Part shown: positions 1-64,000 of the stretch, piece by piece
How the letters are laid out: every line of letters starts with the position of its first letter
How positions within the stretch are numbered: position 1 is the stretch's first letter
Assembly (NCBI GenBank): GCA_017302715.1
Contig: JAFLCD010000006.1
Location: forward strand, 1-64,000
DNA from: Deltaproteobacteria bacterium
GTDB lineage: Bacteria; Bdellovibrionota; UBA2394
Reading direction: 5' to 3'
DNA: 64,000 nt
Position numbers and translations under genes: made by a program
The notes under the pieces: generated by a model
The model's input: only the letters and a program-made list of their open reading frames with translations
What the model was told of the DNA's origin: nothing
The model's database searches: none

Positions 1-2
1 CC

Positions 3-392
3 GCTAAAGCAAAACAGGCGATAGCGGAGCTCACTCGCTGTGGTCTTTTGGTAAAAAAGGGTCGTTCATTAAAACGTAATTATACTCTCGCCGATACGAC
101 AGATGAGATGAGTCATATCCTTATTAAAAATTATCACCAAAAAAACCTTCAAAAAGCTTCTCAATCTGTATTCGAACAAGAAGTTCATGAACGCGAATTG
201 AGCAGTCTGACTTTTACGGCTGATGCTGAAAAACTAAAACGCATGAAAGATAAAATTAAAGGATTCAGAAAAGAATTTTTTAAATTAATGGATGAACCTT
301 GCGATCATGCAACAGAAGTTCATCAATTCAATATGCAATTATTTAGATTAACCAAACCATCGTCAAAAACGCATTCAAAGGAGACGCAATAA
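3..392 (+). CDS. TIGR02147 / DUF4423-type regulator, C-terminal part (5' end outside window)
   Basis: The reading frame is open from base 3, so the gene starts upstream of the window. The visible start of the protein reads as the end of a winged-helix unit (LTRCGLLVKKG), followed by a helical region ending in FRKEFFKLMDEP and VHQFNMQLFRLTK. This ending resembles TIGR02147 proteins, a family of about 270-300 residues known mainly from Bdellovibrio relatives and Fibrobacter and thought to regulate transcription. The family call rests on this C-terminal pattern only. The stop codon TAA overlaps the start of the next gene by one base, so the three genes to about 2.9 kb probably form one operon of a regulator plus two exported proteins. 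A TTG at 48 could be read as a start, but the frame and the motif continue upstream of it. Confidence 0.72.
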   Translation, partial: AKAKQAIAELTRCGLLVKKGRSLKRNYTLADTTDEMSHILIKNYHQKNLQKASQSVFEQEVHERELSSLTFTADAEKLKRMKDKIKGFRKEFFKLMDEPCDHATEVHQFNMQLFRLTKPSSKTHSKETQ

Positions 393-1048
393 TGAAATTA
401 AAATACATTTTTATGGTTTTCGCTTTGCTCTTGTCGCAAGCGAACGCTGAAGGACCTGCAACAAAGATTCAGAAAACTTTTGTTTTTGATCGTCAGATTC
501 TCCTTGAATCAGCAAATGTTATTCGCGTCGATTTTGGAGAGATTATTGTTTTAAATTCTAAAGCAGCAAAATCTTACTGTGAGGGATTAGAATCTTGCGC
601 AGTTGTTCGCTTAGGCTTGGATGTTCAGATGGCTAATGGAAAGGCGAAAACTATTCAAAATTTTATAAGCGGAGTTTTTCAATCGGAGAGCGATGCGAGA
701 TATTGGTTTGATTCTCTTCTTACGCGAGTGAAATATAGTGGAAAGGTTGTTCGAGTGAAGTCGTCTAAAGATGGATCAGAAATCTTTCATGTTTTTTCTC
801 CAAAAATTCAATTTAATTTTACTTCAGAAGACATCCTTTTGCCTGAACTCGCCGGAAATGCGCGCGGTACAGATTTTAAACTGATTACAGATATTTTTTC
901 AAGTCAAGCTGTGACGGGTGGACTGAGCGATTCAGATGCAAGACTGCCACTTGTGGATGCAGAAATTAATTCCGATGTTGATCGGTCTTTCACCGGTTAC
1001 ACAACCTATTTTGTAAATCAAATTTTAATTGTGGCGAACCCACAGTGA
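392..1048 (+). CDS. Secreted protein of unknown function
   Basis: 218 residues. The N-terminus is a clear Sec signal peptide (MKLKYIFMVFALLLSQANA, cleavage likely after ANA). The mature part is a soluble protein with two cysteines close together (SYCEGLESC), which could form a disulfide in the periplasm. No family is recognised. A GAGACG motif precedes the ATG, and the gene overlaps the previous stop by one base and ends just before the next gene, so it is very likely co-translated with both neighbours. Its position behind a TIGR02147-type regulator suggests regulated export, but the role is unknown. Confidence 0.8.
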   Translation: MKLKYIFMVFALLLSQANAEGPATKIQKTFVFDRQILLESANVIRVDFGEIIVLNSKAAKSYCEGLESCAVVRLGLDVQMANGKAKTIQNFISGVFQSESDARYWFDSLLTRVKYSGKVVRVKSSKDGSEIFHVFSPKIQFNFTSEDILLPELAGNARGTDFKLITDIFSSQAVTGGLSDSDARLPLVDAEINSDVDRSFTGYTTYFVNQILIVANPQ

Positions 1049-1065
1049 ACAGCGAGGGAACGAAA

Positions 1066-2934
1066 ATGAAATCAATTAAATTTATCATTGTACTTATAGT
1101 AGTGACATCGAATCTGTATTCGCAAACATCTCCAGTGGTTTTGCCTGGAACGGGCGTCGCTAATGGAGCAGGTGGTCACAAAAAGCCTGAAGGCTGGAAT
1201 CCCATTGGATCGTTCGCTGCCTTAAAGGGTGTTAAATTGTCTATCGATTTAGATAAGTTTCAGCAGGCATTTCCCGTTGCGATGAATTTTTGTAGACAGA
1301 ATCCTGAGGTTTTATTTCCCCCTATACCTGAGGCCATTAAGGGCAAAATCATATTTAAAGATTCAAATTCGAAAGATTTGACGATAGAGGATATCTGTAA
1401 ACAGAAAAAGATTTTGGATGTTTATGTTCCTTTGGTCTTTTCTTTTTATTCGTTATCAAAAAATCCTGTTTTTGAATTTCTATTAAATTCTTCTTTAAAG
1501 GTCACTGCTCAGCCAGTGGTTGTAAAACTGAATAAAAATAGAAAAATAATTGCTGCTCGTGGAAATTCTATTGAAGAAGAATCTTGGTTTGACGAAAAGG
1601 ATGGTTCGATCGGATGGGGCCCGAGTATTCAAGTTGGTACTTTGATCGAATCTTTTTTTAAACGTTCCTCGAGTGCTTTATTTTTGCATGAACTTGCGCA
1701 TGTATGGACATATCGAATTCTTGGAGGGTATCAAGACGTGCCCTATTGGCATGATGTTCGCGTTGATATGGAAGAATATTCTAAGAATGGTCCTATCGCC
1801 GTTCGTTCTAAATCAAACTTCTATGAATTTGAAACCGGAGAATATCAGGCTTTCATCGAAAGCATTTCTAATCTGGCTGAGTTATCACTTTCTTTAATTC
1901 ATCCCATGGTAAATGAAGATGGGATTCAGTCGTTCTTTAAAGCTCATGAAAAGTCAGCAGATGAACTCTTGCAAACTTTTGGAGGGGGTCGATTTGAAAA
2001 AAGTCGAGCGCAACTTGAGGCAAATGAAGCTTTTGTAACTTCCGTTTTAGCAAGATTTATTGGAACTTATGAAGCTCGCGTCGGTGAGAAATACATAATG
2101 TCAGTTCCGGACAATCAAAAAATTGTGGCTGTGATGAAAGCTTTGGAAGTATCACGATCAACGAGTCTTGTTGATTTGATGAAAGTCTATGATCAACAAA
2201 ATCAGACAGATGAAGGATGGAAGCTGCTTCGTGAATATTTAACTTATGATTATAAGTCAGAGAGAAATATTGCTTCTGACTTTACAGTGCGACGGAAAAA
2301 TCCAGTATTTTATCCCAGAGGTTCAGTCTACGACTCCTCGATTGTGATTGAGACGAATGAGAAAGTTCCCAGTGAAACTTTGCATTCGCCTTTGAATAAA
2401 GCTGCTCGATCTCGTGCTTATGAAATGCTTCGTCAGAAGAACGCAGAAACATATTCACGAGAAGCTTTACTTAATTTGGTTACAAATCTTTCTCAAAAAA
2501 TTGAAGGGGAAAGAATTGCTTTTCAAAAGTTGGATGCAGGTTTGCAGTCACGAGTTGAAGCAGTGTCCTCTATTATTCAAGATTATCAGACCGCATTTGC
2601 TAATCACGAGCGAGCTGCTTTGAAAATAGTTGAAGGCATTTATACTTTTATTGAACAAAAAAAAGGTGAGTCAATTTCAGAAATGACTATTGAAGAAACT
2701 CTGAATCGTTTTTCTAATCCCGCAAAATTAATTGCTGATTATAAACAAGAAATCGAAGCGAGATATTTAGAAATTACTTCTCTGCGGTCACTTTTAGAAA
2801 ATAATCAAAACTTATCTGTAACAGATGGCCAGCATCTTATGGATGTGGAGGCATATCAACGGTTAAAGGAGCAACGCCTGGCGACAGATGTTGGCTTAAA
2901 TGTTCTTGAAGCCCTTGAGTCTATGAAGAAATAG
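1066..2934 (+). CDS. Secreted protein with HExxH metallopeptidase-like motif
   Basis: The start is placed at ATG 1066 because it has a GAGGGA ribosome site 7 bases upstream and begins a signal peptide (MKSIKFIIVLIVVTSNLYSQ). An earlier GTG at 1045 would overlap the preceding gene. The protein has 622 residues. Around residue 208 it has FLHELAHVWTYR, a zinc-metallopeptidase HExxH signature, with a later region rich in Glu (FYEFETGEYQAFIES, near residue 258) that could supply a third ligand. The last 200 residues are helical, probably coiled coil. No named peptidase family is recognised, so activity is inferred from the motif. It is the third gene of the operon with the TIGR02147-type regulator and is followed by a strong hairpin at 2946-2972. 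Confidence 0.78.
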   Translation: MKSIKFIIVLIVVTSNLYSQTSPVVLPGTGVANGAGGHKKPEGWNPIGSFAALKGVKLSIDLDKFQQAFPVAMNFCRQNPEVLFPPIPEAIKGKIIFKDSNSKDLTIEDICKQKKILDVYVPLVFSFYSLSKNPVFEFLLNSSLKVTAQPVVVKLNKNRKIIAARGNSIEEESWFDEKDGSIGWGPSIQVGTLIESFFKRSSSALFLHELAHVWTYRILGGYQDVPYWHDVRVDMEEYSKNGPIAVRSKSNFYEFETGEYQAFIESISNLAELSLSLIHPMVNEDGIQSFFKAHEKSADELLQTFGGGRFEKSRAQLEANEAFVTSVLARFIGTYEARVGEKYIMSVPDNQKIVAVMKALEVSRSTSLVDLMKVYDQQNQTDEGWKLLREYLTYDYKSERNIASDFTVRRKNPVFYPRGSVYDSSIVIETNEKVPSETLHSPLNKAARSRAYEMLRQKNAETYSREALLNLVTNLSQKIEGERIAFQKLDAGLQSRVEAVSSIIQDYQTAFANHERAALKIVEGIYTFIEQKKGESISEMTIEETLNRFSNPAKLIADYKQEIEARYLEITSLRSLLENNQNLSVTDGQHLMDVEAYQRLKEQRLATDVGLNVLEALESMKK

Positions 2935-2945
2935 TTTAAGTCGTA

Positions 2946-2972
2946 AGCACCTATATCTAAGATATAGGTGCT
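2946..2972 (+). terminator. 12-bp perfect hairpin after the HExxH gene (no U-tract)
   Basis: AGCACCTATATC (2946-2957) and GATATAGGTGCT (2961-2972) are exact reverse complements separated by TAA. The hairpin begins 12 bases after the stop codon at 2934. There is no run of T after it, so it may be an RNA 3'-end stabiliser or a Rho-assisted stop rather than a standard intrinsic terminator. Confidence 0.5.
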
Positions 2973-3144
2973 AAATCGGCGAATCAAATGACAGAGATTT
3001 TAATTTCTAGCTGCTTTTTCGTGATAGTTTCGTAAAATGTGTAAATGAAAAACTTAGCGATGCAAAACTCAGCGTTCCTGCGAACTCCACTGGAAAATTT
3101 GATATTAAGATTCAATTAGATTGAAGGCAGGATTTACCAGTTTT

Positions 3145-3978
3145 CTAAATTTTAGGAAAACGCGCTAAAATTCTTTTGCATAAAGTTCCGATCTCTTTTT
3201 GATGCCACGAGTCTTTTTCAGGTAGTGCCATTTTTTCTTGGACTGCCCGCAGAGCTTGTAACTGCAATTCAAATAAATTCACGTTATCTGCATGAAAAAT
3301 GGTTCCAAGCTTAGCCTGCAAATGATCCGAAAATGGCGTCTTGAGTCTGTCAGAAGCCAATTTATCTTTTTCCGAGTATTTAGTTTGAAGTTCCGCTTCC
3401 AATGCAAGTGCGTCGGCAGCAATTTTTTCCAATTGAATATTATCTTCTGTTGAATAGAAACCTTTGGCATTGGCTTCCTTGAGCGATGCTAAGTCTTTAG
3501 AAAGTTGCTGAGCCTTTTCTTGAATGGTTTTTGCCTCTAATAGAAATTCTTCGACGTATTTTCTCTCCAGTGCATCTTTCTTGCCGCCCATCACCAAATA
3601 GGAAATGGGAAAAAGGGTAGAAATTAAAGTTAAAGATGTGCCACCAACGAACCACAAAAAAGATTCCGCGTAATTAGCCCCATTTAAAAAGCTCATTTTT
3701 ACCGTGGCAATACCGAGCCCTGTTGACACTGCAGAGCCTAAGAGAACGGTTGGAATGCGTCTTATCCAAACTTTGTCATAATAGAAACTTTCTTCCTTTT
3801 CAGCGCCCGAGATGTTTGTGGGATTTGATTGTATGCGTTCCTCAATTTTTTTACTTCGAGCGGCGATTTCATTCATTACTTGATCAGCAATAACGGACGG
3901 ACTGTCTTCGCTTGAAAAAGCATTTTCGATTTGATTAAAAAGTATAAGCGTTAAGAGAAATAAGGTTTTTAAATTCAT
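3145..3978 (-). CDS. Exported or membrane protein with two transmembrane segments, unknown function
   Basis: The start is set at ATG 3978, which begins a signal-like segment (MNLKTLFLLTLILFNQ) and has AGGTG upstream; an ATG 13 codons earlier lacks these. The protein has 277 residues. Two hydrophobic stretches follow at about residues 62-82 (TVLLGSAVSTGLGIA) and 92-115 (FLWFVGGTSLTLISTLFPIS). The C-terminal half is a charged helical region, probably coiled coil (ALEAELQTKYSEKDK). No family is recognised. It stands alone on the minus strand, with the tRNA-Cys gene on the same strand just upstream. Confidence 0.7.
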   Translation of the reverse strand: MNLKTLFLLTLILFNQIENAFSSEDSPSVIADQVMNEIAARSKKIEERIQSNPTNISGAEKEESFYYDKVWIRRIPTVLLGSAVSTGLGIATVKMSFLNGANYAESFLWFVGGTSLTLISTLFPISYLVMGGKKDALERKYVEEFLLEAKTIQEKAQQLSKDLASLKEANAKGFYSTEDNIQLEKIAADALALEAELQTKYSEKDKLASDRLKTPFSDHLQAKLGTIFHADNVNLFELQLQALRAVQEKMALPEKDSWHQKEIGTLCKRILARFPKI

Positions 3979-4066
3979 TCGACACCTGACGAGATAAATT
4001 TGGCCAAGCAACAACACGACTTAGAATTCTGCAAGAAACAGGCCAATTAAAAGAGATAAAAGAGCG

Positions 4067-4137
4067 AGGCGGCACCCGGATTTGAACCGGGGATGAGGAT
4101 TTTGCAGACCCTTGCCTTACCACTTGGCTATGCCGCC
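4067..4137 (-). tRNA. tRNA-Cys (anticodon GCA)
   Basis: Read on the minus strand this 71-nt sequence folds as a cloverleaf. The seven-base acceptor arms GGCGGCA and TGCCGCC pair perfectly, the anticodon loop is CTGCAAA with GCA as anticodon, and the T arm contains GGTTCAAATCC. The discriminator base is U, as expected for cysteine. The 3' CCA is not encoded and must be added by the nucleotidyltransferase. Confidence 0.96.
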
Positions 4138-4216
4138 GTAAGAATCAGCCATCAGATATAACCTTATCGGCTTCTAGGGCTCAAGTTCTGAGATAAGAAT
4201 TATAGGGCTTCCAGGG

Positions 4217-4272
4217 GGCTTATAAGCCACTGCGACATCTTTTACCCAATTTTTGCTAACAAAACTGCGACA
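4217..4272. promoter_or_regulatory. Palindrome and direct repeats upstream of the 818-aa secreted protein gene
   Basis: GGCTTATAAGCC at 4217-4228 is a perfect 12-bp palindrome. It is followed directly by ACTGCGACA at 4229-4237, which recurs exactly at 4264-4272. The set lies 45-100 bases before the start at 4317, where operators usually sit. This is seen in sequence; the regulatory role is a guess. Confidence 0.3.
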
Positions 4273-4316
4273 CCCACTGGGCAGCGCCATAGACTTATGA
4301 TACAAAAGGCTCCGAT

Positions 4317-6773
4317 ATGGGTATTTTTGGAAAAACAAAAATTCTAGGATTAGGTTTTTTTGTATCCATTTTATCCATAAATCTTATGGCTCAAGAAAAT
4401 GAGCTAACTCTCGTTCCGAATTTCTCTAAGCCGTATTTTGATCCCCATGCTGAGATTCGAGAACTTTTAGATCCAAATAAAAGTTCCAATCCGCTCAGTT
4501 TAGAAATGAGATTTTTTCCAAGAGTTTTTAAAAAAGCATTGTCCGAAAATGTTTCAATCGAAAAGTCAGAGACCAAAAAAATTGCCTTCTCAACCATAGC
4601 CGAACAGGCGCTCGTGTTGTTCAAAGACGAAGTGGAGTATGAGAGACTAAAAACCATCGTGTATGGTTGGGAAGGCGGACTTTCTGAGGAATTCAAAATT
4701 GATTGGAATGTATTTCATGACAAAATTCAAAATTGGGATGCAAAGGATAAAGATTTAGAGACGTTCGATCGAACATTCTCAGTCGAAGAAAAAGTCATTC
4801 TCTTTAATGGATTACATTTAAGTTATCTGGCTTCTTTAAGAACTCCATCTCCTGATTTGATTGATGATGCCGATTTAGAAGTGATCGGAAATTTAGAGAA
4901 TCATTTTAAAGCAAACACCACTCTTCAAAGACAATTTTTAGAAGTCGACGTGGACTCTCGAGAGCGAAGTCGTGAAATGGTTCGAGGATTTTTTAACTCT
5001 TGGTCCGAAGAAAAACCCTTTCAAGACGGAATGAATGCTTTTGCTAACTTAAAACAAAAAGTTTTTAAGCCTCAACTGACTCGAGTTTTTTCTGAAGAAT
5101 CAGATCTTAAAGAAATGTCGTGGGTTGAATCTCAAGTGGGCCAGGTACTCAGTGGGTTGCCTTCTCCTCAAGGTACAGAATTCAGTGTGCCTCGCTTAGC
5201 TTTGATTAATCTCTTTGATCGAGCGACGAGAACTCAACAAGATATTTTGCCTTACAATTGGATGAATGATCCTGATATGGCCGCGATTGGTAAAATCATG
5301 AAGTCGACATCCGGAACTCTCGATGAATCTAGTAGAAGATCCATTGTTAAAAATTCTCTGCAGTTTGCTCGCGTGCAATATGGTGATGATCCTTTTGCTC
5401 GCATTCCTACTTTTGCAAAACAGAATGCTCCGGTTCTGATTGCAGGCGGGGTGGCTGCGAGCACAGCGGTCACCAAACTTATATTATGGAATCGTTCGCG
5501 AGATTTATTTTTTGTTAAAGATCAGTTTTTAAAAAATAAGCAGATCTATATCGATTACCTCAAAGCGAATGCTCCTGACTCTGCAATTGCCGCAAAGGCC
5601 GCAAGCGCAATGAGTGCGCAAACAAATTTTGCCCACAAATTGGAGATGAGTTTAAGAAATAAATTTGGCGCTGATGCTCTTCAAAAAGTTCAACCTCTCA
5701 TCGATGAAAAATTAAGAATTGGAGCCGAAAAATCCGCTTACTTAGAAAAAATGGCGAGAACTCAACTCGAAGTTTTAAAAGATAGCAAAGCGAGTTTGAG
5801 TGCGGCTGATTCTGCTTTAGCCAAAGCTTGGGGGATCAATCGAAAAATGATTGAGAAACAAATGCTCGTTTACTCTGCAAACACTGCGGCGAACGATGCT
5901 GCCCTTGTTAAGCAGATCATGGATCTTAGACGTGAAGCTTATGCTGCAACTTTAGCTGCTAAAACTTCGCGAATAGGAAAAGCGACGACATGGCTCGGCT
6001 ATCGAGCTTCTTATTTGCCGCAAAAATATTTAACTCAGGCGCGAGTGACCGGAAAATGGTTGCCTATTTCTGCAAATGGAATTTCAAAATCATTGAATGT
6101 TGCATCTTGGCTTACAATGATCGGAGCTGGAACTTATCTCGGCGTAACATATTGCCAAGGTGCTACGAATGAAGAGTTTGAAGCTTATCAAGCGAGCAAA
6201 AAATCTATGCCTACAAGTACAGATGCAACAGTGGGTGCAGATATGCGAACCCATAATCTCTCTCAACTCTCTGCTGATTTTGATCAAGAGTTCGATAATC
6301 GTTTTGCGGGTGGACTCAATCAAAAAAGAATCATGGCTGGTCGTCCATCACTTGAAATAATTTTAAATCCGCAATCGATGTCGCCACTCTCAGCTGATAC
6401 TGGTTTTGCTAAATACGCCTACGGAATTTTAAAAATTCGAGAAGATGCAAAAGAAAATACTGCGGGTGATTACTCTCGAAATGCTCAGACGGGAATTTTA
6501 GTAAGATTTGAGCAACAGCAGTCTGCCGAAGCCGATGAAAGTTTGGCTAAAGAGCTAGGCTTAAAAACAGGAGTTCCAAAGAAAGTTTATTGGACGCTTG
6601 AGTCCGCTGTCATTTTAGACGCCGATGCTTTGGAGCCTAAATTTAAAGAAGATGTTCCCAGTTTAATTCGCCGCGCTCTCTTCGGAAATGAACAGGGGAT
6701 TGGTCGAGTTCAAATTAATCCTGAACTTGCTAAGAGAATCTTTGACGGCGCTAAGTCTCAACTCTGGAAATAA
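4317..6773 (+). CDS. Large secreted protein of unknown function
   Basis: 818 residues. The ATG has AAAAGG seven bases upstream and starts a signal peptide (hydrophobic core ILGLGFFVSILSINLMA, cleavage after MAQ likely). The body is mostly helical and charged. Two internal hydrophobic segments are visible, near residues 374-392 (VLIAGGVAASTAVTKLIL) and 602-618 (ASWLTMIGAGTYLGVTY), with an Ala-rich helical stretch between them that may be coiled coil. No domain is recognised. The gene stands alone, between tRNA-Cys and the convergent kinase operon, and stops immediately before the stop of the micro-lipoprotein gene on the other strand. Like the giant protein at 27 kb it combines a signal peptide with central hydrophobic segments, but no sequence similarity between them is evident by eye. 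Confidence 0.8.
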   Translation: MGIFGKTKILGLGFFVSILSINLMAQENELTLVPNFSKPYFDPHAEIRELLDPNKSSNPLSLEMRFFPRVFKKALSENVSIEKSETKKIAFSTIAEQALVLFKDEVEYERLKTIVYGWEGGLSEEFKIDWNVFHDKIQNWDAKDKDLETFDRTFSVEEKVILFNGLHLSYLASLRTPSPDLIDDADLEVIGNLENHFKANTTLQRQFLEVDVDSRERSREMVRGFFNSWSEEKPFQDGMNAFANLKQKVFKPQLTRVFSEESDLKEMSWVESQVGQVLSGLPSPQGTEFSVPRLALINLFDRATRTQQDILPYNWMNDPDMAAIGKIMKSTSGTLDESSRRSIVKNSLQFARVQYGDDPFARIPTFAKQNAPVLIAGGVAASTAVTKLILWNRSRDLFFVKDQFLKNKQIYIDYLKANAPDSAIAAKAASAMSAQTNFAHKLEMSLRNKFGADALQKVQPLIDEKLRIGAEKSAYLEKMARTQLEVLKDSKASLSAADSALAKAWGINRKMIEKQMLVYSANTAANDAALVKQIMDLRREAYAATLAAKTSRIGKATTWLGYRASYLPQKYLTQARVTGKWLPISANGISKSLNVASWLTMIGAGTYLGVTYCQGATNEEFEAYQASKKSMPTSTDATVGADMRTHNLSQLSADFDQEFDNRFAGGLNQKRIMAGRPSLEIILNPQSMSPLSADTGFAKYAYGILKIREDAKENTAGDYSRNAQTGILVRFEQQQSAEADESLAKELGLKTGVPKKVYWTLESAVILDADALEPKFKEDVPSLIRRALFGNEQGIGRVQINPELAKRIFDGAKSQLWK

Positions 6774-6896
6774 TTATTGTAAGATATTGCTCGCGACACC
6801 TTGAGTGGTATCGATTTCGTATTCGCCATCTCCGCAGTTGCTTAAACTCAGAGAAAAAATCAGAAGGCTTGCGATGATCAGAAAAAATTTCGTCAT
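6774..6896 (-). CDS. Micro-lipoprotein, 40 residues, translationally coupled to the kinase
   Basis: This is a short gene. Its ATG (6896-6894) overlaps the TGA stop of the kinase gene in an ATGA arrangement, the classic sign of translational coupling. The peptide starts MTKFFLIIASLLIFSLSLSN and then C21, a lipoprotein-type signal with Cys, although Asn at -1 is atypical of a lipobox. A short acidic tail of 19 residues follows (GDGEYEIDTT...). The gene ends at TAA next to the convergent stop at 6773. Function unknown; by context it could be an envelope sensor or a small regulator of the kinase. The coupling and the signal sequence are seen; the link to the kinase is inferred. Confidence 0.65.
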   Translation of the reverse strand: MTKFFLIIASLLIFSLSLSNCGDGEYEIDTTQGVASNILQ

Positions 6897-8554
6897 TTGA
6901 ATTTCTTTTTTAAACTATTGAGAACCATTTGTACCTGAGAAAATCTTTCGTCTTCTGGAAAACTTCTTAAAAATTCAGCATACGACTGACTCGCCTTAGT
7001 CGCATCCGATTGAATTTCGTAACAAGCAGCACGTGCCAACAAAGAATCAGCCTGAGCTAAATCGCGCTGATCTTGAAACCAGCGACAAGCATTTTGAAAG
7101 TCACCTTTGGCAAGCAACATAAAGTTTTTTCGAACGAGTGCCGATTGTTCAAACCCATTGATTTGAAGCGCACGATTGTAAAATTCTAAAGCTGAATCGA
7201 CGTCTCCATTTTTCTCGGCTTCTTTGGCGCGATTGAGCCAATCGAGAAAACTTCCCGCAGGTGGAGCTTGCGCCTCGGTAGGTGCCGATGTTTCTTCAAT
7301 CACTTTTGTGGGAGAAGTCTTAAAAGCTTCCGTTAATCGCGAAATCGTCTCTGTTCTAAAGAAAATAAAAAGACTCGCTCCCAGTGCAATTAACAGAGCT
7401 GCCATGGACGCACGTTTTTTCCAAAGATCAGCAATCTTTGGATCGTAAAGCATTCGCTGATACCAACTAATTTCTTGAGAGCCCGTGTACGACTTCGTCG
7501 AAAGCGCATCGGATTCAGAGAAGCTTCGATCGAGTAAAATTTCATCGTCTGCTCCGCCGAGCGAAAGAGTATCTTTCCATCCGTCGAGTTGCTCTTGCTT
7601 TTGTCGCTTCGAAAAATCTTGCTGAAAGCTCGTGCGCAAAAACTTAGAAACCGTTCGCGCATCTGATCTTGGATAATAAGATTTCAAAAACCCTCGAATG
7701 GCTTCGCTAAGCTCGGAGCCCGATTGATAGCGACCTTTTCTCTTCGCTGTTAAAGTTTTCAAAACAATCCGATCAAGCTCAGCCGGAATATCGGAGCGAA
7801 CTTTACTTGGCGGCGGAACATTTCCTTTTCGCACTTTCTCCAGCGTTGAAATTTCATCCTCGGTATAAAATAAACTTTTCGATGTGAGAAGTTCGTGAAA
7901 AACAATTCCTAAACTGAAAATATCGCTTTGGTGATCGAGTGGTTCTCCAAAAGCTTGCTCGGGAGACATATAAGAAAATTTTCCCTTGAGAACGCCTGAT
8001 CGAGTGCTCGCGCGAGAAGTGGAACGAACTGCTTTTGCGATTCCGAAATCCAAAATTTTTGCTTCACCGTTATAGCTCACTAAAATATTAGGTGGAGAAA
8101 TATCGCGATGCACAATGCCCAGAGATTTTCCAAACGAATCGGTCATCGAATGTGCATACTCCAGGCCTCGCGCGCATTGCATGATGATCAAGCAGGCGAC
8201 GTCCATCGGAATAAAAGTTCTCTTCTCGGCGCATGAGCGCAGAAGATTTCCTAAATCTCGTCCAAAGACAAATTCCATCGCAAGATAGTAAGTGCCTTCA
8301 AGTTGGCCGAAATCTAAAACGCGTACAATATTTGGATGTTTAAGTGAGAGAGAAATCTTCGCCTCTTCCAAAAACATTTTAATGAAGTCGGCGTTGCTTG
8401 AATAATCCGGAAGAATCTTTTTTAAAGTAAAAATTCTAGACTGCGCCGTCTTCGCTTTAAAAATTTGCGCCATCCCGCCGGTCGCGAGTTGTTCTAAAAT
8501 AAGGTAGCGGCCGAATTGTTTTCCTTTTCGATCAGCATCAGCCTTATCCGCCAT
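6893..8554 (-). CDS. Transmembrane Ser/Thr protein kinase with C-terminal TPR region
   Basis: 553 residues. A Hanks-type kinase domain spans about 16-290: glycine loop LATGGMAQ, ATP-binding Lys45 (FTLKK), helix-C Glu (FLEEAK), catalytic HRDISPPN at 149-156, DFG at 169-171 and SPEQ at 197-200. All key residues are present, so it should be active. One transmembrane helix lies at about 382-402 (MAALLIALGASLFIFF), followed by a helical TPR-like region of about 110 residues (AEKNGDVDSALEFYNRALQ) predicted outside the cytoplasm. The layout matches PknB-like receptors of Bdellovibrio and myxobacteria. It is the middle gene of a tight operon: the lipoprotein gene ends two bases before it and the micro-lipoprotein overlaps its stop. 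The substrate is unknown. Confidence 0.93.
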   Translation of the reverse strand: MADKADADRKGKQFGRYLILEQLATGGMAQIFKAKTAQSRIFTLKKILPDYSSNADFIKMFLEEAKISLSLKHPNIVRVLDFGQLEGTYYLAMEFVFGRDLGNLLRSCAEKRTFIPMDVACLIIMQCARGLEYAHSMTDSFGKSLGIVHRDISPPNILVSYNGEAKILDFGIAKAVRSTSRASTRSGVLKGKFSYMSPEQAFGEPLDHQSDIFSLGIVFHELLTSKSLFYTEDEISTLEKVRKGNVPPPSKVRSDIPAELDRIVLKTLTAKRKGRYQSGSELSEAIRGFLKSYYPRSDARTVSKFLRTSFQQDFSKRQKQEQLDGWKDTLSLGGADDEILLDRSFSESDALSTKSYTGSQEISWYQRMLYDPKIADLWKKRASMAALLIALGASLFIFFRTETISRLTEAFKTSPTKVIEETSAPTEAQAPPAGSFLDWLNRAKEAEKNGDVDSALEFYNRALQINGFEQSALVRKNFMLLAKGDFQNACRWFQDQRDLAQADSLLARAACYEIQSDATKASQSYAEFLRSFPEDERFSQVQMVLNSLKKKFK

Positions 8555-8556
8555 GA

Positions 8557-8994
8557 TTATTTTTTCCGGCTCTGCATCGCTGGACTTTTTTGCAGATAAG
8601 TATCGATTTCAGATAAAAGCTGAGATTCTAAAAAACCTGTCGTTGGAGTTTCTGTCCATTTGCCGTTTTGAAAAATCTCTTGAGCAAAGTGAACTGACAA
8701 AACAGATCCGGGAGGATCTTCAGTTGATCGCAGAGTAATTCGATGTCGCTCAAACGGAGTATCTTGAGTCCATTCCGTAACTAGAAGTCCCTGTTGATGA
8801 TCGCGAATGCGAATTCCAAATCCCTTTTGCCATTCCAAAAACTGCTCACTCAAAATCAGAGCATTGAGTGCCGAGATAGGGGTTTGTAAAATGGTTTTGG
8901 GAGCCTGACTAGTGACCAATTCTTTCTTATGAGTAGAGCATGCCGTTAAAAATAAAAGGCTTAAAATAAACGACGCATAAAAAAGAGATCTCAT
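8557..8994 (-). CDS. Lipoprotein of unknown function upstream of the kinase
   Basis: 145 residues. The N-terminus MRSLFYASFILSLLFLTAC contains a textbook lipobox (LTAC), so the mature protein is lipid-anchored at Cys19. The mature part is small and has the look of a beta-rich domain (HQQGLLVTEWTQD, RITLRSTEDPPGSVLSVHF), similar in style to NlpB/BamC-like lipoproteins, but no family is claimed. The gene ends two bases before the kinase start, so the two are surely co-transcribed; it may deliver an envelope signal to the kinase. Confidence 0.82.
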   Translation of the reverse strand: MRSLFYASFILSLLFLTACSTHKKELVTSQAPKTILQTPISALNALILSEQFLEWQKGFGIRIRDHQQGLLVTEWTQDTPFERHRITLRSTEDPPGSVLSVHFAQEIFQNGKWTETPTTGFLESQLLSEIDTYLQKSPAMQSRKK

Positions 8995-9027
8995 CTCTCT
9001 TATTTTGGATGTCCTTGAAGGCCTATG

Positions 9028-10062
9028 TCAAACCTTCGTAATCCAAGACGTATATTTAGGATTATTTCCGGTCACGATATCAAAAAATCGCTTTTGAATT
9101 TCGCCCGTCAATTTTCCTGGCTTTCCTGGTCCGATTTTACGCATATCCACTTCAGCGATCGGAGTGATTTCAGCGGCTGTCCCGCAAAGAAAGGCCTCAT
9201 CAGCATTGTAAAGCTCATCGCGAGTGATTCGTCTTTCGACCAAAGACAATCCCATATCTTCGATAATGTGGCAGACCGTATCTCGAGTGACGCCTTCAAG
9301 AACCGAACTTAATGTCGGAGTAAAAATTTTATTATTTTTGACAACGAATAAATTTTCTCCAGAACCTTCAGCGAGATATCCCTCCGTATCCAATAAAATC
9401 GCTTCATCAAATCCCATTTTACGAGCTTCGAGTTTGGCCATAACCGAATTGACGTAGTTGCCGGTATATTTTGCTTTGGTCATTGAAATATTAGGATGGT
9501 GTCGCGTGAAAGAAGAAATTTTTAAACGAGAGCCTTTGGCCATCGCATCGGCGCCTAAATATTTTCCCCAGTCCATCGTCATCACCGCGACGGTGAATGG
9601 ATGTTTTTCGGTATCAAAATAAACACCGAGCGGACCTGCATCTAAAAATCCTATCGGTCGCAAATAACAAGCTCCGAGCCCCGCATTTTTAACCGCTTGT
9701 TTGCAAGCATCCACAAGTTCGTCGAGAGAAAATTGAAGAGGAAGCATTCCGGTGTGACAAGAATTGATAAATCTTTGCATATGATCTTGGCATCTAAAAA
9801 TGCCGATGCTTTTATCTTTAAGTTCATAGGCGCGAATACCTTCGAAGGCGGCGAGGCCATAGTGCAAAGAGTGCGCCGTGATATGCACGGTCACTTCTTC
9901 TGAAGCCACGAGTTTTCCATTCACCCACATGACTTTGCCGAGTTTATTTCCGTAAGGTTTTCGTTCTGTTGAAGAAGATGCAGATGCTGATGATTTCATT
10001 TGTGAAGTATTTCCTCGCTTTGAAAATTCTTGTGAGGCTGAAGATTCTAAATTCATTTCCAT
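9028..10062 (-). CDS. ilvE: Branched-chain amino acid aminotransferase
   Basis: 344 residues, fold-type IV PLP aminotransferase. It transfers the amino group between glutamate and the 2-oxo acids of Leu, Ile and Val. Diagnostic motifs: HSLHYGLAAFEGIRAYE near residue 85, the Schiff-base lysine in AKYTGNYVNS, and EGSGENLFVV. The start at 10062 is supported by GAGGGGA seven bases upstream. This leaves an unusual N-terminal extension of about 45 residues, rich in Ser (SSASASSSTERK), before the conserved MWVNGKLV start of the family. A second Met at residue 22 is possible. It is a single gene, divergent from the secreted protein at 10289. Confidence 0.95.
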   Translation of the reverse strand: MEMNLESSASQEFSKRGNTSQMKSSASASSSTERKPYGNKLGKVMWVNGKLVASEEVTVHITAHSLHYGLAAFEGIRAYELKDKSIGIFRCQDHMQRFINSCHTGMLPLQFSLDELVDACKQAVKNAGLGACYLRPIGFLDAGPLGVYFDTEKHPFTVAVMTMDWGKYLGADAMAKGSRLKISSFTRHHPNISMTKAKYTGNYVNSVMAKLEARKMGFDEAILLDTEGYLAEGSGENLFVVKNNKIFTPTLSSVLEGVTRDTVCHIIEDMGLSLVERRITRDELYNADEAFLCGTAAEITPIAEVDMRKIGPGKPGKLTGEIQKRFFDIVTGNNPKYTSWITKV

Positions 10063-10218
10063 AATTCGTTCCCCTCGATCAGCAGATTAGCGAGATTTGC
10101 CCATGATGCTAAGAAATTTTGCCTATCTTCGCAAAAAAACCAGGTAATTTGTCCTTGCCAAGGTTTATGAGGCGGGTTTGGAAGATTTAGACATAAGAAA
10201 GTCGCAGTTTTTTTAGGA

Positions 10219-10288
10219 AGGAGGTAGAAAAATCAGCAACTTAGCTCAGCACATATCTTGCAATATTTACGTTTGAAGGAAACCTCCT
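10219..10288 (+). promoter_or_regulatory. Orphan Shine-Dalgarno able to pair with an anti-SD sequence touching the start codon
   Basis: AGGAGGT at 10219-10225 is a perfect ribosome-binding consensus but no start codon follows it within 20 bases. Its exact complement ACCTCCT lies at 10282-10288, directly before the ATG at 10289. Pairing would form a 7-bp stem around the gene's own GAAGGA site (10275-10280), placing that site in the loop. This could control translation; the pairing is seen, the function inferred. Confidence 0.4.
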
Positions 10289-11254
10289 ATGAAGCCACTT
10301 TTAAAGTACTTATCTCTATTTATATTCATTTTTCTAACCATGACTGGATTAACGCAAGCGGCTCTCGCGGATTCAGAGGATCTGCCAAAAACTTCTTCTA
10401 AAATTGTAGAGGTGCCAGCTTTGCCTCATCCTCTGGAGGATCGAGCTCGTTCAACGATGGATATTATTTTAGAAAATAATCAGAGAGAGAAATTGAGTTT
10501 GGTCGGCGAAGTTTCTTTTCTTGCAAGATCTACAGCTTTTATTTTTCTGCCTTATATTTTAAATGGTTTGTCTCATATCGACTACACCATTGAGCGATCG
10601 CCTTCGATTGCCATTTACGAAAATCAAAATCATGACCTTTATGCGTTTCGCAATTTTGGTCAGCTGATGAAGATAGATAAAAATTTCGTAAATGCTTCTC
10701 AGCTTGAAGCGCTGACCGAAAGTCTTAAGAAGAATAATAATCTAAGCGACGGCACTGCTTATTATCTCGATCTGAAAGGAAATATCCGCGGAGAAGACGG
10801 AGTGGTGATCATTCAAGCTTCTGACGAGGGTGCAGAGATGCTTGCAGACGATCTGATGCCCTCACCTAAGGCCCTAAGTGAAAGATTTTATAATGAGATG
10901 AGTAAAGATATTAAAGTCGATTTCAATCCGGCTCAAAAGCAAGAAGTCAATTCGGAGGCTCAGCTCTCTGATTTTATGAAGGAAGTAGATGCAGCTTTAA
11001 AAAATTTAGAAAAATTAAGAGCCGAAAAATATCCTCAGGTTGAGATGAAGGGAATTATTGGAGCAGGTTCCTCGAATTCCTTTAAAGGTGCGATTCGCTA
11101 CACGGAAGGTGGACATAAAGCTCGCGGTGTCGGTGAACTTCGAAACCCAAAAACAAAGTTAGGCGGCTTTCAACCTTCAGGAGAAAGAATTGATCAACGC
11201 GTGGAAGAGAATGAGGATCTACTTGAGCCCACTCCAGAAGATGCTAAAAAGTAA
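10289..11254 (+). CDS. Secreted protein of unknown function
   Basis: 321 residues. The start has GAAGGA nine bases upstream. A long signal peptide is seen (LLKYLSLFIFIFLTMTGLTQA, cleavage near ALA-DS). A second hydrophobic patch (AFIFLPYILNGL) lies near residue 82, followed by a compact domain and a charged tail rich in Glu and Lys. No family is recognised. It stands alone, between divergent ilvE and convergent gatB, whose stop is one base away. Confidence 0.78.
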   Translation: MKPLLKYLSLFIFIFLTMTGLTQAALADSEDLPKTSSKIVEVPALPHPLEDRARSTMDIILENNQREKLSLVGEVSFLARSTAFIFLPYILNGLSHIDYTIERSPSIAIYENQNHDLYAFRNFGQLMKIDKNFVNASQLEALTESLKKNNNLSDGTAYYLDLKGNIRGEDGVVIIQASDEGAEMLADDLMPSPKALSERFYNEMSKDIKVDFNPAQKQEVNSEAQLSDFMKEVDAALKNLEKLRAEKYPQVEMKGIIGAGSSNSFKGAIRYTEGGHKARGVGELRNPKTKLGGFQPSGERIDQRVEENEDLLEPTPEDAKK

Positions 11255-11255
11255 T

Positions 11256-12725
11256 TTAGCCTTTTAATTTTTTCTCGAGCAGTTCTTTAAGCGTAGCGGG
11301 ATTACCTTTTCCGCCGAGAGCTTTTTGGCATTGGCCCATAAAGAATCCAAAGAGTTTATCTTTTCCAGCTTTGAGTTCTGCAAGTTGACCTGGATTTTCC
11401 GCGATGACTTTTTCAATCACGGCAAGAAGAGCCGAGTCATCACTCACCTGAGCCATTCCTTTTTCTGAAATAATTTGAGCTGCCGGTTTCTTCTCGGCCA
11501 TCATGATTTCAAAAACTTCTTTGGCGAGATTGAGCGACAAAGTTTTATCTTTCATTTTAAGCAGCAGATCCGAAAGCGCTTTTGCATCGGGAAAGAACGT
11601 TTCGATATCCGTTTCAACATTCGCAATATGTGCGAGCACATTCGTTTGAATAAAAGTCGAGGCGAGTTGAGGATCTTGAATTGCTTTTGAAACCGTTTCG
11701 TAATAATCCGCAAGCGAACTTGAGGCCGTAAGCACATCGGCATCATAAATATTTCGCCCATAATCTCGAATGAATCTATCCATTCTAGCGATCGGCATCT
11801 CCGGTAATTTTTTTCGAATATCCTCGATATCTCTCTCTACTATTTCAAGCGGAAGCAAATCGGGTTCAGGCATATAGCGATAATCGGCGGCCTCTTCTTT
11901 AGACCTCATAGAAATAGATTTATTTTGATCAGCATCCCAGAGCCGAGTCTCTTGAGTAATTTTTCCGCCAGAGTCTAAAAGATCGGCTTGGCGTAAAATT
12001 TCATAGGTAATCGCGCGCTCTAAATTTCTAAAGCTGTTGATATTTTTAAGTTCCACTCGAGTTCCAAATTTTTGTTCGCCTCGAGGACGTAAACTAATAT
12101 TGGCGTCGCATCTAAAATTTCCTTCTTCTAGATTTCCTTCGCAGATATCGAGGTAGCGAAGCGCAAGTCGCAAAGCTTTTAAGTATGCGGCTGCTTCAGC
12201 CGTCGATCGAATCTCAGGCTCAGAAACAATTTCAATGAGTGGAACGCTTGAGCGATTGAGATCAACTAAACTTACGCCCCGATCGTCGAAGTGTAGATTT
12301 TTTCCGGCATCTTCTTCTAGGTGAATTCGAGTGAGCGCAATTTTTCTTTTTTCTCCATTCAAATAAAATTGCACGGCTCCTTTAAGAGCATAGGGACGAT
12401 CGTACTGAGAGATTTGATAGCCTTTTGGTAAATCAGGATAAAAATAATGCTTACGCGAAAAAACAGAACGCTTTTGAATTTCACAATCCAAAGCGAGTCC
12501 TGCTTGAAGCGCCATCTGCACTGCCTTTTTATTGAGCACAGGCAAAGCGCCTGGCATTCCAGTGCAAATGGTAGAGACGGCTGTATTGGGAGACGAGCCA
12601 AATTGATTGCTCGCGGCACTCATAAGCTTGGTGGTGGTTTTAAGTTGTGCGTGAACTTCGAGTCCCATCACGGGCTCAAATTTTTTCAGAACTTTTTCGA
12701 CGTCTTCGTTATTAATTACTGACAT
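11256..12725 (-). CDS. gatB: Asp-tRNA(Asn)/Glu-tRNA(Gln) amidotransferase subunit B
   Basis: 489 residues, the usual size. GatB activates Glu-tRNA(Gln) or Asp-tRNA(Asn) with ATP before the amide is added. Family motifs: GLEVHAQL near the start, HYFYPDLPKGYQISQYDRP, NRSSVPLIEIVSEPE and DANISLRP. The C-terminal GatB/YqeY tail domain ends in LKELLEKKLKG. It is the last gene of gatCAB and overlaps the end of gatA by 10 bases. Confidence 0.98.
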   Translation of the reverse strand: MSVINNEDVEKVLKKFEPVMGLEVHAQLKTTTKLMSAASNQFGSSPNTAVSTICTGMPGALPVLNKKAVQMALQAGLALDCEIQKRSVFSRKHYFYPDLPKGYQISQYDRPYALKGAVQFYLNGEKRKIALTRIHLEEDAGKNLHFDDRGVSLVDLNRSSVPLIEIVSEPEIRSTAEAAAYLKALRLALRYLDICEGNLEEGNFRCDANISLRPRGEQKFGTRVELKNINSFRNLERAITYEILRQADLLDSGGKITQETRLWDADQNKSISMRSKEEAADYRYMPEPDLLPLEIVERDIEDIRKKLPEMPIARMDRFIRDYGRNIYDADVLTASSSLADYYETVSKAIQDPQLASTFIQTNVLAHIANVETDIETFFPDAKALSDLLLKMKDKTLSLNLAKEVFEIMMAEKKPAAQIISEKGMAQVSDDSALLAVIEKVIAENPGQLAELKAGKDKLFGFFMGQCQKALGGKGNPATLKELLEKKLKG

Positions 12726-14164
12726 GCGAGTTTCGCTTTCGTGATCGGATGAGCTTTTTCAAATCCAGCTGTTGCCGCTAAAAGTTTGGCCTCTTGAAAT
12801 GGGCCTCCGATAAATTGTCCGCCAATCGGTAAACCTTTTGAGTCGTGACCGATCGGAAACGCGATCGCCGGAACCCCCGCTAAATTAATCGAGACGGTAA
12901 AAATATCCGATAAATACATCGCGAGTGGATCATTTACTTTTTCACCAATTTTAAAAGCGGTCGACGTGGTAACGGGCGCAAATAAAACATCCACTTCTTT
13001 AAGAGCATTTAAAAATTCATTTTGAATTTTCGAGCGAACGTATTGCGCCTTTGAGTAATACGCATCGTAGTAACCTGAACTTAAAGAAAAGGTGCCGAGC
13101 ATGATGCGGCGTTTGACTTCGGCTCCAAAACCTTCGGAGCGAGTTTTGATAATGAGATCTTTCATCGATGCAAAATCTTTGGCGCGTTTTCCGTACCGGA
13201 TGCCATCGTATCTCGAAAGATTGCTCGCGGCTTCTGCAGTGGCGACTAAATAATAGACAGCGATTCCATATTCAGTGTGGGGAATTGAAACTTCCTTGAT
13301 CGTGGCGCCTTCTTTTTTAAAAACTTCGATTGCCGCTTGAGTTTGTTTTACAATTTCAGGAGAAACACCTTCTGAAATAAAATATTCTTTCGGAAGTCCG
13401 ATTTTTAAACCTTTTAAACTGCCGTTTTTTGCAGCGGCCACATAATTTTCTACGGGCACTGGCATCGTCGTTGAATCGCGAGCATCGCGACCTGCAATCA
13501 CTTGCAAAATTTCAGCGCAGTCGAGTGCATCATCAGCGAATGGCCCGACTTGATCGAGAGAACTTGCAAAGGCAATTACTCCGGATCTTGAAACGCGACC
13601 ATACGTAGGTTTCATTCCCACAATTCCACAAAACGCGGCGGGTAAACGAATGCTTCCTCCGGTGTCAGTGCCAAGAGAACCTACGCAAAGTTCAGCGGCA
13701 ACCGCGGCTGCGGATCCACCACTCGAACCTCCGGCTGTGCGAGCGAGATCAACAGGATTTTTGACGGCGCCAAACGAAGTATTTTCATTCGAAGATCCCA
13801 TCGCGAATTCATCGCAATTCAGTCTTCCCGTAAAAATCGCGCCTGCTTTTTTTAATTTTTCGGTGACTGTCGCCGATCGAGGCGCGCGATAGCCTTCTAA
13901 AATTTTACTCGATGCGGAGACTACATGATTTTTCATCGAGATCATGTCTTTGATGCCAATAGGCAGACCAGCTAAAGGAGCCGCTTCAGAAGCTTCTGTT
14001 TCTAAAATTTTTGTACGAGCTCGCATCTCTTCTTCAAAAACTTCGAGATACGCGTTTACTTGAGGATTTCGCGTTTTAATTTTCACGATCAAATCGTCGT
14101 AGACCTCAGTCAGCCGAATTTTTTTATTTTTAAGATCGTCGCGTAATTGTGAAAGTCTACCCAT
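12716..14164 (-). CDS. gatA: Asp-tRNA(Asn)/Glu-tRNA(Gln) amidotransferase subunit A
   Basis: 482 residues. This is the amidase-signature subunit that releases ammonia from glutamine. The Ser-cisSer-Lys triad is visible: Lys in LPIGIKDMIS and the serines in GGSSGGSAAAVA and TDTGGSIRLPAAFCG. It starts 9 bases after gatC and its end overlaps gatB. The presence of a GatCAB complex indicates that this organism makes Gln-tRNA and/or Asn-tRNA by the indirect route, which one cannot tell from the window. Confidence 0.98.
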   Translation of the reverse strand: MGRLSQLRDDLKNKKIRLTEVYDDLIVKIKTRNPQVNAYLEVFEEEMRARTKILETEASEAAPLAGLPIGIKDMISMKNHVVSASSKILEGYRAPRSATVTEKLKKAGAIFTGRLNCDEFAMGSSNENTSFGAVKNPVDLARTAGGSSGGSAAAVAAELCVGSLGTDTGGSIRLPAAFCGIVGMKPTYGRVSRSGVIAFASSLDQVGPFADDALDCAEILQVIAGRDARDSTTMPVPVENYVAAAKNGSLKGLKIGLPKEYFISEGVSPEIVKQTQAAIEVFKKEGATIKEVSIPHTEYGIAVYYLVATAEAASNLSRYDGIRYGKRAKDFASMKDLIIKTRSEGFGAEVKRRIMLGTFSLSSGYYDAYYSKAQYVRSKIQNEFLNALKEVDVLFAPVTTSTAFKIGEKVNDPLAMYLSDIFTVSINLAGVPAIAFPIGHDSKGLPIGGQFIGGPFQEAKLLAATAGFEKAHPITKAKLACQ

Positions 14165-14173
14165 TTAAATTCT

Positions 14174-14521
14174 CTATTTTGAAATAATCGAAGGTACTTC
14201 GAATAAAAGTTCGCCCGGGATACCACCTGTTTGCGGAGCATTTGAAAGCGCCTCTTCATTCGTCAGTGTCAGTGAGTTTACCTCTTCCATTTGATCTTCA
14301 TCTCGCAAAGTGATGGAGGGGCTTAAGCCAAGTTGTTTGTAAAATGCCGAGGAAATATGAAATTCGCCCATAGCTTTTGCTTCTTCGGCCGACATCGGAA
14401 CTTTTTGCAACTGATCGACGTAACTTAAAATGCCCTTAAATTGAGTATCAAAAGATTTTTTTTCGTCGTCGGTCAGGCTTAAATAAGCGAGTTGGGCGAT
14501 TTTTTCGACGGAGAATGACAT
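14174..14521 (-). CDS. gatC: Asp-tRNA(Asn)/Glu-tRNA(Gln) amidotransferase subunit C
   Basis: 115 residues. GatC is the small clamp that holds GatA and GatB together. It shows the family pattern: VEKIAQLAYLSLTDDE, FKGILSYVDQLQKV and the C-terminal LSNAPQ. It is the first gene of the operon gatC-gatA-gatB. The 84-base gap to divergent efp must hold the promoters of both. Confidence 0.95.
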   Translation of the reverse strand: MSFSVEKIAQLAYLSLTDDEKKSFDTQFKGILSYVDQLQKVPMSAEEAKAMGEFHISSAFYKQLGLSPSITLRDEDQMEEVNSLTLTNEEALSNAPQTGGIPGELLFEVPSIISK

Positions 14522-14605
14522 AGGCTGCTAGACTTATGGAATTCCCAAAAATGATCAAGTGGCGACATTGACAGACCTTTCGCCTTGCGGCCATCTTCAG
14601 AGCTT

Positions 14606-15166
14606 ATGAACATTAAAGCCACCGATATCCGCAAAGGTTATGTCATTCGATTTCGTGATCGAGTTGTACGAGTTTTAACTTCGACCCACCATACGCCAGG
14701 AAATTTGCGCGCCATGATGCAGGTTGAAATGAAGGATGTAAAAACGGGCGCAAACGTGAGCAATCGTTTTCGCGCGGATGATACGGTTGAAAAGCTGAAT
14801 GTGGATTTTTTGTCGCTTGAATATCTTTATCAAGAGGGCGACGCCTTTGTTTTCATGAATCAGGAAAACTACGAGCAGATTTTTTTACAAAAAGATCAGA
14901 TCGGCGAGATGGCCGGATACCTTCTTCCTAATATGAAGGTGATGGTTTCTTTTATCGAAGAACAGGCGATTTCCATTGAGCTTCCTCCCCGTGTGACTTT
15001 AAAAGTGACGGCCACTGAACCTGGAATCCGAAATGCAACCGCGACGAATGTTTTGAAACCTGCCACTTTAGAGACCGGCATTCAAGTCGGTGTGCCCGCA
15101 TTTATCAATGAAGGTGAGTCCATTATTGTGAATACGGAAACCGGCGAATATATGTCTCGCGCTTAA
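14606..15166 (+). CDS. efp: Translation elongation factor P
   Basis: 186 residues from ATG 14606; an ORF start seven codons upstream (14585) would give a non-conserved extension. EF-P relieves ribosome stalling at proline runs. Domain I (KOW-like) is followed by the OB domains, with the signature PGIRNATATNVLKPATLETG and end NTETGEYMSRA. The loop tip reads HHTPGNLRA: the position of E. coli Lys34 is Asn33 here, so the lysylation or rhamnosylation used by K34 and R32 types cannot occur at this residue. TTGACA at 14568-14573 may be part of its promoter, though no good -10 follows. Confidence 0.96.
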   Translation: MNIKATDIRKGYVIRFRDRVVRVLTSTHHTPGNLRAMMQVEMKDVKTGANVSNRFRADDTVEKLNVDFLSLEYLYQEGDAFVFMNQENYEQIFLQKDQIGEMAGYLLPNMKVMVSFIEEQAISIELPPRVTLKVTATEPGIRNATATNVLKPATLETGIQVGVPAFINEGESIIVNTETGEYMSRA

Positions 15167-15180
15167 GCGTTTTGCTTAAG
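15162..15180. terminator. Small hairpin between convergent efp and the 220-aa protein gene
   Basis: CTTAAGC (15162-15168) and GCTTAAG (15174-15180) pair around GTTTT. The stem includes the efp stop codon and reaches the stop of the opposing gene. It lacks a good T-run, so termination is only possible. Confidence 0.3.
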
Positions 15181-15838
15181 GATTTACTGGACTTTTATCG
15201 AACCAGATTGTTCCTGATTTAGTTGGAGAAAATGTGGAGGTGTCGGCATCTGAAATTCTTGGAGCTGAATTTTCCGCGAGATTTCTATCTATATCTGCAA
15301 GTTCAATGGTGGAGCGCTGAAACGGATCTAAGATTCCCTGATGCACTTGCATTGCCCAATGTTTTAAGACGGGATCTTTTCCAATCATCAACAAGCTCAG
15401 CGATTCTTTAATATCAGCTCTTCGTTCTCGCCATATTTCATCAGGTGGATTTTTAAATTCTGAAACTTCTGAGTAAATTTTATTAATTAATTCCAGCGCA
15501 TTCCCACGTCTAATGAGAGCTTCTCGACGTATTTTTAAAAATTTTAAATATTCTGCAGAAGACTTATTCGTGACTTCGGGGGCGGCCGGCACAGCTCGCT
15601 TCAGAACTTTCAAAGCATTTTCGATATAGGGAAGAGGGGTCGCTTTAACCTTCTCCAAAGGAACAGGCATCATGAAGTCAGTCATCACGACAACGCGAGA
15701 TGAGGCAGAGTCTTCTGAAGCTCCGATCTTGGCGGAAACTTCTGGGCAGACTTCCGCCAGAAGAGGAAATGTAAAAAAAGTAGAGCATGCTAAACAAGCG
15801 CTCACAAGAAAGAGAGATTTCTTAAAACTTTTAGTCAT
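15176..15838 (-). CDS. Secreted protein of unknown function
   Basis: 220 residues with a clear signal peptide (FLVSACLACSTFFTFPLLA, cleavage before EVC). The mature protein is mostly helical, with charged repeats of helix-turn-helix type (LKFLKIRREALIRRGNALELI, split over several turns). It has one cysteine near its N-terminus. No family is recognised. It is a single gene convergent with efp; the 134 bases upstream to the RluA-type gene show no clear motif. Confidence 0.75.
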   Translation of the reverse strand: MTKSFKKSLFLVSACLACSTFFTFPLLAEVCPEVSAKIGASEDSASSRVVVMTDFMMPVPLEKVKATPLPYIENALKVLKRAVPAAPEVTNKSSAEYLKFLKIRREALIRRGNALELINKIYSEVSEFKNPPDEIWRERRADIKESLSLLMIGKDPVLKHWAMQVHQGILDPFQRSTIELADIDRNLAENSAPRISDADTSTFSPTKSGTIWFDKSPVNP

Positions 15839-15972
15839 TCCAAACCTTTAATTGAATATGGAGCAATTTAAGTGCCAATTCGATTTATCAAAAAATCATA
15901 GTGAAATTAATCGCTTAGAAGAATTTTGCAATCATAAAACATCTGAATTTTGCGCAAAAAGCCGCAAAAAAG

Positions 15973-16632
15973 TTAGAGTAGGGCCTTCCAACCGGCGGGT
16001 CTAGGCGACTCGACACTCACTCCATCGAAACTGAGTTTCCAGGCGTGCAGTCCAAAAATGGCAGAAGAAATTCCTCCGTAGAGTTCGTCGCCGACAATCG
16101 GATGTTGAAGATGAGCGAGACCCGCGCGAATTTCATGGCGTTTTCCGGGACCGTGAAGTTGAACTTCAAGCAAACTAAAATCATTTTTCGTAGTAATCGT
16201 TTTCCATTCGCAGTGCCCGCGCTCTCGAGCAGGACCATCTAAACTCACCGTCACTTTTTTGGAGCCTTTGTATCGTGACGAAAAATAAAATTCAAATCTC
16301 GCATCAGAAAAATTCCCTCCGCTGACGAGTGCTAAATAAATTTTTTGAATTCCCTTACCAATTCGAAAACGTCTTTGAAAATCTTCAAAAATATTTTGGC
16401 TTTTCGCGACGAATAAACATCCTGAAGTTTTTTGATCCAGTCTGTGAACGAGGCCAGCTTCGGCGAGATTTTTTAAAATAGGAAATTTTTCAAGTAGCCA
16501 ATCCTCGATGGTGGGGGCGTCTACTGATTTTCCGCGAACGCTATGATAGCCAGAGGGCTTTTCAACGATCATCCAATCGTCGGTTTGAAGCAAAATCTTC
16601 GGTTCATTTGCTGGCTTTGATTCCAAGTTCAT
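15973..16632 (-). CDS. RluA-family pseudouridine synthase
   Basis: About 219 residues from ATG 16632. It isomerises uridine to pseudouridine in rRNA or tRNA. Family motifs: WMIVEKPSGYHSV, the catalytic Asp in VHRLDQKTSG, IYLALVSG, GKRHEIRAGLAHLQHPIVGDELYGG and LHAWKLSF. No S4 domain is present, so it is RluA/RluE-like rather than RluC/D-like; the target site cannot be assigned. The start lies within the last 29 bases of the dnaK-like gene. A TTG at 16626 has a better spaced AAAAGAG site and is a possible alternative start. Confidence 0.92.
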   Translation of the reverse strand: MNLESKPANEPKILLQTDDWMIVEKPSGYHSVRGKSVDAPTIEDWLLEKFPILKNLAEAGLVHRLDQKTSGCLFVAKSQNIFEDFQRRFRIGKGIQKIYLALVSGGNFSDARFEFYFSSRYKGSKKVTVSLDGPARERGHCEWKTITTKNDFSLLEVQLHGPGKRHEIRAGLAHLQHPIVGDELYGGISSAIFGLHAWKLSFDGVSVESPRPAGWKALL

Positions 16633-18187
16633 CACTCTTTTCAAATTCGAGAGAGAGTTGTTCGCGCTCTTCGTCTGATAAAGTCGAGGTAGCGGTTACG
16701 ACAATCGATTGTTCTTTCTTTGATTTACGATCTTTCGCAGAAACTTGGACGATGCCGTTTGAATCGATTGAGAAGCTTACCTCAACCTCGGGAACTCCTG
16801 CTTTGTCTTCAGGAATATCGGTCAGCGTAAATTCACCGAGTAAAGAATTGTCAGAAGCTAAACGACTTTCACCTTGAAGCACTTGAATTTTTACCGAGCG
16901 CTGTCCGTCGGTCACTGTCGTAAACACATGACTTTGTTCGGTGGGAATCGTGGAATTTTTTTGAATGAGTGTTGTCGAAAACCCTCCCGCCGTTCGAATT
17001 CCCAAACTAAAGGGAGTGACATCGAGAAGCATGATCGGAGCTTCTTCTTGCATAAGTGTTTGACCCAAAATCGCCGCACCTAGTGCAACAGCTTCGTCTG
17101 GGTGAACATTTTTTGCAGGAATTTTTCCGAAAAATTCTTTTACTTTTTGCTGCACGAGCGGCATCCGAGTCATCCCACCTACTAAAATAACATCATCAAT
17201 ATCAGCTATCTTTAAAGCCGCCATATCGAGAGCCGATCCACAAATTTTGATCGTCTCGTCGATCAAAGACTCCGTTAACCGTTCGAGATCCACTCGTTGC
17301 AAACTTGTTTTGAGATGCTTTGATTCGCCTTTAACCGTGGTAACGAAAGGTAAATTGATCTCCGTTTCAAGTGTGGAGGAGAGTTGGCATTTCGCAGACT
17401 CTGCCGCATCTTTTAGTCGTTGCAGCGCCATTTTATCTTGTTTCAAATCAAAGGAGTGTTCGTTTTCAAAATTGTTCGCGACGAATTCGATAATCTTTTG
17501 ATCAAAATCTTCTCCACCTAAATAAGTATTTCCAGCTGTCGCCAAAACTTCAAAGGCGTCGCTGCTGATATCTAAAACTGAAATATCAAAAGTTCCACCA
17601 CCTAAATCATAGACGGCGACTTTTTTTTGTAATTTTTTCTGAAATCCAAACGCAAGCGCTGCCGCTGTAGGCTCATTGACGATTCGTAAAACTTCTAGAC
17701 CTGCAATCACACCGGCGTCCTTCGTAGCTTGGCGCTGTCCATCTGAAAAATAAGCGGGAACGGTGATCACTGCTTTTTCTACTTTTACATGAAGAGCTTC
17801 TTCAGCGATGGCTTTGATTTGCTTCAAAACGAGAGCGGAAATTTCTTGAATGGGATAGTTTTTTCCAAAGACATGAATGCGAGGATCGCGGTTTGGGCCT
17901 TGAACAATTTTATAAGGGACAGATTTTACGGCTTTTTCTACTTCACTCGATTGAAAATTTCTTCCGATCAGCCGTTTCGCAGAATAAATCGTATTCTCCG
18001 CATTGGTGACCGCCTGTCTTTTTGCAATATGTCCAACCATGGAGGAAGTATCGGGATTAAAAGCGACGACCGATGGCAAAGTGCGATAACCACCCTTTTG
18101 CTCTAGTACGCGAGGCGTGTTTCCTTCCATCACAGCGACGCAAGAATAAGTAGTGCCGAGATCAATTCCTAAAACAATTTCTGCCAT
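16604..18187 (-). CDS. Short DnaK/Hsp70-type chaperone lacking the lid
   Basis: 527 residues against about 640 for DnaK. The ATPase domain is complete: GIDLGTTYSCVAV at the start, TVPAYFSDGQRQATKDAG, NEPTAAALAFG, VYDLGGGTFDISVLD and VILVGGMTRMP. The beta substrate-binding domain follows (DVTPFSLGIRTAGG, IPTEQSHVFTT). The protein then ends about 25 residues later, so the helical lid and the EEVD-like tail are missing. It is co-transcribed with the J-domain/TPR protein 10 bases upstream. It is probably a paralogue serving a dedicated client; the main dnaK should lie elsewhere. Confidence 0.93.
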   Translation of the reverse strand: MAEIVLGIDLGTTYSCVAVMEGNTPRVLEQKGGYRTLPSVVAFNPDTSSMVGHIAKRQAVTNAENTIYSAKRLIGRNFQSSEVEKAVKSVPYKIVQGPNRDPRIHVFGKNYPIQEISALVLKQIKAIAEEALHVKVEKAVITVPAYFSDGQRQATKDAGVIAGLEVLRIVNEPTAAALAFGFQKKLQKKVAVYDLGGGTFDISVLDISSDAFEVLATAGNTYLGGEDFDQKIIEFVANNFENEHSFDLKQDKMALQRLKDAAESAKCQLSSTLETEINLPFVTTVKGESKHLKTSLQRVDLERLTESLIDETIKICGSALDMAALKIADIDDVILVGGMTRMPLVQQKVKEFFGKIPAKNVHPDEAVALGAAILGQTLMQEEAPIMLLDVTPFSLGIRTAGGFSTTLIQKNSTIPTEQSHVFTTVTDGQRSVKIQVLQGESRLASDNSLLGEFTLTDIPEDKAGVPEVEVSFSIDSNGIVQVSAKDRKSKKEQSIVVTATSTLSDEEREQLSLEFEKSDELGIKASK

Positions 18188-18197
18188 ACGTTATTCT

Positions 18198-19367
18198 CTA
18201 GCGATCCTGAAGTTTATCCAATTGTTTTTTTGCTAAGAGATGACTTGGATTTCGTTTGAGTGTTTCTTCAAATTCTTTTTCGGCCGCTTTGAAATCCCCA
18301 AGAGCAAGATACGCTCGCCCCAGCTGAAAGCTGGCTTCGGGATCTTTAGAAAGAACTGCTTTTGCTCGAAGCAGACGTTCTTTTGCGTCACGAACTCTTT
18401 CGGTGATGCCTAAATCTAAAATCAATTTGCCTGAGAAAAGTTGTGCATCTGCTAAGCCCGGATCTGAATGTAAAACTTCCTCGACCATGGATAAAATTTC
18501 TTTGGAAGCTCCCAAATTTTCAAATTTAATTTTCGCGTTCTCTAAAGTCTGTTTGCCTTTTTCTTTGGCCATGAGCGGCTTCATTTGCTCGTAAGCTTTT
18601 TTGTAAATATCGCGGGAAGGATTCATCTGAAAGGCGAGGGCGAAAGAATTTCCGGCTGCTAAATAATTTCTCTCTTTTTGCTGAGCCAACCCAGCCTTAT
18701 AATAATGCTCGGCTTTTCCAATTTTTTGAATTTCCGGATCAAGAATTTTTTTCTTGGGCTTTGCGGCTGGAGTTTCGGGGCTAGGGCTTTGAATTGAAAG
18801 TCGTTGATCATAAGCTTTTCTTTCAATGGGATTTTTAAGAACGCCATAGGCCTTTTGAATTTTCGAAAAAATGAGATCCAATTTCTTTTTATAAGCGCCT
18901 AAGTTTTTAGAAAAAAATCGATCAGGATGAAATTTTTTAGAAATCTTTAAATAACTTTCTTTAAGTTCTTTTTCTGTGGCTCGAGCATAAACTTCTAAAA
19001 TTTCGTAGTGATTCAATTTTTCGAGCTCTGACTCTTTCACAAGAACCGAAAGTCTAAACTCACGATCTAATTTTTTAAGCTCTGGATTTTTATCTTCTTC
19101 ATCTAAGACATTCGAAAAGTCTGCTGAAGATTTAAATGAATTTTTTTTACTAGAAGCTGCTACCCATTGTGCCGAATTTTTTTGAATCAAAGATTCCAAT
19201 TTTTTTAATGTCTCATCTTCTGACCATGGGCAGAGGGGAAGTAAATCTTTAACATCGATTTCAGATTGCAGCCGCGACCAAAGAAAATATTCTTCAGCAG
19301 TGAGCCCCTCGGTAATATCTTTAGGAGCGACACGTTTCTGCAGCGCATCGGATGGGTGAGACATCAC
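18198..19367 (-). CDS. J-domain protein with N-terminal helical region and C-terminal TPRs
   Basis: 389 residues. Residues 20-65 (LTAEEYFLWSRLQSEIDVKD) resemble the winged-helix-like segment found before the J-domain in deltaproteobacterial homologues. A J-domain spans about 119-188 with NHYEILEV, the essential HPD at 147-149 and the closing KNPIERKAYDQRL. The remainder has TPR-like repeats (YYKAGLAQQKERNYLAAGNS; FQLGRAYLALGDFKAAEKEF). HPD should stimulate the ATPase of the DnaK-type partner encoded 10 bases downstream, and the TPRs may hold a specific client. Confidence 0.92.
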   Translation of the reverse strand: MMSHPSDALQKRVAPKDITEGLTAEEYFLWSRLQSEIDVKDLLPLCPWSEDETLKKLESLIQKNSAQWVAASSKKNSFKSSADFSNVLDEEDKNPELKKLDREFRLSVLVKESELEKLNHYEILEVYARATEKELKESYLKISKKFHPDRFFSKNLGAYKKKLDLIFSKIQKAYGVLKNPIERKAYDQRLSIQSPSPETPAAKPKKKILDPEIQKIGKAEHYYKAGLAQQKERNYLAAGNSFALAFQMNPSRDIYKKAYEQMKPLMAKEKGKQTLENAKIKFENLGASKEILSMVEEVLHSDPGLADAQLFSGKLILDLGITERVRDAKERLLRAKAVLSKDPEASFQLGRAYLALGDFKAAEKEFEETLKRNPSHLLAKKQLDKLQDR

Positions 19368-19386
19368 CTTTTATTGTAATTGAAAA

Positions 19387-19923
19387 TTAATTTTCTAAGT
19401 GGCGAAGCAGCGCGTCAATTTGAGCTTCATTCGGCTTCGGCGCATAGATTGTTTCTAAAATGAGGCGATGGATGAGACGCTCATATTGAATTTGGGCTAA
19501 ATTTCGCTGACCTGAGTCTTTAGGAAGCTGATCTAAGGCGAATTCAAGGCTTTTAAGTTGTTCAAATAAAGGCAGAGATTCAAACTGTGGATCCGATACG
19601 TCCTTTGGATAGACTTTCAAAGCCTGACTCATTCCTGAGAGGCGACTCGCTGTTTGAGAAGTCATCGCAAGAATTTGAATTTTTAAAGTTGGAATCTTAA
19701 AAAGTTCTTTTACTTTTTGCGGGCTCAAAGCATTGGCTGTTTTTGTAATTTTCTTATCCAATTCGGGGACGTTTTTTTCGACTGGCATTTCCATGCCGAC
19801 GACGTTTCCAATTCGGCTGACGATCTGACATTCGTGAGGACGAAACGCGAAGGTTGCCTGAATAAGTGCTCCATAAGAAATGGCAATACCGAGTAAAATT
19901 TTTAAGAGGTCACCTTTATCCAC
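19387..19923 (-). CDS. Membrane-anchored or exported protein of unknown function
   Basis: 178 residues. The N-terminus has one hydrophobic segment (LLKILLGIAISYGALIQATFA), either a signal peptide cleaved after TFA or an anchor. The rest is helical, with one cysteine (HECQIV). No family is recognised. It is the first gene in front of the DnaJ-TPR/DnaK operon (19 bases apart), so it might be part of that chaperone unit. The ATG follows a good AGGAG site in the reverse sequence (revcomp of 19930-19936 region, AGAAGTC nearby is weaker), so the start is only fairly secure. Confidence 0.65.
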   Translation of the reverse strand: MDKGDLLKILLGIAISYGALIQATFAFRPHECQIVSRIGNVVGMEMPVEKNVPELDKKITKTANALSPQKVKELFKIPTLKIQILAMTSQTASRLSGMSQALKVYPKDVSDPQFESLPLFEQLKSLEFALDQLPKDSGQRNLAQIQYERLIHRLILETIYAPKPNEAQIDALLRHLEN

Positions 19924-20006
19924 AGACTTCTCCTGATACTTTTCTATGCAATTTTAAGGCCAGGCGCGCTGGACTTCAGGCAGAAGATCGGCAAATTCTT
20001 AAGGTC

Positions 20007-20567
20007 GTGAAAAGCTTGGAGAATAAGATTTTCGTTAATACAAGTAACCCGGGGAAACTCGCAGAATTTCAAAAATTTTTTGCTGATTATTCTCGGCATG
20101 TCGCAGTCGAAGCGACTCAAAAAAGTCTCCCTGAGCCTCAAAGTGATCCCATTACCGTGATTCGATTTAAAGCTTCTCAATTTGAAAATGTCATTGTCGA
20201 TGATGTCTCTCTCGATGTTGAAGGCGCCGATCTCGGAGTGAATATTCGCTGGTCTTTAGATACTCTTGATTCACATATCGGAAAATCGGCCGTCTTCATT
20301 TGCTATTTAGGAGTTCATAGAGATGGGAAAATTTTTATTTTTAAAGGCGAAGTGAGCGGAAAACTCGTTCCGCCTCGAGGAAAAAGTTTTGGATTTAATC
20401 CTTATTTCCTACCCGATGGTGCGGTCAAAACTTTAGCTGAAGAAAAAGCTGATTTATTTAATGCTCGTTATCATGCTTTACAGAATTTTATTGCCAACCA
20501 TCCCCATCAAATCTGCGAACCTCTTAAAGAGTGGGATGGTAACTTTCAGGGGACGACCGCTCCCTAA
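20007..20567 (+). CDS. RdgB/HAM1-like nucleoside triphosphate pyrophosphatase
   Basis: About 186 residues. The family removes non-canonical purine nucleotides such as dITP and XTP by releasing pyrophosphate. Motifs: FVNTSNPGKLAEFQKFF (RdgB start pattern), VIVDDVSLDVEG with catalytic acidic residues, and FGFNPYFLPDGAVKTLAEE. The sequence is divergent, for example the usual SGLEVDAL stretch is altered, so it may prefer another substrate. The frame is open further upstream but overlaps the divergent gene. GTG 20007 or TTG 20016 is the probable start; both lie just before the conserved N-terminus. It converges with the recombinase gene, overlapping it by four bases. Confidence 0.82.
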   Translation: MKSLENKIFVNTSNPGKLAEFQKFFADYSRHVAVEATQKSLPEPQSDPITVIRFKASQFENVIVDDVSLDVEGADLGVNIRWSLDTLDSHIGKSAVFICYLGVHRDGKIFIFKGEVSGKLVPPRGKSFGFNPYFLPDGAVKTLAEEKADLFNARYHALQNFIANHPHQICEPLKEWDGNFQGTTAP

Positions 20568-21421
20568 GCTCTCGGATGAGAGCGATCAAAAACTTCCATG
20601 AGTTTTTGCTTAGAGACGCTTAGATACTTCTGAGTCGTTGTTAAAGATTTGTGTCCTAATAATTCTTGAATGAATCTTAAATCTGCACCTTCATCGAGTA
20701 AATGAGTGGCGACCGAGTGCCTAAACAAATGGGGATGAATATGTTTTCGAAGTTTTATTTTTTGCGAATAAGATTTTAAAAGTCTTCGCACCACTCGCGG
20801 ATTCATGGGTTTATTCGCATCACGTAGCGATGGAAAAACAAAATCTCCATTCTCAGGCCGCTTTAAAATTTTTTTCAGCAAAATCGGCGCCAAAGGTACG
20901 ACTCGAAACTTTCTACCTTTGCCTTTAATTTTTACTGTCGAATTTTTTGAGTCGATATCTTTCCAGAGCACTTGGCAGGCTTCCGAAATTCGGCAACCCG
21001 TATCATAAAGAAATTCCAGTAGATCGCCTAAAGTTCCCGTCGCTTGCAAAACTTGTTCGACTTCATCATACGAAAGCACTTCAGGAAGTTTTCTAGCCTT
21101 TCGAATTCTTGGAAATTCCAGTGCTGTGAATTTTTTCTCTCCAAACTTATCATCCAAAAAAGAAAAAAAACTCCGATGGGTTGAATGGGCGCGCGACGCC
21201 GAGCTAGGTTTTAAATTGCGAGAAATCTCGCTGCAGAATTTCATCCAATTTGCCGCAGTTATATCCGAAATTTTACCAGAGAAGTTTTCACTGAAAAACT
21301 TTTCGAATCTTTTTAAGTCAACGGAATGGGCGCGGTGAGTATCCGGAGAAAATTTTTCGACTAAGCTGTTTTGCTCCAAGAATTTTTGAATGGCATTTGA
21401 GATTTCGGTTCGCTTATCCAT
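20564..21421 (-). CDS. xerC: Tyrosine recombinase XerC/XerD type
   Basis: 285 residues. It has an N-terminal SAM-like core-binding domain (about 1-90) and a catalytic domain with all six active residues: Arg144, Lys168, His231, Arg234, His257 and nucleophile Tyr266 (TQKYLSV). Size and motifs fit the Xer enzymes that resolve chromosome dimers at dif. Its start overlaps the end of trmFO by 61 bases. The trmFO-xer arrangement is also found in Firmicutes, which supports XerC over an integron or phage integrase, but XerC and XerD cannot be told apart with certainty. Confidence 0.88.
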   Translation of the reverse strand: MDKRTEISNAIQKFLEQNSLVEKFSPDTHRAHSVDLKRFEKFFSENFSGKISDITAANWMKFCSEISRNLKPSSASRAHSTHRSFFSFLDDKFGEKKFTALEFPRIRKARKLPEVLSYDEVEQVLQATGTLGDLLEFLYDTGCRISEACQVLWKDIDSKNSTVKIKGKGRKFRVVPLAPILLKKILKRPENGDFVFPSLRDANKPMNPRVVRRLLKSYSQKIKLRKHIHPHLFRHSVATHLLDEGADLRFIQELLGHKSLTTTQKYLSVSKQKLMEVFDRSHPRA

Positions 21422-22731
21422 TCTTTTAAATCTTTCAGCGATCGCTCCGATCGAATTTGGTTTCGCTCAGACTTAGTTTGTTTTTTCTGACCCCGTTCTT
21501 TTATTTTAAACCCAAGCTCGGGTAAGAGGCCAAAATTAAAATTCATCGGCTGAAAATGTTTTGGATCGCTGGTGATCATATAACGCACCAAGCTCCGCAT
21601 GGCCGTTGTCGCTGGTAAATTTTCAGCTCCCAGCATAGCCATCGCCGCATAATGCCCTGTCGCGATGGCTTCGGTATAACCTTCGGAGCCCGTGATTTGT
21701 CCCGCCATAAATAAATGCGGAGCTCGTTTAATTTGAAGTTTTTCATTCAGATGAAGAGGCGAGTTAATAAATGTATTTCGGTGCATCGCGCCAAGTCGCG
21801 CGAACTCTGCTTTTTCCATTCCAGGTAACTGACGAAAAACTTTTTCTTGTTCTGGCCATTTCATTCGCGTTTGAAATCCGACCATATTGAGTAATTCTCC
21901 CGCCGCCCGCTCGCGCCTAAATTGAATGACGGCATGAGCGCGTTTTGGCAAATGAGATTGAAAACCAATCGGTCGCATACACGAAAACGCCAAAGTATCT
22001 TCACCGCGCCTGGCGAGTTCTTCGATTGGTAAGCATCCCTCAAAATAAGCGAGCTCTTCTCCGGCGATATGACTTTCCGTTTTCTCGGCCGCTAAAACAT
22101 TTTCGCGAAACTTTAAATATTCTTCTCGGTTAAGCGGCAAATTTAAATAATCATCTTTGCTTTCATCTAGGCCTGAAGCATCCCATCGGTTCGCCCAAAA
22201 TAATTTTTCCATATCGAGGGATTCCAAATAAACCACCGGCGAAGTCGCATCGTAAAAATACAGACCATCATCGTTACAGATTTTTAAAATATTTTTAATG
22301 AGACCATCCGACGTGAGTGGTCCTGAGGCAATCAAAGTTTTTTTATCTTCGGGCAGCTCACTCACTTGTTCTTCGCAAAAAGTAATAAGCGGGTGAGATT
22401 TTAACGCCGTCGTCACTAATGACGAAAATTTTTCTCTTTCGACCGTTAAAGCTTTACCGCCAGGAATTCTTGCTTGATGTGCAAGCTCAATGAGTGGAGA
22501 ATTTAAAAGTCGTAGTTCTTCTTTCAAAAGTCCGTGCGCCGAACTTAGTTCGGTGGACTTCAAGCTATTACTGCAGACGAGTTCAGCAGCTCCGGGTAAT
22601 TTATGCGCAGCTGAAAAAACTTTTGGTTTTTGTTCGAAAATTTTTACTCGAGCTCCAGCGTTCGCAAGGGTGAGTGCAGCTTCGCTGCCGGCAAGTCCAG
22701 CTCCAATAACTAAAAAATCTTCTTGCGTCAT
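21361..22731 (-). CDS. trmFO: Methylenetetrahydrofolate-tRNA-(uracil-54) methyltransferase
   Basis: 456 residues, typical length. TrmFO makes ribothymidine at U54 of tRNA with methylene-THF and FAD. Signatures: N-terminal FAD-binding VIGAGLAGSEAALTLANAG, AELVCSNSLKS, the catalytic-type FEGCLPIEELARRGEDTL and FGPM-like FMAGQITGSEGYTEA. The C-terminus ends in a lysine-rich stretch that overlaps the start of xerC. It is divergent from topA, with 82 bases between them. Confidence 0.96.
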   Translation of the reverse strand: MTQEDFLVIGAGLAGSEAALTLANAGARVKIFEQKPKVFSAAHKLPGAAELVCSNSLKSTELSSAHGLLKEELRLLNSPLIELAHQARIPGGKALTVEREKFSSLVTTALKSHPLITFCEEQVSELPEDKKTLIASGPLTSDGLIKNILKICNDDGLYFYDATSPVVYLESLDMEKLFWANRWDASGLDESKDDYLNLPLNREEYLKFRENVLAAEKTESHIAGEELAYFEGCLPIEELARRGEDTLAFSCMRPIGFQSHLPKRAHAVIQFRRERAAGELLNMVGFQTRMKWPEQEKVFRQLPGMEKAEFARLGAMHRNTFINSPLHLNEKLQIKRAPHLFMAGQITGSEGYTEAIATGHYAAMAMLGAENLPATTAMRSLVRYMITSDPKHFQPMNFNFGLLPELGFKIKERGQKKQTKSERNQIRSERSLKDLKEWISEPKSQMPFKNSWSKTA

Positions 22732-22813
22732 AAGGCTTTTTACCTTTTCTAATAGATCTCGATAAATTTTAAACTCGTAACTGGATCATTGATCCAATAA
22801 ACTGGTGAAAGTA

Positions 22814-25585
22814 ATGGCGAAAACAGGCGCAAAAGCCAAAGAAAAAATAAAAGCAAAATCCAGCGAGCTGCGATGCCTTGTGATTGTGGAGTCTCCCACC
22901 AAGGCAAAAACCATCCGCAAATTCTTGCCCGCGAACTATCACGTTGAGGCCTGTGTGGGCCATATTCGGGACTTGCCGTCTTCGGCCAAAGAGATTCCTG
23001 AGAAGTATAAAAAAGAAAAATGGGCGAATCTCGGCATCAACGTCGACGATAATTTTACCCCTCTCTATATTATTCCTTCGGGCTAAACCAAGATCATCAA
23101 GCATCTCAAAGATCTGCTCAAAGAATCTGATGAATTGATTCTCGCAACGGACGAGGACCGTGAAGGAGAGAGTATCAGCCATCACCTTGTCGAGGTTTTG
23201 CAGCCTAAAGTGACGACTAAGCGGATGGTCTTCCACGAAATCACCAAGGAAGCTATTTCGGAAGCGCTTCAAAATTTTAGAGAAGTCGATACCAATCTTG
23301 TACGCGCTCAAGAATCGCGCCGCATTCTCGATCGACTGTATGGATATTCTCTTTCTCCGCTGCTTTGGAAAAAAATTGCTTACGGTTTAAGTGCTGGACG
23401 AGTGCAATCAGTAGCGACTCGTCTCATTGTCGAGCGCGAAGAGCAGCGCATTCGATTTAAAAAAGGAATTTACTGCGGCATCTTGGCCGATCTTAAAGCG
23501 GCCAAAGGCGATCTCGAAACGAAACTCATTCGTCTAGGCGAAAAGCGAATCGCCACCGGAAAAGATTTCGATGAACATACCGGCGCCATCGAAGAGTCGA
23601 AGAAAAAAGATATTTATTTGCTCCTCAAAAAAGAGGCGGATGATTTAGAAAAAGTTTTAGCAGGCGCAAAGTGGACGGTGAGAGAAGTAAATGAAAAACC
23701 TCTGACTCGAAAACCCGCTCCTCCTTTTATTACGTCGACACTTCAACAAGAAGCGAACCGAAAGTTGGGATTAAGTGCTCGCGATGCAATGCGAGTGGCG
23801 CAAGGTCTCTACGAAAAAGGTTTCATCACCTATATGCGTACCGATTCGGTGAATCTTTCGTCCGAAGCTTTAAGTGCGGCGCGAAGACAAATCGAAAGTT
23901 TGTATGGCAAAGATCATTTGAGCGATGGCCCCAGACAATTCGCTTCAAAATCTAAAGGAGCTCAGGAAGCTCATGAGGCGATTCGACCTGCGGGAACCGT
24001 TTGTCCCACTCCGCAAGAAACCGGCTTAAGTGGACTTGAATTTTCACTCTACGATTTGATCTGGAAGCGAACCGTCGCTACTCAAATGGCCGACGCCAAA
24101 CTTCTCAATCTCTCTATTAATATAGACGCCCAAAATCCTTCGGCTCCCGAGAGACATAAACACGCCGAGTTTCAAGCCACCGGCACTCGGATTATTTTTC
24201 CAGGCTTTTTGCGTGCCTACGTCGAAGGCCAGGATGATGCCGAAGCCGCTCTCGAAGAGCGCGAAGTTTTATTGCCCGAAGTCAAAGCCGGCGAAGCTTT
24301 GAAACTTCAAAAATCCGAAGTCACCGAGCACGAAACCAAACCACCTGCACGATTTACAGAAGCGAGTTTAGTTCAGACTTTAGAAAAAGAGGGTGTCGGT
24401 CGACCTTCCACTTACGCTTCGATTATTTCAACGATTATCGATCGCGGCTATGTGCGCCGACTTGCGAATGCATTGGTTCCGACCTTCACCGCTTTTGCAG
24501 TCGTGAATTTACTTAAAAAACATTTTTCAGAATTGGTGGATCTTAAATTCACAGCCTCGATGGAAGAAACTCTGGATGAAATTGCTGAAGGTAAGAAACC
24601 TTATCTAGAATTTTTAAAAGATTTTTATTCGGACAAAAAGAACGGACTTCGTTCTCAAATCGAAACTCGTGAAAAGAAAATCGACCCTGATGAATCTCGC
24701 GCGATTGCAATCGAGACTTTTCCAGATGTTGAATTTCGCATTGGAAGATTCGGTCCTTATCTTGCGCAAAAACAAGCGGGCTCGGATGAATCCATTCGCG
24801 CTTCGATTCCCGAGGACATTGCTCCTGCGGATTTAGAATTGAAGACGATCGACAAACTCATCCAAATGAAAAAAGACGGGCCTCCGCATTTAGGCGTTGA
24901 TCCTGTGAGTGGAAAAAAAGTTTACGCAATGACGGGTCGCTATGGTCCCTATCTACAACTTGGCGAAGCTGAAGATGCTGATGCCGCGAAGGCCGCTCCA
25001 AAACCAAAGAAAAAGAAATCCAAAAAAGTAGTGGATGCTCAAAAAATTGATCCAGAGACTGGAGAAGTTTTAGAAGCAGCTGCTGAAGTTCCTGAAGAAA
25101 AACCAATTCCAAAAGTAAAACGCTCGGTGGTGCCTAAGGGTGTGGATCCTTCGCAGCTGAGTTTGACCGATGCACTTGGTTATTTGAATTTGCCTCGAGT
25201 GCTCGGCACCGACAAAGAGGGACATAAAGTTTCGGCAGGACTTGGAAGATTTGGTCCTTATATTGTCAAATCTGGTGCGGGCTTAGAAAAACCTGAATAT
25301 CGATCGCTCAAAAAAGAAGACGATGTTTTGTATGTAAACTTCGATCGTGCGATTGAAATTTTTGCTGAGCCCCGGACGCGCGGAACTCGCGGTCGCTCGA
25401 AGGCAGTTGCGCTTAGAGTGGTCGGCCAACATCCGATTGAAAAAAAACCTATCGAAATTTTCAACGGACCCTACGGTCTCTATGTGAAATGTGCCAAAAT
25501 CAATGCTTCGATTCCCAAAGAAATTCAGCCGGACGATTTGAGTCTCGAAAAAGCCATTGAACTTATCGAAGCTCGCAGAAGATAA
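22814..25585 (+). CDS. topA: DNA topoisomerase I, interrupted by an in-frame TAA after residue 90
   Basis: About 923 residues if read through. The enzyme relaxes negative supercoils. The TOPRIM domain starts with [17 protein letters not shown] and continues after the stop with [11 protein letters not shown]. The catalytic tyrosine is in FITYMRTDS (about residue 340). The C-terminus has four zinc-free repeat units ([36 protein letters not shown]) separated by a Lys-rich linker near 735-785. The codon at 23084-23086 is TAA, in the same frame, between IIPSG and TKIIKHLK. It splits the TOPRIM domain and separates its catalytic Glu from DxDxE, so a restart downstream could not give an active enzyme. 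Sequencing error, a true mutation or read-through are all possible. Confidence 0.9.
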
Positions 25586-25732
25586 AAATCTATGCGCTCC
25601 AAATCTTAAACTTGCTCCTCTTCCTGGGAGTTCATGTCGCAGTTTTCAGAGGCGAGCATTGGACAGTTTTGCGGTGTAACTTTCGGCACTTTCTATAAAA
25701 GGCTTTTAACGGCTTTTTAGCCTGTAGTGATT

Positions 25733-25748
25733 TGGCACGACCTTTGCA
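25733..25748 (+). promoter_or_regulatory. rpoN site: Sigma-54 (-24/-12) promoter
   Basis: The bases TGGCACGACCTTTGCA match the RpoN consensus TGGCACG-N4-TTGCA fully, with GG at 25734-25735 and GC at 25746-25747 separated by exactly 10 bases. Transcription would start near 25759 and give a leader of about 155 bases before ATG 25916. This is the only such site noticed in the window. An inverted pair AGGCT/AGCCT just upstream (about 25700-25723) could belong to an enhancer-binding-protein site, but this is weak. Confidence 0.8.
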
Positions 25749-25813
25749 CTAAGTTCAAAGTGGCAGAGGCTTTAAGCGTCTCAAAATGCCTTATGTTAAT
25801 GGAATAGACTCCG

Positions 25814-25842
25814 TTGACAGAATGGCAGCTAGTATGTTTAAC
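25814..25842 (+). promoter_or_regulatory. Possible second promoter (TTGACA-17-TTTAAC)
   Basis: TTGACA at 25814-25819 is a perfect -35 element and is followed at 17 bases by TTTAAC (25837-25842), four of six for a -10. The inverted repeat TAACG/CGTTA (25839-25853) overlaps the -10, as an operator might. If real, the gene at 25916 has both a sigma-54 and a sigma-70 type start. The rest of the 321-base gap 25586-25906 shows no gene. Confidence 0.4.
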
Positions 25843-25915
25843 GTAATGCGTTATTGATACATTTTGAGAGGGTTTCTGAGGTTAAAAACAGGTTATTAAT
25901 TAGGAGATGATGAAC

Positions 25916-26851
25916 ATGAAATCAAAACGAATTTTAGGATTAACAATTCAAGCGGTCGCAGTCTTCGGACTCGTATCGACTTCAGCTTTTGCTCAAAAAA
26001 CACTTGAGCGACCAGCGGCTGAAAAAGGCCGAATAGAAGAATTAAGACGAGAACTTAAAGAACGTGGAATCGAAGGTGAAAGAGCTCGCGAATTAGAGCG
26101 ACAATTCACTGAGCGACATGGAAATTCTGCAGAAACTTCAAAAGCAGAAGTTGGAGCTTTCTTAAAAGAAATGAATGCCAATGGTCCTCGATCTGGATCA
26201 AATGGTCCTACTAGAATTGAATCTCAAATGCCTGGTCAATACAAAGCCGGAAGTCCAGCTCCTATGGGAATTGGTGGAATCGGTGGTTTAGGTCTTGCTG
26301 CTGCAAAAGGCGGAGCTTGTGAAATCACAAGTGGCGGAACAACGAATGCATCTGTGGTTGCTGATATCGCAACAGCTCGCAGAATCGCTGGATCCACTGC
26401 AGAAGTTGTAGATCAACAACAAGCTCGATTAGCCGATATGCGTGAGTTTGCTAAACTCGATCAAACTGCCTTTGATGCTCTTTCGACTGCTGAGCGATCA
26501 GCTCTTGAAACTCGCTATGAAGCAGATTTAACTGTTAAAAAAGGTGAAGCTTTTGCTGCCGCTGATGCTGTTGTTCTCGCTGCTAAAAATGCGGGCTTAG
26601 AATTCAGCACTGAAGGCGCACAAAAAACGATCAACAGCTGGGGAACAGATTCAGCAGTTCTCTCAGGTGTTAAAATGATTTACGCTCGCGTAGTCGAATA
26701 CTTAAAATCTCAAGTAGGCAAAGGTGCAGTTAAACTCGAAAGCGTTATTGCTGATATTAGAAAGTTTTTAGTAAGTACTGGTAGAGTTTCTGAGAAAGAA
26801 GCCAATGAATTCGGAGCAAACTGCGCTCCTTCGCTTCTTGGTCTTCGATAA
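25916..26851 (+). CDS. Secreted protein under a sigma-54 promoter, function unknown
   Basis: 311 residues. ATG 25916 is chosen of three nearby ATGs because AGGAG (25902-25906) is nine bases upstream and it directly precedes the signal peptide (MKSKRILGL...VSTSAFAQ, cleavage after AFA). The mature protein begins with a charged coiled-coil region (RIEELRRELKERGIEGERA), then a Gly-rich stretch (MGIGGIGGLGLAAAKGG), then a helical Ala-rich domain. Two cysteines (GGACEI; GANCAPS) flank that domain and could bond. No family is known to me. It has a strong ribosome site, a perfect sigma-54 promoter and a strong terminator, so it is a single-gene unit likely made in quantity under a specific condition. 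Confidence 0.85.
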   Translation: MKSKRILGLTIQAVAVFGLVSTSAFAQKTLERPAAEKGRIEELRRELKERGIEGERARELERQFTERHGNSAETSKAEVGAFLKEMNANGPRSGSNGPTRIESQMPGQYKAGSPAPMGIGGIGGLGLAAAKGGACEITSGGTTNASVVADIATARRIAGSTAEVVDQQQARLADMREFAKLDQTAFDALSTAERSALETRYEADLTVKKGEAFAAADAVVLAAKNAGLEFSTEGAQKTINSWGTDSAVLSGVKMIYARVVEYLKSQVGKGAVKLESVIADIRKFLVSTGRVSEKEANEFGANCAPSLLGLR

Positions 26852-26890
26852 GATTTAGATTTACGATCTCTCAAAAAGATCATCATCTCA

Positions 26891-26923
26891 AAAGCCGCTT
26901 AGTGAAAACTAAGCGGCTTTTTT
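26891..26923 (+). terminator. Strong intrinsic terminator
   Basis: AAAGCCGCTTAG (26891-26902) pairs perfectly with CTAAGCGGCTTT (26909-26920) around a six-base loop and is followed by a run of T. It closes the sigma-54 unit and separates it from the giant gene. Confidence 0.93.
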
Positions 26924-27025
26924 ATTGCCCTATTTTAGTACGCAAAAATTGCGGACGCTGTTAAAAAACCAAGTAGATTGAAGCACTTAAATAGGCTTAG
27001 AAATTGCATTCCTATTTACTTATCT

Positions 27026-30000
27026 ATGGGTGGAGCTAGTTTAAGGCTTAAACTTTATCTTTTTTCATGCGCGCTTATGCTCATCATGTCATTGCCTTCG
27101 CTGCTTTTAGCTGAATCACCACCTTATTGTTCCTCTGAAATTTTGAATCTCAAGCCCCTTCCTGCAAAGCAAGCAGCCGATATGCAAGAGCTTCTCAATC
27201 ACGCCTCTCAAGCTATGCCCAATCAAGATCCTGTTCTTGAACAGATTCAAAAACGCGAAAAGGACGAAGCAAAACAAAATGAAGCGAAAGAAAAAGAATT
27301 AAAACTTTATCAAAGCGAAAAAGAAGATCTCGAAAAATTCATCGAGAGTAAGAAAGAAGATCTGGCTTATTCACTTTATTACGGAGCCGGCATCGATGAT
27401 CAAATTCGCGCGATGCAAAATCAATCTTTTGAATATTTATCAGATCCTAAAAATGGACCTATCGATTGGCAATCGTATCGCGAGCGTTTTATCTCAGACG
27501 AAGAACTCAACAAGCGAGATTGGAAGGGGGCGGATGCCTATCCGTTAAAACAAGTGACGGGTTTTGATAAGCCTGTTCCTGCAGGTACGCCGCTTCACCT
27601 CGGATTGAATTATGCGACTACGGTAGATGTTCCTCAGATTTATTCTCGTCGTGAAGATCAAATTAAACATCTTTTAGCAGAAAAATTATTGAGTCCGTAT
27701 TCTAAAGAACTCACCGTTCGTGCAGGTGAAATCATTTCTCTTTATTCACTCGATGAGTTGATCCAATTATCTTTTATCAAAGATTATATAAGTGATTTTG
27801 ATATTGCTAAAAATAATATTGATTCAGTAGATGCTAAAGGAAAAATTGAGCGTCTTTCGGCCGCTGAGATTGACGCCAAAGCTCGAGAAGTCTTTGAATT
27901 TGAATCGAAGCTCGCTAATGCCTTTGATGAATTTCCTTTGATTTTCTTTCGCGACTGGAAAGATTTTCAGAATCAAAAGCCAAAAATTTTAGAAGCGATC
28001 AGCCATATTCAACGTCTTGCACCTGGAATTTCATTTGAAAATTTAGGTTGGACAAAGAATCAAGATTGCTCACAAGCCTTTGCATTTCCGGGCAACGAAG
28101 TAAAAGCGGTGAGCTTAAAAGATTATCGTGCGATCAAAAGACATTCCAAAAAAATGAAAGTTCAAGATCGTTTGAAAGCCAAAGATTCTCAAGAAGTCTT
28201 AAGGCAACTTCAAAATCTTGATGAATGTCTAACCAAGCGTTCAGACAAACTTAAGGAAGAACTTTCTATTGATCACTCGTGGACCTTACCGCAACTTACG
28301 GCCTTAGAATTTTTGTATAAACGTTACGGATGGGATGAAGCTTTCTTCGTGGTAAACGGTCAACCGATGACACTGGGAGATTTTAGAGCGATCTTAAATT
28401 CAAAAGATCCTCTGTATCTTAAAATGACAGCTCAATTCTTGTCTTCGGCTCAGCAGATGGCGGGGAGAGAAGGTCTCGTCTTAACGATTTACGGTAAAGA
28501 TTGGCAAAAATATTTTGCTCCAAGCGCCAATGGGGAGCGACCGAATTCTCATGCCGTGACCGAAGCTGCCGCTCAAGCTGAAGAAGTGATTGAAGCTCTC
28601 ACTTCGTATCAACTCTGGGCTCGACAAAATTTTGATTACTTATCTTTACAAACCGGAGTTGCCCAAGCACCTCAGCGGCTTAAATGGGTGCGTGATGAAT
28701 TTCAAAAACGATTAGGCAGTGTTCTGACAAAAAACAATGTACCTCGTGAACGTTGGGATAAGCTTCGTGAACAAGCAGCCGAGATGCAGCTGGAATCTTT
28801 AATTAGCGAGTTTCCAATTTTAGAGAGTACTTATTTTTATGATCCAGCGGATAAGCCCAATTCTTTTATTGGCCGAGTTTATGCTCAATACCAAGAGCAA
28901 ACCAAAGCACCTCTCCAAGATTACGAAATGATGTTTGGCCGGAATGGCAAAGATCGCGACACTCAAAAGTCTACAGCTCTTTCAATGGAAGCTGCTAATC
29001 GCGATGCCGGTAATATCTATCGATCAGGCTTAATGAGAGATGGAGCTTTTCTACAAAACTTTTTTAATCCTGTAGATAAAGAAGGCTTACATTCCTTTTT
29101 CGTCGGTGAAAAAGCTCCAGCTCGTTTGGAGAAGCGTCCCGAAGAATTTAATCGAATGCTTGTGGATTTAGGTTTGCGCCAGCGAGGTTTGATTAACGAA
29201 TACGGCATTCGAGCGATGGAGATGACTGGCATTACTTGGACGCCTGATTTCTTAAAGTTTTTAAACCGAGAGGGTTTTGAAGACGTTCGAAATGATTATC
29301 AAAATTTTTCTAAAGCTCTTTTTGAGATGGGACAAAGTTTGGTTGAAGATTTTGAGTCGACGAAGCCAGGCCTTAAGCGCGAAGATTTTAAAAAGCTTAT
29401 TCATCTTTATTTAGAAAATCCAAAAATCGACGATAAAACTTTTGCAGATATCCTAAGAACTCCTTCTGACGTAAAAAACGGAGGATTGATCGAAAGATTA
29501 CTAACCAATCCGATGATCTCGATCAAAGAAGCTGACGCTAAAGATATTCTGTCTCGCGCACATATGGAAGAATTTTGGCCCGAAGACAATAAAGAATTAA
29601 GAGCAAGAGTTTTAGATCAATTGGCGAGATTGCGAGTTTTTCTTTTAGCGACTCACTCGATTATGGGTAGCGAAATATCGGCAGGTACAGCTCTCAATGA
29701 TCAAGCTGCCTTTATGCAGGGTTCGTCTCTCAACCAAGAAATTTTTAATACGGCAGGTAAACCTACGATTTTAGATCAGCAACTCTGGATCGAAGATAGA
29801 CTTGAGAAAATGTGGAAAAGCATGGGAGTTCTCTCTTACAGCGAGTTCGATCCCTTTGCTGTTGCCGCTGCTTTTGCAAAAGAACAAAGCAGTTCTCTGA
29901 AAGATTCTTTTACGCCATTTTTTAAGTCTTTGGGTGAATTGATAGAGACTCAATTGAGTTATGAATCTGCACAAAGTGAAGAAAAAATTGAAAAGTTAAA

Positions 30001-33000
30001 ATCTGATTTACCTAAAAATTTGCAAGAAGATCCCGCGGTTTTGGGTCTCCTCCATTTTCTGAATGATAAATCTCATTTTACAAAACTTTCAGAAGCTCAA
30101 ATTTATGATTTAAAAAATACTTTTAAAGAGCAAAAAGCCATCACCTTGACCAATCGACTCAATGCTTTAAAAGGCTTTTTCTCCTCTGGTATGTCGGGCA
30201 AAACTCAATTGAATGCCCAAGAGGTAACTCAATTTTTAGCTACTCACCCAGGTTTTTCGTTCACAGAGTTTTTAAAGCGAGCGCGAGCGGTTGCCGAAGC
30301 TTCTCTAGACAATCCCCTAAGAGGAGTTGGTATTGGGTTTAGTTCGCCCGTTCAGTTTTCTGAACGTGATGCCGCTAGGGGGCACTTCTTAAAATTATTT
30401 CCTGAAGGAATGCGTGAAATTCCAGCAGTGAAGCAAATGATTTCTTCGGTTTTGGATGCAGATTATCAAAAGATTAAATCCGGTATCGCCTCTCAGCAAA
30501 CAACGAATCAGAAAAATATCTTAGATGAGGCTTTTAAAGACGCGAAAGGTGAGTCTGAAGCTCTTAACCGACGCAAGATTTTTACAGTAGAATTAAATCA
30601 ACAAGCTCTCATTGCAGATCGCCTGGCAGAGCTTGAAAGAATTTCTGATTATGTTTTAGGTCGAAAGCTAGGTTGGGACAGAGCTAAGTTATCTAAAGAA
30701 ATTTTAGATCTTCAGGCTGAAGGTAAATTTGATTTTGATAATTTTTCAAAGCAGCTCGCCGTCGCATTTGAATACCAGGCCGAAAGACAAATCGAAGGCA
30801 CGTACTTTTTTGAAAATGCTGAAGCGATTAAGGCTCAAATAAAACCTCATCTAGATAATTTACTGAGCAACTTGCCTGAAGAATTCAAATCTGAAGACTC
30901 TGCGTTGAAAAAGCTTCTTGAGGATTTATCTAATGACGAGCTTTGGAAAATCCAGCCAGAATCTTATCTAGGAATTCGATTGAGTAATTTAGGTTTTGCT
31001 TTAACCGGCGCTCCTCATTTGCCAAAAAATTTAATCGACGGTGATGCCTGGGTTTCAAAATTTAAAAATTATCCTGAATTGGCCAAGATTTTTCTAAAAG
31101 ATTTAGGCCGCATCTTTTCACTTCAGCTTAAGTTAAATAAGTCTTCTGATGAGGGTGAAATCACAAAAGTAAAATCTGAATTAGATAGTTTGAGAAAATC
31201 TGTTTTAGCCAATCTGCCCGAAAAAATTAGTGCTGATTCAGATATTCAAAAATTGGTAGAGAGCATAGCGCTCCCAGGAGCTTTGAAAGATTATAAGGAG
31301 CCTGAAGGCCTTAATCCTTTTCAGCAGACTTTGCTGAGCGTTTTTGAAAATACTCCCGCAGCGCGGAAGGCAGAATTCGACAAAAATAGAAACAAGATGG
31401 CGACAGATTTAGTTTCGAGTTTAATTTCAAGCGATCGAGGAACCTGGTTTCAAAATAATACGCATATCATTGCACCATTTTCGAATTCTTCGGATATTTC
31501 GGCTTTTCATTCTAAATTTTTATTAAATCCTTCTAATCCTCTCGCCAAAGGGGATCCTCTTCTCTTGCAGGAAGAAGTGATACTTTCAGATTTATACGGA
31601 TCAGAATTTAAAATGGTTTTAGAAAGTTTTGGTCCAGAATATGAGGCCCAACTTCGCCGTCAAGCTCGTGAAATTGGAGCCGCTATTTTAGACATTGAAA
31701 ATCGCTTAAGTTCTAAGGTTCAGTCTGGTGGGCTTACTCGCGAAGATTTAAAGAAAATCTTCGAATCTCAACTTAAAATTGAAAAGAAAAACAATCAATC
31801 CAGAGAAAATATTTTAAATAATACGACTGATTTTGATGTGAACAAATTGATGGCTGCCTTTGCAAAACAAAGACAAGCTAACCCTCTTTTTGAAAACCAA
31901 GAATTAACACCTCAAATTATTTCTGAATTATTATCTCAGTCTGGTGTTAAGGGTATTTCGCAAAATTCACCTGAGCTACTTTCATTGATGAAATCCTTTC
32001 AGAAGGCCGTAAGCCTCTCTCATGCTCTTATTGAAATGAGATCGCAGGCTGCGAATGTGATTCAAAGCAATTATGAGAATCGTCGCGCTGAGCAAATAGT
32101 TGGCCTCACTCAGTCTTTGAGAGCTTTTAGCAAAACATCCGAGAGAGAGAATTTAAATCCAAAGGATATGCTCAAAAAACTTCAGGATTGGTCGAATGAA
32201 AAATCCAAGGGCATTCAAGAGACTAGAAAACTTACTCATCTTCAGATGGAGCGATCGAAATTAGGTTTAGGTGGATTGCCTTTGTGGGATCAGGCCATTC
32301 GCGGAACGGGATTCTTTTTGAAATCAGGCGCTCAAGGGGCTTGGGGTATGACCAGTGGTGCGGGTATTGATGTGGCTCGATTTGTTTATAATTCAGGAGA
32401 AGCTGGTCGGCTGATTCGACTTTCTTGGACAGCAACAGATGAAGAATTTGTTCGAGGTATTTCTCAAATGGGGGATCTTGAAGAAGATCCAGTCACCGGA
32501 AAATTGGGAAATGATTTTAGACAAACTTTGAGTGGATTCAATCGCCATCTGATGTCGGATGAGTCTGCGTTTGCAACGCACTGGGCTTGGTATATTGGAT
32601 CGGCGGCTATCATTGGCAAAGCAGGTGCAATGGCTCGATTGAGATCTTTGGGACTTACAGAAACGACGACATCCAAATGGGTTGCAGGCGGAATGAAGGA
32701 GCGATCTCTTCCCGGAGCCGGATACCTAAGCAAGTTTAAAAAGCCAAAAGTAGAAATCGCCGCTCAAGCTGGAATCAAATCTATCCAAGAAACAAATCAG
32801 ATTTTGGGAAGGGGAGCGAAAAGTCTTCTCGCCTCTGGAAAAGATTTGAGCCTTTTAAAATCTACTTTAGTGGGAATGAAAAACTTTGCTCTTCCTCGAG
32901 GCGGTGAATTTGGAAAATTATTAATCGATAGTGGTTTGTTTACTGTTTTAACCACGGCAAACAAGGCGTATTTCACTCCTAAAGATATTGGAATGGATCC

Positions 33001-35800
33001 CAATAACAAATTGAAATTTTTTGGTACTGGTCAGTTTTGGCTCGGCACTTTGCCTCAAGAGTTTGCGGCGAATATCGGATTTTTCTTGGCCATGCGCTAT
33101 CAATCTCTCGGCTTAAGATTTGTAGAAATGGGAATGCCTAATTTAGCTTTTCTCAATCACTACATAGGTAAAGGTATGTCGTTTCATATCTATTCGATGA
33201 TGGGCAAAGGCTTTACTCATATGGGCATTTATAAAATGACAGCCGATCCTGTCGATCGAAAATATGATCCAAAAACTCATGAGTGGATTTATCCAAATGA
33301 AATCGAAGCTCAAAAAGGCCAAGAACTCGACGCTGTTACTCAAGAATTTTGGAATCAAGCAGGAATGGGAGGCATTATGTTATTTACGCACAACGCTCAC
33401 CATTTTCCAGAGATGGGAAGGGCCATTCGGCAAGGGGTGTTTGGAGCCGCGCCTTCTAGAACGGGAACGACTCTCGGTAATATGTGGAATTATATTTATC
33501 GTCGTCCTGATGCTTACTCAGAGCAAACAATTCAAATCGCTGCTCGAGATTTAGCGCTTAAATTTCCACGAACTGCCAATGATGTTAAAGGAGATCCCGT
33601 CGAGGCCTACCGAGTTTTTATGACAACTCCTGACAAAACGGGGATGTCATTGCTCGAAAAAAATATTCGAAATGCACTGCACGGTATAGGTGGTCAAGTA
33701 AATCCGTCCAAGACTGAGGTGGATCGTGCCATCGCTAAATTCAACACCAATTTTGAAATCGGAGTTCGCGCAGCTCGCGATATGCAATTAAAAGATAGTG
33801 CGCTTGAGGTTCAAGCAGCGCTGGATGTAAGAAATCTTTTTAAATTAAAAGATCCCGAAGCTTTTGTGGGCGAAGTGAAGAGACGAGAAGGTCGCTTCCA
33901 AGAAATCATGAAAGATCGCGAGCGTCTTGGTTTGCCTTATCGAAAAGAATTAGAACCCTCGATTCAAAATACTTCTCTCAACAGTTGGACGAAGCTTATT
34001 CAAGAGATCGGCTTCGATCCAGTTTACTTTAAACACGAAGGTAGCAAAGCCCGAGCTGAACTTTTTGCTCAAAGAAATCTCTCTGCATTAAATATTCAAA
34101 CTCAAGCTTTAAAAGGTCCTCGTGACGAAATTGGAGCTCGCGGCGAAATCAAATCACCTGATGGAAAAACCATCGCTTATGAAAACCGATGGTTCTCAGC
34201 AGGCGATCCAAAAAAATATAAAGCTGGCGATCAAATGGCTCGCGATAGCATGGAGCTGAACGGAACAAATTATGAGCTTCGCTATTATAGTGCTCTGTCT
34301 ACTCCCAAAGTATTTCAAGACGGAAGTATTGTATTCAACGGCCAAAAGGGCGAGTCGCTGATGATTACTCCTGACAAAAAAGTTTTGTTTAAAGGAGTCG
34401 GAAATCAAGAAGTGCTTTCTTTTGATTCTCTCGATGCCGCTCGAAATGTTTTTGCAAGATTAGATGTTCAGCTCTTCGATGGTCAAAATTTAGTGACGCC
34501 TCTGGTTTCAGTGCAAACGGGATCACCTGTTCCTGTTTATTTATTTGATCGCGCGATGAAAAAGCCTGTTCAAGTTTCTGAATTCAAACCTCTCACCGCT
34601 CGAATTTCAGAGCGTGCATGGATCGTCGACGAGAATGTTTCTTCTAATCCGCTCTTAAGAAGTCATCTTTTGCAATCCGTGCGAGGCGAGATCATCGGCA
34701 ATCAAGCGGGAATGCGATATCCCGTTACTCTTCCTTCTCAAGTGTTTACTCGCCGCTACGCCATGTCTGAAAAAGATGGAGCAGAGCCCGTTGTTTACGA
34801 AACAACTTTTAGAAACAGTATTCGCATCGATATTAAAAAAGGTGAAAAAACTTATACGCTTCGACTTCCAGCGATGAATGCAGAGAAGCCTTATCAAATC
34901 GATATCGAAAAAAATCTTATTTATATCGAAGGTCCCGCCAATCTTTTCTTGAAGATTGATTTAGCTTCAGAAAAATTTGAAATGATCGATAGAGTTTCTG
35001 GCCAAGTTCGCGTCGTTGGCAATTTGAGCCTTTGGGAAAAAGTCGCTGAGCGATTCACCGTAGGTGGGGCGAACGCGACAGAGCTTTCGTCTGAAGATCT
35101 TTTCCGTCAACTTCTCTCGGTTCGTTATAAGGGAATGCCCGAAGCTGTGGCTGCCCGTCAGCAATGGTCGGATAATTATTTTGAAGTCGATCTTAAAGCC
35201 GATGCTTTCAAAATTTACAGAACCGAAAATGGCAAGCGCGTCGATCTTCTGGATGGGCCTTTAGATGTTTGGGAAAAATTCTCAACTGAAGTGGCAAAAA
35301 GTGATCGCGTTTATGTTTCGGATTTACCTCTGCACGATCTTATTCCTCGCTATATCAAATTTGCGAAGGGATTTTCGGGCGTAGAACGAATGAAATATAT
35401 CGAGATGGAAAAAGCTGGGACTTTGCCTGAGCAAACCTATCTTCCTGAGATGATAGAAAAGGCTCAAAATCAAGAGTTGGCAGCCGGAGAGCAAGTATTA
35501 GCCGCTCGAGGATTTAAAAAAGAAGCCAACGGAGATTTCATAAATTCTCGATGGCAGGGATCGGACAATTATAAATTTGAGTTTAATTTAGAGCGCGATT
35601 ATTTTGAAATTTCAAAGAAAGACGGAGATTCTTATAAATCTGTCACCAGCGGAAAGCTCTCGGAATGGGATGCTTTTGAAAGAGAAAAAAGTGTCGTGAT
35701 GACCGAGCAAGGACCTGCCAGAATTGATCTCTCTGCTTTAGCTCCAGATCTATTGGTATATGACTTTAAAGAATTTCAGGAAAAATCTGGCCTGCGTTAA
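27026..35800 (+). CDS. Giant secreted protein (about 2,924 residues), unknown function
   Basis: The open frame begins at TTG 26978. The start is placed at ATG 27026, which directly precedes a signal-like segment (LKLYLFSCALMLIMSLPSLLLAES), but no clear ribosome site is seen for either. The first 1,750 residues are helical and charged with many Lys/Glu-rich stretches. Residues about 1,770-2,120 are less charged, with Gly- and Ala-rich hydrophobic segments (AWYIGSAAIIGKAGAMA, LGTLPQEFAANIGFFLAM). The last 800 residues are beta-rich, with repeated units ending in SLWEKVAERF, DVWEKFSTEV and SEWDAFEREK. No domain is recognised. The size suggests a surface or released protein; a predation or adhesion role would be only a guess. 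The deacetylase gene follows after 39 bases. Confidence 0.88.
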   Translation: MGGASLRLKLYLFSCALMLIMSLPSLLLAESPPYCSSEILNLKPLPAKQAADMQELLNHASQAMPNQDPVLEQIQKREKDEAKQNEAKEKELKLYQSEKEDLEKFIESKKEDLAYSLYYGAGIDDQIRAMQNQSFEYLSDPKNGPIDWQSYRERFISDEELNKRDWKGADAYPLKQVTGFDKPVPAGTPLHLGLNYATTVDVPQIYSRREDQIKHLLAEKLLSPYSKELTVRAGEIISLYSLDELIQLSFIKDYISDFDIAKNNIDSVDAKGKIERLSAAEIDAKAREVFEFESKLANAFDEFPLIFFRDWKDFQNQKPKILEAISHIQRLAPGISFENLGWTKNQDCSQAFAFPGNEVKAVSLKDYRAIKRHSKKMKVQDRLKAKDSQEVLRQLQNLDECLTKRSDKLKEELSIDHSWTLPQLTALEFLYKRYGWDEAFFVVNGQPMTLGDFRAILNSKDPLYLKMTAQFLSSAQQMAGREGLVLTIYGKDWQKYFAPSANGERPNSHAVTEAAAQAEEVIEALTSYQLWARQNFDYLSLQTGVAQAPQRLKWVRDEFQKRLGSVLTKNNVPRERWDKLREQAAEMQLESLISEFPILESTYFYDPADKPNSFIGRVYAQYQEQTKAPLQDYEMMFGRNGKDRDTQKSTALSMEAANRDAGNIYRSGLMRDGAFLQNFFNPVDKEGLHSFFVGEKAPARLEKRPEEFNRMLVDLGLRQRGLINEYGIRAMEMTGITWTPDFLKFLNREGFEDVRNDYQNFSKALFEMGQSLVEDFESTKPGLKREDFKKLIHLYLENPKIDDKTFADILRTPSDVKNGGLIERLLTNPMISIKEADAKDILSRAHMEEFWPEDNKELRARVLDQLARLRVFLLATHSIMGSEISAGTALNDQAAFMQGSSLNQEIFNTAGKPTILDQQLWIEDRLEKMWKSMGVLSYSEFDPFAVAAAFAKEQSSSLKDSFTPFFKSLGELIETQLSYESAQSEEKIEKLKSDLPKNLQEDPAVLGLLHFLNDKSHFTKLSEAQIYDLKNTFKEQKAITLTNRLNALKGFFSSGMSGKTQLNAQEVTQFLATHPGFSFTEFLKRARAVAEASLDNPLRGVGIGFSSPVQFSERDAARGHFLKLFPEGMREIPAVKQMISSVLDADYQKIKSGIASQQTTNQKNILDEAFKDAKGESEALNRRKIFTVELNQQALIADRLAELERISDYVLGRKLGWDRAKLSKEILDLQAEGKFDFDNFSKQLAVAFEYQAERQIEGTYFFENAEAIKAQIKPHLDNLLSNLPEEFKSEDSALKKLLEDLSNDELWKIQPESYLGIRLSNLGFALTGAPHLPKNLIDGDAWVSKFKNYPELAKIFLKDLGRIFSLQLKLNKSSDEGEITKVKSELDSLRKSVLANLPEKISADSDIQKLVESIALPGALKDYKEPEGLNPFQQTLLSVFENTPAARKAEFDKNRNKMATDLVSSLISSDRGTWFQNNTHIIAPFSNSSDISAFHSKFLLNPSNPLAKGDPLLLQEEVILSDLYGSEFKMVLESFGPEYEAQLRRQAREIGAAILDIENRLSSKVQSGGLTREDLKKIFESQLKIEKKNNQSRENILNNTTDFDVNKLMAAFAKQRQANPLFENQELTPQIISELLSQSGVKGISQNSPELLSLMKSFQKAVSLSHALIEMRSQAANVIQSNYENRRAEQIVGLTQSLRAFSKTSERENLNPKDMLKKLQDWSNEKSKGIQETRKLTHLQMERSKLGLGGLPLWDQAIRGTGFFLKSGAQGAWGMTSGAGIDVARFVYNSGEAGRLIRLSWTATDEEFVRGISQMGDLEEDPVTGKLGNDFRQTLSGFNRHLMSDESAFATHWAWYIGSAAIIGKAGAMARLRSLGLTETTTSKWVAGGMKERSLPGAGYLSKFKKPKVEIAAQAGIKSIQETNQILGRGAKSLLASGKDLSLLKSTLVGMKNFALPRGGEFGKLLIDSGLFTVLTTANKAYFTPKDIGMDPNNKLKFFGTGQFWLGTLPQEFAANIGFFLAMRYQSLGLRFVEMGMPNLAFLNHYIGKGMSFHIYSMMGKGFTHMGIYKMTADPVDRKYDPKTHEWIYPNEIEAQKGQELDAVTQEFWNQAGMGGIMLFTHNAHHFPEMGRAIRQGVFGAAPSRTGTTLGNMWNYIYRRPDAYSEQTIQIAARDLALKFPRTANDVKGDPVEAYRVFMTTPDKTGMSLLEKNIRNALHGIGGQVNPSKTEVDRAIAKFNTNFEIGVRAARDMQLKDSALEVQAALDVRNLFKLKDPEAFVGEVKRREGRFQEIMKDRERLGLPYRKELEPSIQNTSLNSWTKLIQEIGFDPVYFKHEGSKARAELFAQRNLSALNIQTQALKGPRDEIGARGEIKSPDGKTIAYENRWFSAGDPKKYKAGDQMARDSMELNGTNYELRYYSALSTPKVFQDGSIVFNGQKGESLMITPDKKVLFKGVGNQEVLSFDSLDAARNVFARLDVQLFDGQNLVTPLVSVQTGSPVPVYLFDRAMKKPVQVSEFKPLTARISERAWIVDENVSSNPLLRSHLLQSVRGEIIGNQAGMRYPVTLPSQVFTRRYAMSEKDGAEPVVYETTFRNSIRIDIKKGEKTYTLRLPAMNAEKPYQIDIEKNLIYIEGPANLFLKIDLASEKFEMIDRVSGQVRVVGNLSLWEKVAERFTVGGANATELSSEDLFRQLLSVRYKGMPEAVAARQQWSDNYFEVDLKADAFKIYRTENGKRVDLLDGPLDVWEKFSTEVAKSDRVYVSDLPLHDLIPRYIKFAKGFSGVERMKYIEMEKAGTLPEQTYLPEMIEKAQNQELAAGEQVLAARGFKKEANGDFINSRWQGSDNYKFEFNLERDYFEISKKDGDSYKSVTSGKLSEWDAFEREKSVVMTEQGPARIDLSALAPDLLVYDFKEFQEKSGLR

Positions 35801-35839
35801 TTTGCTCGCTTCGTCTAAATTCGCTAATCTATTTTAATT

Positions 35840-36691
35840 ATGCCTTTGAAAGTTCGAATTAAAATTATCGCCATCGTTTTATTCAGCGCGCTCGGTTTGT
35901 TTGTGATTTTAAATTTTTCTCCCTGGCTTGCATTGGCGGCGGCACTGATCGGAATTTTTTATCTCGAGATGATTTATCCCAAGTTGAATTTTTTTTCGCC
36001 TGCGATTTTGAATGTCAAAGATCAGGGTGAAAGAGCAGTCGCCATTACTTTTGATGATGGTCCAAGTGAATGGACTTTAAAAATTTTAGATCATCTTCGC
36101 GATCAAAATGTAAAATCCACTTTCTTTTTTCTTGGAAAAAATTTGGAGCGCTATCCCGAGATTGCGAAGCGAGCTCATGCCGAAGGGCATACGATCGGAA
36201 TCCACGGTTACTCTCACACAAAATTCCATTTTAAAGGCGCAGATTTTATTCACGAAGATTTGGATCGTTGTTTTAAATCTTTTCAATCTCTTGGAATCAA
36301 ACCCGCCGCTCTCATTCGTTTTCCTCACGGATTTAAAAATTTTTTTGCCGTTCGAGACGCTCGACGAAGAGGTCTCACGATTTGCAGTTGGGGCAAAGGG
36401 GTTTGGGATTCAAAGCGCCCCGGTGTTCAAACGATTGTCGATCGCTCGCTTAAACTAAAAGCTGGCGAGATCTTACTTCTTCACGACGGCGATGGCGCCA
36501 AAGAAAATCCAGATCGCTCCCAAACCGTAGAAGCCTTACCCGAAATCATTCGTGGCCTGAAAGCTAAGGGGTTTGAGTTTGTAACGCTTGATGAACGTCA
36601 TTCTAGGTGGAAAAAGGCTGTTAAAGCGGTTGGAGTTTCAAGCAAAGAAATTTTAGAGGAATGTAAGCCTTTTAATCCGATTAAAAAATAA
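35840..36691 (+). CDS. Polysaccharide deacetylase (NodB domain), membrane anchored
   Basis: 283 residues. An N-terminal double hydrophobic stretch (residues 8-47) anchors it. The NodB domain carries all motifs of carbohydrate esterase family 4: motif 1 TFDDGP, motif 2 with the metal ligands in HGYSHTKFH, motif 3 RFPHG and motif 5 LLLHDGDG. It should remove acetyl groups from a cell-envelope sugar polymer (peptidoglycan GlcNAc, chitin-like or capsule); the substrate cannot be told from sequence. In Bdellovibrio relatives such enzymes act on peptidoglycan, but that is family knowledge. The gene converges with the membrane protein at 36714. Confidence 0.93.
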   Translation: MPLKVRIKIIAIVLFSALGLFVILNFSPWLALAAALIGIFYLEMIYPKLNFFSPAILNVKDQGERAVAITFDDGPSEWTLKILDHLRDQNVKSTFFFLGKNLERYPEIAKRAHAEGHTIGIHGYSHTKFHFKGADFIHEDLDRCFKSFQSLGIKPAALIRFPHGFKNFFAVRDARRRGLTICSWGKGVWDSKRPGVQTIVDRSLKLKAGEILLLHDGDGAKENPDRSQTVEALPEIIRGLKAKGFEFVTLDERHSRWKKAVKAVGVSSKEILEECKPFNPIKK

Positions 36692-36713
36692 AATTAAAGA
36701 ATGAATATTTAAC

Positions 36714-37859
36714 CTAAATCGAAGGCGGTGCATTCGCGACTTTTTCACGAGTGGATGAGCCAGAAGAATTTGCATGTGAAAAAGGAATCGTCGTCAGTTC
36801 GCTAGAAATAGCAGAAGACTGCATTCGATAATCATCAAATGAAATCACATCTGTTTCACCTGTCGCTACTTTGGCTTTGATCGTTTTTACTTTGCGGTGC
36901 TCAGTCTGAACAAAATGAAAATGATAACCGTAGGCGCCGATTAATAGAGTCGGAATCAATTGCACCATATGATAAAGGATCGCAATCGATGCAGCCGAAA
37001 CTCGCGGCACTCCTAAAAAGCTGAGCATCGTAATCGCGCCCAATTCAAAAGTTCCGATATGACCTGGGCTCGAAGGAATGGAAATCGCCAAAGTCACAGC
37101 TGCCACCACCATAAAAGCTTTGAAAAGCGAAATAGGTTCGCCAAGAGCTGAGGCAAAAGCGACGACGATCAAAGCTTCAATGAACCAACCTAAAAAACTA
37201 ATAGGCACCGTAGGCAATAAAACTTTCCACTTAGACAGAGGCGAGGCACCCTCAAAAATTTTTGCGCGAGTTTGCAAAACAACATTCAGCCATCTCCATT
37301 TCGACTGCTTAGGTAACTGAGTGAGCAAAACAAAGAGCGCGATAAAAAGTGCGGTCGCGGCCATGATCGTTTTGGTGGGGGGGAGAGTTCCCCGCATTCC
37401 TAAAACTACCGCAGAGATATAGAGCAAAACACAGAGTGTAATAAAATCTAAAAAGCGATCGGCTCCCATCGCACCGACGGCGCGCGCTGCAGAAATTTTG
37501 GTTGTGCGATTGATGTAAAAAACTCGAAAAGGTTCGCCCAGTCGAGCGGGAAGACTTGCATTAAAGAAAAAAGAAATTCTCAAACTCCAAAATGCATTCC
37601 AATAGCGAAGTTTTCCGAGGGGCTTTAAAAGAAAATACCATCGGCCGGCGAGTAAAAAATTATGGCAGTTCACTAAAATGAGCGCGCCGAGTAGCGCCCA
37701 AAAATTCATTGAACTAATTTCGCGCCCGATCTCCATCCAATTTAATTTTCGAAACGCAAAAAAGAGACATGCTAAGCTGACGCAAGCCCCCAGAAAAAAA
37801 ATCAAAGGTCGAGCCTTTGATTCAAAAATTTTTGGAATTTTACTTATTCTCTTTTTCAT
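36714..37859 (-). CDS. Flippase-like / LPG-synthase-type membrane protein (UPF0104)
   Basis: 381 residues. It has about eight transmembrane helices and the family features of the LPG_synthase_TM (AglD/UPF0104) group: FLLAGRWYFLL, FFFNASLPARLGEPFRVFYI, GADRFLDFITL and the later IPSSPGHIGTFELGAI. These proteins lack the soluble lysyl-transfer domain of MprF and are usually next to glycosyltransferases, thought to act on lipid-linked sugars or lipids. The tail of about 70 residues is polar and cytoplasmic. Its neighbour 28 bases upstream is a GT4 enzyme, so the two are probably one transcript acting on an envelope glycolipid. Confidence 0.87.
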   Translation of the reverse strand: MKKRISKIPKIFESKARPLIFFLGACVSLACLFFAFRKLNWMEIGREISSMNFWALLGALILVNCHNFLLAGRWYFLLKPLGKLRYWNAFWSLRISFFFNASLPARLGEPFRVFYINRTTKISAARAVGAMGADRFLDFITLCVLLYISAVVLGMRGTLPPTKTIMAATALFIALFVLLTQLPKQSKWRWLNVVLQTRAKIFEGASPLSKWKVLLPTVPISFLGWFIEALIVVAFASALGEPISLFKAFMVVAAVTLAISIPSSPGHIGTFELGAITMLSFLGVPRVSAASIAILYHMVQLIPTLLIGAYGYHFHFVQTEHRKVKTIKAKVATGETDVISFDDYRMQSSAISSELTTIPFSHANSSGSSTREKVANAPPSI

Positions 37860-37887
37860 TTCTTTTGAAGATCTCTGCGAAAATTTA

Positions 37888-39267
37888 CTATAAAACTTTT
37901 ATTTTTTTCTCTTCTTCAAGTCTTCCTAAAACTCGATTCGTATACTCATCTACTCGGGCGATAATATGCGTCCAAGAATAAAATTTTTCCATTTTTATAA
38001 GAGCTCGTTTGGCAATAACGGCGCCTAAACCAGGTTCTTTAATTAAACGCAAAATCTGCGCTGCAAATTCTTCGGGCTTATCGGGATGTGCCATGAGCAC
38101 TTCTTTTCCAGCTTCCGCCGTCTCATGATATGCGGGAATATCGCTCGCCACCGTTGGTTTATTCGACGCCATACTTTCAAGTAAAGTCACTCCGAGTGCG
38201 GCTACGCGAGTGGTTGGGCAAACATTGATATCAGCCGTCGCAAAATACTGAGGCTTTTCTTCTAAGATCGGGCCAATGAAATGAATATGAGTTTTGAGTT
38301 CCTCTTCCATCGACTCTTCGTAAAAAGCTTTGAGCGGACCAGCACCCGCCAAAATCAAGCGAGTGTTTGGAGCTTCGCGATGCACGATTCTAAATGCATC
38401 GATCAAAACCGAGATGCCATTGCGAGGTTCCATTCTACCGATAAAAAATAAATTTGTTTTTCCGTCATCAAACTTAGGTATGCGTGGAATGTTTTGGTTG
38501 AATTCATCCATGGGCACGCCGTTTGGGATCACTTCAAACTCGCACTTAAACCATTCCGAAAAAGGTTTCGCGCAAGTTTTTGAAACCGCGATGTTGCCTT
38601 CAAAGTCATTCATGAATCTCGATAGATGTTTTTCAAAGAGTCGGTAATAAATCGGTTTCGATTTAAGCAAAGTGTGAACGTGTCCCACCGTCGGACAATC
38701 CGCGTAGCGCTGAACAATCAGAGGCAAAATCGGAGTGAGTGGGCAGTGAATATGAATGACATCAAACTTTTGTTCGGCGATCATTTTTTTTACTTGGCTG
38801 CCAAGGTTCCATGCAAAACTTACTTTAGCCAAACTTCCATTCGCGATAATCGGAATCGATTTTCCAACTCTAATGATTTCAAATCCAAGCGGGGAGTGAT
38901 GAATATTGTGAGGCTCTGCGACGTTTGAAGTAATCAGTTTAACGTCGTATCCCAATTTCGTGAATTCAACGGCCGCAAAGTGAACGTCTCCGCTTAAGCC
39001 CCCGAGATGCGGATAATAATATTCGCTGACGATTCCGACTTTAAGCGGACGTGATTTATCGATGGGACGAAAATTTTTTCGTTTCGGATCTTTGCCAACC
39101 TTCCACATCGTGTTGATGCTTAGAGTCCACATGATGTAGAGAGTGACGGCTGCGTTATAAAAACTTACGAAAAAATGCCAGATCGCATAGCCGACGCGTG
39201 CTCGAAAAGAGAGAGGGGCTAAAGGCCTCACAGTCAGTGATTCAGAAGGTTTAGTTTTGGACGTCAA
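37888..39267 (-). CDS. GT4-type glycosyltransferase
   Basis: 459 residues. The conserved part begins near residue 77 with KVGIVSEYYYPHLGGLSGDVH and has the GT-B fold of family 4: VIPNGVPMDEF, NLFFIGRMEPRNGISVLIDAF, and the C-terminal nucleotide-sugar site LLESMASNKPTVASDIPAYHE. Enzymes like phosphatidylinositol mannosyltransferase share this layout; donor and acceptor are unknown. An unusual N-terminal extension contains a hydrophobic segment (AIWHFFVSFYNAAVTLYIMW), which would tie the enzyme to the inner membrane next to the UPF0104 protein. It is the first gene of a two-gene unit. Confidence 0.92.
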   Translation of the reverse strand: MTSKTKPSESLTVRPLAPLSFRARVGYAIWHFFVSFYNAAVTLYIMWTLSINTMWKVGKDPKRKNFRPIDKSRPLKVGIVSEYYYPHLGGLSGDVHFAAVEFTKLGYDVKLITSNVAEPHNIHHSPLGFEIIRVGKSIPIIANGSLAKVSFAWNLGSQVKKMIAEQKFDVIHIHCPLTPILPLIVQRYADCPTVGHVHTLLKSKPIYYRLFEKHLSRFMNDFEGNIAVSKTCAKPFSEWFKCEFEVIPNGVPMDEFNQNIPRIPKFDDGKTNLFFIGRMEPRNGISVLIDAFRIVHREAPNTRLILAGAGPLKAFYEESMEEELKTHIHFIGPILEEKPQYFATADINVCPTTRVAALGVTLLESMASNKPTVASDIPAYHETAEAGKEVLMAHPDKPEEFAAQILRLIKEPGLGAVIAKRALIKMEKFYSWTHIIARVDEYTNRVLGRLEEEKKIKVL

Positions 39268-39380
39268 AGTAGTATGAAAGCAATTTTTTCGTTCTAAATA
39301 AAGGCAATCTCTCGCCCAAAAATCTTTTGGCTTGGAAGCTTTTTAGTGACTTTTCTAAAAGATTTTGAGAAGCAGCGCGG

Positions 39381-40208
39381 ATGGCAGAGCTTGCAAATAA
39401 GTTATCGAATTCATTGGAGGAAAAACTTCTTTCGGCCGCCTTTTTTTGCCGCCGGGATTTCTTTAAACTTTGGAATCAAATTCGGAATTCGGAAGACACT
39501 TATCTTACCCCCGAAGAGAAGTGTCAGCTCATTTTCGAAAAGCTCGAAGGGCTTTCGCCTATTCATTTGCAGCCTCCCATCCGGTTTATTTCGATGCTTT
39601 CTGCCGAGTATCCTCAAATTTTGCTCGAATTACCTCAACCACCCCTCGGACTTTTTATTTTGGGATCTATTGGAGCTGGCCCCTTTGTTGGAATCGTGGG
39701 CTCTCGAAAGCCCACTCCGTATTCTCAGCGAGTCACTCGAGATGTCGCCCGCATTTGGTCGTCGCAAGGTTTATGCATCGTCAGCGGTGGAGCTTATGGA
39801 ATCGACAGCATTGCTCACCAGACGACCCTTGAAAATAACGGAAAAACCATCGCGGTTCTGGGCGGGGGGCTTCGCCGCCTTTATCCAAAAACCCATATCC
39901 GAATCTTCGAAGAAATTCTTAAAAAAGGCGGAGCTTTAGTAAGTGAATATCCTCCCGAAACCGATGTGAGACCTTATTTTTTTCCGGAGCGAAATCGAAT
40001 TATCGCGGCACTCAGTGATTCTCTTTTTTTGGCTCAGGCGCACGAAAAAAGTGGCTCGCTATTAACCGCTCGAGCCGCTCTCGATATGGGTCGCGAAATT
40101 TTTGTTCTAAGACCTATTCAAGGAGATGTTTTATATGCGGGCTCTCAGTCACTTATCGAAGCTGGCGCCCATTGCTTGATCGATGCAAAAGAATTGCATC
40201 AGCGTTGA
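39381..40208 (+). CDS. dprA: DNA-processing protein DprA/Smf
   Basis: 275 residues. DprA loads RecA on incoming single-stranded DNA in natural transformation. The Rossmann-like core shows VGIVGSRKPTPYSQRV, IVSGGAYGIDSIAH, TIAVLGGGLRRLYP, SEYPPETDVRPYFFPERNRIIAAL and KSGSLLTARAALDMGREIF. The C-terminal winged helix found in many homologues is absent, since the protein ends 35 residues after that last motif. It is a single gene divergent from the glycosyltransferase and convergent with the secreted protein at 40221. Confidence 0.95.
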   Translation: MAELANKLSNSLEEKLLSAAFFCRRDFFKLWNQIRNSEDTYLTPEEKCQLIFEKLEGLSPIHLQPPIRFISMLSAEYPQILLELPQPPLGLFILGSIGAGPFVGIVGSRKPTPYSQRVTRDVARIWSSQGLCIVSGGAYGIDSIAHQTTLENNGKTIAVLGGGLRRLYPKTHIRIFEEILKKGGALVSEYPPETDVRPYFFPERNRIIAALSDSLFLAQAHEKSGSLLTARAALDMGREIFVLRPIQGDVLYAGSQSLIEAGAHCLIDAKELHQR

Positions 40209-40220
40209 GCGCCTTAAGAA

Positions 40221-41033
40221 TTATTTTAGATAGCGAACTTCAGATTTTGCCGTTTTGAAAGTGGAACCTTCTTCAAATGACTCCGAACTTCCGGTGCAGT
40301 AGGCGGTGGCATGATGAGCAGAAACATTCGCTACGATTAACTCAGCGATATTCACTTGAGGAAGTTCCTTCGTCACTTTTTGATTTCCGTCGCCGGTTCT
40401 GTAGACAAAAAGTCTGTCATTTTTTTTCAAACCATCCGCGCTGCCTTTGTTGATAAAAGCAAATTCATAAGGTCCGATAAATTTAACATCTTTGGCAGCC
40501 GATAAAACCATACCTGTTAGATTAGCCGTGGGTTCTTGAGGATTTAATTTCACTCGAATATCTGCTGAAATAGGCGCTACTAAGTCACCAATATTGATAT
40601 CGATATTTGAATCATAAATTTTTGCGACAATGGTGTTAGGAGTGACTTCGGAAACTTGTAAAAAGCCTTTGATCGAAATATTTTTTCCGGTTTTCTTCAT
40701 AAAAGAGCCAGGAACTTTTACTCCGCCAAGGTCGTTATAAATCATAAATCGATCACCTACCGACACATTTTGATTCGGCATTTTTAAATAGACGGTATCT
40801 AAATTAGTGAGATATCGATTTTTTTTGTACGAGCCGACGATCGATCCTAAAGATTTCATGTCTTCGACAATAATATTTTCGAGCATGATCTCAGGCGGTT
40901 GAGTCACGATCGAATTTTTCTTCACCTCAAAATCATCATTACTGTCGACGGCAAACGTATGCCCAAATTTAAGTGACAGTTGCAAAGATAAAACGGCAAA
41001 GAAAATCGCTAAAATACATTTTGCCCATTTCAT
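40221..41033 (-). CDS. Exported protein, possible FlgT-C-like repeats
   Basis: 270 residues. A signal peptide is visible (CILAIFFAVLSLQLSLKFGHTFA). The mature part is beta-rich and seems to contain two similar units, each with a phrase on robustness of the fold type VSVGDRFMIYND and LKKNDRLFVYRTG, followed by VAEL-like strands (NIAELIVANVSAHHATAYC). This recalls FlgT C-terminal or LysM-associated domains in related bacteria; the match is by eye and uncertain. Its ATG overlaps the stop of the CpoB-like gene as ATGA, so the two proteins are translated together and probably work in the same envelope process. Confidence 0.72.
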   Translation of the reverse strand: MKWAKCILAIFFAVLSLQLSLKFGHTFAVDSNDDFEVKKNSIVTQPPEIMLENIIVEDMKSLGSIVGSYKKNRYLTNLDTVYLKMPNQNVSVGDRFMIYNDLGGVKVPGSFMKKTGKNISIKGFLQVSEVTPNTIVAKIYDSNIDINIGDLVAPISADIRVKLNPQEPTANLTGMVLSAAKDVKFIGPYEFAFINKGSADGLKKNDRLFVYRTGDGNQKVTKELPQVNIAELIVANVSAHHATAYCTGSSESFEEGSTFKTAKSEVRYLK

Positions 41034-41611
41034 TTTAATTTCTCCCCTGTGGTTGTTGAATCTGCGGACATTTTTTGCTCAGGACTTGTGCCACGAATGA
41101 GTGGCTCTGGAAGCCCTTGCAATCGTGCACGTGCGCGTTTGGCGCGATTACCTTTTGGATAAAGTTGAAGAAGTCTTTGAAGTTCAGCTCTTGCCAATTC
41201 GATTTCATTTTTTTGTAAATAAATTTGAGCAATCCAATAAAGAGCGTGATCTGCAAAATCGGATTCCGGAAAATTTCTGGCGTATGCTTCCATCGAAACA
41301 ATGGCATCATCCCATCTTTCAGCATCCACATCTTTGAGTGCTTCTCGGTAAGCTTTTTTTGCAATCTCTTGCTTTTCGGCCTTCGAAATTTTCTTCGTTT
41401 TTACTTCGGTAGGTTGTCCTTTATGTTCTTCGATCGAAGCATTTCTCTCTTTGAGTTCTTTCTTTAAATTTTTCATTTCGGTCTGCAATTTGACATTTTC
41501 ATTTTGTAGGGCAGAAACTTTTTGATTGTATTGGAGCTCAAGAATATTTCTCATCTCTGCTGTTTCATCAGAAACGGCGATTAAAAATACAGAAGTGCAG
41601 AGTAAAAGCAT
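41030..41611 (-). CDS. CpoB/YbgF-like periplasmic TPR protein
   Basis: 193 residues. A short hydrophobic start (MLLLCTSVFLIAVS) precedes a coiled coil (about 20-60, LQNENVKLQTEMKNLKKEL), then TPR repeats: KAYREALKDVDAERWDDAIVS, ALYWIAQIYLQKNEIELARA and LYPKGNRAKRARARL. This order, coiled coil then TPR, is that of CpoB (YbgF), which links peptidoglycan synthesis to the Tol-Pal machine. No tol or pal genes are adjacent, so the name stays tentative. TATACT lies five bases before the ATG with no ribosome site, so the message may be leaderless. Confidence 0.78.
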   Translation of the reverse strand: MLLLCTSVFLIAVSDETAEMRNILELQYNQKVSALQNENVKLQTEMKNLKKELKERNASIEEHKGQPTEVKTKKISKAEKQEIAKKAYREALKDVDAERWDDAIVSMEAYARNFPESDFADHALYWIAQIYLQKNEIELARAELQRLLQLYPKGNRAKRARARLQGLPEPLIRGTSPEQKMSADSTTTGEKLK

Positions 41612-41766
41612 GATTCAGTATAGCCAGAGATTTTTAGATTTCCTAAAGAAATCATATAGTTATACTGTGGGGCGTCAACGCATTGAGTCGGAGCTCTAAA
41701 ATTCGCGAAAAAGCGGTGGAGGGGGGCATTTTTCTTTCAAAGGGAATGTGCTAGAGATTTCTGCAT

Positions 41767-42123
41767 ATGGCAGAACTCAATAAAGAAAAGTTTCAAGAAA
41801 TGGTTGAAAACGGAGATATCACTCCTAATATTCAACTCACCGGAATGGACCTTCGCGAAGTTAATTTACGTTCGGCATTTTTAGTCGGCGCGAATATGCG
41901 AGGAGCCAAACTGCAAAAGAGCAATTTAGCTTGTGCGAATTTAGAAGGCGCTAATTTAGAAGAGGCCGATCTTCGTGGATGCAATCTGAGCTACACCAGT
42001 TTCAAAGGCGCAAATTTAAAAAATGCGAATTTGAAATCAGCTTATTTTGAATACACCGATTTTCGTGGTGCGAATCTTCAAGGTGCAAATTTCGAAGATA
42101 CTTCTGGTCAGAAAATTCTTTAA
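41767..42123 (+). CDS. Pentapeptide-repeat protein
   Basis: 118 residues. After about 35 residues the sequence becomes a run of roughly 15 pentapeptide units of the A(N/D)LxX type (for example GANMRGAKLQKSNLACANLEG split over units). Such proteins fold into a right-handed beta-helix. No signal peptide is seen. Some family members mimic DNA and inhibit gyrase, but most have no known role; this one is too short and generic to assign. An AT-rich terminator follows. Confidence 0.88.
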   Translation: MAELNKEKFQEMVENGDITPNIQLTGMDLREVNLRSAFLVGANMRGAKLQKSNLACANLEGANLEEADLRGCNLSYTSFKGANLKNANLKSAYFEYTDFRGANLQGANFEDTSGQKIL

Positions 42124-42132
42124 TTTTCTTAA

Positions 42133-42172
42133 ATATGAGTAAGGTTACTTTAGTTTCTTTACTCATATTTTT
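42133..42172 (+). terminator. Intrinsic terminator after the pentapeptide-repeat gene
   Basis: ATATGAGTAA (42133-42142) pairs exactly with TTACTCATAT (42159-42168) across a 16-base loop and is followed by TTTT. It is AT-rich but placed 10 bases after the stop codon. Confidence 0.7.
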
Positions 42173-42243
42173 ATCTAGTCATTTTTAATTCTTATTGATT
42201 TTTAGATTCGTCCTCCAATAGCTTTCTCGCAGGAGGACTTTTC

Positions 42244-42810
42244 ATGTCTAAATTTTTAATAATTATTTTCGGATTAAGTATTTCGAGTGCGTTTGCACAT
42301 CCGCAGGACTCTGATCCGTTGTCCAATATTGGCGGCGGAACAGAAATTACTTTTCAAAAAGAACTTAATATTCCCCCCCATCACACTGCGATTTTATTAC
42401 TCAACGGAACGATTTCAATTATCGAGCCGGAAGATTATACGGATTTTCCGAAAGCAGCTCTTAATACCAACGGAGATATAAATCCGCATTGCATTATGTA
42501 TTTGAATACCAGCTCTAATTTTGACAGAGTTCTTAAAAGTGGTGCCAGTATAAAAATCGGCGGAAATCTTGCCCTTCGACTGAAAGACTCAATTTATTAT
42601 TATATGGATATTTCAAGTCCTCTTCGAGATATTTGGCATATTTTATATTGTTCCAAAGGTGTTGCAAGACAGGCAGATAATCCCGGCTCTTCAGATAAGT
42701 CTGAGATGGATCAAAAATTTATTATTTCAGAAATCACAATTGCAGATTTCAAAAACATTTTAGGCGATATAGCCGTTATAAAAATTCCTGATCCGCAACC
42801 AGTTCAGTAA
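42244..42810 (+). CDS. Small secreted protein, unknown function
   Basis: 188 residues. The strong AGGAGG site seven bases before the ATG fixes the start. A signal peptide is clear (MSKFLIIIFGLSISSAFA). The mature part is beta-rich with two cysteines (HCIMYL, LYCSKG) that may form a disulfide. No family is recognised. It is a single gene following a terminator and converging with fabH, whose stop is one base away. Confidence 0.78.
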   Translation: MSKFLIIIFGLSISSAFAHPQDSDPLSNIGGGTEITFQKELNIPPHHTAILLLNGTISIIEPEDYTDFPKAALNTNGDINPHCIMYLNTSSNFDRVLKSGASIKIGGNLALRLKDSIYYYMDISSPLRDIWHILYCSKGVARQADNPGSSDKSEMDQKFIISEITIADFKNILGDIAVIKIPDPQPVQ

Positions 42811-42811
42811 T

Positions 42812-43819
42812 TTAATATCTCAGTAAGCTTGAGCCCCAGGTAAAGCCGGCTCCGAAAGAGGCGATCAAAATGAGATCGCCTTTTTTTACTTGGCCTTTTC
42901 GTTCGGCATCTAAGAGCGCCGTTGGAATCGTGGCCGCCGTTGTATTTCCAAATCTATCTATATTGATGGCGATTTTTTCTTTGGGCAGTCCGATGCGCTC
43001 TGCGGCAGCATCGATGATTCTCATATTGGCCTGATGAGGAACGAAAAGTTTGAGATCGCTGCCCGTTAACTTATTTTTTTCTAAGATCTCTTGGCAGACG
43101 TCAGCCATATCTACGACGGCTCTTTTGAAAACCGATTTACCCTCTTGTTTTACGTAATGCTCTCGATTTTGAACGCTCTCCACAGAGGGCGGCTTCAAGC
43201 TTCCGCCGGCAGGCATATACAGACAAGGCGCTCCGCTTCCATCCGAGCGCATAATCGAATCAATAATATAACTTTTGTCGTTTCCGGCTTCGATAAGCGC
43301 TGCCGCTCCTCCGTCTCCAAACAAAATACAAGTCTGTCGATCTTGAAAATCGAGGATGGCCGACATTTTTTCGGCCGCCACTAAAAGCACTCGCTTCGCG
43401 CGACCTGACTCTACGTAAGCTCGGGCGGTTTCAAGCCCGTAAATGAAGCCACTGCAGGCGGCGAGCAAATCGTAAGCAAAAGCGTTTTTGCAACCGAGTT
43501 GGTTTTGGATCAAGCAAGCTGAGGCCGGAAAAGTATAGTCGGGAGTGATCGTCGCACAGACCACCAGGTCGATACTTAAAGGATCGATTTTAAAATCTGC
43601 AAATAATTTTTTAGAAGCTTCAACTCCCATAAAGCTTGGAGTTTCATGAGTTTCGCTACGTCGGCGCTCGCGTATGCCGGTGCGTTCGACGATCCATTCG
43701 TCGTTGGTGTCGACAATCTTCTCCATGTCTTTGTTGGTGATAACTCTGGCCGGAAAGTAATCGCGAATGCCTAAAATTTGGGCGCGAATCGGGCGGCTTT
43801 GCTGGGGGGCAACTGACAT
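42812..43819 (-). CDS. fabH: 3-oxoacyl-ACP synthase III
   Basis: 335 residues. FabH starts fatty acid synthesis by joining acetyl-CoA and malonyl-ACP. The triad is complete: Cys122 in LAACSGFIYG, His262 in VPHQANMRIID and Asn292 in RFGNTTAA. The family's GTGIRERR-like phrase (RTGIRERRR) is present. No other fab or plsX genes are near, so it is not in the usual plsX-fabH-fabD cluster. No ribosome site is obvious before the ATG. Confidence 0.96.
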   Translation of the reverse strand: MSVAPQQSRPIRAQILGIRDYFPARVITNKDMEKIVDTNDEWIVERTGIRERRRSETHETPSFMGVEASKKLFADFKIDPLSIDLVVCATITPDYTFPASACLIQNQLGCKNAFAYDLLAACSGFIYGLETARAYVESGRAKRVLLVAAEKMSAILDFQDRQTCILFGDGGAAALIEAGNDKSYIIDSIMRSDGSGAPCLYMPAGGSLKPPSVESVQNREHYVKQEGKSVFKRAVVDMADVCQEILEKNKLTGSDLKLFVPHQANMRIIDAAAERIGLPKEKIAINIDRFGNTTAATIPTALLDAERKGQVKKGDLILIASFGAGFTWGSSLLRY

Positions 43820-43977
43820 GAAGACGAGAGACTAGCATCGATCTTGGGCTCTGCCAGCAATAAAACAACTGGCCTTAGACTCACAAAATTCACCCGAAAA
43901 TCTACAGGACACTTGACGTAAATGCTTGTTTTCGATGAGTTTCATTAATCGAATCTTAACAGAAAGGAACTTTCGTT

Positions 43978-45558
43978 ATGAATATGCTGTTTTCCTTAAC
44001 TTTTGCTTTATTGAGCGCCCTCCCTCCTGCGCAGACATCTAAAGATGAATTTGTTTTTAATAACCGAGGCGAGCCTGAGTCCATTGATCCTCATTTTGCA
44101 ACGGGAGTTCCAGACAATAGTGTGATCGCCCAGATATTTCAGGGATTGATGGCGCGTAAAGCAGATTGGGCAACGCTTGTTCCTGGAGATGCCGAAAGTT
44201 ATAAAATCAGCAAAGATTTAAAAACTTACACATTTAAAATTCGTAAAGGTTTGAAGTGGTCAGATGGAACACCTCTCACTGCAAAAGATTACGAATATTC
44301 TTGGTTACGTGTTTTGCGACCTGAAACACTCAGTAATTATTCTTACTGGCTAACAGACAATGTTGTTGGCGCTCTGGCTTATCAAGAGAAGCCTACTCCT
44401 GAGAACGCAGCGAAGGTTGGAATCAAAGCTATCGATAATGAAACTTTCGTGGTGACGCTAAACAAACCTGTTCCTTATTTTTTACATCTAACAGCTGAAA
44501 CTATTTTGGCTCCTGTCAAAAAAGAAGTGGTTGAAAAATGGGGAAGTCAGTGGACTCGTCCAGAAAATATTGTTTCAAACGGCCCTTACAAATTGTCTTC
44601 TTGGAAAGTTCAAGATCGAATCGTGATGGATAAAAATCCACTTTTCCACGATGCCGCAAATGTTAAATTGCAGCGAGTCGTCGCTCTTCCGATTGAAGAT
44701 CGTCAGACAGGCGTGAATATGTATCAACAAGGAAAGTTGGACTGGTCAGGACATAACGGCGCGCCGAATTCTTTGGTACCTGCGTTTAAGGCAAATCCAG
44801 ATTTTAGAATTTTTCCAGGCTTTATCTCTTATTATTATTTGTTTAATACCAAACGTCCTCCTCTTGATAATCCAAAAGTGCGAGAAGCGATGGTACTCAC
44901 CATCGATCGCGACGAACTTGTAAAACAAGTAACTCGCGGTGGAGAAATTGGTTACGGAGCATTGGTTCCTCCTCACACCGGAACTTATGGCGGAGCTCAA
45001 GGATTGCCTTCCAAAGATTTCAAAGCTGACGTAGCGAAAGCTAAAAAACTTTTAGCTGAAGCAGGATTTCCAGAAGGAAAAGGATTTCGAACTTTAAATC
45101 TTCTCTACAATACAGATGAGAATCACAAAAAAGTGGCTCTCGCTTTATCTCAAATGTGGAAAAAGAATTTAGGAATTACCGTCGCTCCTTTCAACCAAGA
45201 GTGGAAAGTTTATTTGAAATCTCAGAACGCAAAAGATTTCGATCTTTCTCGTCAAGGTTGGCAAGGGGACTATCCAGATCCCGCCACTTTCTTAGAATTG
45301 TTTCAGTCAAAATCAGGAAATAATCACACCGGTTGGGCCAGTGCTGAATACGATAAGAAATTTCAAGAAACAAATAATATGCCGGCTGGCAAAGCTCGAG
45401 ATGCAAAATTAAAAGAAGTTGAAGAGCTTCTCTTAAAGGATGCCCCGATTGCCCCTATTTTTATTTATACAAACTTTGGATTTCTTCGTCCTGAAGTTGT
45501 GGGCTTTGAAGAAAATTCAATTGATCGACCATACGTAAGATATTTTAGTAAAAAATAA
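43978..45558 (+). CDS. oppA: Oligopeptide ABC transporter substrate-binding protein
   Basis: 526 residues, SBP family 5. It has a signal peptide (LFSLTFALLSALPPAQTS) without lipobox. The fold is indicated by EPESIDPHFATGVPDNSV, LKTYTFKIRKGLKWSDGTPLTAKDYEYSW, VSNGPYKLSSWK and NTKRPPLDNPKVREAMVLTID. It captures peptides in the periplasm and passes them to OppBCDF. AAAGGA lies upstream of the ATG. It is the first gene of the operon and is set off from oppB by a hairpin, which often lets the binding protein be made in excess. A proteolytic predator would need such uptake, though this is inference. Confidence 0.95.
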   Translation: MNMLFSLTFALLSALPPAQTSKDEFVFNNRGEPESIDPHFATGVPDNSVIAQIFQGLMARKADWATLVPGDAESYKISKDLKTYTFKIRKGLKWSDGTPLTAKDYEYSWLRVLRPETLSNYSYWLTDNVVGALAYQEKPTPENAAKVGIKAIDNETFVVTLNKPVPYFLHLTAETILAPVKKEVVEKWGSQWTRPENIVSNGPYKLSSWKVQDRIVMDKNPLFHDAANVKLQRVVALPIEDRQTGVNMYQQGKLDWSGHNGAPNSLVPAFKANPDFRIFPGFISYYYLFNTKRPPLDNPKVREAMVLTIDRDELVKQVTRGGEIGYGALVPPHTGTYGGAQGLPSKDFKADVAKAKKLLAEAGFPEGKGFRTLNLLYNTDENHKKVALALSQMWKKNLGITVAPFNQEWKVYLKSQNAKDFDLSRQGWQGDYPDPATFLELFQSKSGNNHTGWASAEYDKKFQETNNMPAGKARDAKLKEVEELLLKDAPIAPIFIYTNFGFLRPEVVGFEENSIDRPYVRYFSKK

Positions 45559-45573
45559 ATTGGCTTGTGAGAC

Positions 45574-45599
45574 GGCTCGCATTTAGAGAGATGCGAGCC
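45574..45599 (+). terminator. Hairpin between oppA and oppB (possible attenuator)
   Basis: GGCTCGCAT (45574-45582) pairs perfectly with ATGCGAGCC (45591-45599), loop of eight, followed by CGTTTT. The stem is strong and the T-run is short, so it should act as a partial terminator or an RNA stabiliser giving more oppA than oppBCDF message. Confidence 0.65.
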
Positions 45600-45617
45600 C
45601 GTTTTGGATAGGGGTTC

Positions 45618-46538
45618 GTGCTTAAGTATATTTTAAAAAGAATTGGAGGAGGCGTGGTCACATTGTTTATCGTGATCACTCTCTCTTTCTTTATGATGCG
45701 ATTGGCTCCTGGTGGTCCATTCTCCAAAGATCGCGCGTATCCACCAGAAATTTTACGAAACATCGAAGCTAAATATCACCTCGATAAGCCACTGCTTGTT
45801 CAGTACGGAATTTATTTAGAGCGAGTGATTTTTCATTTTGATTTAGGACCTTCGACTCGTTATGCCGATCGATCGGTAAACGAACTCATCGCCTCGGGCT
45901 TTGAATACTCCGCGCGAATTGGTTTAGGCGCTCTTATTTTTTCGGTATTTGTAGGTCTCTGCGCTGGTTTGATTGCCGCACTCAATCACAATAAATTTTT
46001 AGATTATTTTCCGATGAGTATTTCGATGATTGGAGTCTCGATGCCCGACTTCGTTCTCGCGAATATTCTCATGCTTGTTTTTGCGCTGCAGCTGGGATGG
46101 CTGCCAGTCGCGGGAATTGATTCTTTTAGTGGATATATTTTGCCATCGGCAACTCTTGGTTTGATTTTTGCGTCTTCGATTGCGCGTCTTACGCGAGGTG
46201 GAATGCTTGAAATTCTTGGCCAAGATTTTGTGCGCACAGCGAGAGCTAAAGGACTTTCTCAACGAACCATTTTGTGGAGACATACGTTGAAGGGCGGATT
46301 GGTTCCCGTCGTTTCTTATCTGGGTCCAGCGATCGCGTCGATGATGACAGGATCTTTGATCGTCGAAAAAGTTTTTAATATTCCTGGGCTCGGCAGATTT
46401 TTTGTCGATTCGGCTACGAACCGCGATTACACGCTCGCGATGGGATCGGTGATTGTTTTCGCCGTTTTAATTATCGCGCTGAATATTTTCGTCGACTGCG
46501 TCTATGGACTTTTAGATCCGAGAGTGACCTATGACTAA
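45618..46538 (+). CDS. oppB: Oligopeptide ABC transporter permease
   Basis: 306 residues starting with GTG, with AGGGG four bases upstream. Six membrane helices are seen. The N-terminus MLKYILKRIGGGVVTLFIVI is typical of OppB, and the EAA loop appears as VRTARAKGLSQRTILWRHTLKG. It forms the channel with OppC. Its end overlaps oppC by eight bases. Confidence 0.96.
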   Translation: MLKYILKRIGGGVVTLFIVITLSFFMMRLAPGGPFSKDRAYPPEILRNIEAKYHLDKPLLVQYGIYLERVIFHFDLGPSTRYADRSVNELIASGFEYSARIGLGALIFSVFVGLCAGLIAALNHNKFLDYFPMSISMIGVSMPDFVLANILMLVFALQLGWLPVAGIDSFSGYILPSATLGLIFASSIARLTRGGMLEILGQDFVRTARAKGLSQRTILWRHTLKGGLVPVVSYLGPAIASMMTGSLIVEKVFNIPGLGRFFVDSATNRDYTLAMGSVIVFAVLIIALNIFVDCVYGLLDPRVTYD

Positions 46539-47532
46539 TAAAGGTAACGCGGCTCAGACCTTTACGAGCGAAGATTCTCGAGTGGCTGCAAGAGATCAGC
46601 GATCTCTTTGGCATGATGCTTTTAAGCGTTTGGTTAAAAATCGCGCTGCTGTTGTTGGATTTATTTTTGTTGTTTCGATGGTGATTGCAGCGATTGTGGG
46701 CCCAAATATTTCGCAGTTTTCGTATGAGGAGCAAGATTATTCTCGAGTAAACAATCCGCCTTTCGTGATGGATATTCAAAAGTTTAGCCAAGAAAAATTT
46801 GTCGATTTGATTCCAGAAGATTTTGTAAAAATCGGCGGTGTTTATTTTAATCAACGACATTTTTTGGGAACGGATGACCTTGGCCGAGATTTGCTCGTGC
46901 GAATTTTGTACGGCGCTAGAATTTCTTTGGCCGTAGGATTTTTAGCCGCGATCGTCAGTTTATTTATTGGAGTTTTTTTTGGCGCTCTTGCGGGTTATGT
47001 CGGTGGCTTTGTGGATGCGCAAATTACTCGTCTCATTGATACGCTCTATGCGCTTCCGTATATGTTCTTCGTTATTTTGTTGATGGCTGTCGCGGGGCGG
47101 AGTTTTTATTTATTATTTATCGCGATCGGTGCCGTCTCATGGTTAACCACGGCTCGTATTGTGCGCGGACAAGTGATCTCTCTTAAAAATTCTGAATTCA
47201 TCGAAGCTGCTCGCGCGAGTGGAACAGGCCATGCAGGTATTTTATTTTATCACCTCATTCCAAATACAATTGGTCCGATTATTGTTTTTTTCTCGCTTTT
47301 GATTCCACGCGTGATGCTTGAAGAAGCTTTCTTAAGTTATCTTGGCCTTGGTGTGCAGGCGCCCATGTCTTCGTGGGGATCACTCGTTGCGGATGCACAA
47401 AACAATGTGACGCTTTATCCCTGGATGGTTATTTTTCCAGGTCTTGCTTTAACGCTAACGCTTTTTTCTTTAAATTTTTTCGGTGATGGGCTTCGGGATG
47501 CGCTCGATCCAAAACTCAAAGGTAAACAATGA
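46531..47532 (+). CDS. oppC: Oligopeptide ABC transporter permease
   Basis: 333 residues. After a soluble N-terminus and one helix (AAVVGFIFVVSMVIAAIVG), the DppBC-type permease domain carries LGTDDLGRDLLVRILYGARIS and the EAA loop EAARASGTGHAGILFYHLIPN. It pairs with OppB. The gene overlaps oppB at its start and oppD at its end (four bases). Confidence 0.96.
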   Translation: MTNKGNAAQTFTSEDSRVAARDQRSLWHDAFKRLVKNRAAVVGFIFVVSMVIAAIVGPNISQFSYEEQDYSRVNNPPFVMDIQKFSQEKFVDLIPEDFVKIGGVYFNQRHFLGTDDLGRDLLVRILYGARISLAVGFLAAIVSLFIGVFFGALAGYVGGFVDAQITRLIDTLYALPYMFFVILLMAVAGRSFYLLFIAIGAVSWLTTARIVRGQVISLKNSEFIEAARASGTGHAGILFYHLIPNTIGPIIVFFSLLIPRVMLEEAFLSYLGLGVQAPMSSWGSLVADAQNNVTLYPWMVIFPGLALTLTLFSLNFFGDGLRDALDPKLKGKQ

Positions 47533-48542
47533 AATTGCTCGAAGTAAAAAATCTCGGCGTAGAATTTCATACAGACGAAGGCATTGTTCGCGCAGCTGAC
47601 AATATTTCTTTTGATCTTGAGCAAGGAGAAGTTCTTGGAATCGTAGGAGAGAGCGGTAGCGGAAAATCCGTAACTTGTTTGGCTATGATGGGATTGCTTC
47701 CCATGCCTCCTGCAAAAATCACTTCGGGCGAAGTTCTTTTTAATAAACGAGATCTCTTAAAACTTTCTGAAGCGAGAATGCGCGCGATTCGCGGCAAAGA
47801 TATCTCGATGATTTTTCAAGATCCGTTTACCTCGCTTAATCCGTATTTAAAAATTTCGACTCAGTTGATGGAAGTTTTAAAAACTCATGCGCATACGATG
47901 ACCTATGCGGAGTCGAAACGACGATGCATTGAAGTTCTTGAGCAGCTTGGAGTTCCTGAACCTGAAATTCGTTTTAATTCTTATCCTCACCAACTTTCTG
48001 GCGGATTAAAACAACGGATCATGATTGCGATGAGTTTACTTTTGCAGCCAAAAATTTTGATCGCTGATGAGCCGACCACGGCTTTGGATGTAACGATTCA
48101 GGCTCAGATTTTAGATCTACTTAAAGACATCAATAAAAAACACGGCACCTCGATTATCTTGATTACGCATGACTTAGGCGTGGTCGCGGATCTCTGTCAC
48201 AAAATTCAAGTGATGTACGGAGGTCGGTTAGCGGAGCAAGGTGATGTGGATGATATTTTTTATCGCACCCGACATCCTTATACGAAGGGACTTTTGAATT
48301 CGATTCCAAGTCTCGATATTGAGCCAGGTTCAAAATTGAAACCCATTCCTGGATCGCCCCCCGATTTAACGGCGCTCGGAGATTTCTGCGCTTTTTCTCC
48401 TCGATGTTCGAAAGTTCAAGAAAAATGCAGAACGAAGCGACCTGAGCGAACGCATGAAACGGGCCAGCATGTTTACGAATGTTTTTTTCCCTATGAAACC
48501 GATCAATTAGGAAATGCAGGAGATCGACGTGTCGGCAGCTAA
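47529..48542 (+). CDS. oppD: Oligopeptide ABC transporter ATP-binding protein
   Basis: 337 residues. Walker A is GESGSGKS, the signature is LSGGLKQR (not the usual LSGGMRQR), Walker B is ILIADEPTT, followed by ITHDLGVVA. The C-terminal oligopeptide/dipeptide domain has RHPYTKGLLNSIPSLD and four cysteines of the likely Fe-S type in FCAFSPRC...EKC...YEC, a pattern known in some members of the family. It couples ATP use to peptide import. Confidence 0.96.
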   Translation: MKLLEVKNLGVEFHTDEGIVRAADNISFDLEQGEVLGIVGESGSGKSVTCLAMMGLLPMPPAKITSGEVLFNKRDLLKLSEARMRAIRGKDISMIFQDPFTSLNPYLKISTQLMEVLKTHAHTMTYAESKRRCIEVLEQLGVPEPEIRFNSYPHQLSGGLKQRIMIAMSLLLQPKILIADEPTTALDVTIQAQILDLLKDINKKHGTSIILITHDLGVVADLCHKIQVMYGGRLAEQGDVDDIFYRTRHPYTKGLLNSIPSLDIEPGSKLKPIPGSPPDLTALGDFCAFSPRCSKVQEKCRTKRPERTHETGQHVYECFFPYETDQLGNAGDRRVGS

Positions 48543-49509
48543 TCTTCTCGATGTCAACGATCTGAAAGTTCACTTTCCTGTTACGCGTGGAAGTTTTTTT
48601 AAACGCGAGAAGCGCGTTGTTCACGCTGTTGACGGTGTGACCTTTACTTTAAAAGAGGGCGAAACTTTAGGCCTCGTTGGAGAGAGTGGTTGTGGCAAAT
48701 CCACAACAGCTCGAGCGATTTGTCAGCTTCTTCGTACAACGGATGGTCAAATTTTATTTGAAGGCGTGGATTTGCGGCCGCTGACCTGGAATCAAGTTAA
48801 GCCTTATCGAAAAAACTTTCAGATGGTTTTTCAAAATCCATTTAGCTCGCTTGATCCTCGTATGACGATCGGAAGTATTTTAAGTGAACCGCTTAAACAT
48901 CTCATGGATCTTTCTCGAGCTGAGCGCAAAGAGCGAGTGATGGGACTTCTTAAAGAAGTGAATTTGAATGCCAAATTCGTAAATCGATATCCTCACGAAT
49001 TTTCTGGCGGACAACGTCAGCGTATCAATATTGCGAGAGCTCTCGCGGTTTCGCCAAAGCTGATTGTTCTCGATGAACCTGTTTCGGCTCTCGATGTCTC
49101 GATTCAAGCCCAGATCATTAATTTACTTCAAGACCTGCAGCAGAAATTCAAAATGGCTTATCTTTTTATCGCTCACGATTTATCGGTGGTAAAAACTTTA
49201 AGTCATCGAGTCGCGGTGATGTATTTAGGAAAAATTGTAGAGATCGGCGAGACTCGCGAGCTCTATCAAAATCCAAAGCATCCTTATACTCAGGCGTTGA
49301 TGTCTGCAGTTCCGATTCCAGATCCAATCAAAGAGAAAAAGCGCGCTCGCATTCCGCTCAAGGGAGAAATTCCTTCGCCGATTGATTTGCCAAGCGGTTG
49401 TACATTTCATCCACGTTGCCCCATCGCTCAAGATCGCTGCCGTGTAGAAGTTCCTAAACTTCGCAAGCTTTCAAACGGTTCTGTAGCTTCTTGTCACTTC
49501 GCTGAGTAA
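48529..49509 (+). CDS. oppF: Oligopeptide ABC transporter ATP-binding protein
   Basis: About 326 residues. The start is set at GTG 48529 because AGGAG (48517-48521) is well placed and the conserved NLLDVNDLKVHFPV follows; an ATG at 48514 is also in frame. Walker A GESGCGKST, signature FSGGQRQR, Walker B LIVLDEPVSALD. The C-terminus has the same cysteine pattern as OppD (CTFHPRC, DRC, SCHF). It overlaps the end of oppD by 14 bases and closes the operon. Confidence 0.96.
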   Translation: MSAANLLDVNDLKVHFPVTRGSFFKREKRVVHAVDGVTFTLKEGETLGLVGESGCGKSTTARAICQLLRTTDGQILFEGVDLRPLTWNQVKPYRKNFQMVFQNPFSSLDPRMTIGSILSEPLKHLMDLSRAERKERVMGLLKEVNLNAKFVNRYPHEFSGGQRQRINIARALAVSPKLIVLDEPVSALDVSIQAQIINLLQDLQQKFKMAYLFIAHDLSVVKTLSHRVAVMYLGKIVEIGETRELYQNPKHPYTQALMSAVPIPDPIKEKKRARIPLKGEIPSPIDLPSGCTFHPRCPIAQDRCRVEVPKLRKLSNGSVASCHFAE

Positions 49510-50670
49510 TTAAATCTTCGAACCTGTTCCAATCAGAGTGATCGGATGAGCTGCGGCGTAGACTCCGTCTTTGTTTCCTTTTTTGACGTAGTACATGGCT
49601 TTGTCGGCGGCAGAAATAATTTGATCGATGGTTTTTCCATCTTCAGGAAAAGTCGCGATGCCAAAACTAGCGGTGGCTTTGATATTGAGATGTTTTGTTT
49701 TTAAAAAAACATGTGAATGCAATGTATCGAGTGCGCGTTCTACAAAAGTGACAGCTTCTTTTTTTGTGGTCTTAGGAAGCACAAGCACGAATTCGTCTCC
49801 TCCGTACCGAATGGCCACGTCAGATAAGCGAACGAGTGAAAGAAAAAATTCTCCGAATTCTTTCAGCAGTTGCGAGCCGACCATATGCCCGTGCTGGTCG
49901 TTCACTTTTTTAAAATTGTCGATATCGATGAACACAACCGAGAGTGCTTCTTTGTATCTTTCGCCGCGCGCAAGCTCACGCTCTAAAACTAAATGCAAGT
50001 ATCGCGAATTATAGAGCTTGGTTAAGTCGTCCGTAACAGTGAGTTCTTGAACGTGCTTAAAGTTTCGCGCGTTCTCGACCGCGATAGCGAGATAGTCACT
50101 AAAAGTTTCAAGCAATCGAAATTGTTCGATAGAAAAAACTTTTTCATTTTTCTCGGTGAAGAAGGCGATTAATCCCAAAACAGATCCTCGAGACATGATC
50201 GGTAGTACGATCAAGCTAGTGGGATTTTTAGAGACGAGAGCATCCACCTCGGCATCGAAGAGGGGATCTTTTTTTGGATTTAAAAAGAGCTCGCCTTTAC
50301 CGCGTTCTAAACATCGGCCTAAAATTCCTCGGCCCAATGTGAATGAATTTTTTTTGTCAGCAATTTCTTTAGGAAATTCATAGAAAAATTCATTCGAAGC
50401 TTCGTCTAAAAAAACGAGAGCAAAGTGTTGGCAGTTAACAAGATGTCCCAGTTTTTCAACGACGATTTTTAAAACTTCCGAGAGATCGAGAGAAGAAGTG
50501 AGGGTTTTTCCGAGTGAATCAAAGATACGGAGCTTTTCGACCGTCTGACGAAGTTCATCGATAATTTGATTTTCTGTCAAATGCATGGGGAAGGCTAAAT
50601 CCTGAGGAGCCTTCAAAGTCTTTTTAGGAGACTTCTTTGTAAGTAATGATTTTTTCGATATTTTTTTCAT
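49510..50670 (-). CDS. GAF-GGDEF diguanylate cyclase
   Basis: 386 residues. A Lys-rich N-terminus is followed by a GAF sensor domain (about 40-195; LKIVVEKLGHLVNCQHFALVF) and a GGDEF domain (about 210-375) with intact active site YGGDEF. An RxxD product-inhibition site (RLSD) lies five residues before it. So it should make cyclic di-GMP and be limited by it. No membrane segment is seen, so a cytoplasmic signal is sensed. It converges with oppF, stop to stop. Confidence 0.94.
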   Translation of the reverse strand: MKKISKKSLLTKKSPKKTLKAPQDLAFPMHLTENQIIDELRQTVEKLRIFDSLGKTLTSSLDLSEVLKIVVEKLGHLVNCQHFALVFLDEASNEFFYEFPKEIADKKNSFTLGRGILGRCLERGKGELFLNPKKDPLFDAEVDALVSKNPTSLIVLPIMSRGSVLGLIAFFTEKNEKVFSIEQFRLLETFSDYLAIAVENARNFKHVQELTVTDDLTKLYNSRYLHLVLERELARGERYKEALSVVFIDIDNFKKVNDQHGHMVGSQLLKEFGEFFLSLVRLSDVAIRYGGDEFVLVLPKTTKKEAVTFVERALDTLHSHVFLKTKHLNIKATASFGIATFPEDGKTIDQIISAADKAMYYVKKGNKDGVYAAAHPITLIGTGSKI

Positions 50671-50746
50671 GCAGATAAAGAGTCTTTATTTTTCTATCTT
50701 AAAAGATTATCACTTCTTATTATAAGGTTTTTAGCGGACTAACGCG

Positions 50747-53417
<2,671 letters not shown>

Positions 53418-53431
53418 GCAACGCTTTTGAA

Positions 53432-54793
53432 TTAAGAATTTCTACATTCAGGCGCTAATTTTGGAAGAATTTTAAGATCCAAAATTTCTTTTGCAGAATC
53501 TATAGAACTTCTTTTCTTTGCGTTAGGTGCTTTGGCTTTCTCAGCCATTCGAGCTTCATAAACCGACATCATGGTTCTTAAAGTTTCTGGCTCAGAAGGT
53601 ATTGCGATATATTGAGCTTCTTCAAAATCTTTTAGCGTCATCGCAACAGGTGAAGCTTTTTCAGCGGTTGTTCCATTTCGATAAACAATCACGATACTAT
53701 TTGTACTCGCTAAAACAGGCGAAACATTTGTCGCACTGAGAGTGATGTGGTCAGAATTCTCTCCTCTTTGAAAAGCTAAAGTTTTTCCGCCGCCTTCTTT
53801 AGGAAATCCATTTAGTGTCATGGATCGACTAGCGAGCAGCCTTTTGAAATCTTCCACTTCGGGGCTTGGTTTCAGTACGTAGGTTGGAGTGATTACTATT
53901 TTATTTTGATCAATTCGTTCAATCGTATCTTTAAGTTCGGCGATATTATCATCACTTAAATTTTCGGTTTCTAAAATTTCAACTAATTGCTTTCTTAAGC
54001 CGGCAAAGTCATATTGCTTTCGCAATTCTTCTTCCGTAAAAATTTTAACGACATCTTTTCCATTTTGTCTTACGTAGCGAGCAATATTGATTTTCAAAAC
54101 ATCATAGTTTTTGCCATCTACCATTTCGGTTGCAATAGCAGGTATGAAAATTCTTCCTGTAAAAGTTCGGCCTCTCAAAAACGTATCCAAATATTCTTTA
54201 TCGATCGGTAATTTGAATTCTCTATCCATCGTATAATTTTCAGAAAAGCGTTTGGTGTATTCATCGGTAGAAGTTTTATAAAATTCTTCGAGTTCTTTTC
54301 CAAATTCGTCGCTTCTCTGTTTGGCTTGAGCGGCGTTCATCACGACGTGGATGGTGGGAAAATTAGGGTCAACTTTAGGTATTTCTTTTTGACCGCGTTT
54401 GCCTGAATCATAAATAGAATAAATAAAATGTGCTCGGTCATAAGCGGTTCCGTTTTCAAAATTGAGCTCTAAGCCTTTATTTTTTTTCACCCATGAATCG
54501 AGCGATTCTAAAAGCGCGGGTGTAAGTTGTGTGCTCATTTTATCGGCCATCGCAGTACCTTGGTCGACTGTTGCAGCAGCACCCGCCGCTTTGATCTTTG
54601 AAACAAATTGTTTGTAAGTATTGATTGGTCCTTGGTTGGCTTCTAAATCTCGTGTCGCAGGATCTAAATAGTATCTTCGACCTTTTTCAATGTCGCCGAA
54701 GCGATTGATCGTTGAAACTTCGCCATTGTTTTGAGCGAAGGTCATTTGAATGGCCAAAAGTCCTGTTAAGCTTACAAAATATTTTAAGTTCAT
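53432..54793 (-). CDS. Secreted protein of unknown function
   Basis: 453 residues. AAGGGAG precedes the ATG, and the signal peptide is plain (FVSLTGLLAIQMTFA, cleavage before QNNG). The mature protein is a mix of helices and strands without recognised family. Near residues 340-385 a stretch of hydrophobic beta type (HITLSATNVSPVLAS, IVIVYRNGTTA) may form a domain. The last Cys is in the final residues (PECRNS). It is a single gene; the divergent space before rsmD holds the 31-bp inverted repeat. Confidence 0.78.
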   Translation of the reverse strand: MNLKYFVSLTGLLAIQMTFAQNNGEVSTINRFGDIEKGRRYYLDPATRDLEANQGPINTYKQFVSKIKAAGAAATVDQGTAMADKMSTQLTPALLESLDSWVKKNKGLELNFENGTAYDRAHFIYSIYDSGKRGQKEIPKVDPNFPTIHVVMNAAQAKQRSDEFGKELEEFYKTSTDEYTKRFSENYTMDREFKLPIDKEYLDTFLRGRTFTGRIFIPAIATEMVDGKNYDVLKINIARYVRQNGKDVVKIFTEEELRKQYDFAGLRKQLVEILETENLSDDNIAELKDTIERIDQNKIVITPTYVLKPSPEVEDFKRLLASRSMTLNGFPKEGGGKTLAFQRGENSDHITLSATNVSPVLASTNSIVIVYRNGTTAEKASPVAMTLKDFEEAQYIAIPSEPETLRTMMSVYEARMAEKAKAPNAKKRSSIDSAKEILDLKILPKLAPECRNS

Positions 54794-54930
54794 AATTTTC
54801 TCCCTTGGGTGACGTGTAAATCTGCCCCCAAGCTTAAGAAAGCAAAGACCATGCCAGGCTAAGCCCTTGTTTTAATGGGCTTCTGCGCCGGTTTCGCGTT
54901 TATGGCTGCGACCTCGATGTCCCAGGGAGG

Positions 54931-55006
54931 GGGGTCGGGTCGGAAAGGTGCCAGGTCAGCTGTAAAATCTAACTTAGCTGACCTGGCACCTTTCCGACCC
55001 GACCCC
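54931..55006. repeat. Perfect 31-bp inverted repeat (REP/MITE-like element)
   Basis: Bases 54931-54961 and 54976-55006 are exact reverse complements over 31 bases, with a 14-base AT-rich loop between. The arms contain GGTGCCAGGTCAGC and GGGTCGGGTCGG and are much more GC-rich than the surroundings. A similar GGTGCC/GGCACC core is common in bacterial REP-like palindromes. It lies between two divergent genes (secreted protein and rsmD), so it is not a shared terminator. The strict identity suggests a mobile or recently copied element. Confidence 0.9.
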
Positions 55007-55063
55007 TTAAATTTTCGCGGCCTCCTAGACCTTTTAAAATGACTCGAATATATAGAGATTTAA

Positions 55064-55636
55064 ATGATTCGTATTATTTCAGGACAGTGGGGAGGGCAGA
55101 ATATCGCTGCGAAACCTTCCCCTAAAATGCGCCCCACTTCGGACAAAGTTCGCGAGGCTCTTTTTTCGCAACTCGAAGCTCGTTGGATTACATCGTGGGA
55201 AGACATCGTGGTGCTCGATTTATTTGCAGGCTCTGGCGCGTTTGGTTTTGAAGCGCTTTCGCGTGGCGCCTCGTTTGCTACTTTTGTCGATCACCATTTG
55301 CAAACGGTGAAAGCCATAGAATCGGCAGCAAAAAATTTTGAAACGACTGAGAAAGTCGAAATTCTTTGCAAGGGTTCACTTGAAGCCATTCGTTGGCTTT
55401 ATAATCGTGGCACCAAATTCGATTTGATTTTTTTAGATCCTCCCTATCGAGAAGATTGGGTGCTTGCGACTTTAAATTCTCTCGCTGATTACCCACTACT
55501 TAAGAAAAAAGGGCTCGTGATCGCCGAATACGATAAGCGCGAAGCGGTCTCTCAAGTCGAAGCGGTGTGGAAGCAAGAAGATGCACGACGGTACGGTGAT
55601 ACCACTTTAGCTTTTTTCACTCCGAAGGATCTTTAA
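55064..55636 (+). CDS. rsmD: 16S rRNA (guanine-966-N2) methyltransferase
   Basis: 190 residues. RsmD methylates G966 of 16S rRNA with SAM. Motifs: IRIISGQWGGQ at the start, PTSDKVREALFSQL, SAM-binding LDLFAGSGAFGFEALSRGA and catalytic FDLIFLDPPYRED. It is the first gene of a tight group with purM, purN and two further genes. Confidence 0.95.
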   Translation: MIRIISGQWGGQNIAAKPSPKMRPTSDKVREALFSQLEARWITSWEDIVVLDLFAGSGAFGFEALSRGASFATFVDHHLQTVKAIESAAKNFETTEKVEILCKGSLEAIRWLYNRGTKFDLIFLDPPYREDWVLATLNSLADYPLLKKKGLVIAEYDKREAVSQVEAVWKQEDARRYGDTTLAFFTPKDL

Positions 55637-55638
55637 TC

Positions 55639-56664
55639 GTGGATTATCGAGACGCCGGAGTAGATCGAGACGCCGCGTATGCTTTTGTCGATGATTTAAA
55701 AACCAAAGTTAAAAAAACAAAACGCGAAGAAGTCTTAGGTGAGCTTGGAGATTTTGGCGGATTTTTTTCTGCGCCTAAACATATGAAAAATCCGATTTGG
55801 GTTGCGGCCACCGATGGTGTGGGCACTAAATTGATGCTTGCCGAAGAGGCGATGAAAGATTTTGGTCCGAAGTTTCACCACGCCATGGGGCAAGATGCTG
55901 TTGCGATGTGTGTGAACGATTTGATTGCATGTCGAGCAGAGCCGATTATTTTTTTGGATTATCTTGCCACCGGAAAACTCAATCCAGAAGTTTTAAATTT
56001 TTTACTTGAAGGAATCGTCGACGCTTGCGCTGAATCGGGTTGCGCATTGATCGGCGGTGAAACCGCGCAGATGCCAGGATTTTATCCAGGCGGTCGTTAT
56101 GATGTCGCAGGATTTTCTGTCGGAGTTTTAGAAAAGGAACACCGAATGAGCATCGATGCCGCTGTTCCTGGGGATTTAATTTTTGGAATGGAATCTGTTG
56201 GATTTCATAGCAATGGCTTTTCTTTAGTCAGAAAAGTTTTGGCCGATCAAAATTGGAAGCTAACTGATTCTTTTGAAGGCTCCACTTTAGCAGAAGTTTT
56301 ATTGAAGCCGACTCGTTTATACGTAAAGCCTTTGCTTCAAATTTTTTCTGCAGTGAATATCAAAGCCGCAGCTCATATCACCGGCGGGGGATTGATCGAC
56401 AATCTCTCTCGAGGAGTGAATGAGTCTAAAGTGAGTTTAATAGTCGATCCAAAAACTATTCCAGTGCCCTCCGTAATGAGAAAGTTTTGCGAGGCTGCGA
56501 AATTATCTCTTAAAGAAAGTTTTTCAACTTGGAATATGGGCATTGGATTTTGTTTTATAATTTCACCTGAGGATGAAAAAAAGATTCCTCAGATCCCTGG
56601 ATTTAAAATTCATAAAATTGGCCAAGTCGAAGCTAAAAAATCCGAAGCGGTTATTTTGGCATGA
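55639..56664 (+). CDS. purM: Phosphoribosylformylglycinamidine cyclo-ligase
   Basis: 341 residues starting with GTG two bases after the rsmD stop. PurM closes the imidazole ring in purine synthesis with ATP. It shows DYRDAGVDRDA, FGGFFSAPKHMKNPIWVAATDGVGTK in overlapping parts, CALIGGETAQMPGFY and AHITGGGLIDNLSR. Overlaps purN by four bases. Confidence 0.97.
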   Translation: MDYRDAGVDRDAAYAFVDDLKTKVKKTKREEVLGELGDFGGFFSAPKHMKNPIWVAATDGVGTKLMLAEEAMKDFGPKFHHAMGQDAVAMCVNDLIACRAEPIIFLDYLATGKLNPEVLNFLLEGIVDACAESGCALIGGETAQMPGFYPGGRYDVAGFSVGVLEKEHRMSIDAAVPGDLIFGMESVGFHSNGFSLVRKVLADQNWKLTDSFEGSTLAEVLLKPTRLYVKPLLQIFSAVNIKAAAHITGGGLIDNLSRGVNESKVSLIVDPKTIPVPSVMRKFCEAAKLSLKESFSTWNMGIGFCFIISPEDEKKIPQIPGFKIHKIGQVEAKKSEAVILA

Positions 56665-57239
56665 TCCGATGGGCCGTTTTTGTTTCGGGTGAGGGCAGTA
56701 ACCTTCAGCATTTCTTAAATCTCGAAAAATTTTCGCTTAAACAAAATAAAATAGTTTGCGTAATTGCCGATCGAGAATGCCGTGCGGTTGAGCGCGCGAA
56801 GAAATCCAAGAAAAAAACTGCCGTCATTGAGCCCGGCCCAGCTTTTTCAAAACAAGTTTTAAAGTTTTTAAAAGCTGAAAAAGTCGACGCGATTTTTTTG
56901 TTAGGTTTTATGAGAATTTTAAAACCCGATTTTTTGGCAACCTTTCAAAAACCTATCGTTAATTTACATCCGAGTTGGCTTCCTCATTACAAAGGCAAAG
57001 ATGCCATTCAAAAAGCCTATGAAGCAGAAGAAGATTTTATGGGAGTGAGTTTGCATCATGTAGTCGCAGAGGTGGACGCCGGAGAAATTTTGAGACAAAT
57101 CAGCTTTCCTGTGAAGAATTCGGACGGATCCAGACCAAGTTTAAGTGAAATCACCGAGCGAACTCATGAATTTGAAAGAAAAATCGTCTCAGATTATTTG
57201 TTCGACCTTGAAAGAATTTCTTCTTTTCGCAAAGATTAA
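56661..57239 (+). CDS. purN: Phosphoribosylglycinamide formyltransferase
   Basis: 192 residues. PurN transfers a formyl group from 10-formyl-THF. VFVSGEGSNLQHFL opens the nucleotide site; the catalytic region reads VNLHPSWLPHYKGKDAIQKA, with the conserved Asn-His pair, and SLHHVVAEVDAGEIL supplies the Asp. It is slightly divergent from E. coli (VSGEGSN for VSGNGSN). It overlaps purM at its start and is five bases from the next gene. Confidence 0.95.
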   Translation: MIRWAVFVSGEGSNLQHFLNLEKFSLKQNKIVCVIADRECRAVERAKKSKKKTAVIEPGPAFSKQVLKFLKAEKVDAIFLLGFMRILKPDFLATFQKPIVNLHPSWLPHYKGKDAIQKAYEAEEDFMGVSLHHVVAEVDAGEILRQISFPVKNSDGSRPSLSEITERTHEFERKIVSDYLFDLERISSFRKD

Positions 57240-57244
57240 GGTTC

Positions 57245-58627
57245 ATGAGCAAGGTGCGCTACGACGTCGCAATTTTAGGAGATTCTCAGCCAGAAGGTTT
57301 ATTAGTTGCCGCGGGTTTAGTTCGAAAAGGTTTATCTGTTGTTATTATTCCTTCTTCCGCTTTGGATGAACTTCCTTCCGAAGATTTATGGCCCATGATT
57401 TTACCCGCTCAAGTCGGTTCAAGAAGACTAGATGACCTGCTTTTTCGTGCCGGGTTTTTTAGACTAGAAGATTCGGGTCTTGTGGCATCGTCTTTTGAAT
57501 CTCAGACCGTGCTTAAAAAAAATCGCCTCAGTTTCGATGGAAGTTTTCAAAGATTTTCAAGTGAACTTCAAAGAGAATTTCCGCAGTGGGCCGATACGCT
57601 TATTGACCTTTGGGAGTCAGCTAAAAAATCGACAGAGAAAAATTTAAGACGAGCCGCTGCCGAGATCGAAAGCATTCAGAAACGTGATCCTGCCTTTAGA
57701 GAATGGATGAAGGCTGAACTTATTTCTTCATTGCATCCGACTTCGAAAGAAGATTTTTCGTCGCTTTATCGACGATGGTTGGATTATGCGACGAAGCAAG
57801 GAACAAAAGTTTACCGTATTGATCCAAAACTTCGTCAGCCCTTTACGAGCTTTTTGCTCGATCATTGCCGAAAGTGGGGAGCCCATATTTGGACAGAAGC
57901 TTTTCAGCTGAAGATGTCTTTTTCATCTGTGCAACTTTCGCCTACAACGACCAGTCGATATTTAATTTTAAATGGCGCCGGTGGTGGACGTTATCTCTCC
58001 AAAAATGTTCTTAAAAATTCTACGGCCGAGACCAAACAAAAGTTGAATGAAAAATTGCATCAGTGGATGTATCTCGATCGCATTGAGTGCAATCTCTCTG
58101 CGATTCCTGAGCCACTTCAAGAATTTTGCCACATTGATTTTGGACTTTCGGTTGCTGGCCAACCTTCGGAGCGACATCTTTTTACGATTCGCGATCCACT
58201 TCGCCAAGAAGCGGTTTTGCTCATAGGCTCATGGTTGCCTTTTGAAGATGGAAAAGCTTGGGCCTCTCAAATTGAAATGGGAAGGCAATCGCTTTTAAAA
58301 TTGGCACCTTTTATTCCAGCATCTTCATTCAAGCCGATTCCTTCTTTGTTAGATCTCACAGAGATGCGAGGAGAGTGTGTTCGACGTGGACAAGCGGATC
58401 GACTGATTCCCACTGTTGAAAAAACTTCGAGCTTTAAGAAAATTTTAAAATCATTTACAGGTCTCGCTAAATTTTCAAATTTACCTTACTCGCCTTACCG
58501 AAGAGTTTTTGCGGTGTCGCCGCATTATTTGCCTTATCGCAACAGAACAGCGAGTTTGGAAGAATCCTTAAAGCTTCTGGATTACTTTGATAAGAAACGC
58601 CAGAAGCTCTCCGCAGCGTCATCTTAG
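57245..58627 (+). CDS. FAD/NAD-binding-like protein with degenerate nucleotide motif
   Basis: 460 residues. The start YDVAILGDSQPEGLLVAAGL has the strand-turn-helix form of an FAD-binding Rossmann unit, but the glycines of GxGxxG are mostly lost (GDSQPEG). The rest resembles an NAD(P)/FAD-dependent oxidoreductase only loosely. Possibly it has kept the fold without binding FAD, or it is a distant member. It is in the purine operon, five bases after purN; a link to purine synthesis is not shown. Confidence 0.72.
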   Translation: MSKVRYDVAILGDSQPEGLLVAAGLVRKGLSVVIIPSSALDELPSEDLWPMILPAQVGSRRLDDLLFRAGFFRLEDSGLVASSFESQTVLKKNRLSFDGSFQRFSSELQREFPQWADTLIDLWESAKKSTEKNLRRAAAEIESIQKRDPAFREWMKAELISSLHPTSKEDFSSLYRRWLDYATKQGTKVYRIDPKLRQPFTSFLLDHCRKWGAHIWTEAFQLKMSFSSVQLSPTTTSRYLILNGAGGGRYLSKNVLKNSTAETKQKLNEKLHQWMYLDRIECNLSAIPEPLQEFCHIDFGLSVAGQPSERHLFTIRDPLRQEAVLLIGSWLPFEDGKAWASQIEMGRQSLLKLAPFIPASSFKPIPSLLDLTEMRGECVRRGQADRLIPTVEKTSSFKKILKSFTGLAKFSNLPYSPYRRVFAVSPHYLPYRNRTASLEESLKLLDYFDKKRQKLSAASS

Positions 58628-58633
58628 GGCGCC

Positions 58634-58663
58634 TTTACTCGCGCAAAGATCGCGAGTTATAAT
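58634..58663 (+). promoter_or_regulatory. Possible promoter for a leaderless message
   Basis: TTTACT (58634-58639), 18 bases, then TATAAT (58658-58663). The start point, about seven bases on, coincides with the GTG at 58670. No ribosome site is present before this GTG. The 7-bp hairpin ACTCGCG/CGCGAGT (58637-58657) fills the spacer. Confidence 0.45.
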
Positions 58664-58669
58664 AAAACT

Positions 58670-59122
58670 GTGAAATCGAAGCGCAAAGCCCTTAAAAATC
58701 TGACGCAAGAAAAAGTCGTCAATATTGGTGACTATCGTAATCTACGAAACGGTCGAAGCGTTCGTCGCTTGGCCTTAGTGAGCACGGATCAAGTCATTAT
58801 CGAAGGTCTCAAAAACGAACTTCAAGGACATGCCGAGATCTACGCTTTCGATAGCCGATTTTCTTTAGAACAAAATCTGAAAAACGGGGAATGGGATGGA
58901 GTTTTACTCGATGAGAGAAATCTTCATGAAGATGCCATTACTCTCTGTGAAAAAATTAAAAAGCAAATTCGCTCCGAGGAGCTTTTTGTAGTTATTCTTT
59001 CGAATAATTCTGAAAAAGATGCCGTTCGTGCAGGTTACGAAAAAGGCTGCGATGAATGGATCACTCGATTAGAAGATGTGACTCATCTCTCCCGTCTCGT
59101 CAGCCACCATATGAATGGCTGA
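58670..59122 (+). CDS. Receiver-like (response regulator) protein, partly degenerate
   Basis: 150 residues, GTG start. A basic N-terminus of about 30 residues is followed by a CheY-like fold: strand LALVST, phospho-acceptor position in GVLLDERN, LSNN for the Thr/Ser position and DEWITR where family members have a Lys (changed to Arg). The usual acidic pair in the first strand is reduced. The changes suggest a pseudo-receiver, or one phosphorylated poorly. No output domain is attached, so it may act by protein contact. Confidence 0.68.
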   Translation: MKSKRKALKNLTQEKVVNIGDYRNLRNGRSVRRLALVSTDQVIIEGLKNELQGHAEIYAFDSRFSLEQNLKNGEWDGVLLDERNLHEDAITLCEKIKKQIRSEELFVVILSNNSEKDAVRAGYEKGCDEWITRLEDVTHLSRLVSHHMNG

Positions 59123-59156
59123 TTATTTTACTGCGCTTTCGCGCATGGTTTGAACA

Positions 59157-59834
59157 TCACGGGCCTTTGATATGAGGCACTAAATCTTTACGCACATTCG
59201 AACATTTTAATACGACGAGTCCGCCCGTTAAATCCTGAAGCAGATCTCCTTTAGCGTTGATTGAATCATAATTAAAATAACCAGAGGCTTGATAGGTTTT
59301 CAAACCTTGAACGCGACTTTCTGGAAGCACCATATTAATTGAAAGATTAACCAGGGTGTTATCGACCTCCTTCACTCGATTCTTTTCAGGAACACTGGCT
59401 TTGAGTCTTAAGAAAGAAACGGGATAGGGTCTTTTCTTCGGATCGGAATAACCTTGTACTTGATATTCCACACCATTCGTTTCATCTAAATAATCGTCAT
59501 TCAAAGAAAATTTTTCAACTTGGTCATAAGTGATATCGGCGGGAACGGGTGCGCCGTATTCGCTGAAGGCCGAATATTCGTAAATCTCGATAGCTATAGA
59601 TCGTTTGGTGACGAGATTTACCATGGAATTTTTAAAAGCGACTTGAGTCGTTGTTTCCTTCACTTCAATTTTCACATCCTTGCCGGTGGTGTTTTCTTTG
59701 CAACTCCGGGTGAAGGTAGAAACTTCTTTTACGGAAAGCGCTTTTTCATCATTGGCAGCTTAGATCGAAGTCGAAATTTCAAGCGTTAAACTTAATCCTA
59801 CAATCAGACTTAATCCTATAAATTTTGTTTTCAT
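59157..59834 (-). CDS. Secreted protein with an in-frame TAA at the end of the signal peptide
   Basis: The real start is ATG 59834, as it has the strong GGGAGGAG site upstream and a signal peptide (MKTKFIGLSLIVGLSLTLE...). Codon 25 (59762-59760) is TAA, then the same frame runs on as AANDEKALSVKEVSTFTRSC to the end at 59157, 225 codons in total. The part after GTG 59675 alone has no signal. The mature domain is beta-rich (IAIEIYEYSAFSEYG; LVNLSINMVLP), function unknown. The TAA lies where the cleavage site is expected; CAA (Gln) would give IQA-AND, a normal site. Mutation, sequencing error or read-through could explain it. It follows the receiver-like gene, tail to tail. Confidence 0.72.
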
Positions 59835-59857
59835 AAAAACTCCTCCCTCGTTATTTT

Positions 59858-61129
59858 TTAAGGATACAATCCGCGAGCAAGCATCGCTTTAGCGACTCTT
59901 TCAATTCCCAAAATTTGTGCGGCCGTTCTCATATAAACTTTGTGTCGTTTTTGAACGTCACATACTTCCATGAAAGCTTTCGTCATTAATTTTGAAAGTT
60001 GCTCGTTGATTTCATCCGCGGACCAAAAGAAATTTTGCAATCCCTGCACCCATTCAAAATAAGAAACCGTAACGCCTCCCGCATTTGCGAGTACATCTGG
60101 AATAACAAAAACTTCATTTTGTCTTTCTTTGAGAACTTTATCGCCTTCCGTCGTCGTCGGACCGTTTGCACCTTCGGCAAGAATACGACATTTTAATTGC
60201 GCGGCAACTTTGTCATCGATCTGTCGCTCAGTCGCTGCGGGAATCACTACATCTACTGGAGCGGTGAGCACATCGATTTGAGAAATAGGCTCGGCGTCTT
60301 TGAAATTTTTCAACGATCCATTGGCTTTTATATATTCAAAAACTTTTGGAATATCGAAGCCCTTGGTGTTGGCATATCCACCAGAAATATCGCTGATATG
60401 AGTGATCTTGCAGCCCATCTCATGAAGACTTGCAGCGGCGTGACTTCCCACATTTCCAAATCCTTGAATCGCCACTTTCGTTTGAGATCCCAAAGTCATA
60501 TTCAAAACTTTTGCAGCTTCGATCACGGTAAAAACAACTCCGCGGCCTGTGGCTTCTGTTCTTCCAAGGGATCCACCGATTGAAATTGGTTTTCCGGTGA
60601 CAACTCCAGGAACGGCGTAACCTTTAAGTTGCGAATAAGTATCCATCATCCACGCCATGATCTGATCGTTGGTTCCCATATCAGGTGCGGGAATGTCTTG
60701 ATTGGGACCGATGAATCCAACGAGCTCCGAAGTATAACGTCGAGTGAGTCGTTGAAGTTCAAGTCGAGAATGTTTTGTGGGGTCGATTCGGATTCCACCT
60801 TTTCCTCCGCCGAGCGGAAGATTCATGAGCGAACATTTCCATGTCATCCACATCGAAAGTGCGGCGACTTCTCCTAAAGTCACATGAGGAGAATAACGAA
60901 CGCCACCTTTGTAGGGTCCGCGAGTGTCATTGTGCTGCACTCGATAGGCGTCGAAAACTTGAACGCGATTGTCGTCCATACGAACAGGCACAGTAATCAG
61001 CACTGCGCGGTCTGGTTCGCGAAGGCGATTGGCTACGTTTTTATCGAGGTTCATGACTTCGGCGACATCGTCAAACTGACGTTGAGCCATTTGAAAAACT
61101 GGGTCGTTATTCCATTCCATATTCCCCAA
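59858..61129 (-). CDS. gdhA: Glutamate dehydrogenase
   Basis: 423 residues, the short hexameric type. It converts glutamate to 2-oxoglutarate and ammonia. Motifs: RVQHNDTRGPYKGGVRY, catalytic Lys in LPLGGGKGGIRIDP, DIPAPDMGTN, the NAD(P) site VAIQGFGNVGSHAA and LAEGANGPTT. Acidic after the glycine loop cannot be judged well, so NAD or NADP use is open. The start may be Met1 or Met4. It is a single gene, 23 bases after the secreted protein start in the same direction, so possibly co-transcribed with it. Confidence 0.96.
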   Translation of the reverse strand: MGNMEWNNDPVFQMAQRQFDDVAEVMNLDKNVANRLREPDRAVLITVPVRMDDNRVQVFDAYRVQHNDTRGPYKGGVRYSPHVTLGEVAALSMWMTWKCSLMNLPLGGGKGGIRIDPTKHSRLELQRLTRRYTSELVGFIGPNQDIPAPDMGTNDQIMAWMMDTYSQLKGYAVPGVVTGKPISIGGSLGRTEATGRGVVFTVIEAAKVLNMTLGSQTKVAIQGFGNVGSHAAASLHEMGCKITHISDISGGYANTKGFDIPKVFEYIKANGSLKNFKDAEPISQIDVLTAPVDVVIPAATERQIDDKVAAQLKCRILAEGANGPTTTEGDKVLKERQNEVFVIPDVLANAGGVTVSYFEWVQGLQNFFWSADEINEQLSKLMTKAFMEVCDVQKRHKVYMRTAAQILGIERVAKAMLARGLYP

Positions 61130-61199
61130 AGATTAGAAGGGTTTAGAGGGCTTGCAAAGCCTTTTCTGATGGTCCGAAACGTAGTATGGCTAATCGCGA

Positions 61200-63794
61200 A
61201 TGTTTTTTTTTAAACCTATCAAGCCCAGTTTAAAATCTTCTTTAAACTGGGGAGCCACTCTGTGTTTTTTGCTTTCTCTTGGCGTTGTATATGCCGAGGA
61301 CTTTCCGCTGCTTTTAGAGGGAAAAGATAAGTTTAATTTTTATCTCATTCGCGATGAGAATCGTAAGCCCATCACTTTGCGCGGCTCTCCGCTTTATGAG
61401 GGAAAAAGCGGAATTTTTAGGGTGACGAGTTCGCTCAAAAATTTAATCGAGCGACAGCATTTGAAAGATCCAGAAAATCTTGTTCCGCCCACTCAAAGTG
61501 CATGGGTAAAAGATGCTTTTCAAATCAAAGTACCTGCGTCGTCGGCATCGGGGCTTTTGAGATATTTTCAAGAACATCCCAAAGACTTTGAAAACTTTTT
61601 TTCGGGAATGACCCCAGAAAAGCTAGAGCTCTTTCGAAGCTTACTTTTTGATGACACTCTTGTTTTATCCGCGGTCGACATTCAGAGTTTGCAGCGAAAT
61701 TCTCTGCAACCCTCGCCGCCGCCGATTAAAATTCCCATCCTTATTGAAAAAGGAAAATGGGGTAAGAGACTTAATCGTTACATTGAGATGATTTTGGATA
61801 TTCAAGGCGATGAATTTGTTTTCACGATTGAAGGCAAGCGTATCGATTTTGATCCAAAAACTTCGACAGCAACGCTGAAATTAATCGTTAAGAAAGCAGA
61901 GCTCAAAGGGCCGCTTCATGAAGTCGGACGCCTCAGAGGTTTTTGGCAATTTCGGGATGAACTTTCAAAAATCAAAACGAATATTACGATTCCAACTTTT
62001 GTTTTTGGAACTTGGAATATTAAAAATTTGGGCCAACCCGTTTATTTCTTTGATAAAGAAAGTATTTTAGTGAGTGGAATCGTGGGTCGCATGGTCTTAG
62101 AAGCAAGTCTTCAATTCATCGAACCTTCGCCAGGTCTATGGAGAATTCATCTTGCAAAGCCTTTGAATATCAAACTTCTGGATGACAAACCCACGGTTCA
62201 AATGAAAGTGCGCAGGTTAGATCCCGACGGAGTTTATCGAGATCTCGTTCCCGATCCTGATCCCGCCGAAATTACGGAGACCGTGCGAAAGCAAATTGAG
62301 GATACACTTTCGGATACGATTAAATCGGCACTCAATACTTATTTTTTTGCGGATGACTTAGCCTTTCGATTTCCATTGAGGGGGCTAACATTTGAATCTC
62401 AAGACGCCAATATTCAAACGCAGACAAAACTTTCTAAAGTAGAAATGGATTCAGATGGTCTGGTGATCGGAATGGACGCGCGATTGTCGATGACTTCGCC
62501 TGCGAATTGTAGTGTGAGGGCAGTAGAATTAATCAAAAATTTTACGCCCGTCTTTGATCCGCAGTCAGAATTCAAGATGCAAAAGTCAGGTCGTTGGCAG
62601 TTGAATCATTATGAAAATCCGCAAAATCCTGGATGGATTTCAAACGATGAAAATTTAAAACTGATTGATGTACGGCTTTCCAAAGATGCGTTGCAATTGC
62701 TGAATATCGGGGCTTACGCATCAGGTTTGTATTGCTTAAGTTCTCGAGCCTGGTGGCCACGTCCCGGATATATTCCTCTTTTAGAATTTCGTCCTGCTGC
62801 GCTTCCTGAAATTCAATTTTCGAATAATAGTTTTAACGCTCATTTCGAAGGTGATGTTTTTATTTATGGGAGAAACCAACAGACGATGAACGAGAAATTT
62901 GATGTTTCTAATGCGAAGAATATCAAATTAAAATTTGATATTCCGGGATCGTTTTCTTCTGAACGCTCTGAATGGAAAATCTCAGGAATTCAAAATTTAA
63001 ATTTCTCAGAAGATCAAATTTTCTCGAGCGAAACCAATTCTTTGAATGCTTGGATTGAAGAGACATTTAAAAAAGATGATTGGGGACAGATTCGATTTTC
63101 TCTTTCAGATTTAGATAAGTTATTTGAAAATAAAATCCGATTTTCCTCTTTTCAACTTACGGATGCAGGATTGGATATTTCTATTGATCCCAAAGATTTT
63201 TCTTGGGTAGAAATTCGAGATTCGAATTCGCAGGTCGTTGAAACAAGTCAGCTTAAAGTAAGTCCATTAGAGACTGAATTTTTATCGGATTTGCCCGAGC
63301 GAATCGACAATCCACTTTTACATTTGCGATGGCGGCAAAAATATAAACAAACAGAAGATGTTTTTTATTCTTGGGCTTTAAGATCATCAGATTCTCCGGT
63401 AACGGAATGGTCACCTTTTGACTCAGAAGCAGAATGGATGAAGTTTCTGACAAAGCCAGGCAAATATGAGTTTTTAATTAAGGCCATGAATCGAAAATAT
63501 GAAATTGAAAAAACACCAAAAGTTTATGAGTTTTATTTTCAACCTCGCGAAGAAGCTCCACAAAAAAATGTAAAGCCTGCTGATTGGGCTCAACCCATGC
63601 CGGTTGAAAAGAAGTCGAATGTTTCAACAAAGACGAGTGTGAAAGAGACAGAGTCAGATAAAGGTGCATTTGGTTGTGCGAGCGGTTTAGGTGAAAAGAC
63701 AGAGCCGCATTTTAATCTCTGGATTAATCTCGGGGGTTTCTTAATGGCTCTTGCAAGTCTTTTAATCTTGAGAGTTCGCCATCGGCGATTATAG
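61200..63794 (+). CDS. Large secreted protein with MYXO-CTERM-like C-terminal tail
   Basis: 864 residues. An N-terminal signal (WGATLCFLLSLGVVYAE) is followed by a large beta-rich body with no recognised domain; a repeated alternation of strands (KFNFYLIRDENRKP; IYGRNQQTMNEKFDV) suggests a multi-domain surface protein. The C-terminus is GCASGLG, then a 20-residue helix (INLGGFLMALASLLIL), then RVRHRR. A Cys-Ser/Gly motif followed by a helix and an Arg cluster is the pattern of MYXO-CTERM sorting signals, which are processed for anchoring at the surface. The motif is slightly atypical, so this is likely but not certain. Its end overlaps the minus-strand gene at the edge by 71 bases. Confidence 0.87.
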   Translation: MFFFKPIKPSLKSSLNWGATLCFLLSLGVVYAEDFPLLLEGKDKFNFYLIRDENRKPITLRGSPLYEGKSGIFRVTSSLKNLIERQHLKDPENLVPPTQSAWVKDAFQIKVPASSASGLLRYFQEHPKDFENFFSGMTPEKLELFRSLLFDDTLVLSAVDIQSLQRNSLQPSPPPIKIPILIEKGKWGKRLNRYIEMILDIQGDEFVFTIEGKRIDFDPKTSTATLKLIVKKAELKGPLHEVGRLRGFWQFRDELSKIKTNITIPTFVFGTWNIKNLGQPVYFFDKESILVSGIVGRMVLEASLQFIEPSPGLWRIHLAKPLNIKLLDDKPTVQMKVRRLDPDGVYRDLVPDPDPAEITETVRKQIEDTLSDTIKSALNTYFFADDLAFRFPLRGLTFESQDANIQTQTKLSKVEMDSDGLVIGMDARLSMTSPANCSVRAVELIKNFTPVFDPQSEFKMQKSGRWQLNHYENPQNPGWISNDENLKLIDVRLSKDALQLLNIGAYASGLYCLSSRAWWPRPGYIPLLEFRPAALPEIQFSNNSFNAHFEGDVFIYGRNQQTMNEKFDVSNAKNIKLKFDIPGSFSSERSEWKISGIQNLNFSEDQIFSSETNSLNAWIEETFKKDDWGQIRFSLSDLDKLFENKIRFSSFQLTDAGLDISIDPKDFSWVEIRDSNSQVVETSQLKVSPLETEFLSDLPERIDNPLLHLRWRQKYKQTEDVFYSWALRSSDSPVTEWSPFDSEAEWMKFLTKPGKYEFLIKAMNRKYEIEKTPKVYEFYFQPREEAPQKNVKPADWAQPMPVEKKSNVSTKTSVKETESDKGAFGCASGLGEKTEPHFNLWINLGGFLMALASLLILRVRHRRL

Positions 63795-63999
63795 ATTCAT
63801 ACTCAAAGAACCAGAGAGATCGCAATCGATCTAACTGAAGACTAGAAAATTCTTGCAGCTTATTTTTTTGCAAAAGATAAATTTCTGATCGAAGTTCTGC
63901 GGCGCGATCTCGATAAGTCTCTCTTAAATTTTGGGGCAGATTTTCGATAAAGCCTAATTCTAAAACTTTTGCATCAAAAGGATTTACAGGCATTTTCAA
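63724..63999 (-). CDS. Partial or small helical protein at the window edge
   Basis: 91 residues from the TTG at 63999, or from ATG 63993; the frame may continue beyond the window. Codon use is the same as in the neighbouring genes, and the peptide looks natural: LGFIENLPQNLRETYRDRAA and then an amphipathic helix (IYLLQKNKLQEFSSLQLDRL). The last 24 codons lie on the reverse of the tail of the preceding gene, so the two genes overlap by 71 bases at their 3' ends. No function can be given. Confidence 0.55.
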   Translation of the reverse strand: MKMPVNPFDAKVLELGFIENLPQNLRETYRDRAAELRSEIYLLQKNKLQEFSSLQLDRLRSLWFFEYESIIADGELSRLKDLQEPLRNPRD

Positions 64000-64000
64000 A

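What the first reader, a model, noticed from the sequence alone, without database searches (positions are those of the whole stretch)
27026..35800. Giant exported protein of about 2,924 residues
The protein has a signal-like start, a long charged helical first part, a hydrophobic Gly/Ala-rich middle and a beta-rich end. No domain can be named. Such a product is costly and stands near genes for envelope sugars, so it is a candidate for a new surface or predation factor.
Basis: partly seen in the sequence, partly recalled or inferred. Interest (0 to 1): 0.7.

Follow-up and report, generated by a model that had tools for sequence, protein, structure and literature searches.

The report
Class-restricted giant exported helical protein
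This is a real, very large exported protein of a kind no database names; very divergent versions of it occur in four of the five sampled genera of one uncultured bacterial class, mostly at the same place in the chromosome, but nothing ties it to predation.

Summary
In detail: one intact ORF, 27026-35800 (+), 2,924 aa, native codon usage (RSCU r 0.93), with a signal peptide. Pfam, NCBIfam, PHROGs, PADLOC and PDB sequences give no credible match. It is not a singleton. The class has five held genomes (one family, five genera); four carry a homologue (3,693 aa; at least 3,215 and 1,604 aa, both cut by contig ends), and no other genome of 291 sampled from the phylum convincingly does. In G000, G001 and G003 it lies downstream of topA, after a small exported gene; the G003 copy has a lipobox. 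The protein diverges fast (18-24% local identity where TopA has 67-71%). Anatomy: helical and non-repetitive to about residue 2360, with a Gly-rich stretch 1801-2200; then a beta-rich tail with three copies of a 40-residue motif found only here. Best reading: a class-specific, Sec-exported, probably outer-membrane-associated structural or contact protein. A predation role is untested and unsupported. AlphaFold models were too poor for fold comparison.

The parts
27026..35800 (+). giant exported protein, 2,924 aa
27026..27112 (+). signal peptide, residues 1-29 (cleavage LLLA|ES inferred by eye)
   Evidence: hydropathy peak; sequence
27569..28051 (+). conserved core 1, residues 182-342, aligned to G004 865-1014 (E 5e-11) and G003 480-711 (E 2.5e-9)
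   Evidence: shuffle control
28169..31789 (+). conserved helical region, residues 382-1588, aligned to G004 1115-2287 (E 7e-24); 410-764 to G001 1029-1405 (E 4e-9)
32426..33625 (+). Gly-rich (10-12%) helical stretch, residues 1801-2200, no TM segment; Gly-rich stretches at a matching place in G003 and G004
33593..33820 (+). weakly conserved stretch, residues 2190-2265, to G004 2896-2965 (E 0.008)
34313..35797 (+). beta-rich C-terminal part, residues about 2430-2924
   Evidence: low pLDDT
34913..35080 (+). copy 1 of a ~40-residue strand/helix motif (xxDLxxxxFxIxxxxGxxxxVxxGxLxxWEKF)
35147..35320 (+). copy 2 of the motif
35540..35716 (+). copy 3 of the motif
26890..26921 (+). perfect intrinsic terminator between the small exported gene and the giant (14-bp stem, GAAA loop, run of T)
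   Evidence: sequence
25907..26851 (+). small exported protein, 314 aa, in the slot between topA and the giant; positional counterparts in G001 (300 aa) and G003 (356 aa), not alignable
22796..25585 (+). topA, the conserved upstream neighbour (has an in-frame TAA)
35840..39267 (.). polysaccharide deacetylase (+), LPG_synthase_TM protein (-), GT4 glycosyltransferase (-): absent between giant and dprA in G003
39381..40208 (+). dprA, which in G003 follows the giant directly

Best explanation
A class-specific giant envelope protein. It is exported by Sec and cleaved (by signal peptidase I here, as a lipoprotein in G003), and probably stays with the outer membrane, on its inner or outer side. The 2,300-residue non-repetitive helical part would form an elongated stalk or scaffold, and the beta-rich repeat tail, specific to this species, would be the contact end. 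Shown: the gene, the signal peptide-like start, homology in four genera, the shared slot after topA in three, fast divergence. Inferred: localisation beyond the inner membrane, elongated shape, contact function.
For: Signal-like N-termini in all three copies whose start is held: G000, G001, G003 with lipobox LSLVLLAC|SS. No internal TM segment above threshold in G000. Homology significant after composition correction: E 6e-12 (G004), 7e-7 (G003), 1.5e-6 (G001) against best values of 0.04, 0.001, 0.02 in 200 shuffles; collinear blocks. Present in 4 of 5 genomes of the class, including all 3 that are at least 90% complete; not convincingly in any other of 291 genomes of the phylum. Same slot after topA in G000, G001, G003. 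Local identity 18-24% against 67-71% for TopA: fast change, as is common for exposed proteins (general knowledge).
Against: No anchor is visible in this genome's own copy: no lipobox, no known barrel or surface-sorting domain. AlphaFold models have mean pLDDT 45 and 33, so no fold or shape is shown. Fast divergence can also mean weak constraint. The contact-end idea rests on a tail that the homologues do not share.
Confidence: 0.5

Rival explanations
1. A soluble or lipid-anchored periplasmic scaffold that never reaches the surface, for example organising the cell wall or bridging the two membranes in this class.
For: Signal peptide without a known outer-membrane export domain; lipoprotein signal in G003; kept in nearly all genomes of the class, like a core component.
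Against: Divergence to 18-24% is far above that of TopA; no known bridge or peptidoglycan-binding family is hit by Pfam.
Confidence: 0.3
2. A very large secreted toxin or effector: helical carrier, Gly-rich helical segment as a membrane-insertion part, species-specific C-terminal payload or binding tail.
For: Layout of variable tail after a conserved body; Gly-rich stretch at matching places in three genera.
Against: No hit to any toxin, translocation or immunity family; no TM-like hydrophobic segment in this copy; single copy in a vertically inherited slot rather than on a mobile element.
Confidence: 0.12
3. A predation factor.
For: Only the guess that the phylum is one that includes predators; not verified here.
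Against: Not found in any other family among 291 genomes of the phylum; no neighbour known for predation; lifestyle of the class unknown.
Confidence: 0.06

Closest known systems
Giant1-5 surface proteins of Apilactobacillus kunkeei (PMC12863079)
   Same: Lineage-restricted exported proteins of thousands of residues, long helical regions in Giant1-3, studied as positional homologues.
   Different: Lactic acid bacterium; N-terminal beta-solenoid in Giant1-4, internal repeats, five genes in a row. Here no repeats in the body and a single gene. No sequence relation tested or claimed.
Large adhesins of Gram-negative bacteria (RTX/BapA type, two-partner and trimeric autotransporters)
   Same: Very large exported single-gene proteins (general knowledge).
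   Different: Those are mostly beta-rich and repetitive with recognisable Pfam domains; here none, and no tandem repeats.
Giant homologues in PCXB01000064.1 (CG11_big_fil_rev_8_21_14_0_20_45_16) and REDG01000059.1 (DLM2.Bin98)
   Same: True homologues: collinear core, Gly-rich stretch at a matching place.
   Different: 18-24% local identity; longer N-terminal parts; the DLM2.Bin98 copy is a lipoprotein; tail not shared.

Membership tests
any Pfam, NCBIfam, PHROGs or PADLOC family | profile match above the curated cut-off | tested here: not met
   best Pfam 14.8 bits against a cut-off of 27
RTX or repeat-rich T1SS adhesin | tandem repeats with recognisable domains; no N-terminal Sec signal | tested here: not met
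   no tandem repeat in the gene, no such Pfam hit, N-terminal signal peptide present
autotransporter (type V) | C-terminal beta-barrel domain | tested here: not met
   no Pfam barrel; C-terminus ends KEFQEKSGLR
outer-membrane lipoprotein | lipobox with Cys at the cleavage site | tested here: not met
   not in this copy (LLLA|ES); met in the G003 homologue (LLAC|SS)
the giant family described here (class-specific) | significant, collinear sequence similarity over the core | tested here: met
the giant family described here (class-specific) | position downstream of topA and a small exported gene | tested here: met
   G000, G001, G003; G004 has an HNH-like gene after topA and its giant fills a separate contig, so its position is unknown; G002 contig ends 316 bases after topA
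predation factor | needed for killing or entering prey | not testable with these tools
   no culture or expression data

The most novel reading that the evidence does not exclude
A new type of giant, mainly alpha-helical outer-envelope protein that is a defining single-copy feature of a whole bacterial class, with an interchangeable species-specific tail that meets other cells.
Probability: 0.2. Interest if true: 0.65.

Novelty: new variant of a known kind. Interest (0 to 1): 0.42.

Why it matters
It defines a protein family with no named relative, kept in most sampled genera of a class although it changes far faster than its neighbour TopA, and takes up about 0.4% of the genome. If it is on the surface, it is a first handle on how an uncultured class meets its surroundings.

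Tried and rejected
Family libraries and PDB sequence search, single and profile: nothing credible. Weak Pfam hits (CoaE 14.8 bits, GMT-wHTH 14.3 bits) are below cut-off and partial: rejected. Viral contigs and plasmids: none. Three weak profile hits outside the class (E 0.004-0.009, over 41-114 model positions, frames of 230-638 aa) were treated as chance, likewise three for the Gly-rich profile. The AAA protein beside the G003 giant: its matches elsewhere are frames of 612-663 aa that cover only the AAA part and look like FtsH, so it is not a conserved partner. Large lipoprotein near topA in G038: beta-repeat protein, no match to the giants. Fold search not run because both models are of low confidence. 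E-values of members found with profiles A1-A3 and A6, which were built from them, are circular and not used as evidence.

Full report
Observation. The window is G000:C16:1-64000 of a 2.39-Mb draft genome, 96% complete. The ORF at 27026-35800 (+) is intact and codes for 2,924 residues. Its codon use matches that of 19 neighbouring genes (r 0.93) and no competing ORF in the stretch exceeds 96 aa. There is no other copy in the genome. A perfect terminator at 26890-26921 separates it from the small exported gene upstream, so it probably starts its own transcript; the deacetylase gene begins 39 bases after its stop, so those two could be transcribed together.

Anatomy. Residues 1-29 form a signal peptide; it is the only hydropathy peak above 1.2. 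Up to about residue 2360 the modelled parts are helical, but mean pLDDT is 45 and 33, so only secondary structure is taken from the models. Residues 1801-2200 hold 10-12% Gly, against 2.5-8% elsewhere, with negative mean hydropathy; the G003 and G004 homologues show a similar rise at 2400-2800. From about 2430 the models show strands. The tail has three copies of a ~40-residue motif: copies 2 and 3 align better than any of 2,000 shuffles, copy 1 with either reaches p of about 0.007. The motif was found nowhere else in 59 genomes, own genome included.

Relatives. No family library or PDB sequence gives a credible match. A whole-genome search found giant frames in G004 and G003. G001 was recognised from its neighbourhood: a long exported frame after topA and the small exported gene; pairwise comparison confirmed it. 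A named-genome scan gives G004 as PCXB01000064.1 and G003 as REDG01000059.1. With composition correction the pairwise E-values to G004, G003 and G001 are 6e-12, 7e-7 and 1.5e-6, against best values of 0.04, 0.001 and 0.02 from 200 locally shuffled versions of the query; blocks are collinear. The Gly-rich region is only weakly alignable (z 3-4) and the tail not at all. The class holds five genomes, one family, five genera; four have the giant; the fifth (76% complete) has a contig that ends 316 bases after topA. No other genome of 291 in the phylum has it at a convincing level.

Neighbourhood. G000 and G003 share hsp70 - dnaJ/TPR - xerC - trmFO - topA - small exported gene - giant - dprA (hsp70, xerC and trmFO of G003 read from the start of the translations). 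G003 adds a gene for an AAA protein with a signal-like start before the giant. G000 adds three genes between giant and dprA: polysaccharide deacetylase, LPG_synthase_TM and GT4. G001 has topA - small exported gene - giant to the contig end. In G004 an HNH-like gene follows topA and the giant fills a whole 9,647-base contig, so its position is unknown. The small exported proteins in the same slot are not alignable with each other.

How it probably works. Export by Sec is supported by three signal-like N-termini. One genus uses a lipobox, with Ser after the Cys, which by the usual rule (general knowledge) sends the protein to the outer membrane. Together with fast divergence this favours an outer-envelope protein with a long helical body. 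That the tail makes contact is inference. A periplasmic scaffold is the main rival. A toxin-like reading is possible but has no supporting domain.

Novelty. Giant, lineage-restricted exported proteins are a known kind (for example PMC12863079; and the review of giant bacterial genes cited there). This one is a new family within that kind, distinguished by a non-repetitive helical body and by its distribution over a class.

Noticed in passing
window 23087-23089: topA (22796-25585) has one in-frame TAA after about 90 codons, while relatives have an uninterrupted gene; for an essential gene this may be an assembly error.
   Followed up: partly
L005:13603-16000 continuing to L006:2078: In G003 an 825-aa protein with a signal-like start and an AAA ATPase domain lies between the small exported gene and the giant; an exported AAA protein would be odd.
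   Followed up: partly
window 25907-26851: The slot between topA and the giant holds an exported ~300-aa protein in three genera, with no alignable similarity among them.
   Followed up: partly
window 4317-6773: 818-aa protein with signal-like start, helical look and a hydrophobic Gly/Ala-containing middle, no family hit: similar general layout to the giant, smaller.
   Followed up: no
window 61200-63794: 864-aa exported protein with a possible C-terminal membrane anchor, no family hit.
   Followed up: no
window 54193-54239: Short imperfect 24-base tandem repeat inside the 453-aa ORF without family hit.
   Followed up: no
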